Made by a program: the position numbers and the translations under genes
The notes under the pieces: generated by a model
Told to the model about the DNA's origin: nothing
Seen by the model: the letters and a program-made list of their open reading frames with translations, nothing else
Database searches by the model: none
Shown here: piece by piece, positions 1 through 64,000 of the stretch
How the letters are laid out: each line of letters starts with the position of its first letter
Numbering within the stretch: the first letter of the stretch is position 1
Source: Vitellaria paradoxa
Taxonomy: Eukaryota > Streptophyta > Magnoliopsida > Ericales > Sapotaceae
Assembly: GCA_019916065.1 (NCBI GenBank)
Contig: CM034233.1
Location: 3,971,501 to 4,035,500 of the forward strand
Direction of reading: 5' to 3'
Length of the DNA: 64,000 nt

Positions 1-1350
1 CGCCGTTCCTCGAATTGATGTTGCTGCAGTAAATGGGCTATTGCAACCCCTCTTACCCCAATGGAATGAATCGAATCGAATCGAATCGGGAACGCGCATG
101 ATATTCAAATTCGTTGGGTAAAATAAAATACCCCATCAAGCCTGATGGTTACTTTTAATCGAGTAATTTAGATTAGTAATTGAATAATATTTATTATATA
201 TCTTATAATCGAAGTAATCAAAATAAATTCAAATCACACCCATTGAATACATTATATATACCGTACTTAAATTTAAATCGGACGAATATTTTATTTTTAT
301 ATGTTAATCAGTCTCATATAAAATTTAAAAATGCTTACATTTATACAATTGGAGCAGGATGACCACCGGTAGAAAATGATTAAAATTGTATTACAACCAT
401 ACACGCTGCATTGTAGTGTTAGATCATCGTTGATAATGTTAGCTTGCTACCAAATTGATATATATAATGTATAAGGTGGTGTTTGATTTGAAAAACAAAA
501 AATTTAAATTATTGTAAAAGTAATAAGTGACAAAATTAGTTAAATAATTAATAAATATAAAAATTTTTTATTTTTTTTAATGGTCCAATCACCATCTTAA
601 CTATTAGAATACAAAGTCAATCAATAAACAAAATAATCTAAATATCCTCACATATTTTAATTCTATAATAGCATTTACAATTATACCCTCAGCAAATTAA
701 TAATGTAAGATTTAATTTTGACAAATTCAAATAAATCTAAAGATTTAATTTTGACAAATTCAAATAAATCTTGAATTAAATATTACAATTATACATATTT
801 TTCTAAATTAAAAAAATAAATAACCAAAATTCAAGAAATCTCCAATGCTCCAAAAGTAAAAAAATTGCAATTCAAGTCAAAATTAGAAATAAGTGAAATT
901 CTACACAGACTAAAATATCCTCAAGTAATGTCGCAGCACTCCAGTAGACGTCGTAAGTAGTTCGCAAGGAAAGCAAGACAGCGCCCCCAGCCCCCTGGGA
1001 AATTGCATGGAGCGCAATGATTTGAAATTTTTAATCTAAAACCGAGGTTTAATTTCAGTAGACCCCGCAGGGCTAGGCGCATGCAATCCGAAGAGTCGAG
1101 GCATCTTTGCTAGTGCATCACTGGAAGTTCAAGAGATTGACCTATCAAATATTTTATTTTATTTATGTTTAGAAAACCTGATTATATACACGAGTTCTGT
1201 TTTGAATAGAACTTTATTTATCTATATATATGTACCCAGGTTGAATGTATAAAAAATATAGAGATGGCTATTATAAAGTTTTATGATAGAGATAATTTTT
1301 CCTCAGTGAGATTAAAAGTTTTTCTCTTATCTTTTACTCTTCATTGAATC
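1..1350. other. AT-rich intergenic DNA, no gene seen
   Basis: No coding region with recognisable similarity is visible. The stretch holds a short GAATC microsatellite near 65-88 and a perfect 32-bp tandem duplication that starts near 709 and 741. The rest is AT-rich spacer with a slightly GC-richer patch near 930-1110 that I do not recognise. Confidence 0.6.
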
Positions 1351-1850
1351 TAGGGGTAGAATCGAGCCGAGTCGAGCTTTAATTTGCTTGAGCTCGGCTC
1401 GAGTTTTTTATACTGGGCTCGAGCTCTATTCGAGTTTGAGCTCGAGCTTGATTCGATATTTTATATAGGTTGGAGTTCAACTCGATAAAAAAGAATTTAG
1501 ATTCGAGTTCGGCTCACAAATAGTTTGATTAAACCAAAACGATGTCGTTTTGGTTTAAAATCGTTTTGGTTTAAAATATAATAAATAAAAAATTTTAAAA
1601 ATGTAATAAAAAATATAATTAAAAAATATAAAATAAATTATTAAAAATATATATATTATTTTAACGAGCCTACTCGTGAGCTTTCAAGCCGAGATTTTTT
1701 AGAATCGAACTTTTCTAGGTTTGACCTTGAGCTCGAATTCAAAACGAGCCATAAATTAGGCTCGATTGGAGTTCGTTTTACTCACAAACCAAAATTTTTT
1801 CGAGCCGAGATCAAGTAACTCGCAAGTAAGTCAATTCGTTTCCACCCCTA
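1351..1850. mobile_element. hAT-type MITE, GAGCTCG-rich
   Basis: The element begins TAGGGGTAGAA and ends TTCCACCCCTA, so the ends are inverted repeats. It is flanked by ATTGAATC (1343-1350) and ATTGAGTC (1851-1858), an 8-bp target duplication with one mismatch. TIRs of this kind with 8-bp duplications are typical of hAT elements. The interior has many GAGCTCG/CGAGCC motifs in both orientations that can fold back, and no coding capacity, so it is non-autonomous. Confidence 0.72.
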
Positions 1851-2292
1851 ATTGAGTCTGTAAGTCTTAGAGAATTCTAAGAGGCACTTTTCGAGAATTT
1901 GAAAAGTTTTTCACTTAATCTAAGTTTATCATGAATTCGAGCAATATGTCGAAAGGATTATTGTTAGGATTCGTAAAATATTTAACTAGACTCTTGTAAC
2001 TTAAATTTATAATGTAATTATTTTTAAGATTTTTTTCTAAAAAATATTTTTCTCGTTAATTCTCTGGTATTCTTTATTTTCGTGTGATTGATATATCTTG
2101 TTAGATTCAAAAAATTTTCAATTAAAATTTAATATATGGTGGAAAATTATTGACACATATCAATTAGATGTAAATACCTACAAAGTCAATAATTTAAAAG
2201 TTAGTACAAAAAATAATATTTAATATTCAATCCCTAAAAAAAACTTTTAAATACACCGTCAATAATAAAAATGATTTATTATAAATTTATCA
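1851..2292. other. AT-rich spacer
   Basis: Only AT-rich low-complexity sequence is seen between the hAT-type MITE and the tandem duplication. No ORF or repeat end was recognised. Confidence 0.5.
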
Positions 2293-2492
2293 AAAAAATA
2301 ATATGTGTCAATCATTCAAATAAAAAATAAAAAAATAAAGAGTGAGATATGTGTTGAGTTACCAATAATTCTTTAAATTTTTAATACAAAAATAATGTTT
2401 AATGGTCAAACACTAAAAAAAATATAATGGAATTTTTTTCAAATAAAAATACAAAAATGAAAAAACAAAAAAGTGGTAGAGTTACAATGGTT

Positions 2493-2529
<37 letters not shown>

Positions 2530-3175
2530 CAACCTAGCAGGGTTATAATGGTATCATGAATTATTTACAGAGAAAAAAATAATGTGTCAATTTTCTGGGT
2601 TGGGGAGAAACCCGCAGCCGTTACCCATTGGTGCACACTGGGTGAAGTCCGCTCCGTGGCCCTAACCGGCAAAGAACCACGAGAAGGTAAACTAACCTAG
2701 GCAAGCCCTGGCTGACTGGCTCAGCCTAACCTAGGCAAGTCCTGGCTGACCGGCTCAGCTGAGAAGACTGTTAGATGGTCCTCCACAATTAGAGGAAGGA
2801 CTGCCCCCAAGAGGAGTCGAACCCGGGACCTGTTGGTCCCAGACTCTTCAGCCCGCCATCCAAACTAACTCGACTACCCCTTTTGGGGCAAAAAAATAAT
2901 GCGTCAATCTTTCAAATAAATAACATAAAAGAATAAAGAGAGAGAGATGTGTCGAGTTGTCAATAATTCTTTAAATTTTTAATACAAAAATAATGTTTAA
3001 TGGTCAAACACTAAAAAAAAATAGTGGAAATTTTTTCAAATAAAAAATAAAAAATAAAAAAACAAAAAAGTGGTGGGGTTACGATGGTAATTTTAATAAT
3101 GATTATTGAGAGAGAGAGAGATAGAGAGAGGTGGCAGCCTGGCAGGGTTATAATGGTATCATGAATTATTGACAG
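2293..3175. repeat. Tandem duplication of about 285 bp, split by a SINE
   Basis: Copy 1 (about 2293-2572) and copy 2 (about 2890-3175, plus the start at 2573-2591) share a long ordered series of segments, including a stretch starting TTTAATACAAAAATAATG, a GA microsatellite (2496-2527 and about 3106-3132) and GGTTATAATGGTATCATG. The SINE at 2592-2889 lies at the start of the second copy. The copies differ by substitutions and short indels, so the duplication is not recent. Confidence 0.75.
2592..2889 (-). mobile_element. tRNA-derived SINE (Au-like)
   Basis: Read on the minus strand the element starts near 2889 with a tRNA-like head. An A-box-like segment lies near 2870, and a clear B box, GGGTTCGACTCC, lies near 2815-2825. 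It is flanked by near-perfect 19-bp direct repeats (2573-2591 and 2890-2908, one mismatch), which is the expected LINE-mobilised target duplication. The body contains an internal duplication of about 38 bp (near 2690-2722 and 2728-2760). The Au-family name is from memory of the general sequence type, not from alignment. Confidence 0.8.
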
Positions 3176-3209
3176 AGAAAAAATGGCTCAGTGCAGTTAT
3201 TTTGGGTAA

Positions 3210-3781
3210 GAGCCTGTTTGAAGCTCGAAATTTTGGCAAAGGTTATATTTTGTTTGTTAAAAAATTTTTAAAATTATTTATTTTTTATTTTATTGTATAA
3301 ATTATGAATTCACAATTTATTTTATTTTATCTTATTTTATCTCATTTTTATCACTCTGAGTATTTGGAGTATCAAGTAAATTTTGGAGTTTTCTTTGGTA
3401 TTGGTATTTGATTTGACAAAAAAATTACGTAAAAAGTGATATATAATGGAATTTTATTCAAAAAAATTAAGAATTTTTAAAATTTTTTAAAGTCTTTTTG
3501 AAACTTTTAGCAATTCTATCATAATATACTGACAAAAAAATTCAAAATCTGTTCCAACAGATCGTAAATGATCCATTTGAACAGATTTTGGCATACCACA
3601 ATTGACTTTGTTTTGAATTTTAAAAATACATCATTATTTGACATCTTTTTTTTTGTACAACATAGCTGCTGTTTTTGTTATATTTTTTTAATGATAGATA
3701 TATTTTTTTTTTTGAAATTAATGAAGATAAAAAGTATTTTTAAGGAAATTTTTAAACTTGTTTGGTGTTTCAAACCGAGCC
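3210..3781. mobile_element. Tourist-like TIR element, about 570 bp
   Basis: The left end GAGCCTGTTTGAAGC and the right end (GGCTCGGTTTGAAAC on the minus strand) are imperfect inverted repeats. TAA lies on both sides (3207-3209 and 3782-3784), the 3-bp target duplication of PIF/Harbinger-type MITEs. The 77-residue ORF within it (3568-3801) has no family signature and looks like chance. Confidence 0.55.
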
Positions 3782-3823
3782 TAAGACATTACACTGTTTG
3801 AAATTTTAATGAAAATTATTTGA

Positions 3824-3984
3824 GCTCCATTTGGAATGGCAAAAAATTCTAAAAATAGTGGTAAATATTGAAAAACTCTAAAAGTTATTTATTTTTTATC
3901 TCACTGCATGAATTACGAACTCACAACTTATCTCACTTTATCTCATTTTCTCTCACTTTTTTTTTCTTCATTCCAAACACTCCC
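3824..3984. mobile_element. Tourist-like MITE copy
   Basis: GCTCCATTTGGAATG at the left and CATTCCAAACACTCCC at the right form the family TIR. The interior contains the recurrent ACTGCATGAATTACGAACTC-type block seen in several other copies in this window. Confidence 0.55.
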
Positions 3985-4084
3985 TTAGTGTAGTTGATTT
4001 TTAAGATTGTATAAAAAGTTTAAAAATGATAATATCTTTTCTTGCTACTGTTGATTTTTATCTTTTCAACACATGGTGTGCAAG

Positions 4085-4262
4085 CCAGTTTGCGCTTGAG
4101 TAATTTTGACGGTTCTAAAATTAACGATCAAGTAAACTCTCCAATAATTTTGAAGAGACTCTAACTAATGACGAATAAAGAATAAATTCAAAATTTTAAA
4201 ATTAAACAAAAAAAATAAATTCAAAATTTTATCAACTGAAATTAATCAACAATTAGAGCACA
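4085..4262 (-). mobile_element. Degenerate SINE relic
   Basis: The order of segments (AACGATC.., AATTTTGAAGAGACTC, ..ATTCAAAATTTTATCAACTG) matches the clearer SINE at about 28650-28797 on the same strand. The B-box region is decayed. It was recognised only by comparison with the better copies. Confidence 0.35.
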
Positions 4263-5470
4263 CATACCAATATTAAATCGTATAATTACTGTTAGATATT
4301 TATAATATTTCTAATGATCACTTATATTTAAAAATAAAAAAACTTTTCATATTTATTTTTTAACGCAAAGTAAATGCCAGTAGGATCACATTAATAAACG
4401 ACCATCAAATCTACTAAATTCTGTTTCAAAAAAATTAGTTCAAACACTAGGGAGGAAATAGGGTTGACGTGAAAAAATTTTCAGGTTCAGTTTGGCAGGA
4501 CCGTTTAGTAATATTCATGTTTATTTTATTTATGTTTTTAGTTGTTATTTTTTTCTATTAAATAAAAATAGAAAATTCATTTAGTAATATAATTTTATTT
4601 ATAATAATTAACTTCAGAATAATAACTTATTTACTTTTATTAAAATATTATTTTTTAAAATTAATTTAATTTAATAGAATATTTTATATTAATTTAATGG
4701 ATAAATTACACTTACACCCCTGAGTAATTACACTTAGTACCCCTCAATATTTGAAATTGACAAATACCCTCTTATTTTGAAATGTTGCTAACCCCTGACC
4801 CATTTCCGGTAGTTTTACTGCTTACACCGTTAAATTTTGATGAAAAGACAATAATGCCCCTAACTCATCCTTTCTTCTTTTTCTTTTTAATGCACATCCC
4901 AAAATCACTCTCAATAAATTTCATTTTTTATTTTATTAAAATTATACTAATTTATTTTATTAAAATTAAAATAATAATTTATGATTAAACTGATTTATTT
5001 TATTAAATTAAAATTATTTATTTATAAATAATAATTAGATAAAATAATATATTTTAGTAAAATTAAAATTAATAATAATTACATATTAGAATATTTACTT
5101 TATTAAAAATAAAACTACCGTTAAAATAATAATAATTATTAAAATGGTTTATTTAATAAAATATGTTATTAAATTATATTAATTTTGTTAAATCTAATAT
5201 AATTTATTATTAAATATATTTTATTAAAATTAATTATTATTAAAAATATATATTTTATAATATTAAATTAATTAATTTAAATATATTTTTTAAATTAATC
5301 AATCTAATTAATTTTAAATTTATTTTATTGAATTCAATTAATTTTATATTTTTAATAAAATTATATATATTATTTAAATAAAATTAATTACTATAAATAA
5401 AATTACATCATCAAACATATTTTTAATTTAGAAATAATTGAAATTAAAAAAATTAACATAAAAAATAATT

Positions 5471-7070
5471 GAGTTTTTTATGAAAATATCCCTCAAACTA
5501 TCCCTCCTTTTTTTATTTGATCCTTAAACTATCAAATGCACCGATTATATCCTCAAACTATCAAATTTTATTTTATTTGACCCGAATACTAATTCCATCT
5601 ATTAAAGTTAATGAAAAAATTGTTATGTGCTGGTTACATTACCCTTTTGACCCTATCCTACGGTATAATGGTCAAATCATATTTATTTATTTTTATAAAA
5701 TGATAATTTATAAATTATTTTAATTATATTATTATTAAAAATAATTTAATTCATTAAAAGAAAATATATTAAATTAAATTAAATTATATTATTTATTAAA
5801 TATAATTAAAAATATTTTATATTAAATTATTTAACTAAATAAGTTATTAAGTTATTTAATTATACTATTCATTAAAAATAATTTAATCAACATATTCCAT
5901 GTTAAATTAATTAATTAAATCAATAATTGATTGAATTAATTATATTATTTATTAAAAATAATTTAATCAGATATATTCAATGTTAAATTAATTAATTAAA
6001 TCAATTATTGATTAATTTAATTATACATTTATTAAGAGTAATTTATTACAATATATTCCATATTAATTTAATTAATTAATAATTAATTGAATTAGTTAAA
6101 TTGTATTATTTATTACATAAAATAGTTTTATTTTAATAAAATATTTGAATAAAATAATTTTTATTTTAATATGATGCAAAAAAATGAACAAAATATTAAA
6201 ATTGATGAATGGTTAAAATAGAAAAAAATATAAGAGTGAAAACACTTTTTTATATATATTTTTTTAAGTTTTCATTTCTGTTAAATTTGTTTTGATTTTT
6301 TAAAATTAATCAATTACTGATTAATTTAATTAATTTAATATTGAAAATATTTTATTAAATTACTTTTATTAAATAATGTAATTAAATTAATTACATTAGT
6401 CAATAATTGGCTTAATTAATTAATTTAATATTGAATATATTTTATTAAATTACTTTTATTAAATAATATAATTAAATTAATTAAATTAATCAATAATTGA
6501 TTTAATTAATTAATTTAACTATCTTATTAAATTATTTTTAATAAATAATATAATTAAGTTAATTAAATCAATCAATTATTGATTTAATTAATTAGTTTGA
6601 TATGGAGTGTATTTTATTAAATTATTTTTAATCAATAATATAATTAAATAATTTATTAAATTATATTTAATAAATTAAATTAATAATATAACTGATTTAG
6701 TTAAATTATTTAATATATAATATATTTTATTAAATTATATTTAAAAAATAATATAATTAAATTATATTTAATATATTTTTATTTTTTCTGAATTAAAATA
6801 TTTTTAATAAATAATATAATTAAAATAATTTATAAATTATCATTTCATAAAAATAAATAAATATGGTTTAACCATTATACCTTTAAATAGGGTCAAAAAA
6901 GTCATGTGACTCGCACATGATAATTTTTCCGTTAACTTTAACGGATGGAGTTAGTGTTCGGACCAAATAGAACAAAATTTGATGGTTCAAAGATGTAATA
7001 GATATATTTGATACTTTGAGAACCAAATAAAAAAAAAGGGATAGTTTGAGGGATATTTTCATAAAAACTC
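5471..7070. mobile_element. Non-autonomous Mutator-like element with 290-bp TIRs
   Basis: The ends GAGTTTTTTATGAAAATATC (left) and its near-identical complement at 7070 open inverted repeats about 290 bp long, at roughly 85% identity by eye. Both sides carry the identical 9-bp duplication AAAATAATT (5462-5470 and 7071-7079). Long TIRs starting GAG with 9-bp duplications are diagnostic of Mutator-like elements. The interior is AT-rich (ATTAATTTAATTA-type repeats) without coding capacity, so the whole can form a foldback of nearly its full length. Confidence 0.82.
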
Positions 7071-7429
7071 AAAATAATTAAATATAAATATTACTCAACG
7101 TAACTTAAATAAGTATCTTTTGTTTGGAAAATCATTTAAGTATAATTATAAAATTTTATTTTGTTTATTATATGTTTAATTATTAAAGTTATAAGAAAAA
7201 CATATTAATAAAAGAACTCTTCCAAAGTAATCAAGCAACACAAATAAAATTACAAAAGATTAAAAATTTATCACAGACAGAAATCATTAACAATTTTTTT
7301 TTTCTTAAGAGAGAACGAATAAAAAACACCCACAAAAAAAAAATATATATATATATATAGTTTCATTGAAAATTAAAAAGGTTAGGGCATGATTTTGATT
7401 GACGAATCATAGATTCGTAGTTTCTATAT

Positions 7430-8160
7430 TTACCCAATTTGTACATACATATATATATATATATATAAGCAATTAAGTACTATAATCCCATTAGAATCCA
7501 AAAGAGCGCCACCATTCCAATCCTTGAGATATTCCAGCAGCAGATCGATCATCTTTCCTTCACAAATGGCCGAAAATTTAATAACTTCTTCAGCGGTGTA
7601 TCTGCGTTTCGAAAGCGAGTTGAGGATCTTCTTATTTGCTCGGCGGCGGCGGCGGCAGAAGATCTGAATAGGCGACTGTTCATTCATCTCTCTTTTCATA
7701 AATTCGACGACTATTCTTCAACCTTTTCAGATCTGACGACTGTGAATCTGTAAAACTCAAGGGCGGGTGCCTCAAATGGTGAATCTCTTTTGGTTTGTGC
7801 CACATATACCGACCCCTTAACATGTATAGCGGTAAATCACGAACTCGCGTAGCGGCGGGGAGTCGGACCCACACTCAAGAACTGGATACGGTTCGTCCAA
7901 CCAAGGAGGTCCGTCCTACCAACCTTTACTACGCTTTGCGCCCAGGAGGCTGGCCCTAAGTTTTGCTAGAGAGGAGACTTGAACTTGAGACATTGGGGTG
8001 GTAAGCCTCTAAGTCCCAGTCCAAGACCATCCCATCTAACCTCTTGGGGTTAACTCTCTGGCATATTGCTTATGTTTAGGAGTGAAAACGACCGAGGGAG
8101 GTTGGTAGTAGTTTTGGCGGTGAATTTGGTGTCTTCTTTGACGGTGGCATATACGTATTA
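7430..8160 (-). pseudogene. Unrecognised gene-like fragment inside a TIR element
   Basis: On the minus strand, 7430-7740 reads as a partly basic, GC-richer coding-like stretch. It has an arginine run, then KKILNSLSKRRYTAEEV and a segment rich in L, E and K. Further sequence near 8080-8160 (MPPSKKTPNSPPK) may belong to the same source gene, the two parts being separated by a SINE. I do not recognise the family. Base composition stands out from the flanking AT-rich transposon DNA, as expected for a captured exon piece. The frames do not connect, so it is called broken. Confidence 0.3.
7741..8052 (-). mobile_element. tRNA-derived SINE-like repeat
   Basis: Read on the minus strand from about 8052 it starts AACCCCAAGAGGTTAGATGG with an A-box-like element. 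A B-box-like AAGTTCAAGTCTCC follows about 50 bp later, then GC-richer SINE-like body. The 3' limit near 7741 and any target duplication are unclear. Confidence 0.5.
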
Positions 8161-8413
8161 TGTGTGTATATATTTTACAATAAAGAGAGAAAAAAAGGTG
8201 AAAGATGAATGTTTTTGTGTGATTAATTAATTAAATTAGAGGTAAATTTGTCCATACAATCAAAATTTTTATGGTGTCAAGGTTCAAATTGATAAAAAAG
8301 GGTTAGAAATTAGCAATATTTCAAAATAAGAAATATTTGTCAATTTCAAATGTTGAGAGGTACTAAATGTAATTAGTCAAATGTTGAGGACGTTTAAGTG
8401 TAATTTATCATAA

Positions 8414-9679
8414 TCTATACTATAATACTAAAATTATGTATTTCTCTCTCCTCTCCCCTTTCACTCTCATCTTACGTGACATAACTCTTTACTCTTCATT
8501 CTCTTTTTTTTTTTTTTACGAAATTTTGATTTTATTTTTAAAACAAATTCCTCTCTCGCTCCACTTATAACGAATAATAATAAATATGTCATTGAAAGAG
8601 TTTTTCTCTTTCTACATATTTCATTGAAATAAATTATTATACTATAATACTAAAATTATGTATTTCTTTCTCCTCTCCTCCTTCACCCTCATTCTACGTA
8701 GTATAACTCTTTACTCTTCATTGCCTTATTTCTTTTTATAGAATTTTAATTTTATTTTTAAAACAAATTCCTCTCTCTCTCCACCTGTAATGAATAATAA
8801 TAAATATTTTATTAAAAGAGTATTTCTCTCTCTATATAATACTTTGCCCTGAAATGAATTATAATAAAAGATTCATTAAAAAAGAGTTAGAAAAAAAAAC
8901 TCAAAAACAAAAATAAAAATATGAAACTCAAGAGTCATTTTTTTTTTCAAAATTTCTCTCTCTCTCTCTCTCTCTTCATATCATTAAAAAAGTATTTCTC
9001 TTCCCCCATTACCTAAAATAAATTATAATCAAAGATTCATTAAAGGAGAATTAGAAAAAAAAAAACAAAAATAAAAATATGAAACTCGAGAGTCATTTTT
9101 TTTTTCAAAATTCCTCTCTCTCTCTCTGTAGTACTCCTACCATCATTAGAAAACTTTTGAATTTCTTCTCCAATTTTCTTTCTCTCTCTTGTTTGTACAT
9201 GTTTCTCTGATTTTGGTTATATAATAGTATAAATTTTTATAGTTTTATAAATGTTGTTTTGTAAATTGAAATATGATGGATTGGAGCTATATAGTTTCGT
9301 TTTTAACAAGTAATGTTATACAATTTCTTATTTACTTTTAATAAATTTTTTAAGAAAATATTATAAATTTTAAGAGACAATTTTAAATATTTTTTGTTTA
9401 ATAGGTGAGCTTACTTAGCATTCAAGAGCGGGATAAAACTAAAAAAATGGAGTTATATGTTATATTTTTTGCAGTTGTACTTTTGGATTACTATTTGAAA
9501 AATTGGATGACTATATTTAGTTTTTTTTTTATATTTATCTATTTTGACATGTGAATTTATGATTATTATCATTTCTTAATATAAATGTCTATTTTGATTG
9601 TTTTAAAAATATTTTTATTTTTTAATATTAATAATTAAAAAAATTTATATCGCCCGCACATCGCACGATTTACAGCTAG
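8414..9679 (+). mobile_element. Non-autonomous Helitron
   Basis: The element starts TCTATACTATAATACTAAAA right after an A and ends CAGCTAG right before a T. That gives the 5' TC, the 3' CTAG and insertion between A and T that define Helitrons. Just before the end is the GC-rich CCCGCACATCGCACGA, a decayed version of the usual 3' hairpin. The first 450 bp contain a tandem duplication of the 5' region (starts near 8414 and 8641), and a further AT/CT-rich block repeats near 8860 and 9010. No RepHel coding sequence is present. A second member lies at 48527-49255. Confidence 0.78.
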
Positions 9680-11113
9680 TTTAATTAGATGCATATGTGA
9701 AAGGCAGGTTGGAGAAGGGGAGGCTTTCTTAGCCGGGGCTGGAAAAAGGAGAAATCCTAGCCGTTGGTCTTACGTGAAGATGGGCAGTCATGAGGTGTTC
9801 AATTATAACCCTCAGATCAATGCTATTGGCGGTTCAGATTCATGCCCTGATCAGCTCATTCTCGTCCATGTTAGGGTTGCCCAATGACTGGGATTGGTGC
9901 TGGGTGATGTTCACACCCATGGACGTAGCTGCTGCAAGCACTGAGAAGTGCTGCAAAGTCAAACTGGCGCCCAAAATCAGTCGCCCGTGTCAGCAACGCC
10001 GGAAATCAGCCGTTGTCTCAGCACCGACTTTGATTGGCCAGAGTGTGCGCTTAAGACCCGTTTGGTTTGTAAGTAAATTCTAAAAAATTTTATAAATCTC
10101 TGTTAACTTTATATTGTATCAACTTTTTTCTTTCACTGCACACATTACGAACTCTCAATTTATCTCACTCCAAACTCAAGGGTGTTTGGTTTAACCAATC
10201 AAAATTTATCAATTTTTTTTTTACTTTCTTTCAAATAAATTTTCTGACATATCAAATCTTTATACTTTTAACAATATTTTTTGGTCAAAATTTTTTTTCA
10301 AACAAGCACCCCCTGAACCTTGGTTTGGTTTCATTTTAAATTGTTAATCTTTTTCGTTAGTATTTTTTTATGGTTTTTTTACCGAAATTTAATGATGTAA
10401 TTTTTAGATATGTTAATCGTATTCTTTAAAAAAAAAAATTGGGTAACAAAGTAACAAAAAAAAACTAATTTTTTTTATTTTGTATCCAAAGGAACATTAA
10501 TTTTTTAATTTTTTTTTGAATGACATTAACATGATTAGAAGGTGCATCTTTTAAAAAATATAATTAAATTTTGATAAAAAATTATATAAGATGAAAAAAT
10601 TAACAAAATATTTAAAACCTAAAACGTAACCAAACCGAATCTTAGCGCGCCGATTTTTTCTTTGTCTAGTGAGAATAAGAGGTGGGGAGACAGAGATAAT
10701 GTGTGTGTTTTGAGTGAGAGTTATGTCCGTAAAATTTTTTTTGATCATAATAAAATGTCTTATTTTCTTCTGTCAATTTAATTTTGCTCTTGTTAAATTT
10801 ATCATAACATCAGGGTCTCAAGAAGTTTTAAAATAAGATCGGGGACAAGTTGTGCCTAGTGAATAGGACTCGCAAATGGACGGGTTTGGATCAGGTAATA
10901 ATTGGATTGTGTTAAACTCAATTATACTCGTTTAACAATAGATCATTATTGAATGAGTTGGATATGGGTTATATCAAATCCACAACCCAAATTCAACCCA
11001 TTTAAAATTGAACTAATAAAAAAATAGGGATCTCTAGATTTTTAATTTTATTTTTTCATTGTTATGTTTTTAGGAAAGTAAAATCTAATATTTTAGGAAG
11101 TAAAATCTAATAT
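9680..11113. other. Intergenic, with MITE relics and an unassigned coding-like patch
   Basis: 9770-10040 is markedly less AT-rich than its surroundings. From 9780 one frame reads MGSHEVFNYNPQINAIGGSD and continues to a stop near 9886; another frame is open across 9790-10083. I recognise neither. MITE-like relics follow at about 10052-10180 (GACCCGTTTGG end) and 10186-10313 (GGTGTTTGGTTT / CAAACAAGCACC ends). 10860-11010 has a repeat type rich in GGGTTTGG/CAACCC. Confidence 0.4.
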
Positions 11114-11550
11114 AAATTTTTCGAAAAATTGTATCCAAGTCATACTTTGTAATCTTTTAAAGATATTAGTCATACCAAAAAAAAGTATTGCTTTTAAGTC
11201 ATATTAATGTGGAAAATTTTGTATTTAAGTCACACTTTTGAGTGGGTCCCACGAGTTTGTTTTAAATATAATTTATAATATGACTTAAATGCCCTTTTAT
11301 CTATAATTAACTGAGATGAAATTGCCGAGAATTATGGAACCGAGAATCACGTTTTCCGTTTTTTGTTTCATTCCTTATAGATCGCGTGAACAAGCATATA
11401 GTGAGATAAAAAGTCTGTTAAAGGATTATATATGAAGAAATAGATATAGATTACAAGATTTGCAGTGAGATTAACGTCGGTCGAAGGAATACGTACGGAT
11501 TTGGATTACGCATTTGGGTGAGTTTGTGCTGTGAACGATTTCAGTCAGTC

Positions 11551-14500
11551 ATGTCTTCGAATTTGATGCTGCTATGTAAGTTTGGTACAGAGACTTTTGT
11601 AGTCAATTTGAACTGTGAAATGTCATTTTCAGATTTTACGTTAAAGGTGTGTGAGAATTGGTCGAGTTTGAATTTGGAAAATGTATCATTTAGTTACTCA
11701 ATCCATGAACATTCTTCATGTTTTCTGATAAACAATGTTGATTTTCAAAATATGATTATGTTGGCTTGCATGGTTGGTTTGTGTTATATATCGATTGATG
11801 TTTTTTTCGGCGGTTTGAACACAGTACCGATCCAAAACAGTACCGGTACTGTTTCCAGCAGTTCCGGTACTGTTTCTAATAGTGTGCCAATTGGTGATGT
11901 TGGTACTGGTCTGGATTCGTATGATGATTACTGTGATGTTGATGTGTATCGTAGTTCAATTTCAAGCCGTAAGGATAAACCATTGCTGTGTTCTAATTGG
12001 TCGTCATTAATATTGAAAGTGGGACAGGAATTCGTAGGAGGTGTTGATGAGTTTCGTGATGCAATTTGTCGATATGCTACAGAGGTTGGCTTTGAATTTT
12101 TGTATGAGAGGAATAACAAGGATAGAGTCGAAGTTGTTTGTGCAAAAAAGTTCGCTGAATGGTGTCCGTGGTCAATTGTTGCATCGTTATCAAAAGTTAA
12201 TCGTAATTTTTACATAAGGAAATTCAACAATATTCACAGTTGTGGTCCGACAATTATTAGGGATAGGTCTAAGAGGATGAGCAGGAAATCTTTAGGTAAG
12301 TTGATTGTTGATCAAGTAGCATTAAAACCTTCAATGTCGCCGGTCGACGTTATTATATTTTTTAAAAACAACTATGGCATGGAAATTAGCTATGATAAGG
12401 CTTGGAGTGCTTTAGAGAAAGCTAAAGACATGATTTACGGTGAGTATGCTGATTCGTTTAATCACTTAAGTTGTTATGTGAAGGCTGCAATGGATCTTAA
12501 CCCAGGTAGTCATATTGTGTTGGATGTGGATGACGGTATAAACCAGTTTAGACGGTTGTTTGTATCATTTGGGGCCAGTATACGTGGATTCAAATATTGC
12601 AGGCCTATCATTTTTATTGATGGTACTTTCTTGAAGTCACGTTTCAAGGGTATTCTGATGGCAGCTACTGGCAAGGACGCGAATAATGGTATGTTAATGT
12701 TCATAATTTTATATGGTACTGTTTTTATGCGGTACTGTTTTATTATGTGGTACTGTTTTTAGTAAGATGTAGTATCGTATAAACACAGTACCAAATGTAT
12801 CTAGCAATACAAAGAATAGTAGTGTTTTTGTGCGGTACTGTTTTATTATGTGGTACTGTTTTTATGCGGTACTGTTTTATTATGTGGTACTGTTTTTAGT
12901 AAGATGTAGTATCGTATAAACACAGTACCAAATGTATCTAGCAATACAAAGAATGGTAGTGTTTTTGTGCGGTACTGTTTTTGTGTGGTACTGTTTTATT
13001 ATGTGGTACTGTTTTTATGCGGTACTGTTTTATTATGTGGTACTGTTTTTAGTAAGATGTAGTATCGTATAAACACAGTACCAAATGTATCTAGCAATAC
13101 AAAGAATGGTAGTGTTTTTGTACGGTACTGTTTTATTATGTGGTACTGTTTTTATGCGGTACTGTTTTATTATGTGGTACTGTTTTTAGTAAGATGTAGT
13201 ATCGTATAAACACAGTACCAAATGTATCTAGCAATACAAAGAATGGTAGTGTTTTTGTGCGGTACTGTTTTTGTGCGGTACTGTTTTATTATGTGGTGCT
13301 GTTTTTATGCAGTACTGTTTTTAGTAAGATGTAGTATCGTATAAACACAGTACCAAATGTATCTAGCAATACAAAGAATGGTAGTGTTTTTGTGCGGTAC
13401 TGTTTTTGTGCGGTACTGTTTTATTATGTGGTACTGTTTTTTGCGGTACTGTTTTATTATGTGGTACTGCTTTTAGTAAGATGTAGTATCGTATAAACAC
13501 AGTACCAAATGTATCTAGCAATACAAAGAATGGTACTGTTTTTGTGCGGTACTGTTTTATTATGTGGTACTGTTTTTAGTAACATGTAGTATCGTATAAC
13601 ACAGTACCAAATGTATCTGCTATTCAACGACCACAAGTACACCATACAAAGAATGGTACTGTTTTTTTTTGAACTGTTTTAATATGCGGTACTGTTTTGT
13701 AATTCGGTACTGTTTTTATGTTCATCTGCAGGGTTATTCCCATTGGCATTTGCTGTTGTTGATTCAGAGAATTTCGATAATTGGTCTTGGTTCCTATGTC
13801 ATTTGCGTGAGATATTGAACCCCTCTGAAGATTTTACAATTATTTCCGATAGAAATCCTGGATTGATGGAATCTTTGCCAATTAAGTTTCCTACATGTCA
13901 TCACTTTTTCTGTCTACAGCATTTGAAGAACAATTTAAGAGATAAATTTAGTCTTGGTAACAGATCTAATGGATCCCGTGAATACATTGTGAACTTGTTT
14001 TGTCAGTGTGTTATGCTCCCACAGTTGCAGCATTTAAGGAGAAGTTAGATGTTTTGAAGAAGGAAGGGGGTGCAATTGTGGATAACTTTTTGAGTGGATT
14101 GCCTGTGCAAAATTGGACTAATGCGTATTCTTGTAGTAGAAGGTATGGTAAGATGTCTTCAAATGCCATTGAATCTTTTAACTCATGGATTCTTGATGCA
14201 AGAAATATGCCAGTGGTACATTTGGTTGACAAGATAAGGGTTAAATTAATGGAATGGTTTGCCATAAGAAAGCTCGATGCTACAAAGTGGAATGGTGTTC
14301 TATGTCCAAGAATGGAAGAGAAGTTTAATGCACTTGTTGATGCTGGTAGAACATGGACCATCAAGATGTGTTCAGATAGTATTTATGAAGTATTTTCTAA
14401 TCCTTCAACAACTGTTGATTTGGTGAATTGTACATGTTCTTGTTATGGTTGGCAAATTTCTGGTTTTCCATGCTCTCATGCATTTGCTGTTATTGGGAGG

Positions 14501-14779
14501 ATTAACAGACCTTTGAGTGAGTTTGTTGATGAGTACTTTCATGTTGATAATTACAAATTGGCATATGAAGGTATGATTGTTTCAATACCAACAGACATAA
14601 TCCAAGAGTTTGCAGACTGTAATAGTTCAATATTACCTCCAATAACACGGAGACCAGCTGGAAGGCCGAAGAAGCGTAGGATTAGATCAACTGGTGAGCT
14701 TGTACGAAGAATTCGTTGTGGTCGTTGTGGTCGCATGGGCTCTCATAATAAGAAGACTTGCAAAGAGCCGTTGAGTTGA
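11551..14779 (+). CDS. MuDR-type (MULE) transposase, one intron, one frameshift
   Basis: Two exons, 11551-12688 and 13732-14779, join in phase across a GT-AG intron (12689-13731) and give about 728 residues. In order: an N-terminal region of about 85 residues that may be PB1-like; a low-complexity linker; the MuDR DNA-binding region (about 155-235); the MULE transposase core, with the first acidic residue in FIDGTF (about 356), the second in ISDRNPG (about 415) followed by the HHFFCLQHL motif, and the third in NAIESFN (about 523); a SWIM zinc finger (CTCSC..FPCSH, about 612); and a C-terminal zinc knuckle (CGRCGRMGSHNKKTC). The ATG at 11551 is the first in frame. Between about 14000 and 14010 the reading frame changes by one base (a GTTTTGTC context), which breaks the protein. 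It would cut and join the element ends in the nucleus if functional. Confidence 0.88.
12700..13725 (+). repeat. Minisatellite filling the transposase intron
   Basis: About seven imperfect copies of a unit of roughly 140 bp fill the intron. Each contains TAAGATGTAGTATCGTATAA (starts near 12760, 12900, 13050, 13190, 13325, 13476 and 13580), ACACAGTACCAAATG and several GGTACTGTTTT segments in a row. Copy length varies because the GGTACTGTTTTATTATGT submodule itself expands and contracts. The array lies entirely between the splice sites. Confidence 0.9.
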
Positions 14780-14835
14780 ATTGTTTTTTTTTTCTCCCAA
14801 AATTATGCTGTAAAGAAGTCTGTTATTGTTTGTTT

Positions 14836-15715
14836 GTTATAGTACTGTTTTTGAATTAATAATGAGAATGAGTATGTTTCAATCCATCTTGTGATAGTTT
14901 TTTATTCAGCGATATTCATTTTTAATGTTGGTATTGAGAATGACAGCGGTATAAAATAGTACCGGTACTGTTTTTATTAATACTGGTACTGTTTGTAATA
15001 GTGTATCAATTTTATATTTGCAGACAGTACCGTTGTCATTCTTATATTTAAAGGACATAAAATTTGTTGGTGACAATAGCTGTAAGTGTTTTCACAAGCA
15101 AAGAGCACCATTAAACAAAGAAGAGAATCACACATACAATGAAATGACCGACAGTACCGCATGTGTGACAGTACCACATGTCTGCGGTACTCTTTTTTTT
15201 TAGGATGCATGCTCGTTCAAAAACAGTACCGCATGACTCTATCATGCAAACATCACATGTAAACACAAAATAGTTCACATATCAAACGAATAACCGACAG
15301 TACCGCATGTGTGACAGTACAACATGTCTGCGGTACTGTTTTTTTTTTAGGATGCATGCTCGTTTAAAAACAGTACCACGTGACTCTATCATGTAAACAT
15401 CACATTTAAACACAAAAATGGCTCACATATCAAACGAATGAGAGACAGTATCGCATGTGTGACAGTACCACATGTCTGCGGTATTGTTTTTTTTTTAGGA
15501 TGCATGCTCGTTCAAAAACAGTACCACGTGACTCTATCATGCAAACATCACATTTAAACAAAAAATGGCTCACATATCAAACGAATGAGAGACAGTACCG
15601 CATATGTTGGTATTGAGATACTTCATACAAACAGTACCGGTATAAAACAATACCGGTACTGTTAATATTAATACCGGTACTGTTTCGAATAGAGTATCAA
15701 TCAGCATTATTTTGC
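14836..15715. repeat. ACAGTACC motif array downstream of the transposase
   Basis: After the transposase stop there are scattered GGTACTGT motifs, then three to four tandem units of about 148 bp starting near 15147, 15295, 15445 and 15591. Each unit carries GACAGTACCGCATGTGTGAC, a second ACAGTACC, a GCGGTACTGTTTTTT segment, GGATGCATGCTCGTT and a further ACAGTACC. The array ends with paired inverted motifs near 15635-15690. Nearly the same unit recurs at 20310-21240. Confidence 0.88.
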
Positions 15716-15935
15716 AGCACTATCAACATAACAAGAATCAACATCCCAAGAGTTATCATACAAAAATCGCAAAAACCATGACTATTTATGTTGCACAAAT
15801 AGTACTATTAACTGGACATTGACTATTTGTATTAGTATAAACTGTATCATTCAATTTATAGGAAAAGAATGTTGAATATACAAGTATTTTGTTAAAAAAG
15901 AAACAGAGTGTGCACTAATACTGCTTTAATTACAA

Positions 15936-18900
15936 TCACAATGTTTGTACATCACTAATGGACAGAAATTGTGTTAGCATCTTTGCTCTGTAAGCTTGTA
16001 CAGCTTCTTCTGAAAGCATCGGTTCAAGTGGCTCGTCATTTGATATGCATTGCATTACGTAGCACACCATTGGCCCACAGTCAACACTGCACACAAGATG
16101 TTATAGATTGTAAGAATTTAGTTAGAGGTGTTCAACAATTTGTATGAATAAAAAAGGGTGTGGCTTACGTTGTAGATCCTTGTTGTGGGCAATTTGCTGC
16201 AGAAACAATTGGGTATTCGAATTCCATGCTGGTATGTTCAATATTTTTTGTTATTGGATCATTGAGGTATTGGTCTTTAAGTTTCAATTCCACATACTCT
16301 TTCTGATACAATATGACAAATGTGGAGACAGTATGAGTTTTAATAAACAGCACCGGTACTGTTGTAAATAGTAGAAAAGAGTACCAATGAAATTATGTAT
16401 AAAATTTACATACAGAATCTTACCACTTTCCTTGCATCCTCAAGATACAAATCTTTGGAATTTGCTCTACGTGGTTTCATGGAATTATAATGTGTCCATG
16501 TCCACGTGTCTCTATCCAATACCAAAAGGGTCCAATGGTTGGGATCAGCAGGAATTCTCGTTCCACTTGTATTCAAAGGGAATACAAGTAGTCTGTATGT
16601 ATCAGATAGTTTCAGCTTTTGATCAATTTGAGTGTCTCGAGCTGCATGATGTCTCTCAAATACCACAAATGTCTGCAACAAGAAAAAATACATGTTGTCA
16701 AATACCATATGCTTGCGGTACTGTTTCCCCCAAGATGCATGCTCTCGTAAAAACAGTACCGAATGATTGTAGTATGCCAACAGTAATATGAAAATAAAAA
16801 AGAAGTCTCATATCCATCGCATGGCTGACAGTACCATATGGATGACAGTACCACATGTATGCAGTACTGTTTTTATGTATAAGATGAATGCTATTTGAAA
16901 AATAGTACCAAACGATAACAGTATGCAAACAGTACCAGATGAATGCTAGTTGAAAAACAGTACCAAACGATTATAGTATGCAAACAGTGCCACGTAACTA
17001 AAAAAGAAGTCATATCCATGCCATTTGCTGACAGTACCACATGGTCGAGAGTACCACATATATGCTGTACTATTTCTGAAAACATTTATGCTCTAGAAAA
17101 AGAGTACCGAATATATATAGTATGCAAAAAGCACAATTAACCACAGAAAGAGATCACAAATCTTACCCAACACAAACTGCTGAAGTATAAGCATCTTTTG
17201 GGGAAAGTGCTGTTGATTGATTCATGTTGTGTTGATTCTAGATAGCGTGCATGACAGTCAATTAGCTGGGCAAATATTGTGATTAGTAAATATCAGATTA
17301 ATTTGTTGAATTTAAGAAATGTCAACATATTTTATTAATTCTGTAGAAATATAAGTTAATCATATATGCCTACCATGTTTGATATACTCTCATTTGCTAT
17401 GAGGTTGTAGATATCTTCAATGGTGATCATGCAGAGTGGTTCATTTGGTACAGCCCAAACAGTTGCACTGTGTTGTGTGTATACAGTGAGCAGTGAGATG
17501 TCAACAAGATCAACCAAAAAAAAAAAAACAACAACAACAATATGAGTTAAGTTTGAAATGTTTATGTTAACAGTACCAGATAAAGGAATGACAGTACCAA
17601 TTATTGTAAAAAATAGAGAACAGTACCAGATGATAGCAAGTAATTTTTTTTATAATTGACAAGTAATAAAAAGAAAGAGTTAAATACTGTCTTACGCTTT
17701 CCCCCTCATTATCAATAAGTTTTAAGATCCGTTCCTTTTCTATGTCCGATAGATGTGTGTTTTGCTGAAAAGTTGAAATAATCTGCTTAAGCGAAGGTTG
17801 CTTGGGCTCAGTTTGATGTGTAGACAGTTGTAGAAGATCAATGTCTATAACGTCAGATTCTATATCTTTCGTGACAACTGCCGCAGTATCTGCCTTTTGT
17901 TTTTTGGCAACCTTCTTTTTACCACTGTATGTGAACTCAGGATCTCTTTTCTTTTGGCGTGTTTTGTCCTTGAGCCTTTTGTACATTGAAGGTGGTTCGT
18001 TTGCAGCTGGAGTTTGTTTTTCATTGGTATCCGATTTCTTTGGCCTTCTAGTTGCTGCATGTTTCTGCGTCACCTGGTGGACGCTAGATTCGACAAGTTC
18101 AGACCTTAATAATTCAACAACTGCATTCACATTATCAAGTTCTTCCTTCAGGTTTGTGTTTTGCAGGTTGAGATTTTCATTGTCAATGAACAACTTTGTC
18201 AGAATTTCATCTTTTTCTGCCATTTGCTTTTCCAATTTAGCAATTTTATCATCTTTTTCTGCCATTTGCTTCTCCAATTCAGCAATTTTATCATCTTTTT
18301 CCTTGACTTGTTGCTCCAGCTCTTCTATTTGTTCACGGTTCAAAATTGATAAAACTGAAGCAATTGGATCATTACTTTGCTGAACTGGTACTGTTTCTGC
18401 TGATGCAGCCTGTCTTGCCTCTTGTTCTGGTTCCTCTTGTTCTGGTGCCTCTTGTTCTGGGACTTTTTCTGCTATTTTGTCTTGTAAGGTGCCTTCATCA
18501 GATTCTGGTACTGTTTCTGGAAGACTTTCAGCTATGGCAGATGGAACAGTACCAGATTGATCGAGTTCAGGAGTACAAGACACCTCTTGTTTTCGCTCGC
18601 TTTCAGTTGTCTTGTTCAAATGCACTATGTTTGTCTTCAGTTTTTGAAGAATGTCAGAAATTACTAATTCATCATCACTGGTTTTTTCTGACGCAATGAT
18701 GTATTCTTCTGTTTCTGTCCTTTCATCATCATAATTATCATTATCATCATCATCATCATCATTATCATTATCATCATTATCATCATGATATTGTTGTTGT
18801 CCATCCTCCTCCTCGTCATCCTCCTCATCATCATCATCAAGATCAGGTACAATTACCTGATATTTTGTTCATCAATTATATAATTCATTAGTATGTCCAT

Positions 18901-20223
18901 GAATACATTGTTGAATCTAGAATGATTTTATTTATCAGATGCAAACAGTATCATGAAACACAAAAAAGAGGTGACAAATACAAAATAGCTGACAGTACCA
19001 CATGGATGACAGTACTAAATGTATGCGGTACTGTTTTTTTAAGGATGCATGCTCGTTCAAAAACAGTACCGAATGTATATAGCATTCAAACAGTATCATG
19101 AAACACAACAAAACAGTACCGCATACATGAAAAAAAGAATAGGTCACAAATTCAAAGAATAACTGACAGTACCACATGTCTGCGATACTGTTTTGTTAAG
19201 AATGCATGCTCTTTGAAACACAGTACCTAATGCGCGGATGACAGTACCACATGTATGCGGTACTGTTTTTTGTAAAAGATGAAGATGAATCTATTGGAAA
19301 ATAGTACCGAATATTCTTAGCATGCAAACATGATTTATTTTATCATAAATAATACCTGATTTTATTCAACTTTTGAGATTTATTTTTTCAATGCATTGGA
19401 CAATGGCTTGAGATCCCAGACTAGACATCTAAGTGTTGCACTCTTCTGTACTTGTTGGACTAGAGTGGTGTGCTCACAGATCCAGTACTGCATCATTTAT
19501 AGGGCTGATTAGTTGAATGAAGTTCATAAGACAGTACCAACATATAATATAGAATATGATATGAAAAGGTTACCGGTAACATCATGACACAGCCTGCAAC
19601 ACCTTTGTTCCTAGAATCTGAGCACAAACTGTTCTCCAAGAATTCCAGTATATGTGCACTCCAATTGTATTGGCGGATTTGATCCAAATTTTCAACCAAT
19701 GTTGTGTAGTGCCACGACAATGAATGTCCTTTGTTAGGGACAAACAACGTTGCCAAACAGAACAGTGTCAAAGTCTTGCAACATCTTCTCTGCCAATGCG
19801 TGTTTGCTCTGCAGCAGCCTGCCGCAAAGCATCAGATATGTTCTGTTTCTTAATTCGTCGCAACCCAGAGAATCTACGAGAGACGAATTCAGTGCCTGGC
19901 CTTGCGATTTTTTTGACACTGTCTATCAGTTGTTCACCATCCTCTATTGCAAACATTGTTTGCAACTCTTTCTCTCTGATGCGAAGCTTTATTCCACCTA
20001 GGTTGAAAGATTTGGACTGTGGGTCAAATGTTTTGATGATTGCTTCCACATCAACATCGCTTTTCCTCGAGTAATCTTTGTTAATTTCACAGTTTAAAAT
20101 AGTGAGGATGAGCTTCCAAAATGGAGAATGTTTGAGATATACATGGTGTGCTTTTGTCAAGTTGATGGTTTCAACTTCATTAATGACTGAGATTAGGTTC
20201 GAACGGTACTGGATGTTCACCAT
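15936..20223 (-). CDS. ULP1-like (C48) SUMO-protease-family gene of the MULE, multi-exon, frame-broken
   Basis: Exons readable on the minus strand, high to low coordinate: 20223-19574, 19487 to about 19371, 18856-17696, 17467-17374, 17275-17167, 16672-16424, 16302-16169 and 16086-15936. The N-terminal part (TKAHHVYLKHSPFWKLI, then ATLFVPNKGHSLSWHYTTL) resembles plant transposon-associated ULP proteins. The 18856-17696 exon encodes an acidic D/E/N tract, a P/E/Q-rich linker and heptad-like coiled coil (EKDDKIAELEKQMAEKDD). The catalytic region follows: HWTLLVLD with the His, HYNSM where the usual Asp is Asn, CPQQ with the oxyanion Gln, and DCGPMVCYVMQC with the Cys. The ATG at 20223 is a plausible start; an upstream exon is possible. 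Breaks: a one-base frame change near 19780, in-frame stops near 19371, and a splice-phase mismatch at 17696/17467. It would cleave SUMO-like conjugates if functional. Confidence 0.82.
16330..17140. repeat. ACAGTACC-rich introns of the ULP1-like gene
   Basis: Introns between the catalytic-domain exons carry dispersed motif copies, densest at 16715-17110. Many are spaced by the ATGCATGCTC / ATAAGATGAATGC segments of the 148-bp unit in diverged form. The exons themselves are nearly free of the motif here. Confidence 0.75.
18860..19345. repeat. ACAGTACC-rich intron upstream of the acidic exon
   Basis: Diverged 148-bp-type units with about a dozen ACAGTACC/GGTACTGT copies between 18945 and 19310. 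They sit in the intron before the acidic/coiled-coil exon. GGATGCATGCTCGTT and GAATGCATGCTC segments mark the same ancestry as the 15.1 kb and 20.4 kb arrays. Confidence 0.78.
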
Positions 20224-20304
20224 GTTTGATTTTGTATGAGCGTGATAGCAATACCTGTATTTTCGTAACATTTGTTTTCTGTTAGAGATAAAATGCAATA
20301 TCAT

Positions 20305-21445
20305 CTAGATACAGTACCACTTCTATGACAGTACCGCATGTCTGACAGTACCACACATGCGGTACTGTCTCACAAAATATGCTTGCTCGCAAAAACAGTA
20401 CCGAATGATTATATCATGCAAAGAGCACCATTAAACAAAGAAGAGAATCACACATACAATGAAATGACCGACAGTACCGCATGTGTGATAGTACTATAGT
20501 CAGCGGTACTGTTTTTTTTAGGATGCATGCTCGTTCAAAAACAGTACCGCATGACTCTATCATGCAAACATCACATGTAAACACAAAAATAGTTTCACAT
20601 ATCAAACGATATGAGAGACAGTACCACATGTGTGACAGTACCACATGTCTGCGGTACTGTTTTTTTTTTAGGATGCATGCTCGTTCAAAAACAGTACCAC
20701 GTGACTCTATCATGCAAACATCACGTGTAAACACAAAAATGGCTCACATATCAAACGAATAACCGACAGTACCGCATGTGTGACAGTACCACATGTCTGC
20801 GGTACTGTTTTTTTTTTAGGATGCATGCTCGTTCAAAACAGTACCACGTGACTCTATCATGCAAACATCACATTTAAACATAAAATGGCTCACATATCAA
20901 ACGAATGAGAGACAGTACCGCATGTGTGACAGTACCACATGTCTGCGGTACTGTTTTTTTTTAGGATGCATGCTCGTTCAAAAACAGTACCACGTGACTC
21001 TATCATGCAAACATCACATGTAAACACAAAAATGGCTCACATATCAAACGAATGAGAGACAGTACCGCATGTGTGACAGTACCATAGTCCTGCGGTACTG
21101 TTTTTTTTTTTTAGGATGCATGCTCGTTCAAAAACAGTACCGCATGACTCTATCATGCAAACATCACATTTAAACACAAAATGGTTGCAAATATCAAACG
21201 AATGACGGACAGTACCGCATGTGTGACAGTACCACATGTATGTGGTAATGTTTCATATTAGGCTATTGTAAAAATAGCAACGATTATACGTTTTCGGAGA
21301 AACTAAATATATAATACAGTACCACAAAACCTGTTATTACAAAGATAATCGAAAACCCTAAACAGTACCACACAATAAATATTCAAACCCTCGATATGTG
21401 TTTTGAAGAAAACCCTAAAGAGTACCTTAATCGAATATAGTACCT
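20305..21445. repeat. 148-bp tandem array upstream of the ULP1-like gene
   Basis: Six units with starts near 20469, 20617, 20764, 20910, 21058 and 21207 (period 146-149 bp), each with four or more ACAGTACC/GGTACTGT motifs in fixed positions and orientations. The segment from about 20415 is nearly identical to 15105 onward, including non-motif sequence (AGAGCACCATTAAACAAAG), so the two arrays share a recent origin. The last motifs, near 21315-21445, become sparse and lead into the likely promoter and right end of the element. Confidence 0.9.
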
Positions 21446-21782
21446 GTTGATTGCGAAGCACTGTAATGTGTGGATTTGCTCGGCGAAAAGTTAGGGATCG
21501 ATTGAGGCTTGATTTGGAAGAAGTTTTGATTAGTTTTCAGATGATTTGTGAATAAGTTGGAAAGTCGCGGAACGTTTCCGATAAAACAGGGAGGTTTTCA
21601 AATAAACTGGTTTTGTGAGTGAAAAGATGCGCGAGGTCTTTTTTGTTTTTTCGGTGCCATATGACTTATTTACAAATAATTTTTAAGGGTATGACCTTAA
21701 ACCCTTAATAGTCTATAAATTATGACCGGCCTCCAAAACCCCTAAATTTTTTAATTGTTATGTTTTTAGCAAGTAAAATATA

Positions 21783-22110
21783 GGCTTCGTTTGGAGCCTC
21801 AAAAAATCCAAAAAACTCAAAAGCTGACACGGTCTGTGTCGCTAACACATCTGTCAAAAAATTTGAAATGCCGTTAGAACGCACATTTTAGTTACCAAAA
21901 TTCAAAAAAAAGTGATCTGACACATGTACAAAAAATACACAAAACTTCAAAATTTTTTAAAATCTTCTACTAAAATTTTGACACGTATCACTTTATATAC
22001 TTTTTAACAATTTTATATCAAATCAAATAAACATTCAACAATCATTACACAATAATTTTAAAATAGACTTTTGAAAACTTTTGGATTTGATTGGGACTTC
22101 AAACGCACCC
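21783..22110. mobile_element. Tourist-like MITE, 328 bp
   Basis: The ends GGCTTCGTTTGGAGCC and GGACTTCAAACGCACCC form the TIR, with ATA on both sides (21780-21782, 22111-22113). The sequence on either side reads continuously with the GTTTTTAGGAAAGTAAAATC / AATATTTTAGGAA sequence found left of the MULE near 11065-11100, so the MITE interrupts an older local repeat. Confidence 0.65.
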
Positions 22111-23918
22111 ATAATATTTTAGGAAAGTAATCAAGTTCTTAAAATTTGATAAAGAAAAAGAGGAGAATCTGAATGAACAAATCTTGGAAGCTTAATACAT
22201 CCAAACCTTAAACTCAATACATACAAAAATTTTTGTTCAACTGATAAAAGCCTAAACGTATTACTTCCGAAATCCAATACGGTGATCAATAATCTCACAC
22301 GATTCAGTGGATATTGTAAGAGTCACAAATTAAGCTCTGTGAATGTAAAACGGAGAAGAGATCAACGAATTTCGTATTGCACTTCAGATTCAGAATAGGG
22401 CACTCAGACTGATACAAATCCGTTCGCCGAAACTTGCGAAGACGGTGGTCAACTCTGTGTTACCCTTCAGAATTAAGAAGAAAGACAATCATTGCTTGCA
22501 ACCTTTGGATTTAAGAAGCAAACAATCCGAGAGCAACGATGATAAGTGAGATCGAAGGCAACGGCTAAGTCTGTCTGTCGTCAGAGACAAGAGAGCATTG
22601 ATTTAATCGAGTGCAACGGGTTTGTATTACAACCCAACTAAACCCACTCAATACTAGGGGCGTCTAAAACTTTTGAAATTTTTAAAATTTTAAACACATT
22701 TTGTATTCTTTATATTTCATGGAAACTTTTATAATTTATATATATCTAAGTATCTAACAATTTTTTTACGAATTTTAATAATTTTTTTACAAACCCAGTA
22801 ATATTTTACAAATCTTATAATTAATCTACAGTTTTCAAAAATTTTTCGACGATTTTCAATAAATTCTAAAACAAAACCGTTCTGACGGATCAAAAATATC
22901 ATTCCAACAGTTTTTCTTTTTGAAAAGTTGACGCAAAAGTCAAAAAATTTGAGCTATTCATCTCTTAAAAACGTCGTTTAGTAGCTACACGCCAAATGTC
23001 GAGAAATTATCTAAATTATATTTTTCATAATTTTTGTTATTTTTTGCCGCTTCAAATGAAATAGATGAGTGATTTCCACAATAAAGAAAACCAGAAAGTA
23101 ATAATAGTAGGAAAGAAAATGATGATGCAACCTGGCTTTTCACATGTAGGGAGTTTTTAGAGTAATACAAAGTGAGATAAATGAGATAAATTATGAATTC
23201 TTAATTCATGCAGTGAGATAAAATAAATAATTTTTAAAAATTTTTATAATTTTTTTTTTTTAGGTTTTAGCAAAGGTAAACTGCATGCATTAACTTGATG
23301 GTATCAAATGTGTCAATACAAGATAAATGGTTATGTATATATTCAGAGTTGGCATTGCCTCAAATACACCTGATTTAATTTCAATAGTTGCAAAATTTAC
23401 CAACCGAGGCAAATTAGACCTTTTCCCAGAAAAGAATGCAGTTAATTTTGTTTCTGAACAGATGATGCTGATAGCACCTGCAATCTACTATTTCCAATAC
23501 GTGCAGAATAAACTAGTTCTATAAGCAACAAAATGGATTCATTCATATGCTGTGCCAAAACACAATGGTATGATCTTATTTCTACCAATCATGGGCTCGT
23601 TTGGCACGACATAAAATGCTAAAAAATTTTAAAAATTATTTATTTTTTATTACACTATACGAATTACAATCTTACAAATTATCCCAAATTATCTTATTTT
23701 ATCTCTTTTTTGTTACTCTAAAATAACAAGGGTTATTCTTAACGAGCCTCTTCATAAACACAACTGGGTCATTTTCTCTTTTTTTCTTCTTTTTTCTTCC
23801 CCCCCCCCTCCAAAAAACAATTGAAGACCATAAAATGTAGGATCATAAGGCTAACAAGAAGGGTCAAAGTATGTACAATTGGAAGTTCAGTAAACTACAA
23901 ATGAACCTCCAAATCCAC
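22111..23918. other. Intergenic, with MITE relics
   Basis: 22300-22650 is moderately GC-rich and non-repetitive within the window but has no recognisable ORF. About 22656-23060 matches, block by block, the larger MITE at 50130-50571 (GACAAACTC-like, CAAAAGTCAAAAA and ATCTAAAT..CAT blocks in the same order). About 23589-23760 is a MITE-like copy with a GGCTCGTTTGGCACG start. The last 100 bp probably hold the 3' UTR of the receptor kinase. Confidence 0.45.
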
Positions 23919-25988
23919 CTAAAAATGGGTCCTAGGAGTCAACCATGGTGTGTCATTGATGATAGAAATCTCATCTCCAACAAAATTCAATATCTCTTCA
24001 GAGCCCCCAGGATGCACAGATCGAATGCTCACCGTTGGTTTCCTTGCAGGCAGAATGGGGAGCGGTGCTTCTCCCTTAATCATCCTCGCAGCTTCCTTCA
24101 CAGTTGGCCTCTTGTCATGGTTTGGGTGCACACAAGCAAGCCCAACAACAAGCATTCTCTCCATCTCGACCTTGTTGAACTTCCCTTTCAACTTAGAATC
24201 AGCAGCCTCAATTAGTATCCCCTTTCCCCACAACCCCCAAATTCTATCAGCAAGCACAGCTCCATCATCATCTACAGGTTTTCCCGAAGCCACCTCTAAC
24301 AACACCACACCAAAGCTATAAAACATCAGTTTTCACAGTTGGAACCCAATAACGTACTCAGGAGCAAGATATCCCATTGTTCCAGCTGGTATGGTAGCTT
24401 CTCTAGTCACAGAACTATGTTCATAAACCTCAGCTAATCCAAAATCTCCAAGTTTGGCGTTGAACTCACAATCAAGCATTATATTGCAAGTCTTCACATC
24501 CCTATGAATTATCTGTCTCTCACATTCTTCATGTAGATACACCAGAGCTGAAGCAACACCAAGAACTATGCTCAGTCTTTTCTCCCAAGTGAGAAAAACA
24601 CTCAAGGGATTACTGCTTTTGTGGAGGATATTGTCGAGGCTTCCATTGGACATGTACTCGTAGACCAAGACTAATTCGTTCCTCTCACAGCACCACCCTT
24701 GGAGCTGAACCAAGTGCTTGTGCCTTAAACAACCCACCATTGTAGCAAACTCAGTGGTGAATTGATTGCACAGAGGACCAGTTTGATTAACCCTAGTGAA
24801 CCTTTTCACTGCCACTGCCCCCCAAGAGGGGAGGGACCCTTCATAAACAGTTGCTGACCCTCCCTCACCTATGATTCTCCTTTGGTTGAATCCCTTGGTG
24901 GCTGATTTTATCTCTGAGAGTGAGAGTCTTTTGGGTACTTTGTTCCCTTGAAATCTGCAAATTTGGCCTTCACTGGGTCCTCCTCCTCTCCTGCTAAGTC
25001 TTCTGCTCCTTATCATACAAAGAATGATTATGACAACCATTGCAGATACAGAGATGATAAATGCAGCCAAACCCCCCAAGCCAAGAGCTAATTCACCCAC
25101 TCTTTTGTCCATGGAATGGTAATCAAATCGACCACTGTGTTCCTCCGATGAATCCTCCGGGGAGCACACAACACAGTCCCCTCCTTCTACAGACCTTATT
25201 GAAGAGAGGAGTCTGGAAGTTTTGAATCTCCACCCTTCAACAAGGTGTGTTGCCGAGCCTCTAGTGTTGGAAGCTGAGAAACCAACGTGCATGAACTCCT
25301 TGAATTGCTGCGAAAGATCAGTCTGAACAACAAGAAGAGGCCTCTGAGGCTTGACCAGTGAGTTATACCCAACCCACACCTTGATCATCTTCTCTAAATC
25401 TCTGTACTCAATCCAAGCTGTCATTTGCCTCCCACCCTTCAAATCGACCCCCATTGAAAGGGCATCAACAGAAACAAAAGACACAATTGTGTTAACATCA
25501 ATTCCAATGTGGTTGTCGTTGATGTCCCCGAGAGATGGATCAAAACTCGTATCGAATTCAATAGCAACAAACGAGTCTTGCACATCTTCTGCTGGGAGAC
25601 CCATGTAGCCATTGTAGAAGCTGACTGAGTCTGTGTTAGAAGTGATGATGAATGCGAAGCCATCTCCGAATGGGCAGAAAGAGGAAGGGATGATTCTGAA
25701 GGAGAACCGGCAAGAGAAGGAAAGGGTTGTGTTGGTTGAATGATCAAGAAATCGAATTGGGAAGACGTAGAAAGCTCGTCCGACCCCTGAAGAAGAAGAT
25801 GATGAAGGAGGAGGATAAGGGTTAGAAGAGAAACAGTCGAGCCCGTGGGTGAGAGTAATGGAGTTGTTTCTGAAATAAGCGTCGCCGAAGAGGGTGACGT
25901 TGTTTGCAGGCGAGAAAGGGGAAGAGTGAGATGGGAAGATGAAGAAAAAGAAGAGAACCCAGAAGAGTTGGATTGAAGAGGAACGCAT
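23919..25988 (-). CDS. L-type lectin-domain receptor-like kinase, with a compensated frameshift
   Basis: One intronless reading frame of about 689 codons on the minus strand, interrupted by a single TGA at 24333-24335. Signal peptide (about 1-23), legume-lectin domain (about 25-265; FGDGFAF and VAIEFDT blocks), one membrane segment (LAAFIISVSAMVVIIILCMI), then a kinase with GEGGSATVYEG loop, VAVKRF lysine, HRDVKTCN and DFGLAE. The usual role is a plasma-membrane receptor for extracellular ligands. Around the stop, about eight codons read GFQL-stop-KLMFYSFG where the family has a PTVKTDVYSFG-type sequence. One missing C near 24342 and one extra T near 24320 explain this exactly and restore frame. 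It is either a genuine pseudogene lesion or two homopolymer assembly errors. The rest is uninterrupted. Confidence 0.85.
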
Positions 25989-26010
25989 TATATATATATA
26001 TATATATTCT
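25989..26010 (-). promoter_or_regulatory. TA-repeat immediately upstream of the receptor-kinase ATG
   Basis: An (AT)n run of about 22 bp directly precedes the start codon on the minus strand. It is too close to the ATG to be an ordinary TATA box, so it is probably 5' UTR. A distinct core promoter was not identified further upstream. Confidence 0.25.
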
Positions 26011-28649
26011 ATGTATGGAGATTATGATATCTGGGTGGAGGCAAATCTTGAGGAAATGGAGGTTTTACAGAGGTTTCTTGGAATGGAGTTGGAGAGAGTG
26101 GCATTGAAGTGTTTGATCTTTCGTACCAATGAAATGATTGGTTTGATATCGTTTCTGTTTCTTCTACAGCTGGGGGAAAATCTGGGTTTGATAGATTCCA
26201 AAACCAAGATTTTAGAAATTTTGGAATATGCAGAAGAATCAGAGTGGCAGAGAAGATGAACTGAATCGAAGATTGCAGTTAAGAGCAGTTAGGGCCGGGC
26301 CACCACGAACACTGACAGGGTTGGGCCAGACCGGTAGGCAATCAAAGAATCATATTTGTCTTCTTGAGGCTCGACTGTATTGTCGACAGATCAGCATCTA
26401 AAGGTAAAATGGGCATAGACCGCGCTTACGGGTCCACCAAAATTATAAGTGATTGGTGGTTTGAGGGTTAGAGGGGCTGCTGTGCGCTGCTGAAGGGTTG
26501 TTAAAAAAAAAAAATTGAACAACTCGAGACGAACCAATCCGATAATTTTGGTTTGGATTGGTCCGGTTTTATATGATTTTTGGTTTGATTTTGGGTTAAA
26601 AATTAAAAAATTAATATTTTTGTTTCAGTTCTCAGCTTAGTAGCTACTCAACTCTAGCCAACTTGAAATCGAATCGAAAATAACCTAATTTGAATCAACA
26701 CAAACTAATATAATATAAATATAAATATTATATAATATTATGTAAGATTTTAAAACTAAATAATATATTGTATATAATATATATATAATCCTAAAATTTA
26801 GACTAAATTGACCTCAATCGAAATAGACCCAATCTAACTTCAAATGGCCTAAACCAAAAACCGAATCAAAGCAACCTAATATTTTTTGTTCGATTCGGTT
26901 CAGGTCCAAATTTTAGAAATTAAAAAAATTGATTCAATTCTGGGTTAAATATCAACATAAATCGAACCGACAAATGCATACCTCTAACTGTAAAGACTGA
27001 AATATATAGTTGTATGGTCTTGATTTGATTACATTTTAATGAGATATGACTTTTCATATTTTGTATTGATTGTCTTTCAATTAGATTTCTTTTAACTTCT
27101 ATTTTTATATTAAAATTCATTTTAACTAAATTAAAGCAAGACCATTAGATAGTTATACGAAAAGCAAGACCGTTCATTCATACATTTCAGTCTTTGCAAT
27201 GCATTTTTGCATTGCAACCTCCTAGAACCTGTCGTTTGAAGCTTCAAAAATTGTAATAAAATGTAACTTGGCAATTTTTTTGGTATTTTGAAAGTAATCA
27301 ATAAATCACAAAAAGATAAAAATGAATAGTAAAAAAAATTCGTTCGAACAGATTTTAATAGAGTATTATGTTCGAATAGTCAAATCCAACGAATTATGGA
27401 CAAAAATTTTTTGAAATTTTGTGCAGAATTTTTTAAAGATTCATAGAGATTTATTAGTATTTATAGAGAATATTATAAAAATTGGTAGATATTTATAAAA
27501 ATCTAGTTAGCTCAAAATTTATCGAGATTTTTAAGTATTTTAAAGCTCCAAACGGATTGTGCAATTAAACCTCCATTAATATCTTGGCCTTTTATTTAAA
27601 ATAATAATAATAACAAATCATAAAGAAATATATTTATTTAATAAATATGAAAGCATAATAATAAAATAATCCTATTCCTGGTAATAGATGAATTGCACAA
27701 CTCCTCTTTTGACTTTCTAAATCAAAGCTCCTCAATATCAAAACTTCAAATGAAGATAAAAAAGATTCGCAGAGCGATCATGGTGGCTTTCCACTTTTCC
27801 TCATCTTAATTCAAAAGAAAGTGACTGCTGTGTCGCAAGCAACGTTACGAGGAGGGGTAGGAGGATCCCCTCAGCAAAAAGTGTTGTTTGTTTGTTTGTT
27901 TTTTTTTTTTTATAAACTCATTTATTAACAAAATCAAGATATATTATTAGATCAGCAATTCGGTATCAATCTATTCCATCAGGATGGACCCGTAACTGTA
28001 GAGCCCAATTTCGCGTGTTCCCTTCTCATCTAGAAATACATCAATATTGGTACTGTTTGGAGTTATATATATAGTATATATAATTTATAAATTTCTATAA
28101 ATATAATTATGAGACTGTAAAATTTAAATTTTTACTCAGTGCACAAATTACGAAACGTTAACTTTTACAAATTTATACAACTCCAACCATATCTATTATG
28201 TTGATCCAAACTAAAATCGACTTCCAAATTTTTGGCCCATTTGTTCACTTTATTTGTGGTGTGCTAAGAAAATTATTTGATACATCTTGTAAGAGAAGAG
28301 GCAAGCGTCATGCTTGTGATAGATAGATACATACATGCATATATGTGCGTTATATTTATGTGTCCATGTATAAAAAGTTGGTTTACAAAAAAAAACTCTA
28401 ACTTTTAATAATTTTTTTAACTTTTGCACAAAAAATTTTTTTTTCTAACTTGTTTTAATTGTTATATTTTTAATTTTTTTAATTTTTTCTAACTTTTATC
28501 ATTTTTTATCAATATTCTTCAACTTTTTGAAGAATACAAAACACCCAAAATTTTTAAAGTTAACAAAAGTTTTTTTTTTTAAACAAATATGGACACTTCA
28601 AACATAACCTAAATGACGAAGGACAAGAATGTTAACAAAGACCATTTTT

Positions 28650-28797
28650 TTTTGGTCAGTTACACGCATCTCGACTAATTTTTAGAGATTTTAAGTTAAC
28701 GATCGTGGTAAAATTCTAATGACTTTGAGGAGACTCGAACTAGTGACCACTGAAAAGTAAATTCAAAATTTTATCAATTGAGCTAACCCTCAAGTTA
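28650..28797 (-). mobile_element. tRNA-derived SINE
   Basis: Read on the minus strand it begins near GAGGGTTAGCTCAATTGATA (A box) and carries ACTAGTTCGAGTCTCC (B box) about 40 bp later. The tail follows with CGATCGTTAACTTAAAATCTC and GTCGAGATGCGTG. Related copies lie at 34486-34640 (+), 49703-49860 (+) and 4085-4262 (-). Confidence 0.7.
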
Positions 28798-29140
28798 CGT
28801 CAAAAAAACCACAACCACAGCCAAAATCAAATTAAGGAAAAAATAACATACATAAAATCTTGGGAAAAATAAAAAACACATTAATCTTTTGACTTTCCTA
28901 AAACAGGGCAATATATTTAGAATGTGAACAAGAGACTTTGGGCTCCAAAATTTCTTGCTTGAAGACTCAAATAATCGAATATGTCAGCATCAAGACTTTT
29001 TTTTCTCTAATTTTTATATAATAATTACATTGTCGGCAAGCATTAAGAATGGCTGCGATTAATTTACAAGAGCGTCTACAAATTACTTAATAATAATAAA
29101 CACTTGGTGCCGTGCTGGTCAGTCGTTAGAATCATGAGCG

Positions 29141-29263
29141 GTGTTTGATTGACAAAATTAATTAAAATTAATTAATTTTTATTAATTTTTAATTAAATTT
29201 CACTATATATTTTTATATTAAAATTTATATTTTAATATACTTTTTAACCAATCAAACACTCTG
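29141..29263. mobile_element. Short MITE, GGTGTTTGATTG family
   Basis: GGTGTTTGATTGAC at the left is inverted at the right as CCAATCAAACAC. The interior is AT-rich with the TTTTTATATTAAAATTTATA block. Related copies with TGTTTGGTTGGTCAAA-type ends lie near 10186-10313, 32478-32622, 39777-39915 and 55128-55280. Confidence 0.5.
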
Positions 29264-29791
29264 TCGTGTTAGAGAGTGGTCAAAATTGAAATCATGGGAA
29301 CATGGGTTTGCCTATCAGTCAATCAATCCACCACGAAAACAATTTGTGTGGTGCAAGGTATTCGATTGGTGAATCATAATAATAAATTTTAATTATATGC
29401 ACGATTACAAATATATAAATACTTCATTTAAAACATAAAAATTTTTTAACGATAGGAAAAAAATTAAATGCTATTATGATTATTTTATTTCCAAATATCA
29501 TTAATTAATTATCAACCAGTATAGATAGTAATTTTCTTAATGTCCATTAATTAAAATGGCTATAATTTCAAAAACCTTCAAGTTCCTTCCAGCAAAGTAA
29601 CAAGTTAGGTTCATAACCGTACTCAACTTCATATTAGTAGTGGATTAGTTAATTAAGTTGATGCATAAACATAATATTTTAAACTTATACCATCAACCCA
29701 AATGGAAATTTTGAAAATAATAATTAATTTCAATATTTCACTTCATCACACTGCTGACTGCACTAAACAAAATAATATAAAACTAATATAA

Positions 29792-29932
29792 GGTATGTTT
29801 GGAGTGACAAAAAGTGAGATAAAAAGAGATAAATTGTGAGTTTGTAATTTGTACAGTAAAATAAAAAATAAATAATTTTTAGAAGTTTTTAAAAATTTTC
29901 AGAAATTTTGAGTAACTTTTAGCAAACCAACG
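29792..29932. mobile_element. Tourist-like MITE copy
   Basis: Starts GGTATGTTTGGAGTG after a TAA and ends CAAACCAACG before TAG. The interior has the shared GTGAGATAAAAAGAGATAA and GTAATTTGTACAGT blocks. Confidence 0.5.
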
Positions 29933-30311
29933 TAGCATTGGATGCCCTCAAAAAAATAAATAAACAAATTACCAAAATCCAGCCAAAAAAAAATCATTTA
30001 TATAGCATTGGATGCCCTCAAAAGCATTCAATAAATTTTGCCAATCTTGACCATCAAACAAAAGAGATTACTTACAAAGGTCTCACCAATAATCATACAC
30101 ACACACACACACACATAAACTGATTATAGAAAATTAAAATCTAAATTTAAATCTCTTGAAAATATATTATGTTAATTAATGAAGCGATATTAATTATTTA
30201 TGTGCAATTTGTTTCGATAAAACTTTGTGTGAGTTATTTTAGGTGAGATTCAAATGGATGAACGGTTTGAATTGCTGTCACTCGAAAATGTACTTGCCAT
30301 TTTTCTAATTA

Positions 30312-30460
30312 GGGTTCGTTTGGAGCTACAAAAAATAAAAAATTTTAAAAAACTTTAAAAATTTTCAAACTTCAATCACATTTTGTCACTTATCATTTTT
30401 ACATCACATCGATCTCATCCATTAATTTTTTTGATTTTTTTTAGAACTCTAAACGCACCC
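30312..30460. mobile_element. Tourist-like MITE, 149 bp, clean ends
   Basis: GGGTTCGTTTGGAGC at the left and CTCTAAACGCACCC at the right, with TTA on both sides (30309-30311 and 30461-30463). This is one of the clearest members of the family that dominates the intergenic DNA of this window. Confidence 0.75.
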
Positions 30461-30769
30461 TTAACATGTAATTGTAATTTGAATTATAAGAAAGTAACCT
30501 CTTGATTGTTGTACTTTTTTAGAAATGGACATGAAGAGTGCTATAGGAAAAAAAAAAAAAAAAAAGAAATAATAATAATTATTGTTATGAAACTGTAGAA
30601 GGCAAAATTGAATGAATGGTCCTTCGTGTTGACTGTCAATAAATTTCCTTTTGATTACAACCTGTTGTGTCTACATTTGTGTGTCAAAGAAAAGGAAAAT
30701 AAGGGTTAATTTGACAAGGGTTAACTCTGACTCATTTTTTTTTTTTTTTTTCAGTTTCTTCCAGCCAAC

Positions 30770-31996
30770 TCAATACGGCATGATGTGAGTGGTCTTAGTC
30801 TCATAACTCGCCAAACACGACTTTGAGTTGACTCGGAGCACCTTGACCAGATCACCGCACATCTTCCTCACAAGCGGAGTACAATCGCTCTGCATCACCA
30901 ACAGCACCTTCGTCAAACCGTTGCTCTTCATCATCGCCTCCTGAGCCGTCGGATCACGGCACATGCAGCATACGTTCCAGAGCACCACAACGCCGTGTTC
31001 CGTCGCCGTGCTAGACGTCTTCATCAATCTCTTAACGATCGCCGCCACGCAGGTCTCATCTTCACCTATCGCCGCCCGTCCCTCCGCGCATTTACATAGC
31101 AGCTCTAGCAGCTTCAGATACTTCTCGATCACCGATGGATCTGTGTCCGGACCAGAGAGGATTTTCCCCACAGTTCTTACGATTCCAAACTGGAGTAATT
31201 CCTTTTTGACCGGTCTTGAGGTGGATACAGCGATCAGGGATGATAAACCGGCTTCTACCGCCGTCGGATCGGTCTCCGAGGCGACTAGACGGTACAATTC
31301 GTACAATAACCCTTTCTTTTCGGTAATTGCTCGTTGAGACTCGGAATCAAATGCAATTGATTCCAAAACCCTTGCTGATTCGATTCTCGAACTCAAACGA
31401 CCGCTTTGAAGAACCGAGACGTATGGAGATAGACAATCTCGATTGCTTTTGAACATGAATCTGTGCAGTTGCTCTTTGACTCCATTTTGAGCCATAATCA
31501 AATTCAAAATTGACACAATCGATTCGAATACTTCGATTTCATGGACATTGCTGAGAACTCCAGCGATCCTCGGAACGAAGCCTTCGATACTCGCGACAAA
31601 CTGGCGGTTTTCATCGGAGTACTTGGCGAAATCGGCGATCTGCGAGAGAGAATTCAAGCGATTCTCGGTAGATTTTTCCATGTTCATGATCGAGTCCAGT
31701 ATTTGCTGCTTTGAGAATCTAAGAGGCATAGAGGGATGCGATCGGGGGGAAAGGGAGTGGGACCAGACGTCGATGAGGCGGCGTAGGTTGAGATTGGGGA
31801 CGAAATCGGTAGAGGGGAGGACCTGCATGGTGGCGGGGCAGGTGTTGTGGCCGGTATCGAGCCAGGCTTGGATGCTGGAGCGGTCGTAGGTGACGCCGGT
31901 ACAGAGGCTGACCGGAGACTTCATGACGTCCATCGAGATCGGGCATTTGAAGAAGCTAGGCACCTTAACGTATAGCTGGCCTTTATCCCTCACCAT
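30770..31996 (-). CDS. Plant U-box (PUB) E3 ubiquitin ligase with ARM-type repeats
   Basis: Intronless, 408 residues. The start chosen is the ATG at 31996 (MVRDKG). An in-frame ATG lies upstream at 32194, but the extra 66 residues are encoded partly by a CT microsatellite and end at the point where PUB proteins of this group begin. The U-box occupies about residues 10-85 (VPSFFKCPISMDVMKSPV, then TGVTYDRSSIQAWLD, NTCPATMQ, PNLNLRRLI). The remainder is alpha-helical and ARM-repeat-like. Length and the VPSFFKCPIS opening fit the short U-box/ARM group around Arabidopsis PUB27-PUB29; I do not assign an exact orthologue. Known members ubiquitinate defence and stress regulators together with an E2. 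No frame break is seen. Confidence 0.92.
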   Translation of the reverse strand: MVRDKGQLYVKVPSFFKCPISMDVMKSPVSLCTGVTYDRSSIQAWLDTGHNTCPATMQVLPSTDFVPNLNLRRLIDVWSHSLSPRSHPSMPLRFSKQQILDSIMNMEKSTENRLNSLSQIADFAKYSDENRQFVASIEGFVPRIAGVLSNVHEIEVFESIVSILNLIMAQNGVKEQLHRFMFKSNRDCLSPYVSVLQSGRLSSRIESARVLESIAFDSESQRAITEKKGLLYELYRLVASETDPTAVEAGLSSLIAVSTSRPVKKELLQFGIVRTVGKILSGPDTDPSVIEKYLKLLELLCKCAEGRAAIGEDETCVAAIVKRLMKTSSTATEHGVVVLWNVCCMCRDPTAQEAMMKSNGLTKVLLVMQSDCTPLVRKMCGDLVKVLRVNSKSCLASYETKTTHIMPY

Positions 31997-32011
31997 TTTG
32001 TGCTGTAGATA

Positions 32012-32017
32012 CTGCTT

Positions 32018-32053
<36 letters not shown>
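32012..32053 (-). promoter_or_regulatory. CT/GA microsatellite in the 5' leader of the U-box gene
   Basis: An uninterrupted AG run of about 38 bp on the + strand (CT on the coding strand), 20-60 bp before the ATG. CT-rich leaders are common in plant genes and can bind GAGA-type BPC factors. The same arrangement occurs before the SPT5 copy. Confidence 0.6.
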
Positions 32054-32054
<1 letters not shown>

Positions 32055-32199
32055 GGTTGGGGGAAACTGAGGGAAGAAGGAGAGGACGCCATTGGCTTTT
32101 TAAAGGGGGGAGAGAGAAAGTCATAAAGCGTGTGCGTTTGGGTCGTTTGGTCAGAGTCAGTGGGTGGGTCCCCGTCGCCCTGCTTCGTTGACATTCGTT

Positions 32200-35100
32200 G
32201 CTTACTGCAATTTTAGCTGTCTTTTTTTTTTCCTTTCTGTCCTTTTCTTTTTAATAGAATTATTATTTTTTTGTGTACGTAAAATATATCAATAATAATA
32301 TTTATAGAGGAACTCGTGCGACTCTACTTCTATTCAGTTTTTCTCGCTTATACGGTAAAATGGAGCACCGCGTCAATTTGAAGTCATTGACTCATTGGTA
32401 CCAGGCACACGAGCCCGCAAGTCCAAAGTTCTCGTCTGAATCCCACTATGAGTCCGTTTGAAACGGTAGAAAGTGTTTAGTTGGTTAAAATTAATAAAAA
32501 ATTATTAATTTTTATTAATTTGTTATATATTTTTAATTAAATTTTATTACATATCATTTTTATATTAAATTTTTATATTTTATTATATTTCTTTGACAAA
32601 CTTTTAATTAAACACCCTAAGATGATATTTGGTTTATGTTTATATTTTTTTTATCTTAGAATTTATGTTTTCAAAAAATATTAAAATCTCATTTAATTTG
32701 ATATTTTTATTTTTTTATATTTTGAAATTCTCTTTATTTTGAGTTAAAAAAAGTTTAAAACCAAATTTTATCATTTTACATTTTATGTGTAAACTCATTT
32801 TTTATTTTCTAAAATATGTTTTGTAAACATAGGTGATTAAATGTATTTTTATTTTTTTTTCTTTTAAAAATGTAAAATAAAAAATAAACCTAAAATAAAT
32901 ATACTAACTGAATAGTAATTTTTTTATAATTTTTAATAATCTTTTAAAAATTATCGAAAATGATCAAAGTCCGCATATCAAAAGGACTTCTCTATATACT
33001 TATGTTTAAAATTATTTTTGTAATAATTAGAGACGATCTGGATTTTTTAGATATTATGTATATTATATAAATTAAAAAGTATACAAGTGAAATTAGATAT
33101 ATTACACACAAACACTAAATAATAAATATTTTTTATTTATTATGTTACTAATTTAATACTATAACTTTATTCAGTTATTTTTAATTATATATTATTAAAT
33201 AAATAAATAAATAATATAAATTAAATAAGCCTAATAAAACGTGCTTAACATTTAATAACTGAGTTAAAAAACTAAATTTAAGAAACAAATATTAGGCCTA
33301 AGACCGATCCACGTGGCCCTTTTCCATCAAAACTGGATGGACGCATGGGAGTGGATGCGGGGTAACCCTCAAACAATTTTATTTTAGGGTCCGATCGGAT
33401 GGTGTTAAAATTTTAGAGGAATAAGTTTAGAGGGGGTATAAGATAAGAAATGTATTATTTTAGATGGTTGGTCCACATTAATGTGATATTTATGGAGAGG
33501 GATAACTTTTGATTTGATTTGAATATTTTATAAATAAAAGGGGGTGAATGATAAAAAAGCAGTCAAATGACTTTTTTACCCTTATGGTGTCCTAATCTTG
33601 GTTACCTATTAAATTAAATATTAAATTGTAAAACCCACTCTATTTAATTATTTTCTGCCAATTTGAAGTTATATTATTATTTCATTAAAATTTTAATTTT
33701 TTAAAATTTATTTAAAGAATTTTTTTTAATTATCCAATGTACTTTTGAATGGTTGGTTATTATTCAATTTTTTTAATTTATATTTTGACTTGTTGGCTTA
33801 TCTTTTATTTTTTAACTAGTATTTTTTATTTTGATTAAGTTAACAATATTATTAACGAGGGCTAAAAAGTCAAAATAAGCTAAGGGGGTGGAAATTTTTG
33901 GCTAGTCCCGACCTTGCCCAAAAGTTATATGTGGAAAGGGGGGAAAATGTAGACCCATGACAACAAATAAGCAGAGAGAGAAAAAAGTGTGGGCTATTTG
34001 GAATTGTCAAACTATGCCAAACGTGTGGGACTCACGCGTATTAGTTTTGGGAGAAGCTATTACTGCATTCAAGAAGAGCCTTGGAGAACATGTTATTAGC
34101 CAAATGGAGTTTGCCCAAACTTTTAGAAAATTTATTAAAAATGTAATTTTTGACCAATTATTTTTATTAAATAAACTGAAAATTCAAAATTTTAAAAAAT
34201 GCATGAACTTAATTTTACTGTTAATTTATGTTAAACCCAAAAATATCGTTAACTTTGATATAGAAACTAATTTTACCTGAGACTAAAGGTATTTTTGAAT
34301 TTAACAAATAAAGTACGGTAAACATTCATATACTTAAAACATTAAATTTTCATTAAAACGAAATAATTTTTTCAAATCTACGTCTTTCTTTTTATGCATT
34401 TTTTTATAAAATTAATTAATCTTTTAATATGTTATTGATTCACTTCCGCTATATGTATAATTAATAATTTGATTGTATTTAATCTTGAGAGTTAATTTAA
34501 CTGGTGACACCTTAAATTTGCTTCAAAATGATCATTAGTTCGATTCTCTTTAGGGCCACTGAAGGGTTTATCCGATCCTTAACTTCAAGACTGCATGAAT
34601 TAGTCGAGACCCGCACAAGTTGGGTCGAACAAATAATTTTTAGTTCCAATATTTGATTAGAAATAAGAAAAATTAAAAGGACAAAATAAAAATCTAATTT
34701 CTACATAGCTAACTTTTTTTTTTCCAACCATTAGTTTGTGTGCAAAATGCTTATTATAATTAAGAAATATTTTACGAGATTTTCTCCTTCAGAATTGCAA
34801 CTATCTATTATAAAAATTCAATTCTTGCAACTAAATACTCAATCCTTTTAAGTGACAAAATTTAATATTTTATTAAATTTGATATTAATACATTTTTCCA
34901 AGATTTGTCCAAATTTATGTAACTCGTTAGTGTTCATACAGTATAATATGTATGCTATAAAATAGATTAATACACTAGATGTATTTATGAAATTTAAAAA
35001 TTAATAAAATTTCTATTTTGGTTAAACTTTTTTATTTTCTAAAATAACCTTCAATCTTCTATTAAATTAATATTTTCAATCAAACAATTTTTGAAAACTG

Positions 35101-35782
35101 TGCCCTAATTAAATAATTTACAAATTTTAAAATATTAACTACTATATTATTTTATTTTTATACTTGTAATTAAATTATATAGATAAAGTGATAATAACAT
35201 ATATTGTATGCGCCCACCCTCAGTGTGTATGTATTCATATACATATACATATATATATATATATATGTATATCTATTTTGGGTAGAAAAGGTGGAAATAT
35301 GAGGGGAATGGTAAAAAGTTTGTTGGGGTAGGTTACGTTAGGCAGCCTTCTAGTCCAAGGGTGTTTAATTAAAGGCATTATTAATGAATTAGAAATCATA
35401 TTAAAGCAAAATGCAAGGGGGACCTCTGTCATTAATTCAAACCTTCTTCCCTACGAAATCAACGGCAACACTACGCACCCACAAGTGAGAGAACTTGATG
35501 GTAGTCACCAACCAATATTGTTAACCTTTGAAGCTATACGCCACTCCAACTACTCGTCGTTCAACAATAAGGGTCTGTTTGGGAAGAGTAGGTTAATGGC
35601 TACTTCAATAGTGGTTGAACTTTTTTACCCTCTTATATTTTTAATTTTCTTTTAAACTTTTAAAGGTAAAAATGTTAATTTAATAAAAACAAGTTAGCCA
35701 TCTAAAAAAAGTCATTTTTTTTTCATTCTCAAATACAAAATTAGCTAGCTACTAGCTATTAGTTACTTTTTTTCTTTTCCAA
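32200..35782. other. Intergenic, repeats only
   Basis: MITE-like elements lie at about 32478-32622 (AGTGTTTAGTTGG / TTAAACACCC ends) and 32628-32905 (GATATTTGGTTTATG start). A SINE lies at 34486-34640. 33300-33960 is a somewhat less AT-rich, unassigned stretch. A TA-rich microsatellite lies at about 35240-35275. No coding sequence is recognised; the ORFs at 33957 and 35235 show no family features. Confidence 0.5.
34486..34640 (+). mobile_element. tRNA-derived SINE
   Basis: GAGAGTTAATTTAACTGGTG (A-box region) is followed by ATTAGTTCGATTCTC (B box) and a body with CCTTAACTTCAAGACTGCAT and TTAGTCGAGACCCGCACAAG. Same family as 28650-28797 in the opposite orientation. It ends before an AT-rich tail. 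Confidence 0.65.
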
Positions 35783-36140
35783 CACTACTACAATAATTGA
35801 TAAAGATCACACTAAGAAATTCATAAAAATCACGGTTTTAAAAAGCGTGATAAAGATTTGTGAGTTAAACTTTTTATCTCAGTCTAATTAAAAAATTGAG
35901 ATAAAAAGTTACTTTTAATACTTTTTATCTCATTTTTGTTAAAACCGTGATTGTATTTAAAACGAGATAAAAGATCAGTGGAAACCATCTCAACAAAAAA
36001 CTGAGATAAAAATTAGTGAAAACTATCTCTAGAAAAAACTGAGATAAAAGATCAGTGAAAACATCTCTAAAAAAAATTGATATCAAAAAGTGAGTAAAAT
36101 TATATCTTAAAAAAAATGAGATAATTAAAAGAATGAGAGA
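35783..36140 (+). mobile_element. CACTA-like transposon left end with subterminal repeats
   Basis: CACTACTACAATAATTGA is a CACTA-type terminal sequence. The next 350 bp contain about ten copies of an 11-bp word, CTGAGATAAAA or its variants and complements, in both orientations. That is the usual layout of a CACTA subterminal region where the transposase binds. No matching TAGTAGTG right end with mirrored subterminal repeats was found in the window, so it is probably a truncated or solo end. Confidence 0.55.
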
Positions 36141-36240
36141 TAATATTGTTATTTTTTTCTTTATATCTCTCTGAAATAATTTTGTTTATTATCTTATATG
36201 ATTTAAATTAGATTTTGTAAACTTTATTGTAACATTTATT

Positions 36241-36730
36241 TATTAATTTTAATTAATTAAATATGATATAAAAACTATAATCATAGATCAATAAACAAAA
36301 AAATTTTAAATTAATGTTAAAACTAAATTTACCAAATCAAATTTAAATAACGCTAAATATGATTATTATTTTTTTCAGTAAATATGTAGAAGTAGTTTTC
36401 ATAATTTGTATAACTTATAACGAGGTGAATATTAAATATTTAATATCTAATAAATATTTCATGTATCTTTAATATTATTTATATTTATTAATTTTAATTA
36501 ATTGAATATGATATAAAAACAATAATCATAGATCAATAAACAAAAAAATTTAAAATTAATGTTAAAACTAAATTTATCAAATCAAATTTAAATAACGCTA
36601 AATATATAATTATTATTTTTTAGTAAATATATGGAAGTAGTTTTCATAATTTATATAACTTATAACGAGTTGAATATTAAATATTTAGTAGCTAATAAAT
36701 ATCTAGTGTATCTTTAATATTATTTATATT
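36241..36730. repeat. Tandem duplication, period 245 bp
   Basis: 36241-36485 and 36486-36730 are close copies. Shared landmarks at the same spacing are TATTAATTTTAATTAATT, AATCATAGATCAATAAAC, ATAACGCTAAATAT, GAAGTAGTTTTCATAATTT and GTATCTTTAATATTATTTA. No coding frame. It may be the interior of the CACTA-like element just upstream. Confidence 0.8.
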
Positions 36731-39700
36731 AAAAGTGACATTATTTTATATTTTGTTGGAAGTGATAAAATTTACAAATAAAAATAATAAAAATTTTCAT
36801 TTTTTTTTTTTTTTAGAACTAATTTTTGAATATAATCATTGAAAATATTTTTGTATTACAAATCAATTTTTAAAATAATTTTCAAAAATTTTGTTTTGAA
36901 CAACAATTTTCTAGAACTAAAACTAAACGTGACCTAATTACTTTTAAAAATATAATACAAAATGAAGAAAAATATATTATAAATAGTGAGTTATGATTAA
37001 ATATATGCTATACACAAAGAGTAAAGGAAAATAAGAAAAAGATTTGAGATTATTTTTAAATAAATATAATAGATATTTATAAATTATTTATTAAGTATTC
37101 ACATTATTCTATATATTACTTACAATTTCAAGTTGTTGCAAGAAGTTAAAATAATTAAATAAAAGTAAATTTTTTATTATTTTTCAGGTCAATTGATCAG
37201 GAAAAATGTAACTTTTAACTACTAATTGGTTGACAAAAGTTATAATAAATTATTGTAAAAACTTAAAATAATATAATTTTATTACTTTTAGTAACCTCTA
37301 AGGTGAAAAATTTTATTACTTTTATATGTTTTATGTTTTAAAAATCTCAAAACAAAAAAAATAAAAAATATTTTTATTTTAAAAATTTCTTTTTTGGTTT
37401 AAAAACGTTCAAAATGATTTTTTGTCATTTTTTATTTCATATATAAACTCATTTTCTATTTTTAAAACAAATTTCAAAAATAAAAGTAACTAAATGCGTT
37501 TTATCTGTTTTTCTTGTTTTCAAATGCTCAAAATAACAAATGCATTCAAAACAGAAAAAAAAAAAATAGAAAAACAAATCAAATGATATAAATTTTTTAT
37601 TTACTGTACAAATTATGAAAAAAAAAATTCTACTAACGACATAAATGACAAAATTATAACTTTTATAAATTTAAACAACTCACAACGCTCCATTATGAGA
37701 ATATTTAGATAACAATATTTACTGTTCCATAAATACATTGAAAGTTGCGAAAGGATTTAAAAATATTTTTATAAGCTGCTAGTTTTGGAGTTTAGATTTT
37801 ATTAAGTTATTAAGAACGAGTTAATAAATTTACTTAAAAGATTTTTCATGGTTAAAAATTATCAAGTAAGTTTTATTATGTAAATATTTTCATTGCGTTA
37901 TTATTTTTTTAATATCAAACGTAATATAATGTTTTGATTTTAATTTTAATAAAATTAGTGAAATAAATAAGAATTAATTACTACGATAATAATTAGCTTG
38001 TCAAACGTTGAGCCGATTCAATTATCATTAAATTTATGTATTTTCTTTTTTTGGACGATCGGACCCACGGTAATTCGCACAATTAAAACACACTCTAATT
38101 AATTTTCCCAAAATTACTTGACAATTAGGGCATGAGTTTCACAAACAATGGGAGTGAGTCAACGGAGAGGCACGAGCCTGACTTTCGACAAATTAGTTGG
38201 GGTCCAACTATATATATATATATATCTATGTATTAATTCCAATTGTAAATAACTTTGGCGTCACCAAGACGGCCGGTGAAGTGACGGATGGGTCGGGGAA
38301 AATTTGCCTTGATTTTTATAGAGTTTTAAAATTGTAAAATTAAAATTAAATTGGATAAATTAGGGTACATTTTAAGTAACAAAAAAATAAAATAAAATGA
38401 GATAAATTGATATAAGTTTCGAATTCGTAATTCGTGTAATAAAATAAAAAATAAATTATTTTTAAAAATTTTAGTATCATTCACTATTTTTTAGTATTTT
38501 TTATCACTCCAAACTGAGTCTAAATTTAATGGACTCGGTTTGGATCTTTGGATACCATAGTGTAATTATACACTTGCTTTACGCAGTAAATTAAAATAAA
38601 CATGTAAAATCGGGGCGGACCGAATTGCTTCGTCCCAAAATGTATTAAAACTAAAGTCGAATTGACGTTCCAACGGAAGAATTTTAGATTGTGGTAATTC
38701 TAGCTAAAAGGGGGTTAATTGACGTTTTGAAAAAAATATATATATAAATACATACGAATTGTAAGATTTTAATTTAATAATACCCGATCTTAAATTTCGA
38801 AATTGAAATTAACCAATATTAGCTCCCCAAATCTATTCAAACTAGCATATTGTATTCAGATTAGTAATATTGTCTATACACATTTATACTCACATATTTA
38901 AAAAATCAATGATACATCTTAAAAAATTATAACAAAATTTTTGATGAGAATAAAGTAGATTTGATGTGGGCATAAACATATATCACTTTAAATTAAAAAA
39001 ATAATGCAGCAAAAGAAATTTTTGTTACAAAATCTTCATCGTTACATCATTTTGTTAGTAATTTTTTTTATTTTGGAAAAACACTTGCTTGTATTAAAAA
39101 ATATTTAATAAAAAAATAAAATAATTAATTATTTTATAATAAGATGAAATTTAAGTTAATGTGTCGCCAATTCTATTACCAACGCGCCTAAATGAAACAT
39201 TAATGCGCTTTAAAGACTTGTAAGGTCTTACGGTTAGGTAATACGGTCCGTTTTAAGCACGGAAATTTACTAATTTAAACTAACTTTTTATTTTTTTAAT
39301 TAAATTTCTCAACATATCATTTTTATGTTACATCTTTCTACTTTTATTGTACTTTTGAACCAATTCTTTGTTGGCCAAACACCCCTACTAAGACTTTCCG
39401 AGTCCAAAGAAGCCCCATGAAACCAGCAATTAATGTTTTATCTAGCGTTTGTATGTAGGGTTGGGTCTTCCTTATAGCTACGATATTCATTATAATTCAG
39501 ATACGTACACATATTACATATATATATATATTATATAATAAAGAGTTTGGTAATGGTTCCTTATGACTCTGTCAAACTCGTGACAAAGAAAAAAATAAAC
39601 ATTTGCGTGCTCGGTGTGAGTTTCAAACTTTGAACACATGAATGATGCCATGCCCCCACCAAATGACAAGAAAATGCAAACACGGTTCTTCTTCTTCTCC

Positions 39701-39776
39701 TTCTTCTTATTGATAGAGAGAGAGAGACAGAGGACTTTGACTGGGCAACACACATATATATATATATATATAATAT
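36731..39776. other. AT-rich intergenic DNA
   Basis: No gene is recognised. About 37310-37590 is MITE-like (ATTTTTTATTTCATATATAAA block shared with 32628-32905 and 45003-45268). About 38360-38525 is another MITE-like copy (GGGTACATTTTAAG / CACTCCAAACTGAGTC). Short TA microsatellites lie near 38205-38225, 38740, 39518 and 39750. Confidence 0.45.
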
Positions 39777-39915
39777 GAGTGTTTAGTTGATCAAAACTAA
39801 TCAAAATTTATTAATTTTTACCAATTTTTATATTTTAAAAATTATCAATATTATTTTTATATCAAATTTTTATAATTTATTATACTTTTTGATAAACTTT
39901 TATCAACCAAACACC
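39777..39915. mobile_element. Short MITE ending at the assembly gap
   Basis: Starts AGTGTTTAGTTGATCAAAAC and ends ATCAACCAAACACC, an inverted-repeat pair of the GGTGTTTGATTG family. The last base before the run of N is the end of the MITE, so repeat collapse may have caused the gap. Confidence 0.55.
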
Positions 39916-40015
39916 NNNNNNNNNNNNNNNNNNNNNNNNNNNNNNNNNNNNNNNNNNNNNNNNNNNNNNNNNNNNNNNNNNNNNNNNNNNNNNNNNNNNN
40001 NNNNNNNNNNNNNNN
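39916..40015. other. Assembly gap, 100 N
   Basis: Exactly 100 undetermined bases, the conventional placeholder for a gap of unknown size. Features on the two sides may not be truly adjacent. Confidence 0.98.
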
Positions 40016-40034
40016 TGAAGGTGTGAAAATTGCA

Positions 40035-40070
40035 GGAACTTCTCAATTTTTGCTTCAGATCAAGTCTTGA
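40035..40070 (+). CDS. Possible last coding exon of a gene lost in the gap
   Basis: A good acceptor (AAAATTGCAG) at 40035 is followed by an open frame ending TCTTGA at 40070. Read through from the gap the frame gives VKIAGTSQFLLQIKS then stop. The next 200 bp are of mixed composition with a GT microsatellite (about 40168-40182), as a 3' UTR might be. I do not recognise the family and the upstream exons are not visible, so this is tentative. Confidence 0.2.
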   Translation, partial: GTSQFLLQIKS

Positions 40071-40796
40071 GCACACAGGATGCTTCGCGTTGTGATCCTT
40101 GAAGATTTAGTGTTGGACATTGAAGTGCAATGCCTTCCCCAGGGTCTCTTGCAAGGATGTGCATATATATGTGTGTGTGTGGTTTGTATGTGCATGTGTA
40201 TCAGCAGCAACAGAGCAACATTACTGGTGTGTCTGCTGCTTACGTGGGTCAATCAATTTCATTATTCTTCTCCAAAATGTTGTCTCAAAAATTCTAAAGC
40301 TTAAATGTCACCTGGTTTTTATATATCTACATATACATATTCTTATGATGGATTCTTGAGAATTAGATTTCCTTTCATTTCCTTTACCGTTCTTTTCTTT
40401 TTTTTTTTTTTAATTTCTTTCAACAACTAATTCTTTATCCACCAAATTTGTTGATCCTAAAGCACCGCCTCCGCCTCTCCTAGTCGGTGGCTCGATCTAA
40501 GCAGCTCTAATAATCCCTCCATAACCATTTGGGTCTGCAAATTTGGATGGGTGTTCAAGCTATAATTTTTGGGGTTTTAAGATGGATTTGAAGAGATTTG
40601 AGATGGGTTTTAAGATGGTTCTATGGAAGGGTTTTGATTGAAGAGATTTCAGATGCGTTTGGAGATGGGTTTTGATATTTATGTGAACTATTCATTTCAT
40701 CATTTTTTAAGAAAGAGAGAGAGAGCGCTGTACAGGGAGAGAGAGTGTGTGAATAAGTTTTACTGATGGATAAGGGCATTTTCATCATTTTATAAT

Positions 40797-40950
40797 GCAA
40801 TTTAAACCAGTTAACGAAAATTAACGGATCCCAAGTATTGCAAACATATGAGAATAGGGATCTAAGTGTAAAGTTTAAATGTTCAGAAGGTTTACATGTA
40901 ATTAGCCTAATGTTCAGGGAGTCTAAGTGTAAGTTAATTGACCATTTAAT
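40797..40950 (-). mobile_element. Terminal repeat of a Mutator-like element
   Basis: Read on the minus strand the end is TTAACTTACACTTAGACTCC, with further TTACATG and TTACACTTAGATCCC blocks. That is the same layout of repeated ACACTTA words as the TIR of the element at 4700-8409. The partner TIR was not found; it may lie in or beyond the gap. Confidence 0.4.
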
Positions 40951-42086
40951 TAAAATCTATTAAATACACTCCACTTTTTTTTTTTATCCTTCTTATACTC
41001 AAAAAAACATTATTCATTAAGAGAGAGGATAAAGTATGAAAAAAAAACTAAAAATAAGTTATATTTATCATTACCCTTTCAATTTGAATAGAACTCTATT
41101 ATATAGAAAAGCTTTGTCAAATTATTAAAATAATGTGACAATTTTAAAGATTTATTACTTTAAAAAAAATAATTCACCTTTTACTACACAAACACATTTA
41201 CAACATTTTGTGCATTGAATGGGGTCCATTCATAAAACATATATAATATAAGGGGCCGTTTGGCACTAACAAAAAATCATAAAAAAAAATTTTTGCATCT
41301 ATGGTAATACGTGGAATTTAGTAATTAGATGAGTGCTTGGTAAAAATTTATAAAAGTAAAAAAAATTAATAAAAATTGAAGAAAATTTGAGCGACATGTG
41401 AAATGTAGTGGTTAGATAGTATTTATTAAAAATTTGTAAACATTAAAAAATAATAAAAATTAAAGAAAATTTATAAAATTGAAGAAAATTGATAAAAGTT
41501 AATTTTATTCTCGTAAAAAAATTAAAAAAGTTGATAAAATTATTATTATTATTTTAATAAAAGTTGGTAAACTAAATGACCCTGTATAGAGTTTCAATGG
41601 CATTTTATAAAAATTTGTCACACGTGGAGAGCCTATGGCTGTTTTGGTGCAGTATTTTGTTGAAAATCTCTGAAAATTTTATAAATTTCTGTTAACTTTA
41701 TATCACATCAATTTTTTCTCTCACTGCACGCATTACGAACTCTCCCCAAACCACAATTTATCTCAATTTATCTCATTTTTTCTTACTCCAAACAAACCCT
41801 ATATCAGTAAATAAATTTGCTGATTACGCAGCAAACCTTTTCAAGGACATTAAATCGATACGTTGCCTAAGTCAACTTGCCAGATAAATTACCAAAAAAA
41901 CCTTGCTAGATTTAAAGTGAGGTCATTTCAACCGTAAGAGGGCATTTTGTTTCAAAGGTAACATAACAAAAAAAAAATAAATTGAAAATCACGCGAAACT
42001 CCCAATACTTGCGCTGCAAGCGAAGTTTACGAATTGCAAATGCATGACTTGAATAAAAAAATTTCCATCACAATTTTATGTACTAA

Positions 42087-42599
42087 GGTAGTGTTTAGAG
42101 TGGTAAAAAAAAAAAAAAAAAAAAAGAAAAAATGTGATTTGAGGTAGCTTTTGACGTTTGATTTTTTAATTCAAATCACGTTTTTTAGAAGATGAATAGT
42201 GTAACTTTTATACTGTTGCAATAAAAAGTTGGAGAGAGAAATTGTTTGAATGGTCTTTTAAGTCTGTTCTGATGGACTTATGTTAGAATTTTTTTAAAGT
42301 TGTTAAACATTTAACTTACGTGAAAAAATTAGAGAGAGAAATCGTGAGAACAATTTTTTCGGCCATTTCCACAGATTTATGTCAAATTTGTTGAAATTTA
42401 TTGAAAAGTTTTTTAGTCTGTAAAAAAGTTATTAGGGTCTGTAAAAAGTTATTAATATTTATAAAAAAAATATTGGGATTTATACAATTTTGTTAGAATA
42501 TGTAGATATATATAAAAATTTATAGAGATTTTTATGAAGTACAAGGTGGCCAAAATGTATTAGAGATTTTCAGAAATTTTTGGCAAACCAAACGATGCC
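42087..42599. mobile_element. Tourist-like MITE, about 513 bp
   Basis: GGTAGTGTTTAGAGTGG at the left and CCAAACGATGCC at the right, with TAA on both sides (42084-42086, 42600-42602). The interior is related, in reverse orientation, to the 50130-50571 element. Confidence 0.6.
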
Positions 42600-43770
42600 T
42601 AAATGTAACACATAATTTATACAACACACATATATGTAGGGTATGTTTTGAGTGATAAAAAGTAAGATAAAATAACATAAATTATGGATTCGTAATTTGT
42701 ACAGTGAGATAAAAAGTGAATAATTTTACAGATTTTTAAAAGTTTTTAAAAATTTTTAGAAGTTTATAGCAAATTAAATAGAGATAATATATATATTATA
42801 TTATTTTCATAACATGCAAAACTATAATCTTAAGAAACTTAAAAAATAAGAATACAAACGATTGGAGTTGAATGGAGACTATTTTCCAAATTATATGTTT
42901 TCAGGCCGGAATTAGATCTGGACTCAGCTTTCATAGAATGAGTTTCGACTCATTTTAGACTCATTAATATTTTTACATAAGTTAGCTCAACTTGAATTCG
43001 AATATATATTTGTATATATATATATACATAATGAATCCCAAATAAATTGAAGTTTATCTTAAGGGAATTGAGTCAAATCTTGTCTCAGCACTACAGACAT
43101 ATAATTTAATATTTTTATCGTGAAAAGACTTCAATTAAACTCAAACTCTACTGCAACTTTTCATGAATGACTTTACTAATTTGCACCCGAGCCTGAAAAC
43201 ATCATAACATGGCTGATGGTACCATTCGGCCCCTCTACCATTCGCATTCGAAAAATGCTAATTTACAATATTTTTTTCAATATTGTTTTACAACATTAAA
43301 AATGACGCTTTTTAACAGTGTATCACGTCACTGAAATTCTTACACTCTCTCTGATACATTTTTTACACTATACTGATCATGACTTGTCATGACCAGTTCA
43401 TTTTGCATGTTATAAAACAATGTTAAAAAAGTGTTATAAACATAGCATTACTCTTTGCATTCAGTGGATTATACGTATGCTTAAAGTGAGAGAGAGATAT
43501 CATATGCATACATATATATATACACACACATGTATATATCATAGGGTGGGTATTGAAAAATATTAAAAAATTTTGAGTAACTCTAAAAAATATTATTCAC
43601 TTTTTATTTTAAAATACGAATTTATAAATTATCTTATTTTATTTTACTTTTTATCACTCAAACACACCTATATGCAGAGTGATATAAAGAGAATCAAGAG
43701 AGGCAGCGTTTTTCGAGAAAAGAGAGACCGGGTCTGAAGAAGCAGATACTCTGCTAGCTATTACCCAAGC

Positions 43771-43854
43771 ATGTGGATGAGCAAGGAGCCTGTAATTTTA
43801 CTGCCAATAGCAGTTAGCTTCTTAATTTGCTTTTTACCCAGCGTATTAAGGTAA
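43771..43854 (+). CDS. Short hydrophobic ORF or signal-peptide-like exon
   Basis: An ATG opens 27 codons (MWMSKEPVILLPIAVS, then LICFLPSVLR) with a membrane or signal-sequence character. The end AAG|GTAAAA also matches a splice donor, so it could be a first exon. It lies 730 bp before the SWEET start in a patch less AT-rich than its surroundings. No downstream partner exon was identified, so function is unknown. Confidence 0.18.
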   Translation: MWMSKEPVILLPIAVSFLICFLPSVLR

Positions 43855-44317
43855 AAATTATTTAAAATTTTAAAAATTTATCTTTACACCTCTTATATTT
43901 GATACTGACTAAAATGATGCTATTTTTAAATAAAAAATATTTATTAAATAAATAACAAGAACTATAAAGAATGTAAGTATATTTTTTTTTTTTAAGTTTT
44001 TAAGAGTTAGAAATATTATTTTTGACGAATTTTAGGTTAAAGCACGAAAGTGTAAATGTAAATTTTTTTTTAAGTTAAAAATACAAATGATTTACACTTT
44101 AAATAAGATGATGTGACAATTAATTTTTTTTTAATAATAAATGTAGTAATATGAATTATAAAGAATGTAATACTTTTTTTAAATTGTTAAGAGTTAAAAT
44201 TGTTTTGACTATTTTTTAATGATATACTTTAATAAAAGTAATTTTTTTTAAATTCACAAATGCAAGTAATTTCAAATAAAGAGTACAAGGCAACTAAAAC
44301 CTTTTCTTTTTTTTTTT

Positions 44318-44332
44318 TTCTATATAAACCTC
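44318..44332 (+). promoter_or_regulatory. TATA box of the SWEET gene
   Basis: CTATATAAACCTCACGG lies about 180 bp before the ATG. The sequence that follows (TTCCTCTCAAACCCAACTC) has a typical plant 5' leader composition. Confidence 0.55.
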
Positions 44333-44502
44333 ACGGCCTCTCTTCAGAGTTCCTCTCAAACCCAACTCAGTGAACTTAATTCAATTCTTGAACAATTGAA
44401 CCTCTGTTTCGAGGTTCTCTGCAACTGTTGCCTTTCTTGAGGAGTGTTCTTGGTACTCGGTTTGCTTCCATTTTTCTTCCTCTGTTAAGTTGGTTTGGAT
44501 CA

Positions 44503-47500
44503 ATGGGCGGTGCAGGTGCTGCGCGTTTCGTGATTGGAGTTTTTGGTGTGCCTTCCGTTTGATCGATTTCTTTACGAATTCCTTCCTGAATTTTCCTTTG
44601 ATTCATTGTAACTCCTCTCTCTTTCTCTGTTTCTCTGCTGCAGGAAATGCTAATGGATTGTTGCTGTTTTTGGCGCCTTCGTAACATTCCAAACTCTCTC
44701 GCTCTCTCTCTCCCTCCCCCTCACCCCTACACACACACACACGTACGAACCCGCATCATCTCTCTTATTCTGAAACTTTTGATAATTTTTTTTTGTTTAC
44801 CAATAAATTCCATGTACTAGTGCTGTTCCTGTATCTTCTCTGTGTATGCTTTCAAGAAATTCATGAGCAGTGTCCAAGATCTAACGTTTTCATGGAGTGC
44901 TTATTAAATTCATTACATTATAATCATTGTCTAAGGTTTAATTGGAAACAAAAAAAAGGGCTATTTATTTATTTTTTTTGTATTTGAGAAAAAAAATAAT
45001 TTAGGTGACATTTAGTTTACTTTTCTGTTTTCTATTTTTGTTTTATGTGTTAAAACTCTCAAAACGAGAAAATTTTTCTTGTTTTGAGATTTTCCTCATT
45101 TTTTGTTAAAACTCTTAAAACGATTTTTTTTTTTTCATTTCATGTGTAAAATTATTTTTGGTTTTCGAAAACAAATTTAATATGTTTTCTTTATTTTCAA
45201 AAGTACAAAATGAAAAATGATTTCAAAACAAAAATAAAAAATAAAAAACAAATTAAATGAGCCCTTACTTTTATTTTTATTTTTTAAATTTGAAGTTTCT
45301 ACTTTCACGATTTAAAAGAAATTTAAAATGTAAAAAGATAAATTTAATTATTTGAACAAAAGTCAAAAACCCGAATAGTTAAAGGCCAAGATTTCGCAAA
45401 CGGAGCCTGAATACTAAATACATAGTGATTGATGAAAGCCAATCCTATTTATATGGTTTTAATTTGTTTACTCCTGGCAGGATTAGTTCACTGATGAATA
45501 GCTAATCCAATGTTATATATGGGTTTTTAGTTTGTTAACTCCTGGCAGGATTACCTTTAAGAGGATTATAATAGCAAATCCACCGAGCAATTCTCAGGCT
45601 TCCCTATGTCATTACTCTGCTCAACTGTTTGCTTTCTGGTTGGTAAGTTCCTCAAATTGCTTCTATGTATATGTATTTGTCTTATTGTTCCTGTAATAAT
45701 TTGCGTGTAATGATTTATTATTTATTTTTGTTGATTTCCAAGAGGGAATAAAAGTCATAAAATTGCATCTGGCGGATATGTGCCGGGCCTTGTACTTTTT
45801 TTTTTTTTCAATATATGTATTTTGTATGCACAAATTCTTGAGTTTTTAGTTCTAGTCCATGCATATATGACAAACTAATTCTGATTATTCCTTCATTTTG
45901 AAGAAAACAGCAAAACTTTTGTTATGTTTGGCACGTGGAAATCAATAGAATGGAATGGAATTAGTGGTGAGAGAACATGGAATGAAATGTTAATTCCATT
46001 CTTTTATTTGGTTGCCAACATAAAAATATGGGAATGAAATAGACATTCAAATTTTTATAATTTGATTTCATATTTTAAATATAATGAAATATGATAAAAG
46101 TTTAAAAACTATAAAATAAATTTTATTTCATAGCGCAAATTTGAGTAAAAAAAATAGCTCAAGGGTAAAACAGTCATTTTACACTCAAGTTTGAATTGGG
46201 TAAAATTTTTTTAACTGCTAAGAAATATGTTAATAAATATTTTTAGTCTTTTGAGATTTTTAAAACAGAAAACTGGCCCAGAAACAAAATAGTCCTTTTA
46301 TAGTCTGAATTATATCGAACTAAAATTCATTTAATTATTAAGAAATATGTCAAAGATTTTTATTAGTCTTTTGGGTAACTTAAAATGCAAGTTTGGACAA
46401 CAAATAGCCCAGGGATAAATCGTCATTTTACAATTTGAGTTTGAATAGAGATGAAATTTTATTAATTATCAAGAAACACATCAATAAATTTTTTTTAACC
46501 TTCCAGGGAGCCTAAAATGGAAATTTGGGCAAAAAACAATCCCAAGGGTAAAATTGTCATTTTACAATCTGTGTTTGGATCGGATCAAAATTTACTTTAT
46601 TATTAAGTAATATGAAAGAATATTTTAATAACCTTTCGGAAGCCCAAAATATGAATTTAAAAAAAGACCTAGGGGGTAAAATAGTCATTTTATAACCTAA
46701 TTCGAATCTAGTATGAAAATAATGTCAAGGGGTAAATAGTTATTTTATACCCCAATGGAGTAATTAAGAAAAATTTTTTATTACAAAGTAATTGCTTATT
46801 TTTTATTTTATTTTTTTTTAATTTTGAGATTTTGATTGCATTAAAATGGTTATTCCATCACTTGAATTGTGAAATGCCTTTTTTCACTTAATGTGGAAAT
46901 AGCTATTGTCATCAAATAGTATTTCAATTTCACTTTTAATACCAAACATGAGAAGAGGTTATTGTGAGCATTAATTTCATTCCATTTTATTTTATTCTCA
47001 CGTACCAAACATAACTTTATAGTCTGAATATTGTGTATTAATTAAACTTAGGGAGCATTTGGATGATAAAAAGTATAAACAAAGTACAAATCGTTGATGT
47101 AAAAATTATATGTGACAAAATTTAATTAAAAGAAATTGAAAAAGTTGGTAAATTTCAACGAGTTGTGATTGATTTTGATAAATCAAACGGCTCTTATTAA
47201 CGGACTTTCAGATTCTTAACTTGAGCTCTATTCTTGGTAAAATTCCTCACTTAAAAATTGACTTTTAATACCCAATTGGCGCATCGACAACTTGAGAGCT
47301 TGATTCTTGGACAATTTTGTCCCATGGCACGAGCTAATTTACGAGTTTACCCTTGTCAATTGGAACAGGTATGGTCTGCCTTTTGTTTCCCACATACATC
47401 CTAGTGTCAATGATCAATGCTGCTGGTGCAGCCATTGAGTCCGTCTATGTGTTGATTTTTCCTCATATTGGCACCAAAGAAGACAAGGGCAAGATCCTAG

Positions 47501-48234
47501 GACTCCTGTCCATCATGCTTGCCATCTTCGCCGCGGTCGCTCTCATTTCCATCTTCGCCCTTCACAGCGGCAATGAGAGAAGACTTTTCTGTGGTCTAGC
47601 TGCTACCATCTTTTCCATTTTAATGTACGGTTCACCTCTTTCAATCATGGTAAGATCTTATTGATGTATCTCCCTAGATTATGAGTCGTAGTCATCGTTT
47701 GTGTATTATTAAACCAAATGTGTTACGTAGGAGCTTAACATGGTCAAGGGAACAAATGTGTTGATTAATTATTCAAGTTCGTTTATTCACAAGAGTACTA
47801 ATTAATCGCGCAGAGTATGGTGATCAGGACGAAAAGTGTGGAGTTCATGCCATTTTCTTGTCACTGTTCGTGTTCTTGTGTGGCACTTCCTGGTTCATTT
47901 ACGGGCTGCTAGAAATGGACCCTTTCATCGCTGTAAGTATGGTACTGGTACTGCATCTTCGAAAAATGTTATTGAAATCGGACATGAACTTTGCTTATTA
48001 ACTGCTAGCTTCATCCGGCATTTCCTTCAGTCAAGAAGATCCTTAATTTGGTCGAATGTTAATTGTGCTGTGAAGGTGCCAAATGGAATTGGATGTGGGT
48101 TGGGAGCAATTCAGCTGATCTTGTATGCAATTTACCGAGACAAGAAGGGTGAAACCAAGGAAACTGCGGAGGAATCGATGGAGATGGGGCTGCAGCCCCA
48201 TCTGGAGAAGCGGTCCCAAAATGGACATGTCTAG
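44503..48234 (+). CDS. SWEET sugar transporter (MtN3/saliva), clade of SWEET1, with one-base deletions
   Basis: Six exons: 44503-44545, 44644-44680, 45549-45642, 47369-47649, 47814-47932 and 48076-48234. Exon 2 is 37 bp, as usual in SWEET genes. The translation shows the first MtN3 repeat (MGGAGAARFVIGVFGNANG, LLLFLAPSITFKRI), then SMINAAGAAIESVYVLIF and LFCGLAATIFSILMYGSPLS, KSVEFMPF, and VPNGIGCGLGAIQLILYAIY, ending ..RSQNGHV. Seven-helix plasma-membrane transporters of this type carry glucose or related sugars down their gradient. Compared with the family, single bases are missing near 45573, 45602, 47391, 47395 and 47855, each within a short homopolymer. As written the gene cannot be read through. 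Intron 3 is long because of a transposon. Confidence 0.88.
45003..45268. mobile_element. MITE in intron 2 of the SWEET gene
   Basis: GGTGACATTTAGTTTAC at the left and AAATTAAATGAGCCC at the right mark an imperfect inverted pair. The interior (TTTTGTTTTATGTGTTAAAA, CTCAAAACGAGAAAA) repeats partly within itself and matches 37310-37590. Confidence 0.45.
45426..45553 (+). repeat. Tandem duplication of the intron 2 acceptor
   Basis: About 66 bp ending in CTCCTGGCAGGATTA occur twice (ending near 45485 and 45553). The second copy is the true acceptor because exon 3 coding follows it; the first, with its AG at 45479-45480, is a decoy. Confidence 0.75.
45921..47015. mobile_element. TIR element of 1.1 kb in intron 3 of the SWEET gene, with internal tandem repeats
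   Basis: The left end GTTATGTTTGGCACGTGG is mirrored at the right (GTTATGTTTGGTACGTGAG on the minus strand). Similarity continues inward for about 45 bp (ATGGAATGGAATTA). Between the ends, five to six copies of a unit of roughly 120-140 bp carry AAGGGTAAAATNGTCATTTT (near 46164, 46281, 46402, 46544, 46673 and 46730). A clear target duplication was not identified. No coding capacity. Confidence 0.7.
47051..47206. mobile_element. MITE-like copy in intron 3 of the SWEET gene
   Basis: GGGAGCATTTGGATG at the left and CAAACGGCTCTTA at the right. The interior has the TTTAATTAAAAGAAATTG block. It lies about 160 bp before exon 4. Confidence 0.45.
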
Positions 48235-48526
48235 CCGTCGTGGTTGGACTCTGCGTGTTTGGACAATTGTATCTGCTTAATTTTCCCTCCTCCTTTTAAA
48301 CTTCTTCGCTACTTGTAATTTTCCACTGGAATCTGGGAATTTATCATATCCCCTGAATAGCTTAATTTGTATCCACTGATGAAAATTCCATGTAGGTTAC
48401 GATTGTAATGCAAAAGAAACTTTGGTTTTGTGGGCAAAACTCGATGCTGCATGTACGTATTGCTGGGAACTTGGATACCATCCCAGCAGTGGCTTAAATA
48501 TGTTAATTACATTTCTTATAAGCTTA

Positions 48527-49255
48527 CTAGTAGTGACCCAATGCTCGGGCGACGTAAATTTTTTTAAATTATTAACATTAAAAAAAATAAAAATATCTTC
48601 AAAACAATTAAAATAGTTATTAGGTTAAGAAAGACTAATAATCATAAATTCACATGTCAAAATAGATAGACAAAGGAGAAAAAATTAAATATGGCATGAA
48701 AAATCTAATTAGACAAATAGTTTCAGGTTTGTCTTAATTTTCTTAGATAAAATCTTGCTCTAATTGTTATATTAAGGCATAGAGAATCTAATAATAAAGC
48801 AAATCTAAAACTAATTTCGGTAGAAGTTAAGAGAGGGTAATTGAGAGATTTTGAAAAATGGTGTGACTTTGGGGCTAGATAGTAAGAGATTTTTTTTTTT
48901 TTTGAAAAGGAAGAATTTGGTATTTTAGCATTATCAATTGTACATTAAACAAGAAATTAGAGAAGCTTACGAAGAGGAGAACCCAAAAGTTTTTTTAAGT
49001 GATGGTCGGGCATGTGCAAAGAAAGAGGAAATTGGAGAAAAAAATGATTGTTGGATTGAACCCAAAAATTTTTCAGGTAATGGTGAGAATACTGAGTGGG
49101 GGGAGGAGAGATGACTTTGTTTCAAAAGAAACAAAAATAGAATTTTGTAAAAAAAAGATAGGAAGGTAAATGGAGAGTAAGAAAGCATGCTATGTCGGAT
49201 GAGGGTAAAGAAAAGGAGGAGAGAGAAATACATGATTTTAATATTATAGTATAGA
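48527..49255 (-). mobile_element. Non-autonomous Helitron, second copy of the 8414-9679 family
   Basis: On the minus strand it starts TCTATACTATAATATTAAAA (5' TC at 49255, preceded by A) and runs into CATGTATTTCTCTCTCC, matching the start of the Helitron at 8414. It ends CTAG (48530-48527) followed by T, with CGCCCGAGCATTGGGTCAC just before as a weak hairpin. At 729 bp it is shorter than the first copy. No coding capacity; the ORF at 48967-49233 is composition-driven. Confidence 0.75.
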
Positions 49256-50129
49256 TATTTTTTATTTATTTATTTTTTATGTTTATGTTATCAATTTCTT
49301 GTTTATTGTTATTATTCTTACAAAAAAAGCAAGTGGTAGAAAACGTGCTTGGAATTTAAAAATGTTGTGAAAATAAAATTAAAAAAAATATATCGTAAGG
49401 GAATATGATTATCATACTCCTAATGGAACTTTTTATTTTAACCTGATGTTTATTACACAGTCAAATTAAATATCAAAATAGCATGCATTGAAATACTAAA
49501 ATGATCTTAGTGTGTTTATATAATTTGACAAAAATCAAAAGACTTAAATTTAATTTTTTTTTTTAAGGATTCATTGCACCATATAATTGCTAATAAACTT
49601 CGTAATGGAATTATTATAAAATAGTTTCATGAATTAAATATTTTTTAATTGGATAATGTGATAAAAGACTTAGAATGAAGGATTCAAGTTGAAATTTATT
49701 CTGAGAGATAACTCAATTAGTAAAATCTTGAGTTTACTCTCCAAAACTCACTAGTTCAAGTTTTCTCAAGGCCACCACTATAGGGTTTGTCTGTCGTTAA
49801 CTTCAGAGTTTTAGATATTAGTTCAGGTGTGCACAAACTGATTTGGACATCCTGAATTAAAAAAAATATTGAAATTGCAATTGTGTGCTATTTACTAAAG
49901 TAACGATACTAAGGCCATCAATAAACTATTATATTTTTATACGAATATTAAGGCGTGTGGTGGTTCAAAAAAAAATTTTTTTTAATTTTTAGTGATTTCA
50001 ATTTTTTTACTGTTTGGAAAAATTCAACTTCTATTTAAAAAAATTTAAATATTAATATTTTATTAAGTGCATAAAAATTATTTTTTATCAATAACTTTTG
50101 GTGTAAAAATTACAAAATTTGTTTATTAA
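49256..50129. other. AT-rich intergenic DNA with a SINE
   Basis: Holds the SINE at 49703-49860; otherwise nothing recognisable. Confidence 0.5.
49703..49860 (+). mobile_element. tRNA-derived SINE
   Basis: GAGATAACTCAATTAGTAAA (A-box region), CACTAGTTCAAGTTTTC (B box, partly decayed), then GGCCACCACTATAGGG and CGTTAACTTCAGAGTTTTAG. Same family and order as 28650-28797 and 34486-34640. Confidence 0.62.
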
Positions 50130-50571
50130 GGATCCGTTTAGTCTGATGAAAATCGTTGAAAAACTCTTGAAATTTCTAAAAACTTTTAAAATTTTCTAAT
50201 ATATTTTACATTTCTCGTATTTCGTGAAACAACTATAAATTTATATATATATTTACATATTCTAACAACTTTTTACAAACCCCAATAAATTTTTATAAAT
50301 CCAAATAATATTTCACAAATCTCAATAATTTTTTTTTTTACAAATTCCAAAAACATTTCATATCTTTCCATGAATTCCAATATAAAACCATATTGACAAA
50401 CTCAAAAAAATCATTCTTACGGTTTTCTTTCAAAAAAGTTAACGTAAAAGTCAAAAAGTTTCACTATTCGTATCTAAAAAAATATGATTTGGTAGTTGCG
50501 CATTAAACGTAAAAAAATTATCTAAATCACATTTTCGTTATTTTTTTATTTTCGTGACACCAAACGTCCCC
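50130..50571. mobile_element. Tourist-like MITE, 442 bp
   Basis: GGATCCGTTTAGTC at the left and CACCAAACGTCCCC at the right, with TAA on both sides (50127-50129 and 50572-50574). The interior is shared with 22656-23060. Confidence 0.65.
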
Positions 50572-50625
50572 TAAATAAATAAAATTAGAAAATTAATATT
50601 TAACTAAACGTATACTTTTTGTAAC

Positions 50626-52260
50626 TGTCATGCCTTGAGTTTCAAAACTCGTGGAGTGAGGGAAAGAGCCAACCACAACATAAACTAAGATATCTATAAT
50701 ATATAATAATAATTTTATTAATAATTAAAAGTAATTAATAACAATTTAATCTCCATGTAACCGAGCAACAGTGCTTCAACCACAACCCCAAATAATAACA
50801 AAGATCTAGGCCTTAGAGCCTTTATAATCATACCAAATAAACCCCCAAATTATTAATATTACAATCCTGAATAATATTATAACGATGCAAAAAGTAATTC
50901 CAACAATGGCCCACCTAAGTCCCAAGTTCACGACCTGCAAAAGAATCTGTAGGGACGTAAGCACTAATCTACTTGTGCCCACGATACATAATAAATACAT
51001 GTATGATATGCACAAAAATTAGATTAGCAGTAATTTCATATCAATAACTCATAAATTGCAAGTCGTCGCACATCCCAACATCAAAACATACATCAACATA
51101 AATCTGAAAAATAATCCAATTATTATCTTTCATTTATCTCTTTACCATCGCATCACAATCATGGGGTAGATACTATACAATATTGTTGTTCATGGGTCTA
51201 AACCCAATGGCCACGATTAGCCCAATAACTATCATAATTGTAGGCTACTAACATACTGGCATGAATACCAACTCCTGCGTAAGTTTAGGGTTTTTTAACC
51301 CAAGGGTAATCTCTGTACCCTTTCTATTTTTTTTTTTACTATCTACAGCCTCACAATCACAACTTTATTCATGTGTCCTTTATCTTTCATTGCTATCATC
51401 TCAACAAAACAACTTATTATAATCAACCATTAACATCATATTATCACTTCCATGAACATTTCCCGTTAATAAAATAAATCACTCAAACATTTCAAATTAG
51501 GCATTCTAAATTGCGTATTTTTCATATATTTAACTATAAATATCAAACTATAAATTTTCAAAGCTTTAGGGGTAAAATTATAATTTTTCACAACTTAGGG
51601 GCAAAATTGTAATTTCATAAAAACTTGGGCCACTTCGTAATTACTCAAAACTTTGGGGTTACTATGTAATTATTCAAAACTTTTGGGGTCAATTTGAAAT
51701 TTTCTTTAATTATGGGGTCAAATTGAAAATTTGTAAAACTTTGGGGTCAATTTATAATTATATAAAACTATTGGATTTGGAAAGCAATTCTAGTACTTTA
51801 CAGAATATGCCAAGAATATTCTCTTATATAACTTCCCCAGCAAGCTTATTTTGGCCAAAATCTTCTGACGTTCTGGTTTGGGCTAAATTCACGTAGTGTA
51901 ATCTAAATTTAATCATTTTTGTACAAAATAAACATACAAAAATTTATCAAAATATTTTTACATCTTATATATGTAATTAAAATGCATCAAATCCCTACCT
52001 CAGATTCGAAAAAAAAAAGTGAAGAAATCTCAAAACTTTAAGACTTTGCTCATTTGTATCTCCTATCTTGGGCCGAATTATCACGATCTGACACAGTCAT
52101 GATGATTACAACGTCGAAAATATCAAAACTCCGCTATTCCTAAACCTAAGTCCTCACTTTCTTCCACTTCTTTCTCTCTGTTCTTTCTTTTCTTTCCCTT
52201 CCTTATCTCTTTCTTTTCTTTTCTCCTCCTCGATTTTCTTCTCCTAGCCAACTAGTCATA
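50626..52260 (-). mobile_element. LTR-retrotransposon-like sequence, possible solo LTR
   Basis: From 50626 (TGTCATGCCTTGAG) the sequence changes character. It has long non-MITE complexity, then repeated TTTGGGGTCAATTTGAAATT-type units at 51560-51770, then a CT-rich block at 52150-52250. A TG at one boundary preceded by GTAAC fits an LTR edge read in reverse. The matching CA plus GTAAC at the other edge was not found, so the right limit is uncertain. No gag or pol coding sequence is seen. Confidence 0.35.
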
Positions 52261-53295
52261 TAGCATGTACTAGTAAATACTCATGTAAAACACGGACCGT
52301 CCTTCCTCTAATTTGGTCCTAAGTTTTTTTTTTTTTTTTTGACTTTTTGTCTTGTTTTTATTAAAATTTATTTTTTTCTAAAGCTATATTTTTTAAGTAT
52401 ATATTAATTGCATTCAAAAAAAGTTTAAAAATGTAATATATATGTAGCATTTTAATATAGGTTATACCAGTTAAAAAAAGTGCACATACATATATATAAC
52501 CATGATATTATATTAATTAATATCATCAGACCAAGCAGAATGAGAGGAAATTCTCATTAATATAATATTTTAGATAATTTTATCCCTAATCTAATAAAGC
52601 ATATTTACATATGATGTATTAGTTTGATCACTTTAGAACAGTAATTAACAGTTTTATTTTTGTTGCCCAAAAAATTACCAAAATAACTATTATATATATA
52701 TTTTTATACATATGTGTGAACACAACACATGACTATCTCTCTCTCCCCCTCTCTCTGCACCATTTCAGAACATTCCACGTATATTATGTTTTATTAAATA
52801 GATATAGATAATCATAACAAAATAAGCATATTCAATTTTATTAACCACCAATCAAAAGAGGTTAAAATATATATTCAATCTTTAATAAACATGTAAAATT
52901 TTATAAAAAATATTTAACAAAATGTGAGAATAGTAAAAGATTGTATTTTTATGTGAAGTGGCCGAAAAACAAATTCAATGGTTAAAATTATTTCAAATTT
53001 AAATTTTTAGCTTTTTATTATATAAATGACATAAAGAGTATAAAAATGTATGTATTTACAATTTTAAATTTTAACTACATTAAAATTGATTTTTTTTTCA
53101 TAAAAAATATATTTTTTCATTTGATATTTTTATTTTTATACTTTTAAAAAGGTTTACAATATAAAAATTAATTTTAATAATTTAAAAAAGCAAAAAAAAA
53201 AAAAATAAATAACTGGAAGCACTTTCCCAAACATAGGCTTACTTTGCTCTAATCCACAAAAAAAGAGTGAAAACAGAAGTGAAATTAATAATTAA

Positions 53296-53448
53296 GGTTT
53301 CATTTGAAGTGACAAAAGATTTTAAAAATATTAAAATGTATTAATTATAAAAATTATTCACTTTTTATTTCACTGTACGAATTATGAACTTATAACTTAT
53401 TTAACTTTATCTCATTTTATTTTACTTTTTATCATTCTAAACATGCCC
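53296..53448. mobile_element. Tourist-like MITE, 153 bp
   Basis: GGTTTCATTTGAAGTG at the left, CATTCTAAACATGCC at the right, and TAA on both sides (53293-53295, 53449-53451). Contains the shared TCACTGTACGAATTATGAAC block. Confidence 0.65.
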
Positions 53449-54331
53449 TAAATAAAAATAAGCCAAAAAAGAGGTAAAGTGTACTAATTAGAAAAAATAA
53501 AAATAAATGGAGGAAACAAAGGTGGTAAGGTAAAGTACTGTACCACTTTGGACAAATTTAAGTCATTTTAATTTCAGTTGAAAGATATTTATGTCTATTC
53601 AAAATATCTTTAAGGGTCCTCATCACCAATTTTTATTAGGCAATTTCATACTTCTCAAACCAATTAGAGTGAGCCAAATAGGGCATTTGGGGTAATTGTA
53701 CCTTTTTCATTCAAACAATTTAACATTTCTTTACTACTTTATTGAGTAATTTACACATGAATGAATTTTTTTAATTAAATTCTATTTTGAATTTTGACAT
53801 TTCAATTATGACAATTAAAATTTTAAGAATTTAATTTATTATAATTGTGAGGTTTAAATTATTATTAATTTACAATTCCATCATTAAAGCTCCACAAAAA
53901 ACTATGAGAAATGTAAAAATATTAAAAAATTTTAAAAATTATTCACTTTTTATCTCACTATGTAAATTACAAATTCATAACTTATCATACTTTATTTCAT
54001 TTTATTTTATTTTTTGTTACACCGAACACATGTATATATCGCTATTATTAATTAAAAAATAAATTAAAAATACACAATGTGAGTAAAATTTTAATGAAAG
54101 ATAGTGAAAGCCTAAAATTTTAACATACCTCGTAAAATGCAAAATGTAATTTTTTTTTTATCCATACATTTTTTCTTTAAGCAAGATCAACCTGTTCACA
54201 TAAAGATTTTAAAATAAATCAGTAAATACTTACAAGACTCTTATGATTCCATCTGTCCAACATAATTAAAAATTGGACACTACTTAATACTTAAGGGATT
54301 TTAATTGTTGTGATGTATGCATGCGCATTAA

Positions 54332-54498
54332 GGCTCCGTTTGGAGCTCTTTAAAAAAAATAAAATTTTACAAATTTCTGTAAACACAAATTACGAGACAG
54401 TAAAATTTAAATTTTTTACTTATTACACGAATTACAAAACATTTACTTTTACAGTTTTATAATATTTTATACAATTTTATACAACTCCAAACACACTC
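54332..54498. mobile_element. Tourist-like MITE, first of an abutting pair
   Basis: GGCTCCGTTTGGAGC to CTCCAAACACACTC, with TAA at 54329-54331 and 54499-54501. The right TAA is shared with the next MITE. Confidence 0.75.
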
Positions 54499-54501
54499 TA
54501 A

Positions 54502-54656
54502 GGGTGCGTTTGGAGTCCTAAAAAAATAAAAAAAAAACTAATAGATAGGATTGATGTTATGTAAAAATGATAGGTGGTAAAATGTGATTGGAGAAATTTG
54601 AAAACTTTTGAAATTTTTAAAATTTTTTGATTTTTTTTATGGCTCCAAACGAACCC
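54502..54656. mobile_element. Tourist-like MITE, second of an abutting pair
   Basis: GGGTGCGTTTGGAGTCC to GGCTCCAAACGAACCC, with TAA on both sides. Its interior closely matches the MITE at 30312-30460 in reverse (AGGATTGATG, TAGGTGGTAAAATGTGATTG). Confidence 0.75.
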
Positions 54657-55524
54657 TAAATAATACGAATGATTGAAAACTGATCAAGAGCCCCCACTCC
54701 TCCGGCACAAAAAATAATAATAAATAATCATTTTCCTTAATTATTATTAATGGTCAAGATCTGATCAAAGGGTCCCACCCCCAGCCATATGAGAGCAAAT
54801 GGAGGAGAATTCCACAATCAGCCAATGCTTAGGAAATACACTTTTTTAATACACTTTTTTTTTTTCTCTCCCAAAGTTACTTGGAAAGTAGGCGCCTGAA
54901 GGTAAAGTATGATATTCTGTTTGGTGCAAAAGAAAAAGAGGGGGAGAAGGAAAAGAAAGACAGAAAGAAAGAAAAAAAAGTCGGAACAATTCTTGGTGGC
55001 TAAGTCAAAGACTCTGACGGGAGTCAATCAATTCTTTTTTTCTTTTTTTTTTTTTCTAAACTTAGTGTCCAAGTTTCTCCTTACTATATATATATAAAAT
55101 AATTATATATGTGTATATAAACGGCATGTTTGGTTGGTCAAAATTTGATCAAAAAGTACAATAAAAATAGAAAGATGTAACATAAAAGTGATAGGTGTTA
55201 AAATTTTATTAAAAGAAAATACAAAAAGTAATTAAAATTTAATAACTTTTGAAAAAATTTGATAAGTCAAACAGGTCCAAAGTAATTATTATTAATCTTA
55301 AATCTTAATTTTTTTTATTAAATAATATATATTAAAATTTTGAGTTATTACAGTAACTTTTGGGAAATTACATTTTTATAAAGAAAACTTTATTTGTCAA
55401 ACGGATCTTGGATGACATCTTAACAAATATTATTATTTTAATTCAAAATAAAACCTAAATTCTAACGTGGCGAGTTGGATAGCAACTGTGGGGGATAATC
55501 GAGCCAAAAAAGAGGGAGGCGAGG

Positions 55525-55670
55525 ACAATATATATATATGTATATATATAAGCCCCCACAAAATCAACCCAACATTAACATCGGCAGCGAAGGTCGAAGG
55601 AACCGCGCTGGGAAGTGAGGACTTACACGCCCCATTGAAGCGCACTCTTCGACGAAAATCTCTCGCTTCA

Positions 55671-55712
<42 letters not shown>

Positions 55713-55775
55713 GGGTTACACACATACGTGAAGAGAAGCAGGCCTTGACGTTTGGTGTTTGTTTTTTCTGCCACC
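55525..55775 (+). promoter_or_regulatory. Core promoter and 5' leader of the SPT5 copy
   Basis: A TATATATATGTATATATATA stretch near 55528-55549 can serve as TATA region. The leader then contains a CT microsatellite of about 36 bp (55675-55711) and the start context GCCACCATGCC at 55771, which is close to a strong plant initiation context. An intact promoter region argues that this copy arose by DNA duplication, not by retroposition. Confidence 0.5.
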
Positions 55776-57490
55776 ATGCCTCGTCGGCGGCGACACGACT
55801 ACGAAGACGAGTATCTGGATCCGGAGGAAGACGAAGAGGAGGCTCTCGATGAGGAGGAGGAGGATGACGACGACGAAAGAGGCCGTGGGGCCGGACGCAA
55901 GCGGCAGAGATCGGAGTTCATCGATGACATGGCGGCGGAGGACGACGATGACGAGGAAGAGGAGGAGGTTTACGAGGAAGATGATTTCGATGGCGGTCGT
56001 CGTGGTCAGCGCGCAAAGGCGGTCGGCTCTAAATTCTTCGATACTGAAGCCCAGGTTGTTGATGACGATGAAGAAGAGGAGGAGGAAGAAGGTGAAGACG
56101 GTTAGGATTACTTTTCTACTCAATCAATTCTGCACTAGGGCTAATGCACACACAATGTTTGAATTGTTCCTCATTTTTTTTCTTCATCCCTTTAGAAAAA
56201 AATAAAGCATTAGTTCACTGTATAGCCTAACCATAAATTTAGTTGCACAAATTTAGAATTTTAATATGCATGGGAACTTGAGCATTTTCATGTGCTTGTG
56301 CTTTCCGATATCGGTGATTCTTCTGAACTATGCCACTCAATCTTCTTTTAAATGAACCACATTTGGGACTCTTTCATAGTGAAACTATTCCATGTGATTA
56401 TGTTGATTAGCTAATGTTTCCCAGTGTCATGGGGTGGCAATGTTAGATACGACACAAACACTGTCAAAATGAATACAAAGTTATTGAGAGAAAACATGAC
56501 ACAAATACATTAACTCGGAATTGACATGATTTGATCCGATTTTTAAGTAATTAATTTGTTAACATGTTTATTAAATTTTAAGATTTTTGTGTATAGTCAC
56601 GAATTATGGACCCAACACGATGATTCTTTCTTGATATTTGTTATCCTCTTTTGGGCTGGTTTATGTGTTTCCCACATTGTCATTGCTGATCCGTCGAGTG
56701 TCTAAATATCCAGGCTTCATAGATAATGGAGCTGAGCTATCAGATGAAGATGATGGTTGAAGGATGCGCCCCCCATTGCTGCCACGGGAGGATGACCAAG
56801 AAGATTTTGACGCTCTTGAGAGAAGTATGCAGGCAAGATATGCCAGATCAAGTCACACAGAATACGATGAGGAGACAACAGATGTAGAACAGCAAGCTCT
56901 TTTGCCATCTGTCAGGGATCCAAAATTGTGGATGGTGAAGTGTGCGGTATGATTATGATGCTTATACTGTTTATTATTTATAATGTCTATTTGATATCAG
57001 TTGTTTGATTTTAAGTATTGTTTGTGTGTGCTAGATTGGTCGTGAGCGGGAGGCAGTTGTTTGCCTTATACAGAAGTATCTTGACAAAGGATCTGAGTTG
57101 CAAATCAGGTCGGCTGTAGCCCTTGATCATCTAAAAAACTATATATATGTTGAGGCGGACAAAGAAGCGCATGTGAGGGAGGTATGTAGTACAGATGGCT
57201 GTTTCTTTTGCTCAATTAACTTGAGTATCAAAATAATTGTTGGATGCATTTTGTGTTGTGATTGGAAACTGATCTAATTACCATCTTTATTCTGCTTCAG
57301 GCTTGCAGGGGTTTGCGTGTAGTATATACAAATACAAAAATAACACTTGTTCCGATCAAAGAAATGACTGGTGTCTTTTCAGTAGAAAGCAAAGCAATTG
57401 ATCTTTCTTGGGATACTTGGGTCAGAATGAAGATTGGGACTTACAAAGGGGACCTTGCAAAAGTGTGGACCCTTTACACTTCTTCTACTT

Positions 57491-57496
<6 letters not shown>

Positions 57497-57521
<25 letters not shown>

Positions 57522-57530
57522 TGGGGGGGG
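57497..57530. repeat. GT microsatellite followed by a G run
   Basis: About 12 GT repeats then nine G, inside the SPT5 intron 57463-57589, 60 bp before the acceptor. Confidence 0.9.
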
Positions 57531-60500
57531 GGAATCCTCGTATTGTTTTGCATCTCATCTTGTTTAACCTTTGAGATTTTACATTGTAGGTTGTGGATGT
57601 TGATAACATACGACAGAGAGTTACAGTGAAACTAATCCCACGCATAGACTTACAAGCCATCGTAAATAAATTGGTATGTATATATTCAGAGTATGCAAGG
57701 AGATATTTTCTATGAAAAGGTTGAATGGTGGGCATTAACCATAGTATTTGTGTTAAGTCAATAAATAAATGTACTTGTGTCAAGGAATTGTTTCTTTTTT
57801 TATTGAATTAATGGTTCCATTCAACTAGACCGATAAAAATGCTTAGTGATCAATATATCAGATCACTATGATACTGACAAGGAATAATAAGGTTGCAAGT
57901 ACCTGTTCTGACAATGCTAATTGTGTCTATTTCAGGAAGGTAGGGAAGTTCCTAAGAAGAAGGCATTTGTTCCTCCTCAGCGTTTTATGAATGCAGACGA
58001 AGCTAGGTACACTTTATTTTATCATCTCTGCTTGCAACCTAGTTGGTACTAGATATTTGGGGTCCGTAACTTTGTTGATGCATTGTTTTATGTTTTATCT
58101 TTAGAGAAATGCATATAGAGTGGAGCGTAGACGAGACCCGATGACTGGTGACTACTTTGAAAACATAAATGGCATGATGTTCAAGGATGGTTTCTTGTAT
58201 AAAACCATGTCCATGAAATCAATCAGCACCCAGAACATACAACCAACTTTTGATGAACTAGAGAAATTTCAGCAACCTGATGAAAATGGAGATGGAGCTA
58301 TGGCTGGTTTGTCAACTTTATTTGCAAACAGAAAGAAAGGACATTTTATGAAGGGTGATCAAGTTATTATTGTCAAGGGAGATCTAAAAAATTTGAAGGG
58401 CTGGGTTGAGAAAGTTGAGGAAGACAATGTCCATATTAGACCAAATGCAGAGGAACTTCCGGTAAAACATTAGTAGAATTTGTCTTCCTATTTTCAAATG
58501 TTGATGTCGGGCTATTGTTTATGAATCTCTTGAATCGTATTAGCCAATTTGGATATTTCCCATTTGCAGAAAACTCTTGCTGTAAATGAAAAGGAGATTT
58601 GCAAGTACTTTGAACCAGGGAATCAAGTGAAGGTTGTTTCAGGTGCATCAGGTGGTGCAAGTGGTATGGTTATCAAGATTGAGGGGCATGTAGTAATCTT
58701 ATTATCTGATACGACTAAGGAACATGTAAACTACTATTCTTTGAACTTTTAAATATAGCTGTTGTTCTTTGACTTCGAAAGATATTTTATTTTAATTATT
58801 TTGTTAAACTTAAATTGTTAGCCACCATTTTAGTTTAAAAAAAAAAAAAGAACTTTCAAGTTGATAGACTGAGCTAAAACTTTATTATTTAGATTAACTT
58901 ATTCTCTCAATGTACCCCCTCCCTTGTGGCGAGATTGACTTTTTTTGGATGAGGCACACATGTGGAACTATTGGCTATTAGTTTGATGTTGATGTTTGAA
59001 CTCAGGATTTGCACTCTGCTATCATGTTAAATTGTTAGCCACGACCCTTCCTAGAAGCTTAATTCGTTAGAGAGAACGGCAACTTTATTATTTATATTGA
59101 CTCATTGTCTCTCAACACTTTTAGCAATCAATGATGCTAATGTGTGCTGTTTTCAGACACGTGTCTTTGCTGACAATGTTGTGGAGAGCTCTGAGGTAAC
59201 TTCTGGTGTTACCAAAATTGGGGACTACGAGCTTCACGATCTTGTAATGTTTGAGTAAGCTCCTTGCCTACATATTGTATTCTTTCTATTACTTAAAATA
59301 TTATTTTGATTTTTTATTGACATGCAGCAATATGAGTTTTGGGGTAATTATATGCTTAGAAAGCGAGGGTTTTCAGGTGAAATAATTTTCTTCAATAGCT
59401 CAAAGAAGTTCATGTATGATTTGTGTCTCATGTTCTCAACAACTTGTAAGTGACTTATTTTACAGGTTCTTAAGGGAGTTCCAGAGAGACCAGAGGTTGC
59501 ATTAGTCAGATGAAGAGAGATTAAATGCAAGCTTGAGAGGAAAACTTATGCACAAGATTGGTGCAAGAATACAATATCACTGAAAGATGTTGTTAGGATT
59601 CTTGAAGGTCCATGCAAAGTGAGACACCACAAGCTTTATTCTCACTTTTTGGTTGCATTGATTATTTGACAATACAAGTTACCACCACCTGTGTCATAAT
59701 CAGGGAAAACAAGGTCCTGTTGAACATATTTTCAGAGGAACTCTGTTTCTTTACGACCGTCATCACCTTGAGCATGCGGGGTTCATTTGTGCTAAATCTC
59801 AGGCTTGCGTGGTGGTTGGTGGATCACGTGCCAATGGCAACAGAAATGTATTTATTTTATTTTACTTTTATGCAGACAAAACTACCTGTTACTGTTAGGT
59901 TTTGCAATTTGTTTCCCCAATTCTTTTCTCCATTATGATAGAGATTGCTCTTATATTTCTTCCATAGGCTGATTCATTGGCTTCAAGATTTGCTCACCCA
60001 AGAACTCCGCATCCTGTTGCTCAATCTCCAGGGAGATTGCCCAAAGGCCCTCCATTGAACTGCATGCTAAATCATGCCGAGTGCTGTCTTTGATAATTTT
60101 TTTTTTTCTTTCCTTCTCCCTTTTTTCTTAATTAATTCACTGTTGACTTCATAGGTTTTTTATTATAATTTATTTCTAGAAAAAATCACTATTGCCTTTT
60201 TACCCTGTTATAGCTGGAGGAAGGCATAGAGGTGGCAGTAGGGGACATGACTCTTTGATTGGTACTACCATTAAAGTTCTTCAGGGTCCTTTCAAAGGTT
60301 ATCAAGGGCGTGTTGTTGATGTCAAGGGTTCATTAGTCGGGGTGGAGTTAGAGTCCCATATGAAAGTTGTTACAGGCAAGTCTGCATTAGTTTGAGGAAC
60401 TTGTTTCTTCGATTATTTTGTTTTGCATGGGCTCTGAACCTGTTGTCTTGGGCAGTTGAACGTCATCATATTTCTGATAATGTGGTCATCTCAACTCCAT

Positions 60501-60852
60501 ATCGGTAATTATAATCGTCCTCCTTTCTGTTTTAAGTAGCTTTAATTTTGGCTTTCTAACTTTCTTTTTACTTTTCTAATAACCAGTGACATGCCTAGAT
60601 ATGGTGTGAGAAGTGAGACTCCCATGCATCCTTCACGAACTCCATTACGTCAGTATATGACTCCTATGAGAGATCTTGGAGGTCTGTTTCAGATATAGTT
60701 GCTGTATAATTATGTTTTTTATAGTTGGGTTTCACTTATTAATTGATTTATCTCTCTTTCCTCTTTGCAACAGCAACACCCATTCATGATGGCATGAGGT
60801 CACCTATGTGTGACAGAGCATGGAATCCATACACACCAATGAGTCCGCCAAG

Positions 60853-62023
60853 GTTGCTGAATTTTGCGTTTACTTGTGTGGTATTTTTTTACTTAATTTA
60901 GACTCTAACCTGTGTAAGGTTTGCATCAGTGTTTTAAAAACCGGTCCGCTTAACCAACTGAAAGCCGTTTTAAGTTGAAAAACCACCCTACTTTAAAAGA
61001 ACCAACGAACCTGTGCTTGAACCGGAAATTTGTGTGATCCGTCTATGATTCTAGGGGACCGGCAAATTTGAACATCAACAATATTCAAGTGTTTCCTTCT
61101 CTATCCTAATTGAATCCTCCCTGTTTTCCATCTGGTGCTGCCTCTTCTCTGGTAGCCTTTGGGTGCGATCAAGGGTTAAGTCCATCTGTATTTTTCTATC
61201 ACTTTCTCAATTAGCTCTTTACGATGGTAAGGATCACAAAACTCTTTCAATCAACTCATCAATCAGTAGTGTAAGTCTAAGTAGTTTTCTCTTATTAGTT
61301 GATATATTGTTCTCCTTGCAATTTACAAGACACATCATGAAACAATCTGACTTTATCTCTCTCATATTTGTCTATATGTATAACTGTATTTTTAACATTT
61401 TAATATGGGTCTCAATTTACATCCTAACTACTATATTTAATTTATGGTAGTCAATTTGGTAACATAATGCACATGTTTCTCAACTAGTATAATATAGGAA
61501 AGAGTATCGTTACACATTTAGAAAAATCTACTAGAAAAAAGTAACAAATTAAGCACTTGTGGGCTATCACTTAGAGAGAGAGAGAGAAAAAAAGCCCACA
61601 AAAGTCTATTTCAATTAAAATTCATAAAAGTCTCTTTTGTTTGACAAAATTACAAAAAAAAAAAAAAAAAAACCCAAATTTTAAAATCAGTTAAGTTGCC
61701 TATAAATTTGAGATTTTACCCATTTACGCCCATTAAGATTTTTGATGGGTTTCAACGAGTTTTCTCACTATAATATCGTAAAATATTAAGATTTAAATAT
61801 TTATATTGAGATTTTTAACAACCTTGTTTAGTAATAATTTTCAATATATTATAATGTCATGGTTCAATATAGGTTGATCCGGTAGTTGAACCACTAACTC
61901 TTAATGAGATTTGATTTTTCTGAAATGCTTTATCTTTGTTTTTTTCTTTTATTTATTGTTATTATTTTTTTTTTTAAATAATTTTTGTACTTTTGATCAC
62001 TTCTTGGAATGACTTTAAACCAG
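60853..62023. repeat. Long SPT5 intron carrying a decayed repeat
   Basis: This 1.17-kb intron is much longer than its neighbours. Near 60930-60980 it has TTTTAAAAACCGGTCCGC, and near 61865-61895 GGTTGATCCGGTAGTTGAACC, words typical of a dispersed plant repeat in inverted relation. A GA run lies at 61575-61588 and an A run at 61654-61672. No coding sequence. Confidence 0.4.
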
Positions 62024-63019
62024 GGACAATTGGGAAGATGTAAACCCTGCTTCTTGGGGGACAAGTCCTGGTTTTCAGGCCAGCAATCTTCGCCCAATTA
62101 GATACCAATATCCAAACAAGTGTTTTTTTTTGTTTTTTCAATTTTACGTTTCAGTATATTGTGTTATCTTTCTCAGCCCGGAAGTACTCCTTCAAGGATG
62201 GATGAAGCATTCACTCTTGGTTCAGGCTGGGCAAACACTCCCGATGGCAATTACAGAAAAGCTGGAGCACCTAGGGATGCCATACATACCGGTGGTAACC
62301 AAATGAACAGTTCCATCTTAATTCTTAAATAACTTTTGAGCGCTTTTAAATTACTTGACTTCTTCTTGTAACTTGTCCATTCCCGTGTCTGCACAGCAAA
62401 TGTTCCAAGCCCTTACTTGCCATCTACTCCTGGTGGACAGCCAATGACACCAATTTCAGCTTCATATCTTCCTGGAACTCCTGGAGGGTAACCAATGACA
62501 CCCGGAAGTGGTGGTTTGGATATTATGTCTCCTGTAGTTGGTCTGTCTTCCCTTCTAGTCATGTGCATTGATTTGATAGACGTATTAATTTTGGTTAGTT
62601 ATGACAATTAAATTTGATTACATCTTGTTAGAAGTAATGTGATATTTACTTTGTCGGTGTGTAGTATAATCGACTGTATCAGTGGGATGTAGTAGCTCTT
62701 AACATAAAAAAAACAACTATCATTTGTTGATAATGCTTGAGTTGGCGTGCTTATAATTGTGTCCTAGATAAATAAACTTCGTATGTACAAGAAGAATTAT
62801 TATTGTAGGAGTAAAATATATATATATATTACCAAATGCAGGAGAGAGAAAACATAGAGGGAGTGAATGTTCCTGAGGAAAGTAGTAAAGAGGAGCATAT
62901 GCTATTTCTTTGGATTAGATATTGCAAACATTACGGAAATAAATTGGAGATTGGGAGTGAAATTTCTTGAGGAAAGTATCGCATGATTTTGCTTCCACGG
63001 ACATCTAAATTTTTATTAA

Positions 63020-63429
63020 GGCTTCATTTGGCGCCCAAAAACAGCTTAACTCTTTTCTTAGTCTTTTTTCATCTTATATGCCTTTTTTTCACCAAAAATT
63101 ATTTTTTTAAGTTATACCTTTTAGGCGTGTTAATCACATTTGTTATAAAAAAAAAAAAAAATTAACATTCGTTTGGATAAAAGTTAAAAGAAAAAATTAG
63201 CTTTTTTGTTACTTTTTATTTATTTGTTTTTTAAACAAATAGATTGTACCCAAATAATGTAAATTTTTATTTATTTATTTATTTTTTCTGAATACAATTA
63301 ACATACCTAAAAATTATAGCTTCTTAAAAGAAAATCAAATTTTGGTGAAAAGAAAGCCATATAAGACGAAAAAAAAAGCAATCAAAAAAAAAAAATTAAA
63401 AATTAGCTTTTCTGTACCCAAACTAAGCC
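63020..63429. mobile_element. MITE, about 410 bp, first of an abutting pair
   Basis: GGCTTCATTTGGCGCCC at the left and GTACCCAAACTAAGCC at the right, followed inward by AGCTTAA / AATTAGCTT. TAA at 63017-63019 and 63430-63432. Confidence 0.65.
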
Positions 63430-63432
63430 TAA

Positions 63433-63720
63433 GGGTGTGTTAGGACTTAGGAGTGAGCATTTGGAGAGGGAAATGAAAATGGAAGAGAAAATAAGAAGAA
63501 AAGTAAAACTTTGAATGCATATTGCTTGTAGAGTGGATTAGAAATTTTAAGAAAATAAAAGGTGTGCATCAACAAACTAATTTTCCAATGTAATTATTTT
63601 TAATTTGTCAAATTCCATGCCTTTTCCATTTCATTTTCCACCACAAACTAAACAAGATGAGTAATTTTGAATACCCATTTTTTTACATTTCTTTGACCAA
63701 TTATTGATCTAAACATAGCC
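63433..63720. mobile_element. MITE, about 288 bp, second of an abutting pair
   Basis: GGGTGTGTTAGGACTTAGG at the left and GATCTAAACATAGCC at the right, with TAA at 63430-63432 (shared) and 63721-63723. The ends are more diverged than those of the first element. Confidence 0.5.
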
Positions 63721-64000
63721 TAAACATTACCTAATATGCTGGTTTCTTAGTTCAAAACCTTGGTAATAGTTTTTGAATAAAATTCTTTACCTGAGTTCAC
63801 TTAGGTTGCATTGTTTCTTACTTGCTTTCCAACTTTCAGGAACTGTAGAGGATAATGTTTTATAAATTAATAATGCAAGTAGATTCATTCCCAAGTTATA
63901 TAAATGTGTAGTTTTGTAAAATTTTTTAAATTAATAAGTTATTTATTAGGAACCTATATAAATTTTGAATTAATAAATCATCGTAAAATAATTAAATTGG

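Follow-up and report, generated by a model that had tools for sequence, protein, structure and literature searches.

Within the 64-kb window of Vitellaria paradoxa DNA analysed here (the whole stretch), a ULP1-encoding MULE with weak terminal inverted repeats (11122..21742) carries 105 copies of the 8-bp word ACAGTACC on either strand, nearly all of them in non-coding DNA. Besides a transposase it encodes a second protein in which an N-terminal domain, an acidic coiled-coil region with tandem peptides and an Ulp1 domain follow one another in that order; the first of these is related to the plant mobile domain (PMD) and, by way of two Rhododendron relatives, to DUF1985, a VANC domain. Transposase, second protein and dense non-coding motif have the anatomy of a VANC-type system, and we put at about 0.6 the probability that the element has a VANC-like system of anti-silencing by self-recognition.

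A 9-bp direct repeat, TAAATTTTT, flanks the element as a candidate target-site duplication (11113..11121 and 21743..21751). It fits a MULE and sets the limits of the element, but since the flanks are AT-rich and the window holds 27 occurrences of TAAATTTTT or its complement, we regard this evidence as no more than suggestive. The match between the two ends is imperfect and gapped, as in degenerate terminal inverted repeats. Each end also holds three copies of GTCATA, at 11139, 11169 and 11198 on the left (11139..11203, forward strand) and at 21660, 21690 and 21721 on the right (21660..21726, reverse strand), the two triplets being inverted relative to each other. These repeats are candidate transposase sites.

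Counting the motif as ACAGTACC or GGTACTGT gave 106 matches in the window, and only one of them, at 28049, lies in the roughly 53 kb outside the element. Dinucleotide shuffles of 11123-21743 (n = 200) contained 0.38 copies on average and 3 at most, which bears out the saturation reported in a preliminary description of this DNA; one-mismatch forms of ACAGTACC in the same interval total 32. The base directly after the 8-mer is A in 53 copies, G in 51, T in 1 and C in none. With a purine thus present in 104 of 105 copies, the recurrence described earlier is real but its unit is 9 bp long, ACAGTACCR, and not 8 bp. Simple CpG decay does not account for the choice of A or G at this position, given 53 copies of ACAGTACCA against 2 of ACAGTACTG. 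Two other features of the preliminary description had to be revised. The palindrome AACAGTACCGGTACTGTT, given there as a recurrent form, has a single exact copy (11836) and five relatives with no more than three mismatches; and the motif, said to run close to the ends, is confined to positions 11821 to 21362, leaving 699 bp without it at the left end and 373 bp at the right, where GTCATA is repeated instead. A search of the motif copies for helical phasing at 10.5 bp found none, which we count against the VANC-like reading.

The copies are overwhelmingly non-coding (98 of 105; 16.9 per kb compared to 1.45 per kb in exons). Density peaks at 33.5 per kb in the transposase intron (12689..13731, forward strand), where 35 copies form the densest arrays, repeating in units of roughly 16-18 and 135-153 bp. 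It is 24.2 per kb in the DNA preceding the ULP-like gene (20227..21300, reverse strand; 26 copies, with 150-bp tandem units at 20379-21253), 12.9 per kb between the two convergent genes (14780..15938; 15 copies, with 148-bp tandem units at 15143-15607) and 13.5-16.8 per kb in three ULP-like introns. The intron stretches include, on the reverse strand, stretch B (18869..19344, 8 copies) and stretch D (16681..17200, 7 copies), the latter lying mostly in the intron between exons 6 and 5 and overlapping exon 5 by 34 bp. Mainly exonic stretches have 0-3.5 per kb, and the seven exonic copies fall in exon 1 of the transposase (four) and in the acidic exon of the ULP-like gene (three).

Slippage and local duplication could have copied a functionless word, with constraint keeping the exons nearly free of it. 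Many copies do stand in tandem arrays, within which motif and spacer are equally conserved, and at 60% flank identity all motif contexts fuse into one cluster. However, the 8-mer occurs in 22 unrelated flank contexts at 80% flank identity and in 15 at 70%. None of the 124 words with at least eight copies reached 22 contexts, and words of the same arrays without heavy overlap with the 8-mer reached at most 7; for this reason we conclude that the motif copies do not form one minisatellite. The purine at +1 is also constant across contexts (22 of 22 representatives), and the seven exonic copies lie in two genes. Minisatellite spread of a word without function is thus unlikely.

Conservation was measured in masked alignments, since in ordinary BLAST alignments the motif itself seeds the match; the figures from the latter (5.5% against 26.8% mismatch, with none of 264 control words at or below the motif's value) were set aside. 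Between diverged blocks, mismatch was 12.9% in motif columns compared to 21.1% in spacer columns. For the pair of intergenic and upstream blocks the values were 4.8% and 8.9%, and none of 60 control words was as low. Two results count against the VANC-like reading: 4 of the 10 pairs of masked blocks show no advantage for the motif, and in young arrays it is kept no better than the spacer.

Exon 1 of the transposase gene (11551..12688, forward strand) encodes the N-terminal part, a motif-bearing linker, DBD_Tnp_Mut and the start of the MULE domain, and exon 2 (13732..14779, forward strand), which has no motif copy, encodes the rest of the MULE domain and SWIM. All three domains score above their Pfam cut-offs (MULE 67.4 bits, DBD_Tnp_Mut 42.1, SWIM 37.4). 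The Brassicaceae matches are 23-32% identical and none was recognised as a VANDAL transposase, while viral contigs searched with the transposase alignment gave 50 pattern matches and 0 relatives. This copy of the element has an apparent one-base frameshift near 14010 in exon 2 and another apparent frameshift near 19775 in exon E1 of the ULP-like gene; these apparent frameshifts in both genes count against the VANC-like reading. With its DBD_Tnp_Mut domain and SWIM zinc finger, the transposase is the other element-encoded candidate for binding the motif, in which case the whole element would be read rather than its ends only. An end-acting transposase is expected to bind element ends, but the motif is absent from precisely these terminal 699 and 373 bp, where the separate inverted GTCATA triplets sit. 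We therefore consider a transposase binding site distinctly improbable. Of the two readers proposed in the preliminary description, the ULP1-like protein is the likely one and the transposase the less likely.

SPL-type factors read a GTAC core, and the element could exploit a host transcription factor site of this kind for its expression. GTAC does lie within the 8-mer, and the 26 copies upstream of the ULP-like gene would suit such a role. The conserved 9-bp unit nevertheless exceeds the GTAC core, and the introns and the intergenic DNA of convergent genes are as copy-dense as the upstream region, which makes a host-factor site very unlikely. A function in RNA, such as splicing or a U-rich intron signal, has scarcely any probability: sense-strand introns do carry mostly GGTACTGT (28 of 35 copies in the transposase intron, binomial P 0.0005, and 15 of 18 across stretches B, C and D of the ULP-like gene, P 0.0075, for copies that are not independent), but the DNA ahead of the ULP-like start codon is biased in the same way (20 of 26), copies are also common in intergenic DNA, and the known preference of plant introns for U-richness would account for the orientation without any RNA function.

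The ULP-like gene lies on the reverse strand. Its exons E1 (19574-20223) and E2 (19383-19487; 3' junction provisional), together 19383..20223, encode the PMD/DUF1985-superfamily domain. Exon E3 (17690..18856) encodes the acidic coiled-coil with tandem peptides, its coding repeats being of 42 bp (2.3-2.7 copies) and 15 bp (3 copies). Exons E4 (17374-17466) and E5 (17167-17265), spanning 17167..17466, were predicted by eye, and the boundaries of E6 (16424-16672), E7 (16171-16302) and E8 (15939-16085), which encode the Ulp1 catalytic domain (15939..16672), were set by eye from GT-AG and frame. The Ulp1 domain scores above its cut-off (Peptidase_C48, 41.7 bits against 20.7). The PMD match (PF10536) reached 26.6 bits at E 4.4e-6, below the Pfam cut-off of 34.9, and hhalign of the N-terminal domain with two true PMDs gave a probability of 94.2 and E 1.1e-7, compared to 0.2 and 0.3 for controls. 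From these profile comparisons we judge the domain homologous to PMD, though below the cut-off for Pfam membership. DUF1985 gave no Pfam match at E up to 10 in the window's own second protein, a further point against the VANC-like reading, as is the PMD score below its cut-off, and DUF287 is absent from all Pfam matches listed.

Two whole-protein relatives, P0001 and P0002 from Rhododendron, were kept among the 7994 candidates sharing most words, a selection that may miss further relatives. The acidic stretch probably flooded this candidate list. The N-terminus alone (residues 1-252) gave 0 homologs among 1244 candidates. Both Rhododendron proteins share with ours a PMD/DUF1985-like domain, an acidic coiled-coil and Ulp1 in the same order, with the same H-N-C pattern, and are 26-29% identical to it in the best local alignments. 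Their N-terminal domains match PMD and, when trimmed, also DUF1985 (E 0.0014 for P0001 and 0.00019 for P0002, neither reaching the 35.1-bit cut-off); a search with the full-length proteins, up to E 1, brought up no DUF1985. Comparison of P0001 with solved structures by sequence found weak matches only, the best (E 0.009) to the acidic stretch. An AlphaFold model of P0001, made with P0002 and pieces from the window, had a mean pLDDT of 39 and was set aside.

We suggest that clustered ACAGTACCR sites in the non-coding DNA of its own family are what the second protein binds, and that it would strip this DNA of methylation or of some other silencing mark. Expression of the transposon genes would thereby be maintained, both in cis and, across the family, in trans. 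The transposase would work at the element ends via the GTCATA repeats, and tandem duplication may have spread and homogenised the sites. If the second protein does read ACAGTACCR, sequence-specific anti-silencing in plants would gain a novel motif as well as a novel reader architecture, the VANC domain would be linked to the host silencing proteins MAIN and MAIL1, and there might be another sequence-addressed laboratory route to DNA methylation removal. More tentatively, PMD and DUF1985 may form one domain superfamily reading short DNA motifs, used by hosts to silence transposons (MAIN/MAIL1) and by transposons to escape (VANC and the PMD/DUF1985-Ulp1 protein described here). A transposon-encoded PMD-like protein would then be paired with a predicted DNA site, and the published guess about anti-silencing by MULE-borne PMDs would become directly testable. 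Should the second protein read it, ACAGTACCR would be a defined DNA target for asking whether transposon-encoded PMD-like proteins counter silencing.

That guess, a speculation in PMC5418596, concerns PMDs captured by MULEs. The N-terminal domain of our protein is homologous to these and to MAIN/MAIL1, but scores below the Pfam PMD cut-off and is joined to Ulp1, not to a transposase. MAIN and MAIL1 act in transposon silencing and have been tied to the short promoter motif CATGCAGTTT (PMC5418596, PMC7156037, PMC9899485), which differs from ours and has 0 copies in the element. The likeness of ACAGTACC to this motif and to known VANC motifs is not significant (combined P about 0.06), and the weak overlap with the VANC motifs counts against the VANC-like reading.

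In Arabidopsis, VANDAL21/VANC21 and VANDAL6/VANC6 use the short motifs YAGTATTAY and AGTTGTCC or AGTTGTAC, which are dense in intronic, intergenic and terminal non-coding DNA and spread by tandem repeats, and VANC proteins combine conserved domains with a variable region holding tandem peptides (PMC5735166). Degenerate terminal inverted repeats are described as a VANDAL feature (PMC10398659). As the preliminary description proposed, the present element resembles these systems: a degenerate-ended MULE that encodes a second protein beside its transposase, tandem peptides in this second protein (acidic exon), and a short, dense, mostly non-coding motif partly in tandem arrays. It differs in the motif itself and in lacking it over roughly the outer 700 and 370 bp. 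VANC21 sites in arrays are co-oriented (PMC5735166), whereas the copies in our element divide 58 to 47 between the strands, which counts against the VANC-like reading. Unlike VANC21 and VANC6, the second protein has Ulp1, and its N-terminal domain is nearer PMD than DUF1985 in Pfam score. Our reading comes from the sequence of this one copy of the family. According to a 2026 review, VANC genes carrying Ulp1 are conserved in eudicots, the Ulp1 domain strongly so (PMC13317346). Given these genes and the Rhododendron relatives, we would not simply call the lineage unrelated to VANC, as the preliminary description did. KAONASHI/KIU, non-TIR MULEs with Ulp1-carrying VANC genes, share with our element, going by their published description (PMC13317346), Ulp1 on the second protein, degenerate ends and motif-rich non-coding DNA; a difference is that the window's own protein has no DUF1985 detectable at E up to 10. 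Overall, the element looks like a relative of the Arabidopsis VANC system, distinguished by its new tag and its unusual presumed reader.

Counting ACAGTACC on both strands, we found 105 copies in the MULE and one in the other 53 kb of the window, with a mean of 0.38 copies and a maximum of 3 in 200 dinucleotide shuffles of 11123-21743; one-mismatch forms in that interval number 32 altogether. The observation is real and strong, and bears out the preliminary description of a MULE saturated with this motif. The motif had also been described as running throughout the element and stopping close to its ends; the abundance stands with the 105 copies, the extent does not, ACAGTACC being absent from the terminal 699 bp and 373 bp. 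Density is highest in the transposase intron (35 copies, 33.5/kb) and upstream of the ULP-like gene (26 copies, 24.2/kb), followed by the three mainly intronic stretches of that gene, D with 7 copies, C with 3 and B with 8 (13.5-16.8/kb), the DNA separating the two genes (15 copies, 12.9/kb) and the 3' end of the element (2 copies, 4.5/kb); stretches made mainly of exons carry 0-3.5/kb. By the gene models drawn here, 98 of the 105 copies are non-coding (16.9/kb) and 7 exonic (1.45/kb), four of these in transposase exon 1 and three in the acidic exon of the ULP-like gene, with six of the seven using the TV-coding frame. Relative to the sense strand, the motif is mainly GGTACTGT in both genes, in 28 of 35 copies in the transposase intron (12689-13731) and 15 of 18 in the ULP-like intron stretches (16681-17698, 18869-19344); upstream of the ULP-like gene (20227-21300) the figure is 20 of 26.

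When copies were clustered by their flanks, excluding the three motif-adjacent bases, they fell into 22 contexts with identity set to 80%, and into 15, 10 and 1 with it set to 70%, 65% and 60%. The motif, with its 22 contexts, ranks first among the 124 words having at least eight copies in the element; words overlapping it heavily reach 14-19 and all others at most 7, arguing against a single minisatellite. The base after the core (+1) is a purine (A/G) in 104 of 105 copies and in all 22 context representatives, +3 is A/T in 21 of 22 representatives, and the upstream flank is A-rich, giving an extended unit of approximately AAACAGTACCRNW with the core ACAGTACCR. Plain CpG decay as the source of the +1 A/G was rejected, since ACAGTACCA occurs 53 times and its mirror product ACAGTACTG twice.

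Within young arrays the motif is no better conserved than its spacer: mismatch, with gaps scored as mismatches, was 10.1% in motif vs 9.4% in spacer for nine 148-bp-type units, and 6.3% vs 5.6% for seven intron units. Between diverged blocks, aligned with every motif-like site masked beforehand, motif columns differed by 12.9% and spacer columns by 21.1%, pooled over ten block pairs each scoring above its own 60 shuffles. The motif is the better conserved in six pairs (D-U1, D-U2, D-G1, B-U1, U1-U2 and U1-G1), roughly level with the spacer in two (D-B, B-U2) and the less conserved in two (B-G1, U2-G1). Masked BLAST yielded motif columns for the intergenic-upstream pair only, at 4.8% in motif vs 8.9% in spacer, with none of 60 control words equally low. 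Evidence for selection on the motif is moderate and comes chiefly from unrelated flank contexts.

The ends of the element carry a different repeat. GTCATA occurs three times on the plus strand of the first 83 bp (11139, 11169, 11198) and three times on the minus strand of the last 83 bp (21660, 21690, 21721), spaced 29-31 bp apart, with 5 copies in the remaining element and 11 in the remaining window. The two ends align imperfectly, with gaps, and a 9-bp direct repeat, TAAATTTTT, lies on both sides of the element. We infer that the element may have two kinds of cis-acting site, with the end repeats serving the transposase and internal ACAGTACCR serving something else. Repeated stretches also lie beyond the element (11059-11099, 21755-22125), TTGTTATGTTTTTAG at 11059 and 21755 and AATATTTTAGGAA at 11087 and 22113, the right-hand set apparently split by an insert of ~330 bp (21780-22112); the MULE may be bordered by duplicated flanks. 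Further out are a minus-strand lectin-type receptor kinase gene (24333-25988; Lectin_legB and Pkinase domains) whose reading frame resumes in a different frame at 23919-24332, a minus-strand U-box protein with ARM repeats (30773-31999), an assembly gap of 100 N (39916-40015) and a weak SWEET sugar transporter match (47824-48231; 21.0 bits, cut-off 23.7).

Two exons (11551-12688 and 13732-14779) encode the transposase, whose domains are DBD_Tnp_Mut, MULE and SWIM. Among the 104 relatives found the top scorer, from Tripterygium, is 45% identical over the transposase length and none exceeds 56%, so the searched database holds no near-identical copy. In its linker (11821-11873) the motif partly writes the peptide (NTVP...GTVS...GTVS); short repeated peptides also occur in the linkers of some aligned relatives, e.g. 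P0011 and P0004. Both genes show an apparent one-base frameshift, near 14010 in the transposase and near 19775 in the ULP-like gene, whose exon E2 reaches a stop ahead of any clear donor. These apparent lesions reflect either a decayed copy or sequence errors; if the copy is decayed, the motif would be recognised by the protein of an intact family copy.

The ULP-like gene runs from 20223 to 15939 on the minus strand, its exon boundaries read by eye from frame and GT-AG sites. Ulp1 domains usually carry His, Asp and Cys. Here the Ulp1 part (16409-16500, 15939-16100; 41.7 bits, cut-off 20.7) has His, Asn and Cys, the Asn at the usual Asp position being common to this protein and the two relatives found, both from Rhododendron and identical in domain order. 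For the N-terminal part, the match is to the plant mobile domain (PMD), with E 4.4e-6 and 26.6 bits, below the Pfam cut-off of 34.9. The trimmed Rhododendron domains match PMD (E 8.9e-7 and 1.3e-5) and DUF1985 (E 0.0014 and 0.00019), all under curated cut-offs; with full-length Rhododendron proteins and E up to 1, PMD was matched and DUF1985 not found. A true PMD from Hibiscus itself matches DUF1985 at 0.002, and one from Dendrobium has no such match. With hhalign, the ULP-like family aligned to the Hibiscus and Dendrobium PMDs at a probability of 94.2 (E 1.1e-7, 160 columns; reversed, 94.1), with Ulp1 controls at 0.2 and 0.3. Profile matches and hhalign together place the predicted N-terminal domain between PMD and DUF1985. 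Of 36 papers in the searched literature collection that contain either 'DUF1985' or 'plant mobile domain', the 25 listed include none with both terms, although any such paper would rank at the top of the listing.

The best explanation, to which we give a probability of roughly 0.6, is a VANC-like anti-silencing system in which ACAGTACCR would be read by a putative reader, the PMD/DUF1985-Ulp1 protein. The proposed likeness is one of working and does not imply VANC-family membership, the DUF1985 matches being sub-threshold and one copy having been examined. Passages of PMC5418596 speculate on an anti-silencing role for MULE-captured PMDs, and part of PMC8616336 makes a similar suggestion; portions of PMC7156037 and PMC9899485 describe a short promoter motif in many MAIN/MAIL1-requiring genes. 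Sections of PMC13317346 report that KIU, the Ulp1-carrying VANC genes, act on motif-bearing relatives and that their Ulp1 domain is conserved in eudicots. As described in parts of PMC5735166, VANC21 binds YAGTATTAY in VANDAL21 non-coding DNA, its sites having spread through tandem repeats, and VANC6 targets other motifs. DUF1985 is drawn there as a VANC protein domain, and the coding tandem repeats of 42 bp and 15 bp in the acidic exon (17690-18856) resemble the tandem peptides of VANC variable regions in that account.
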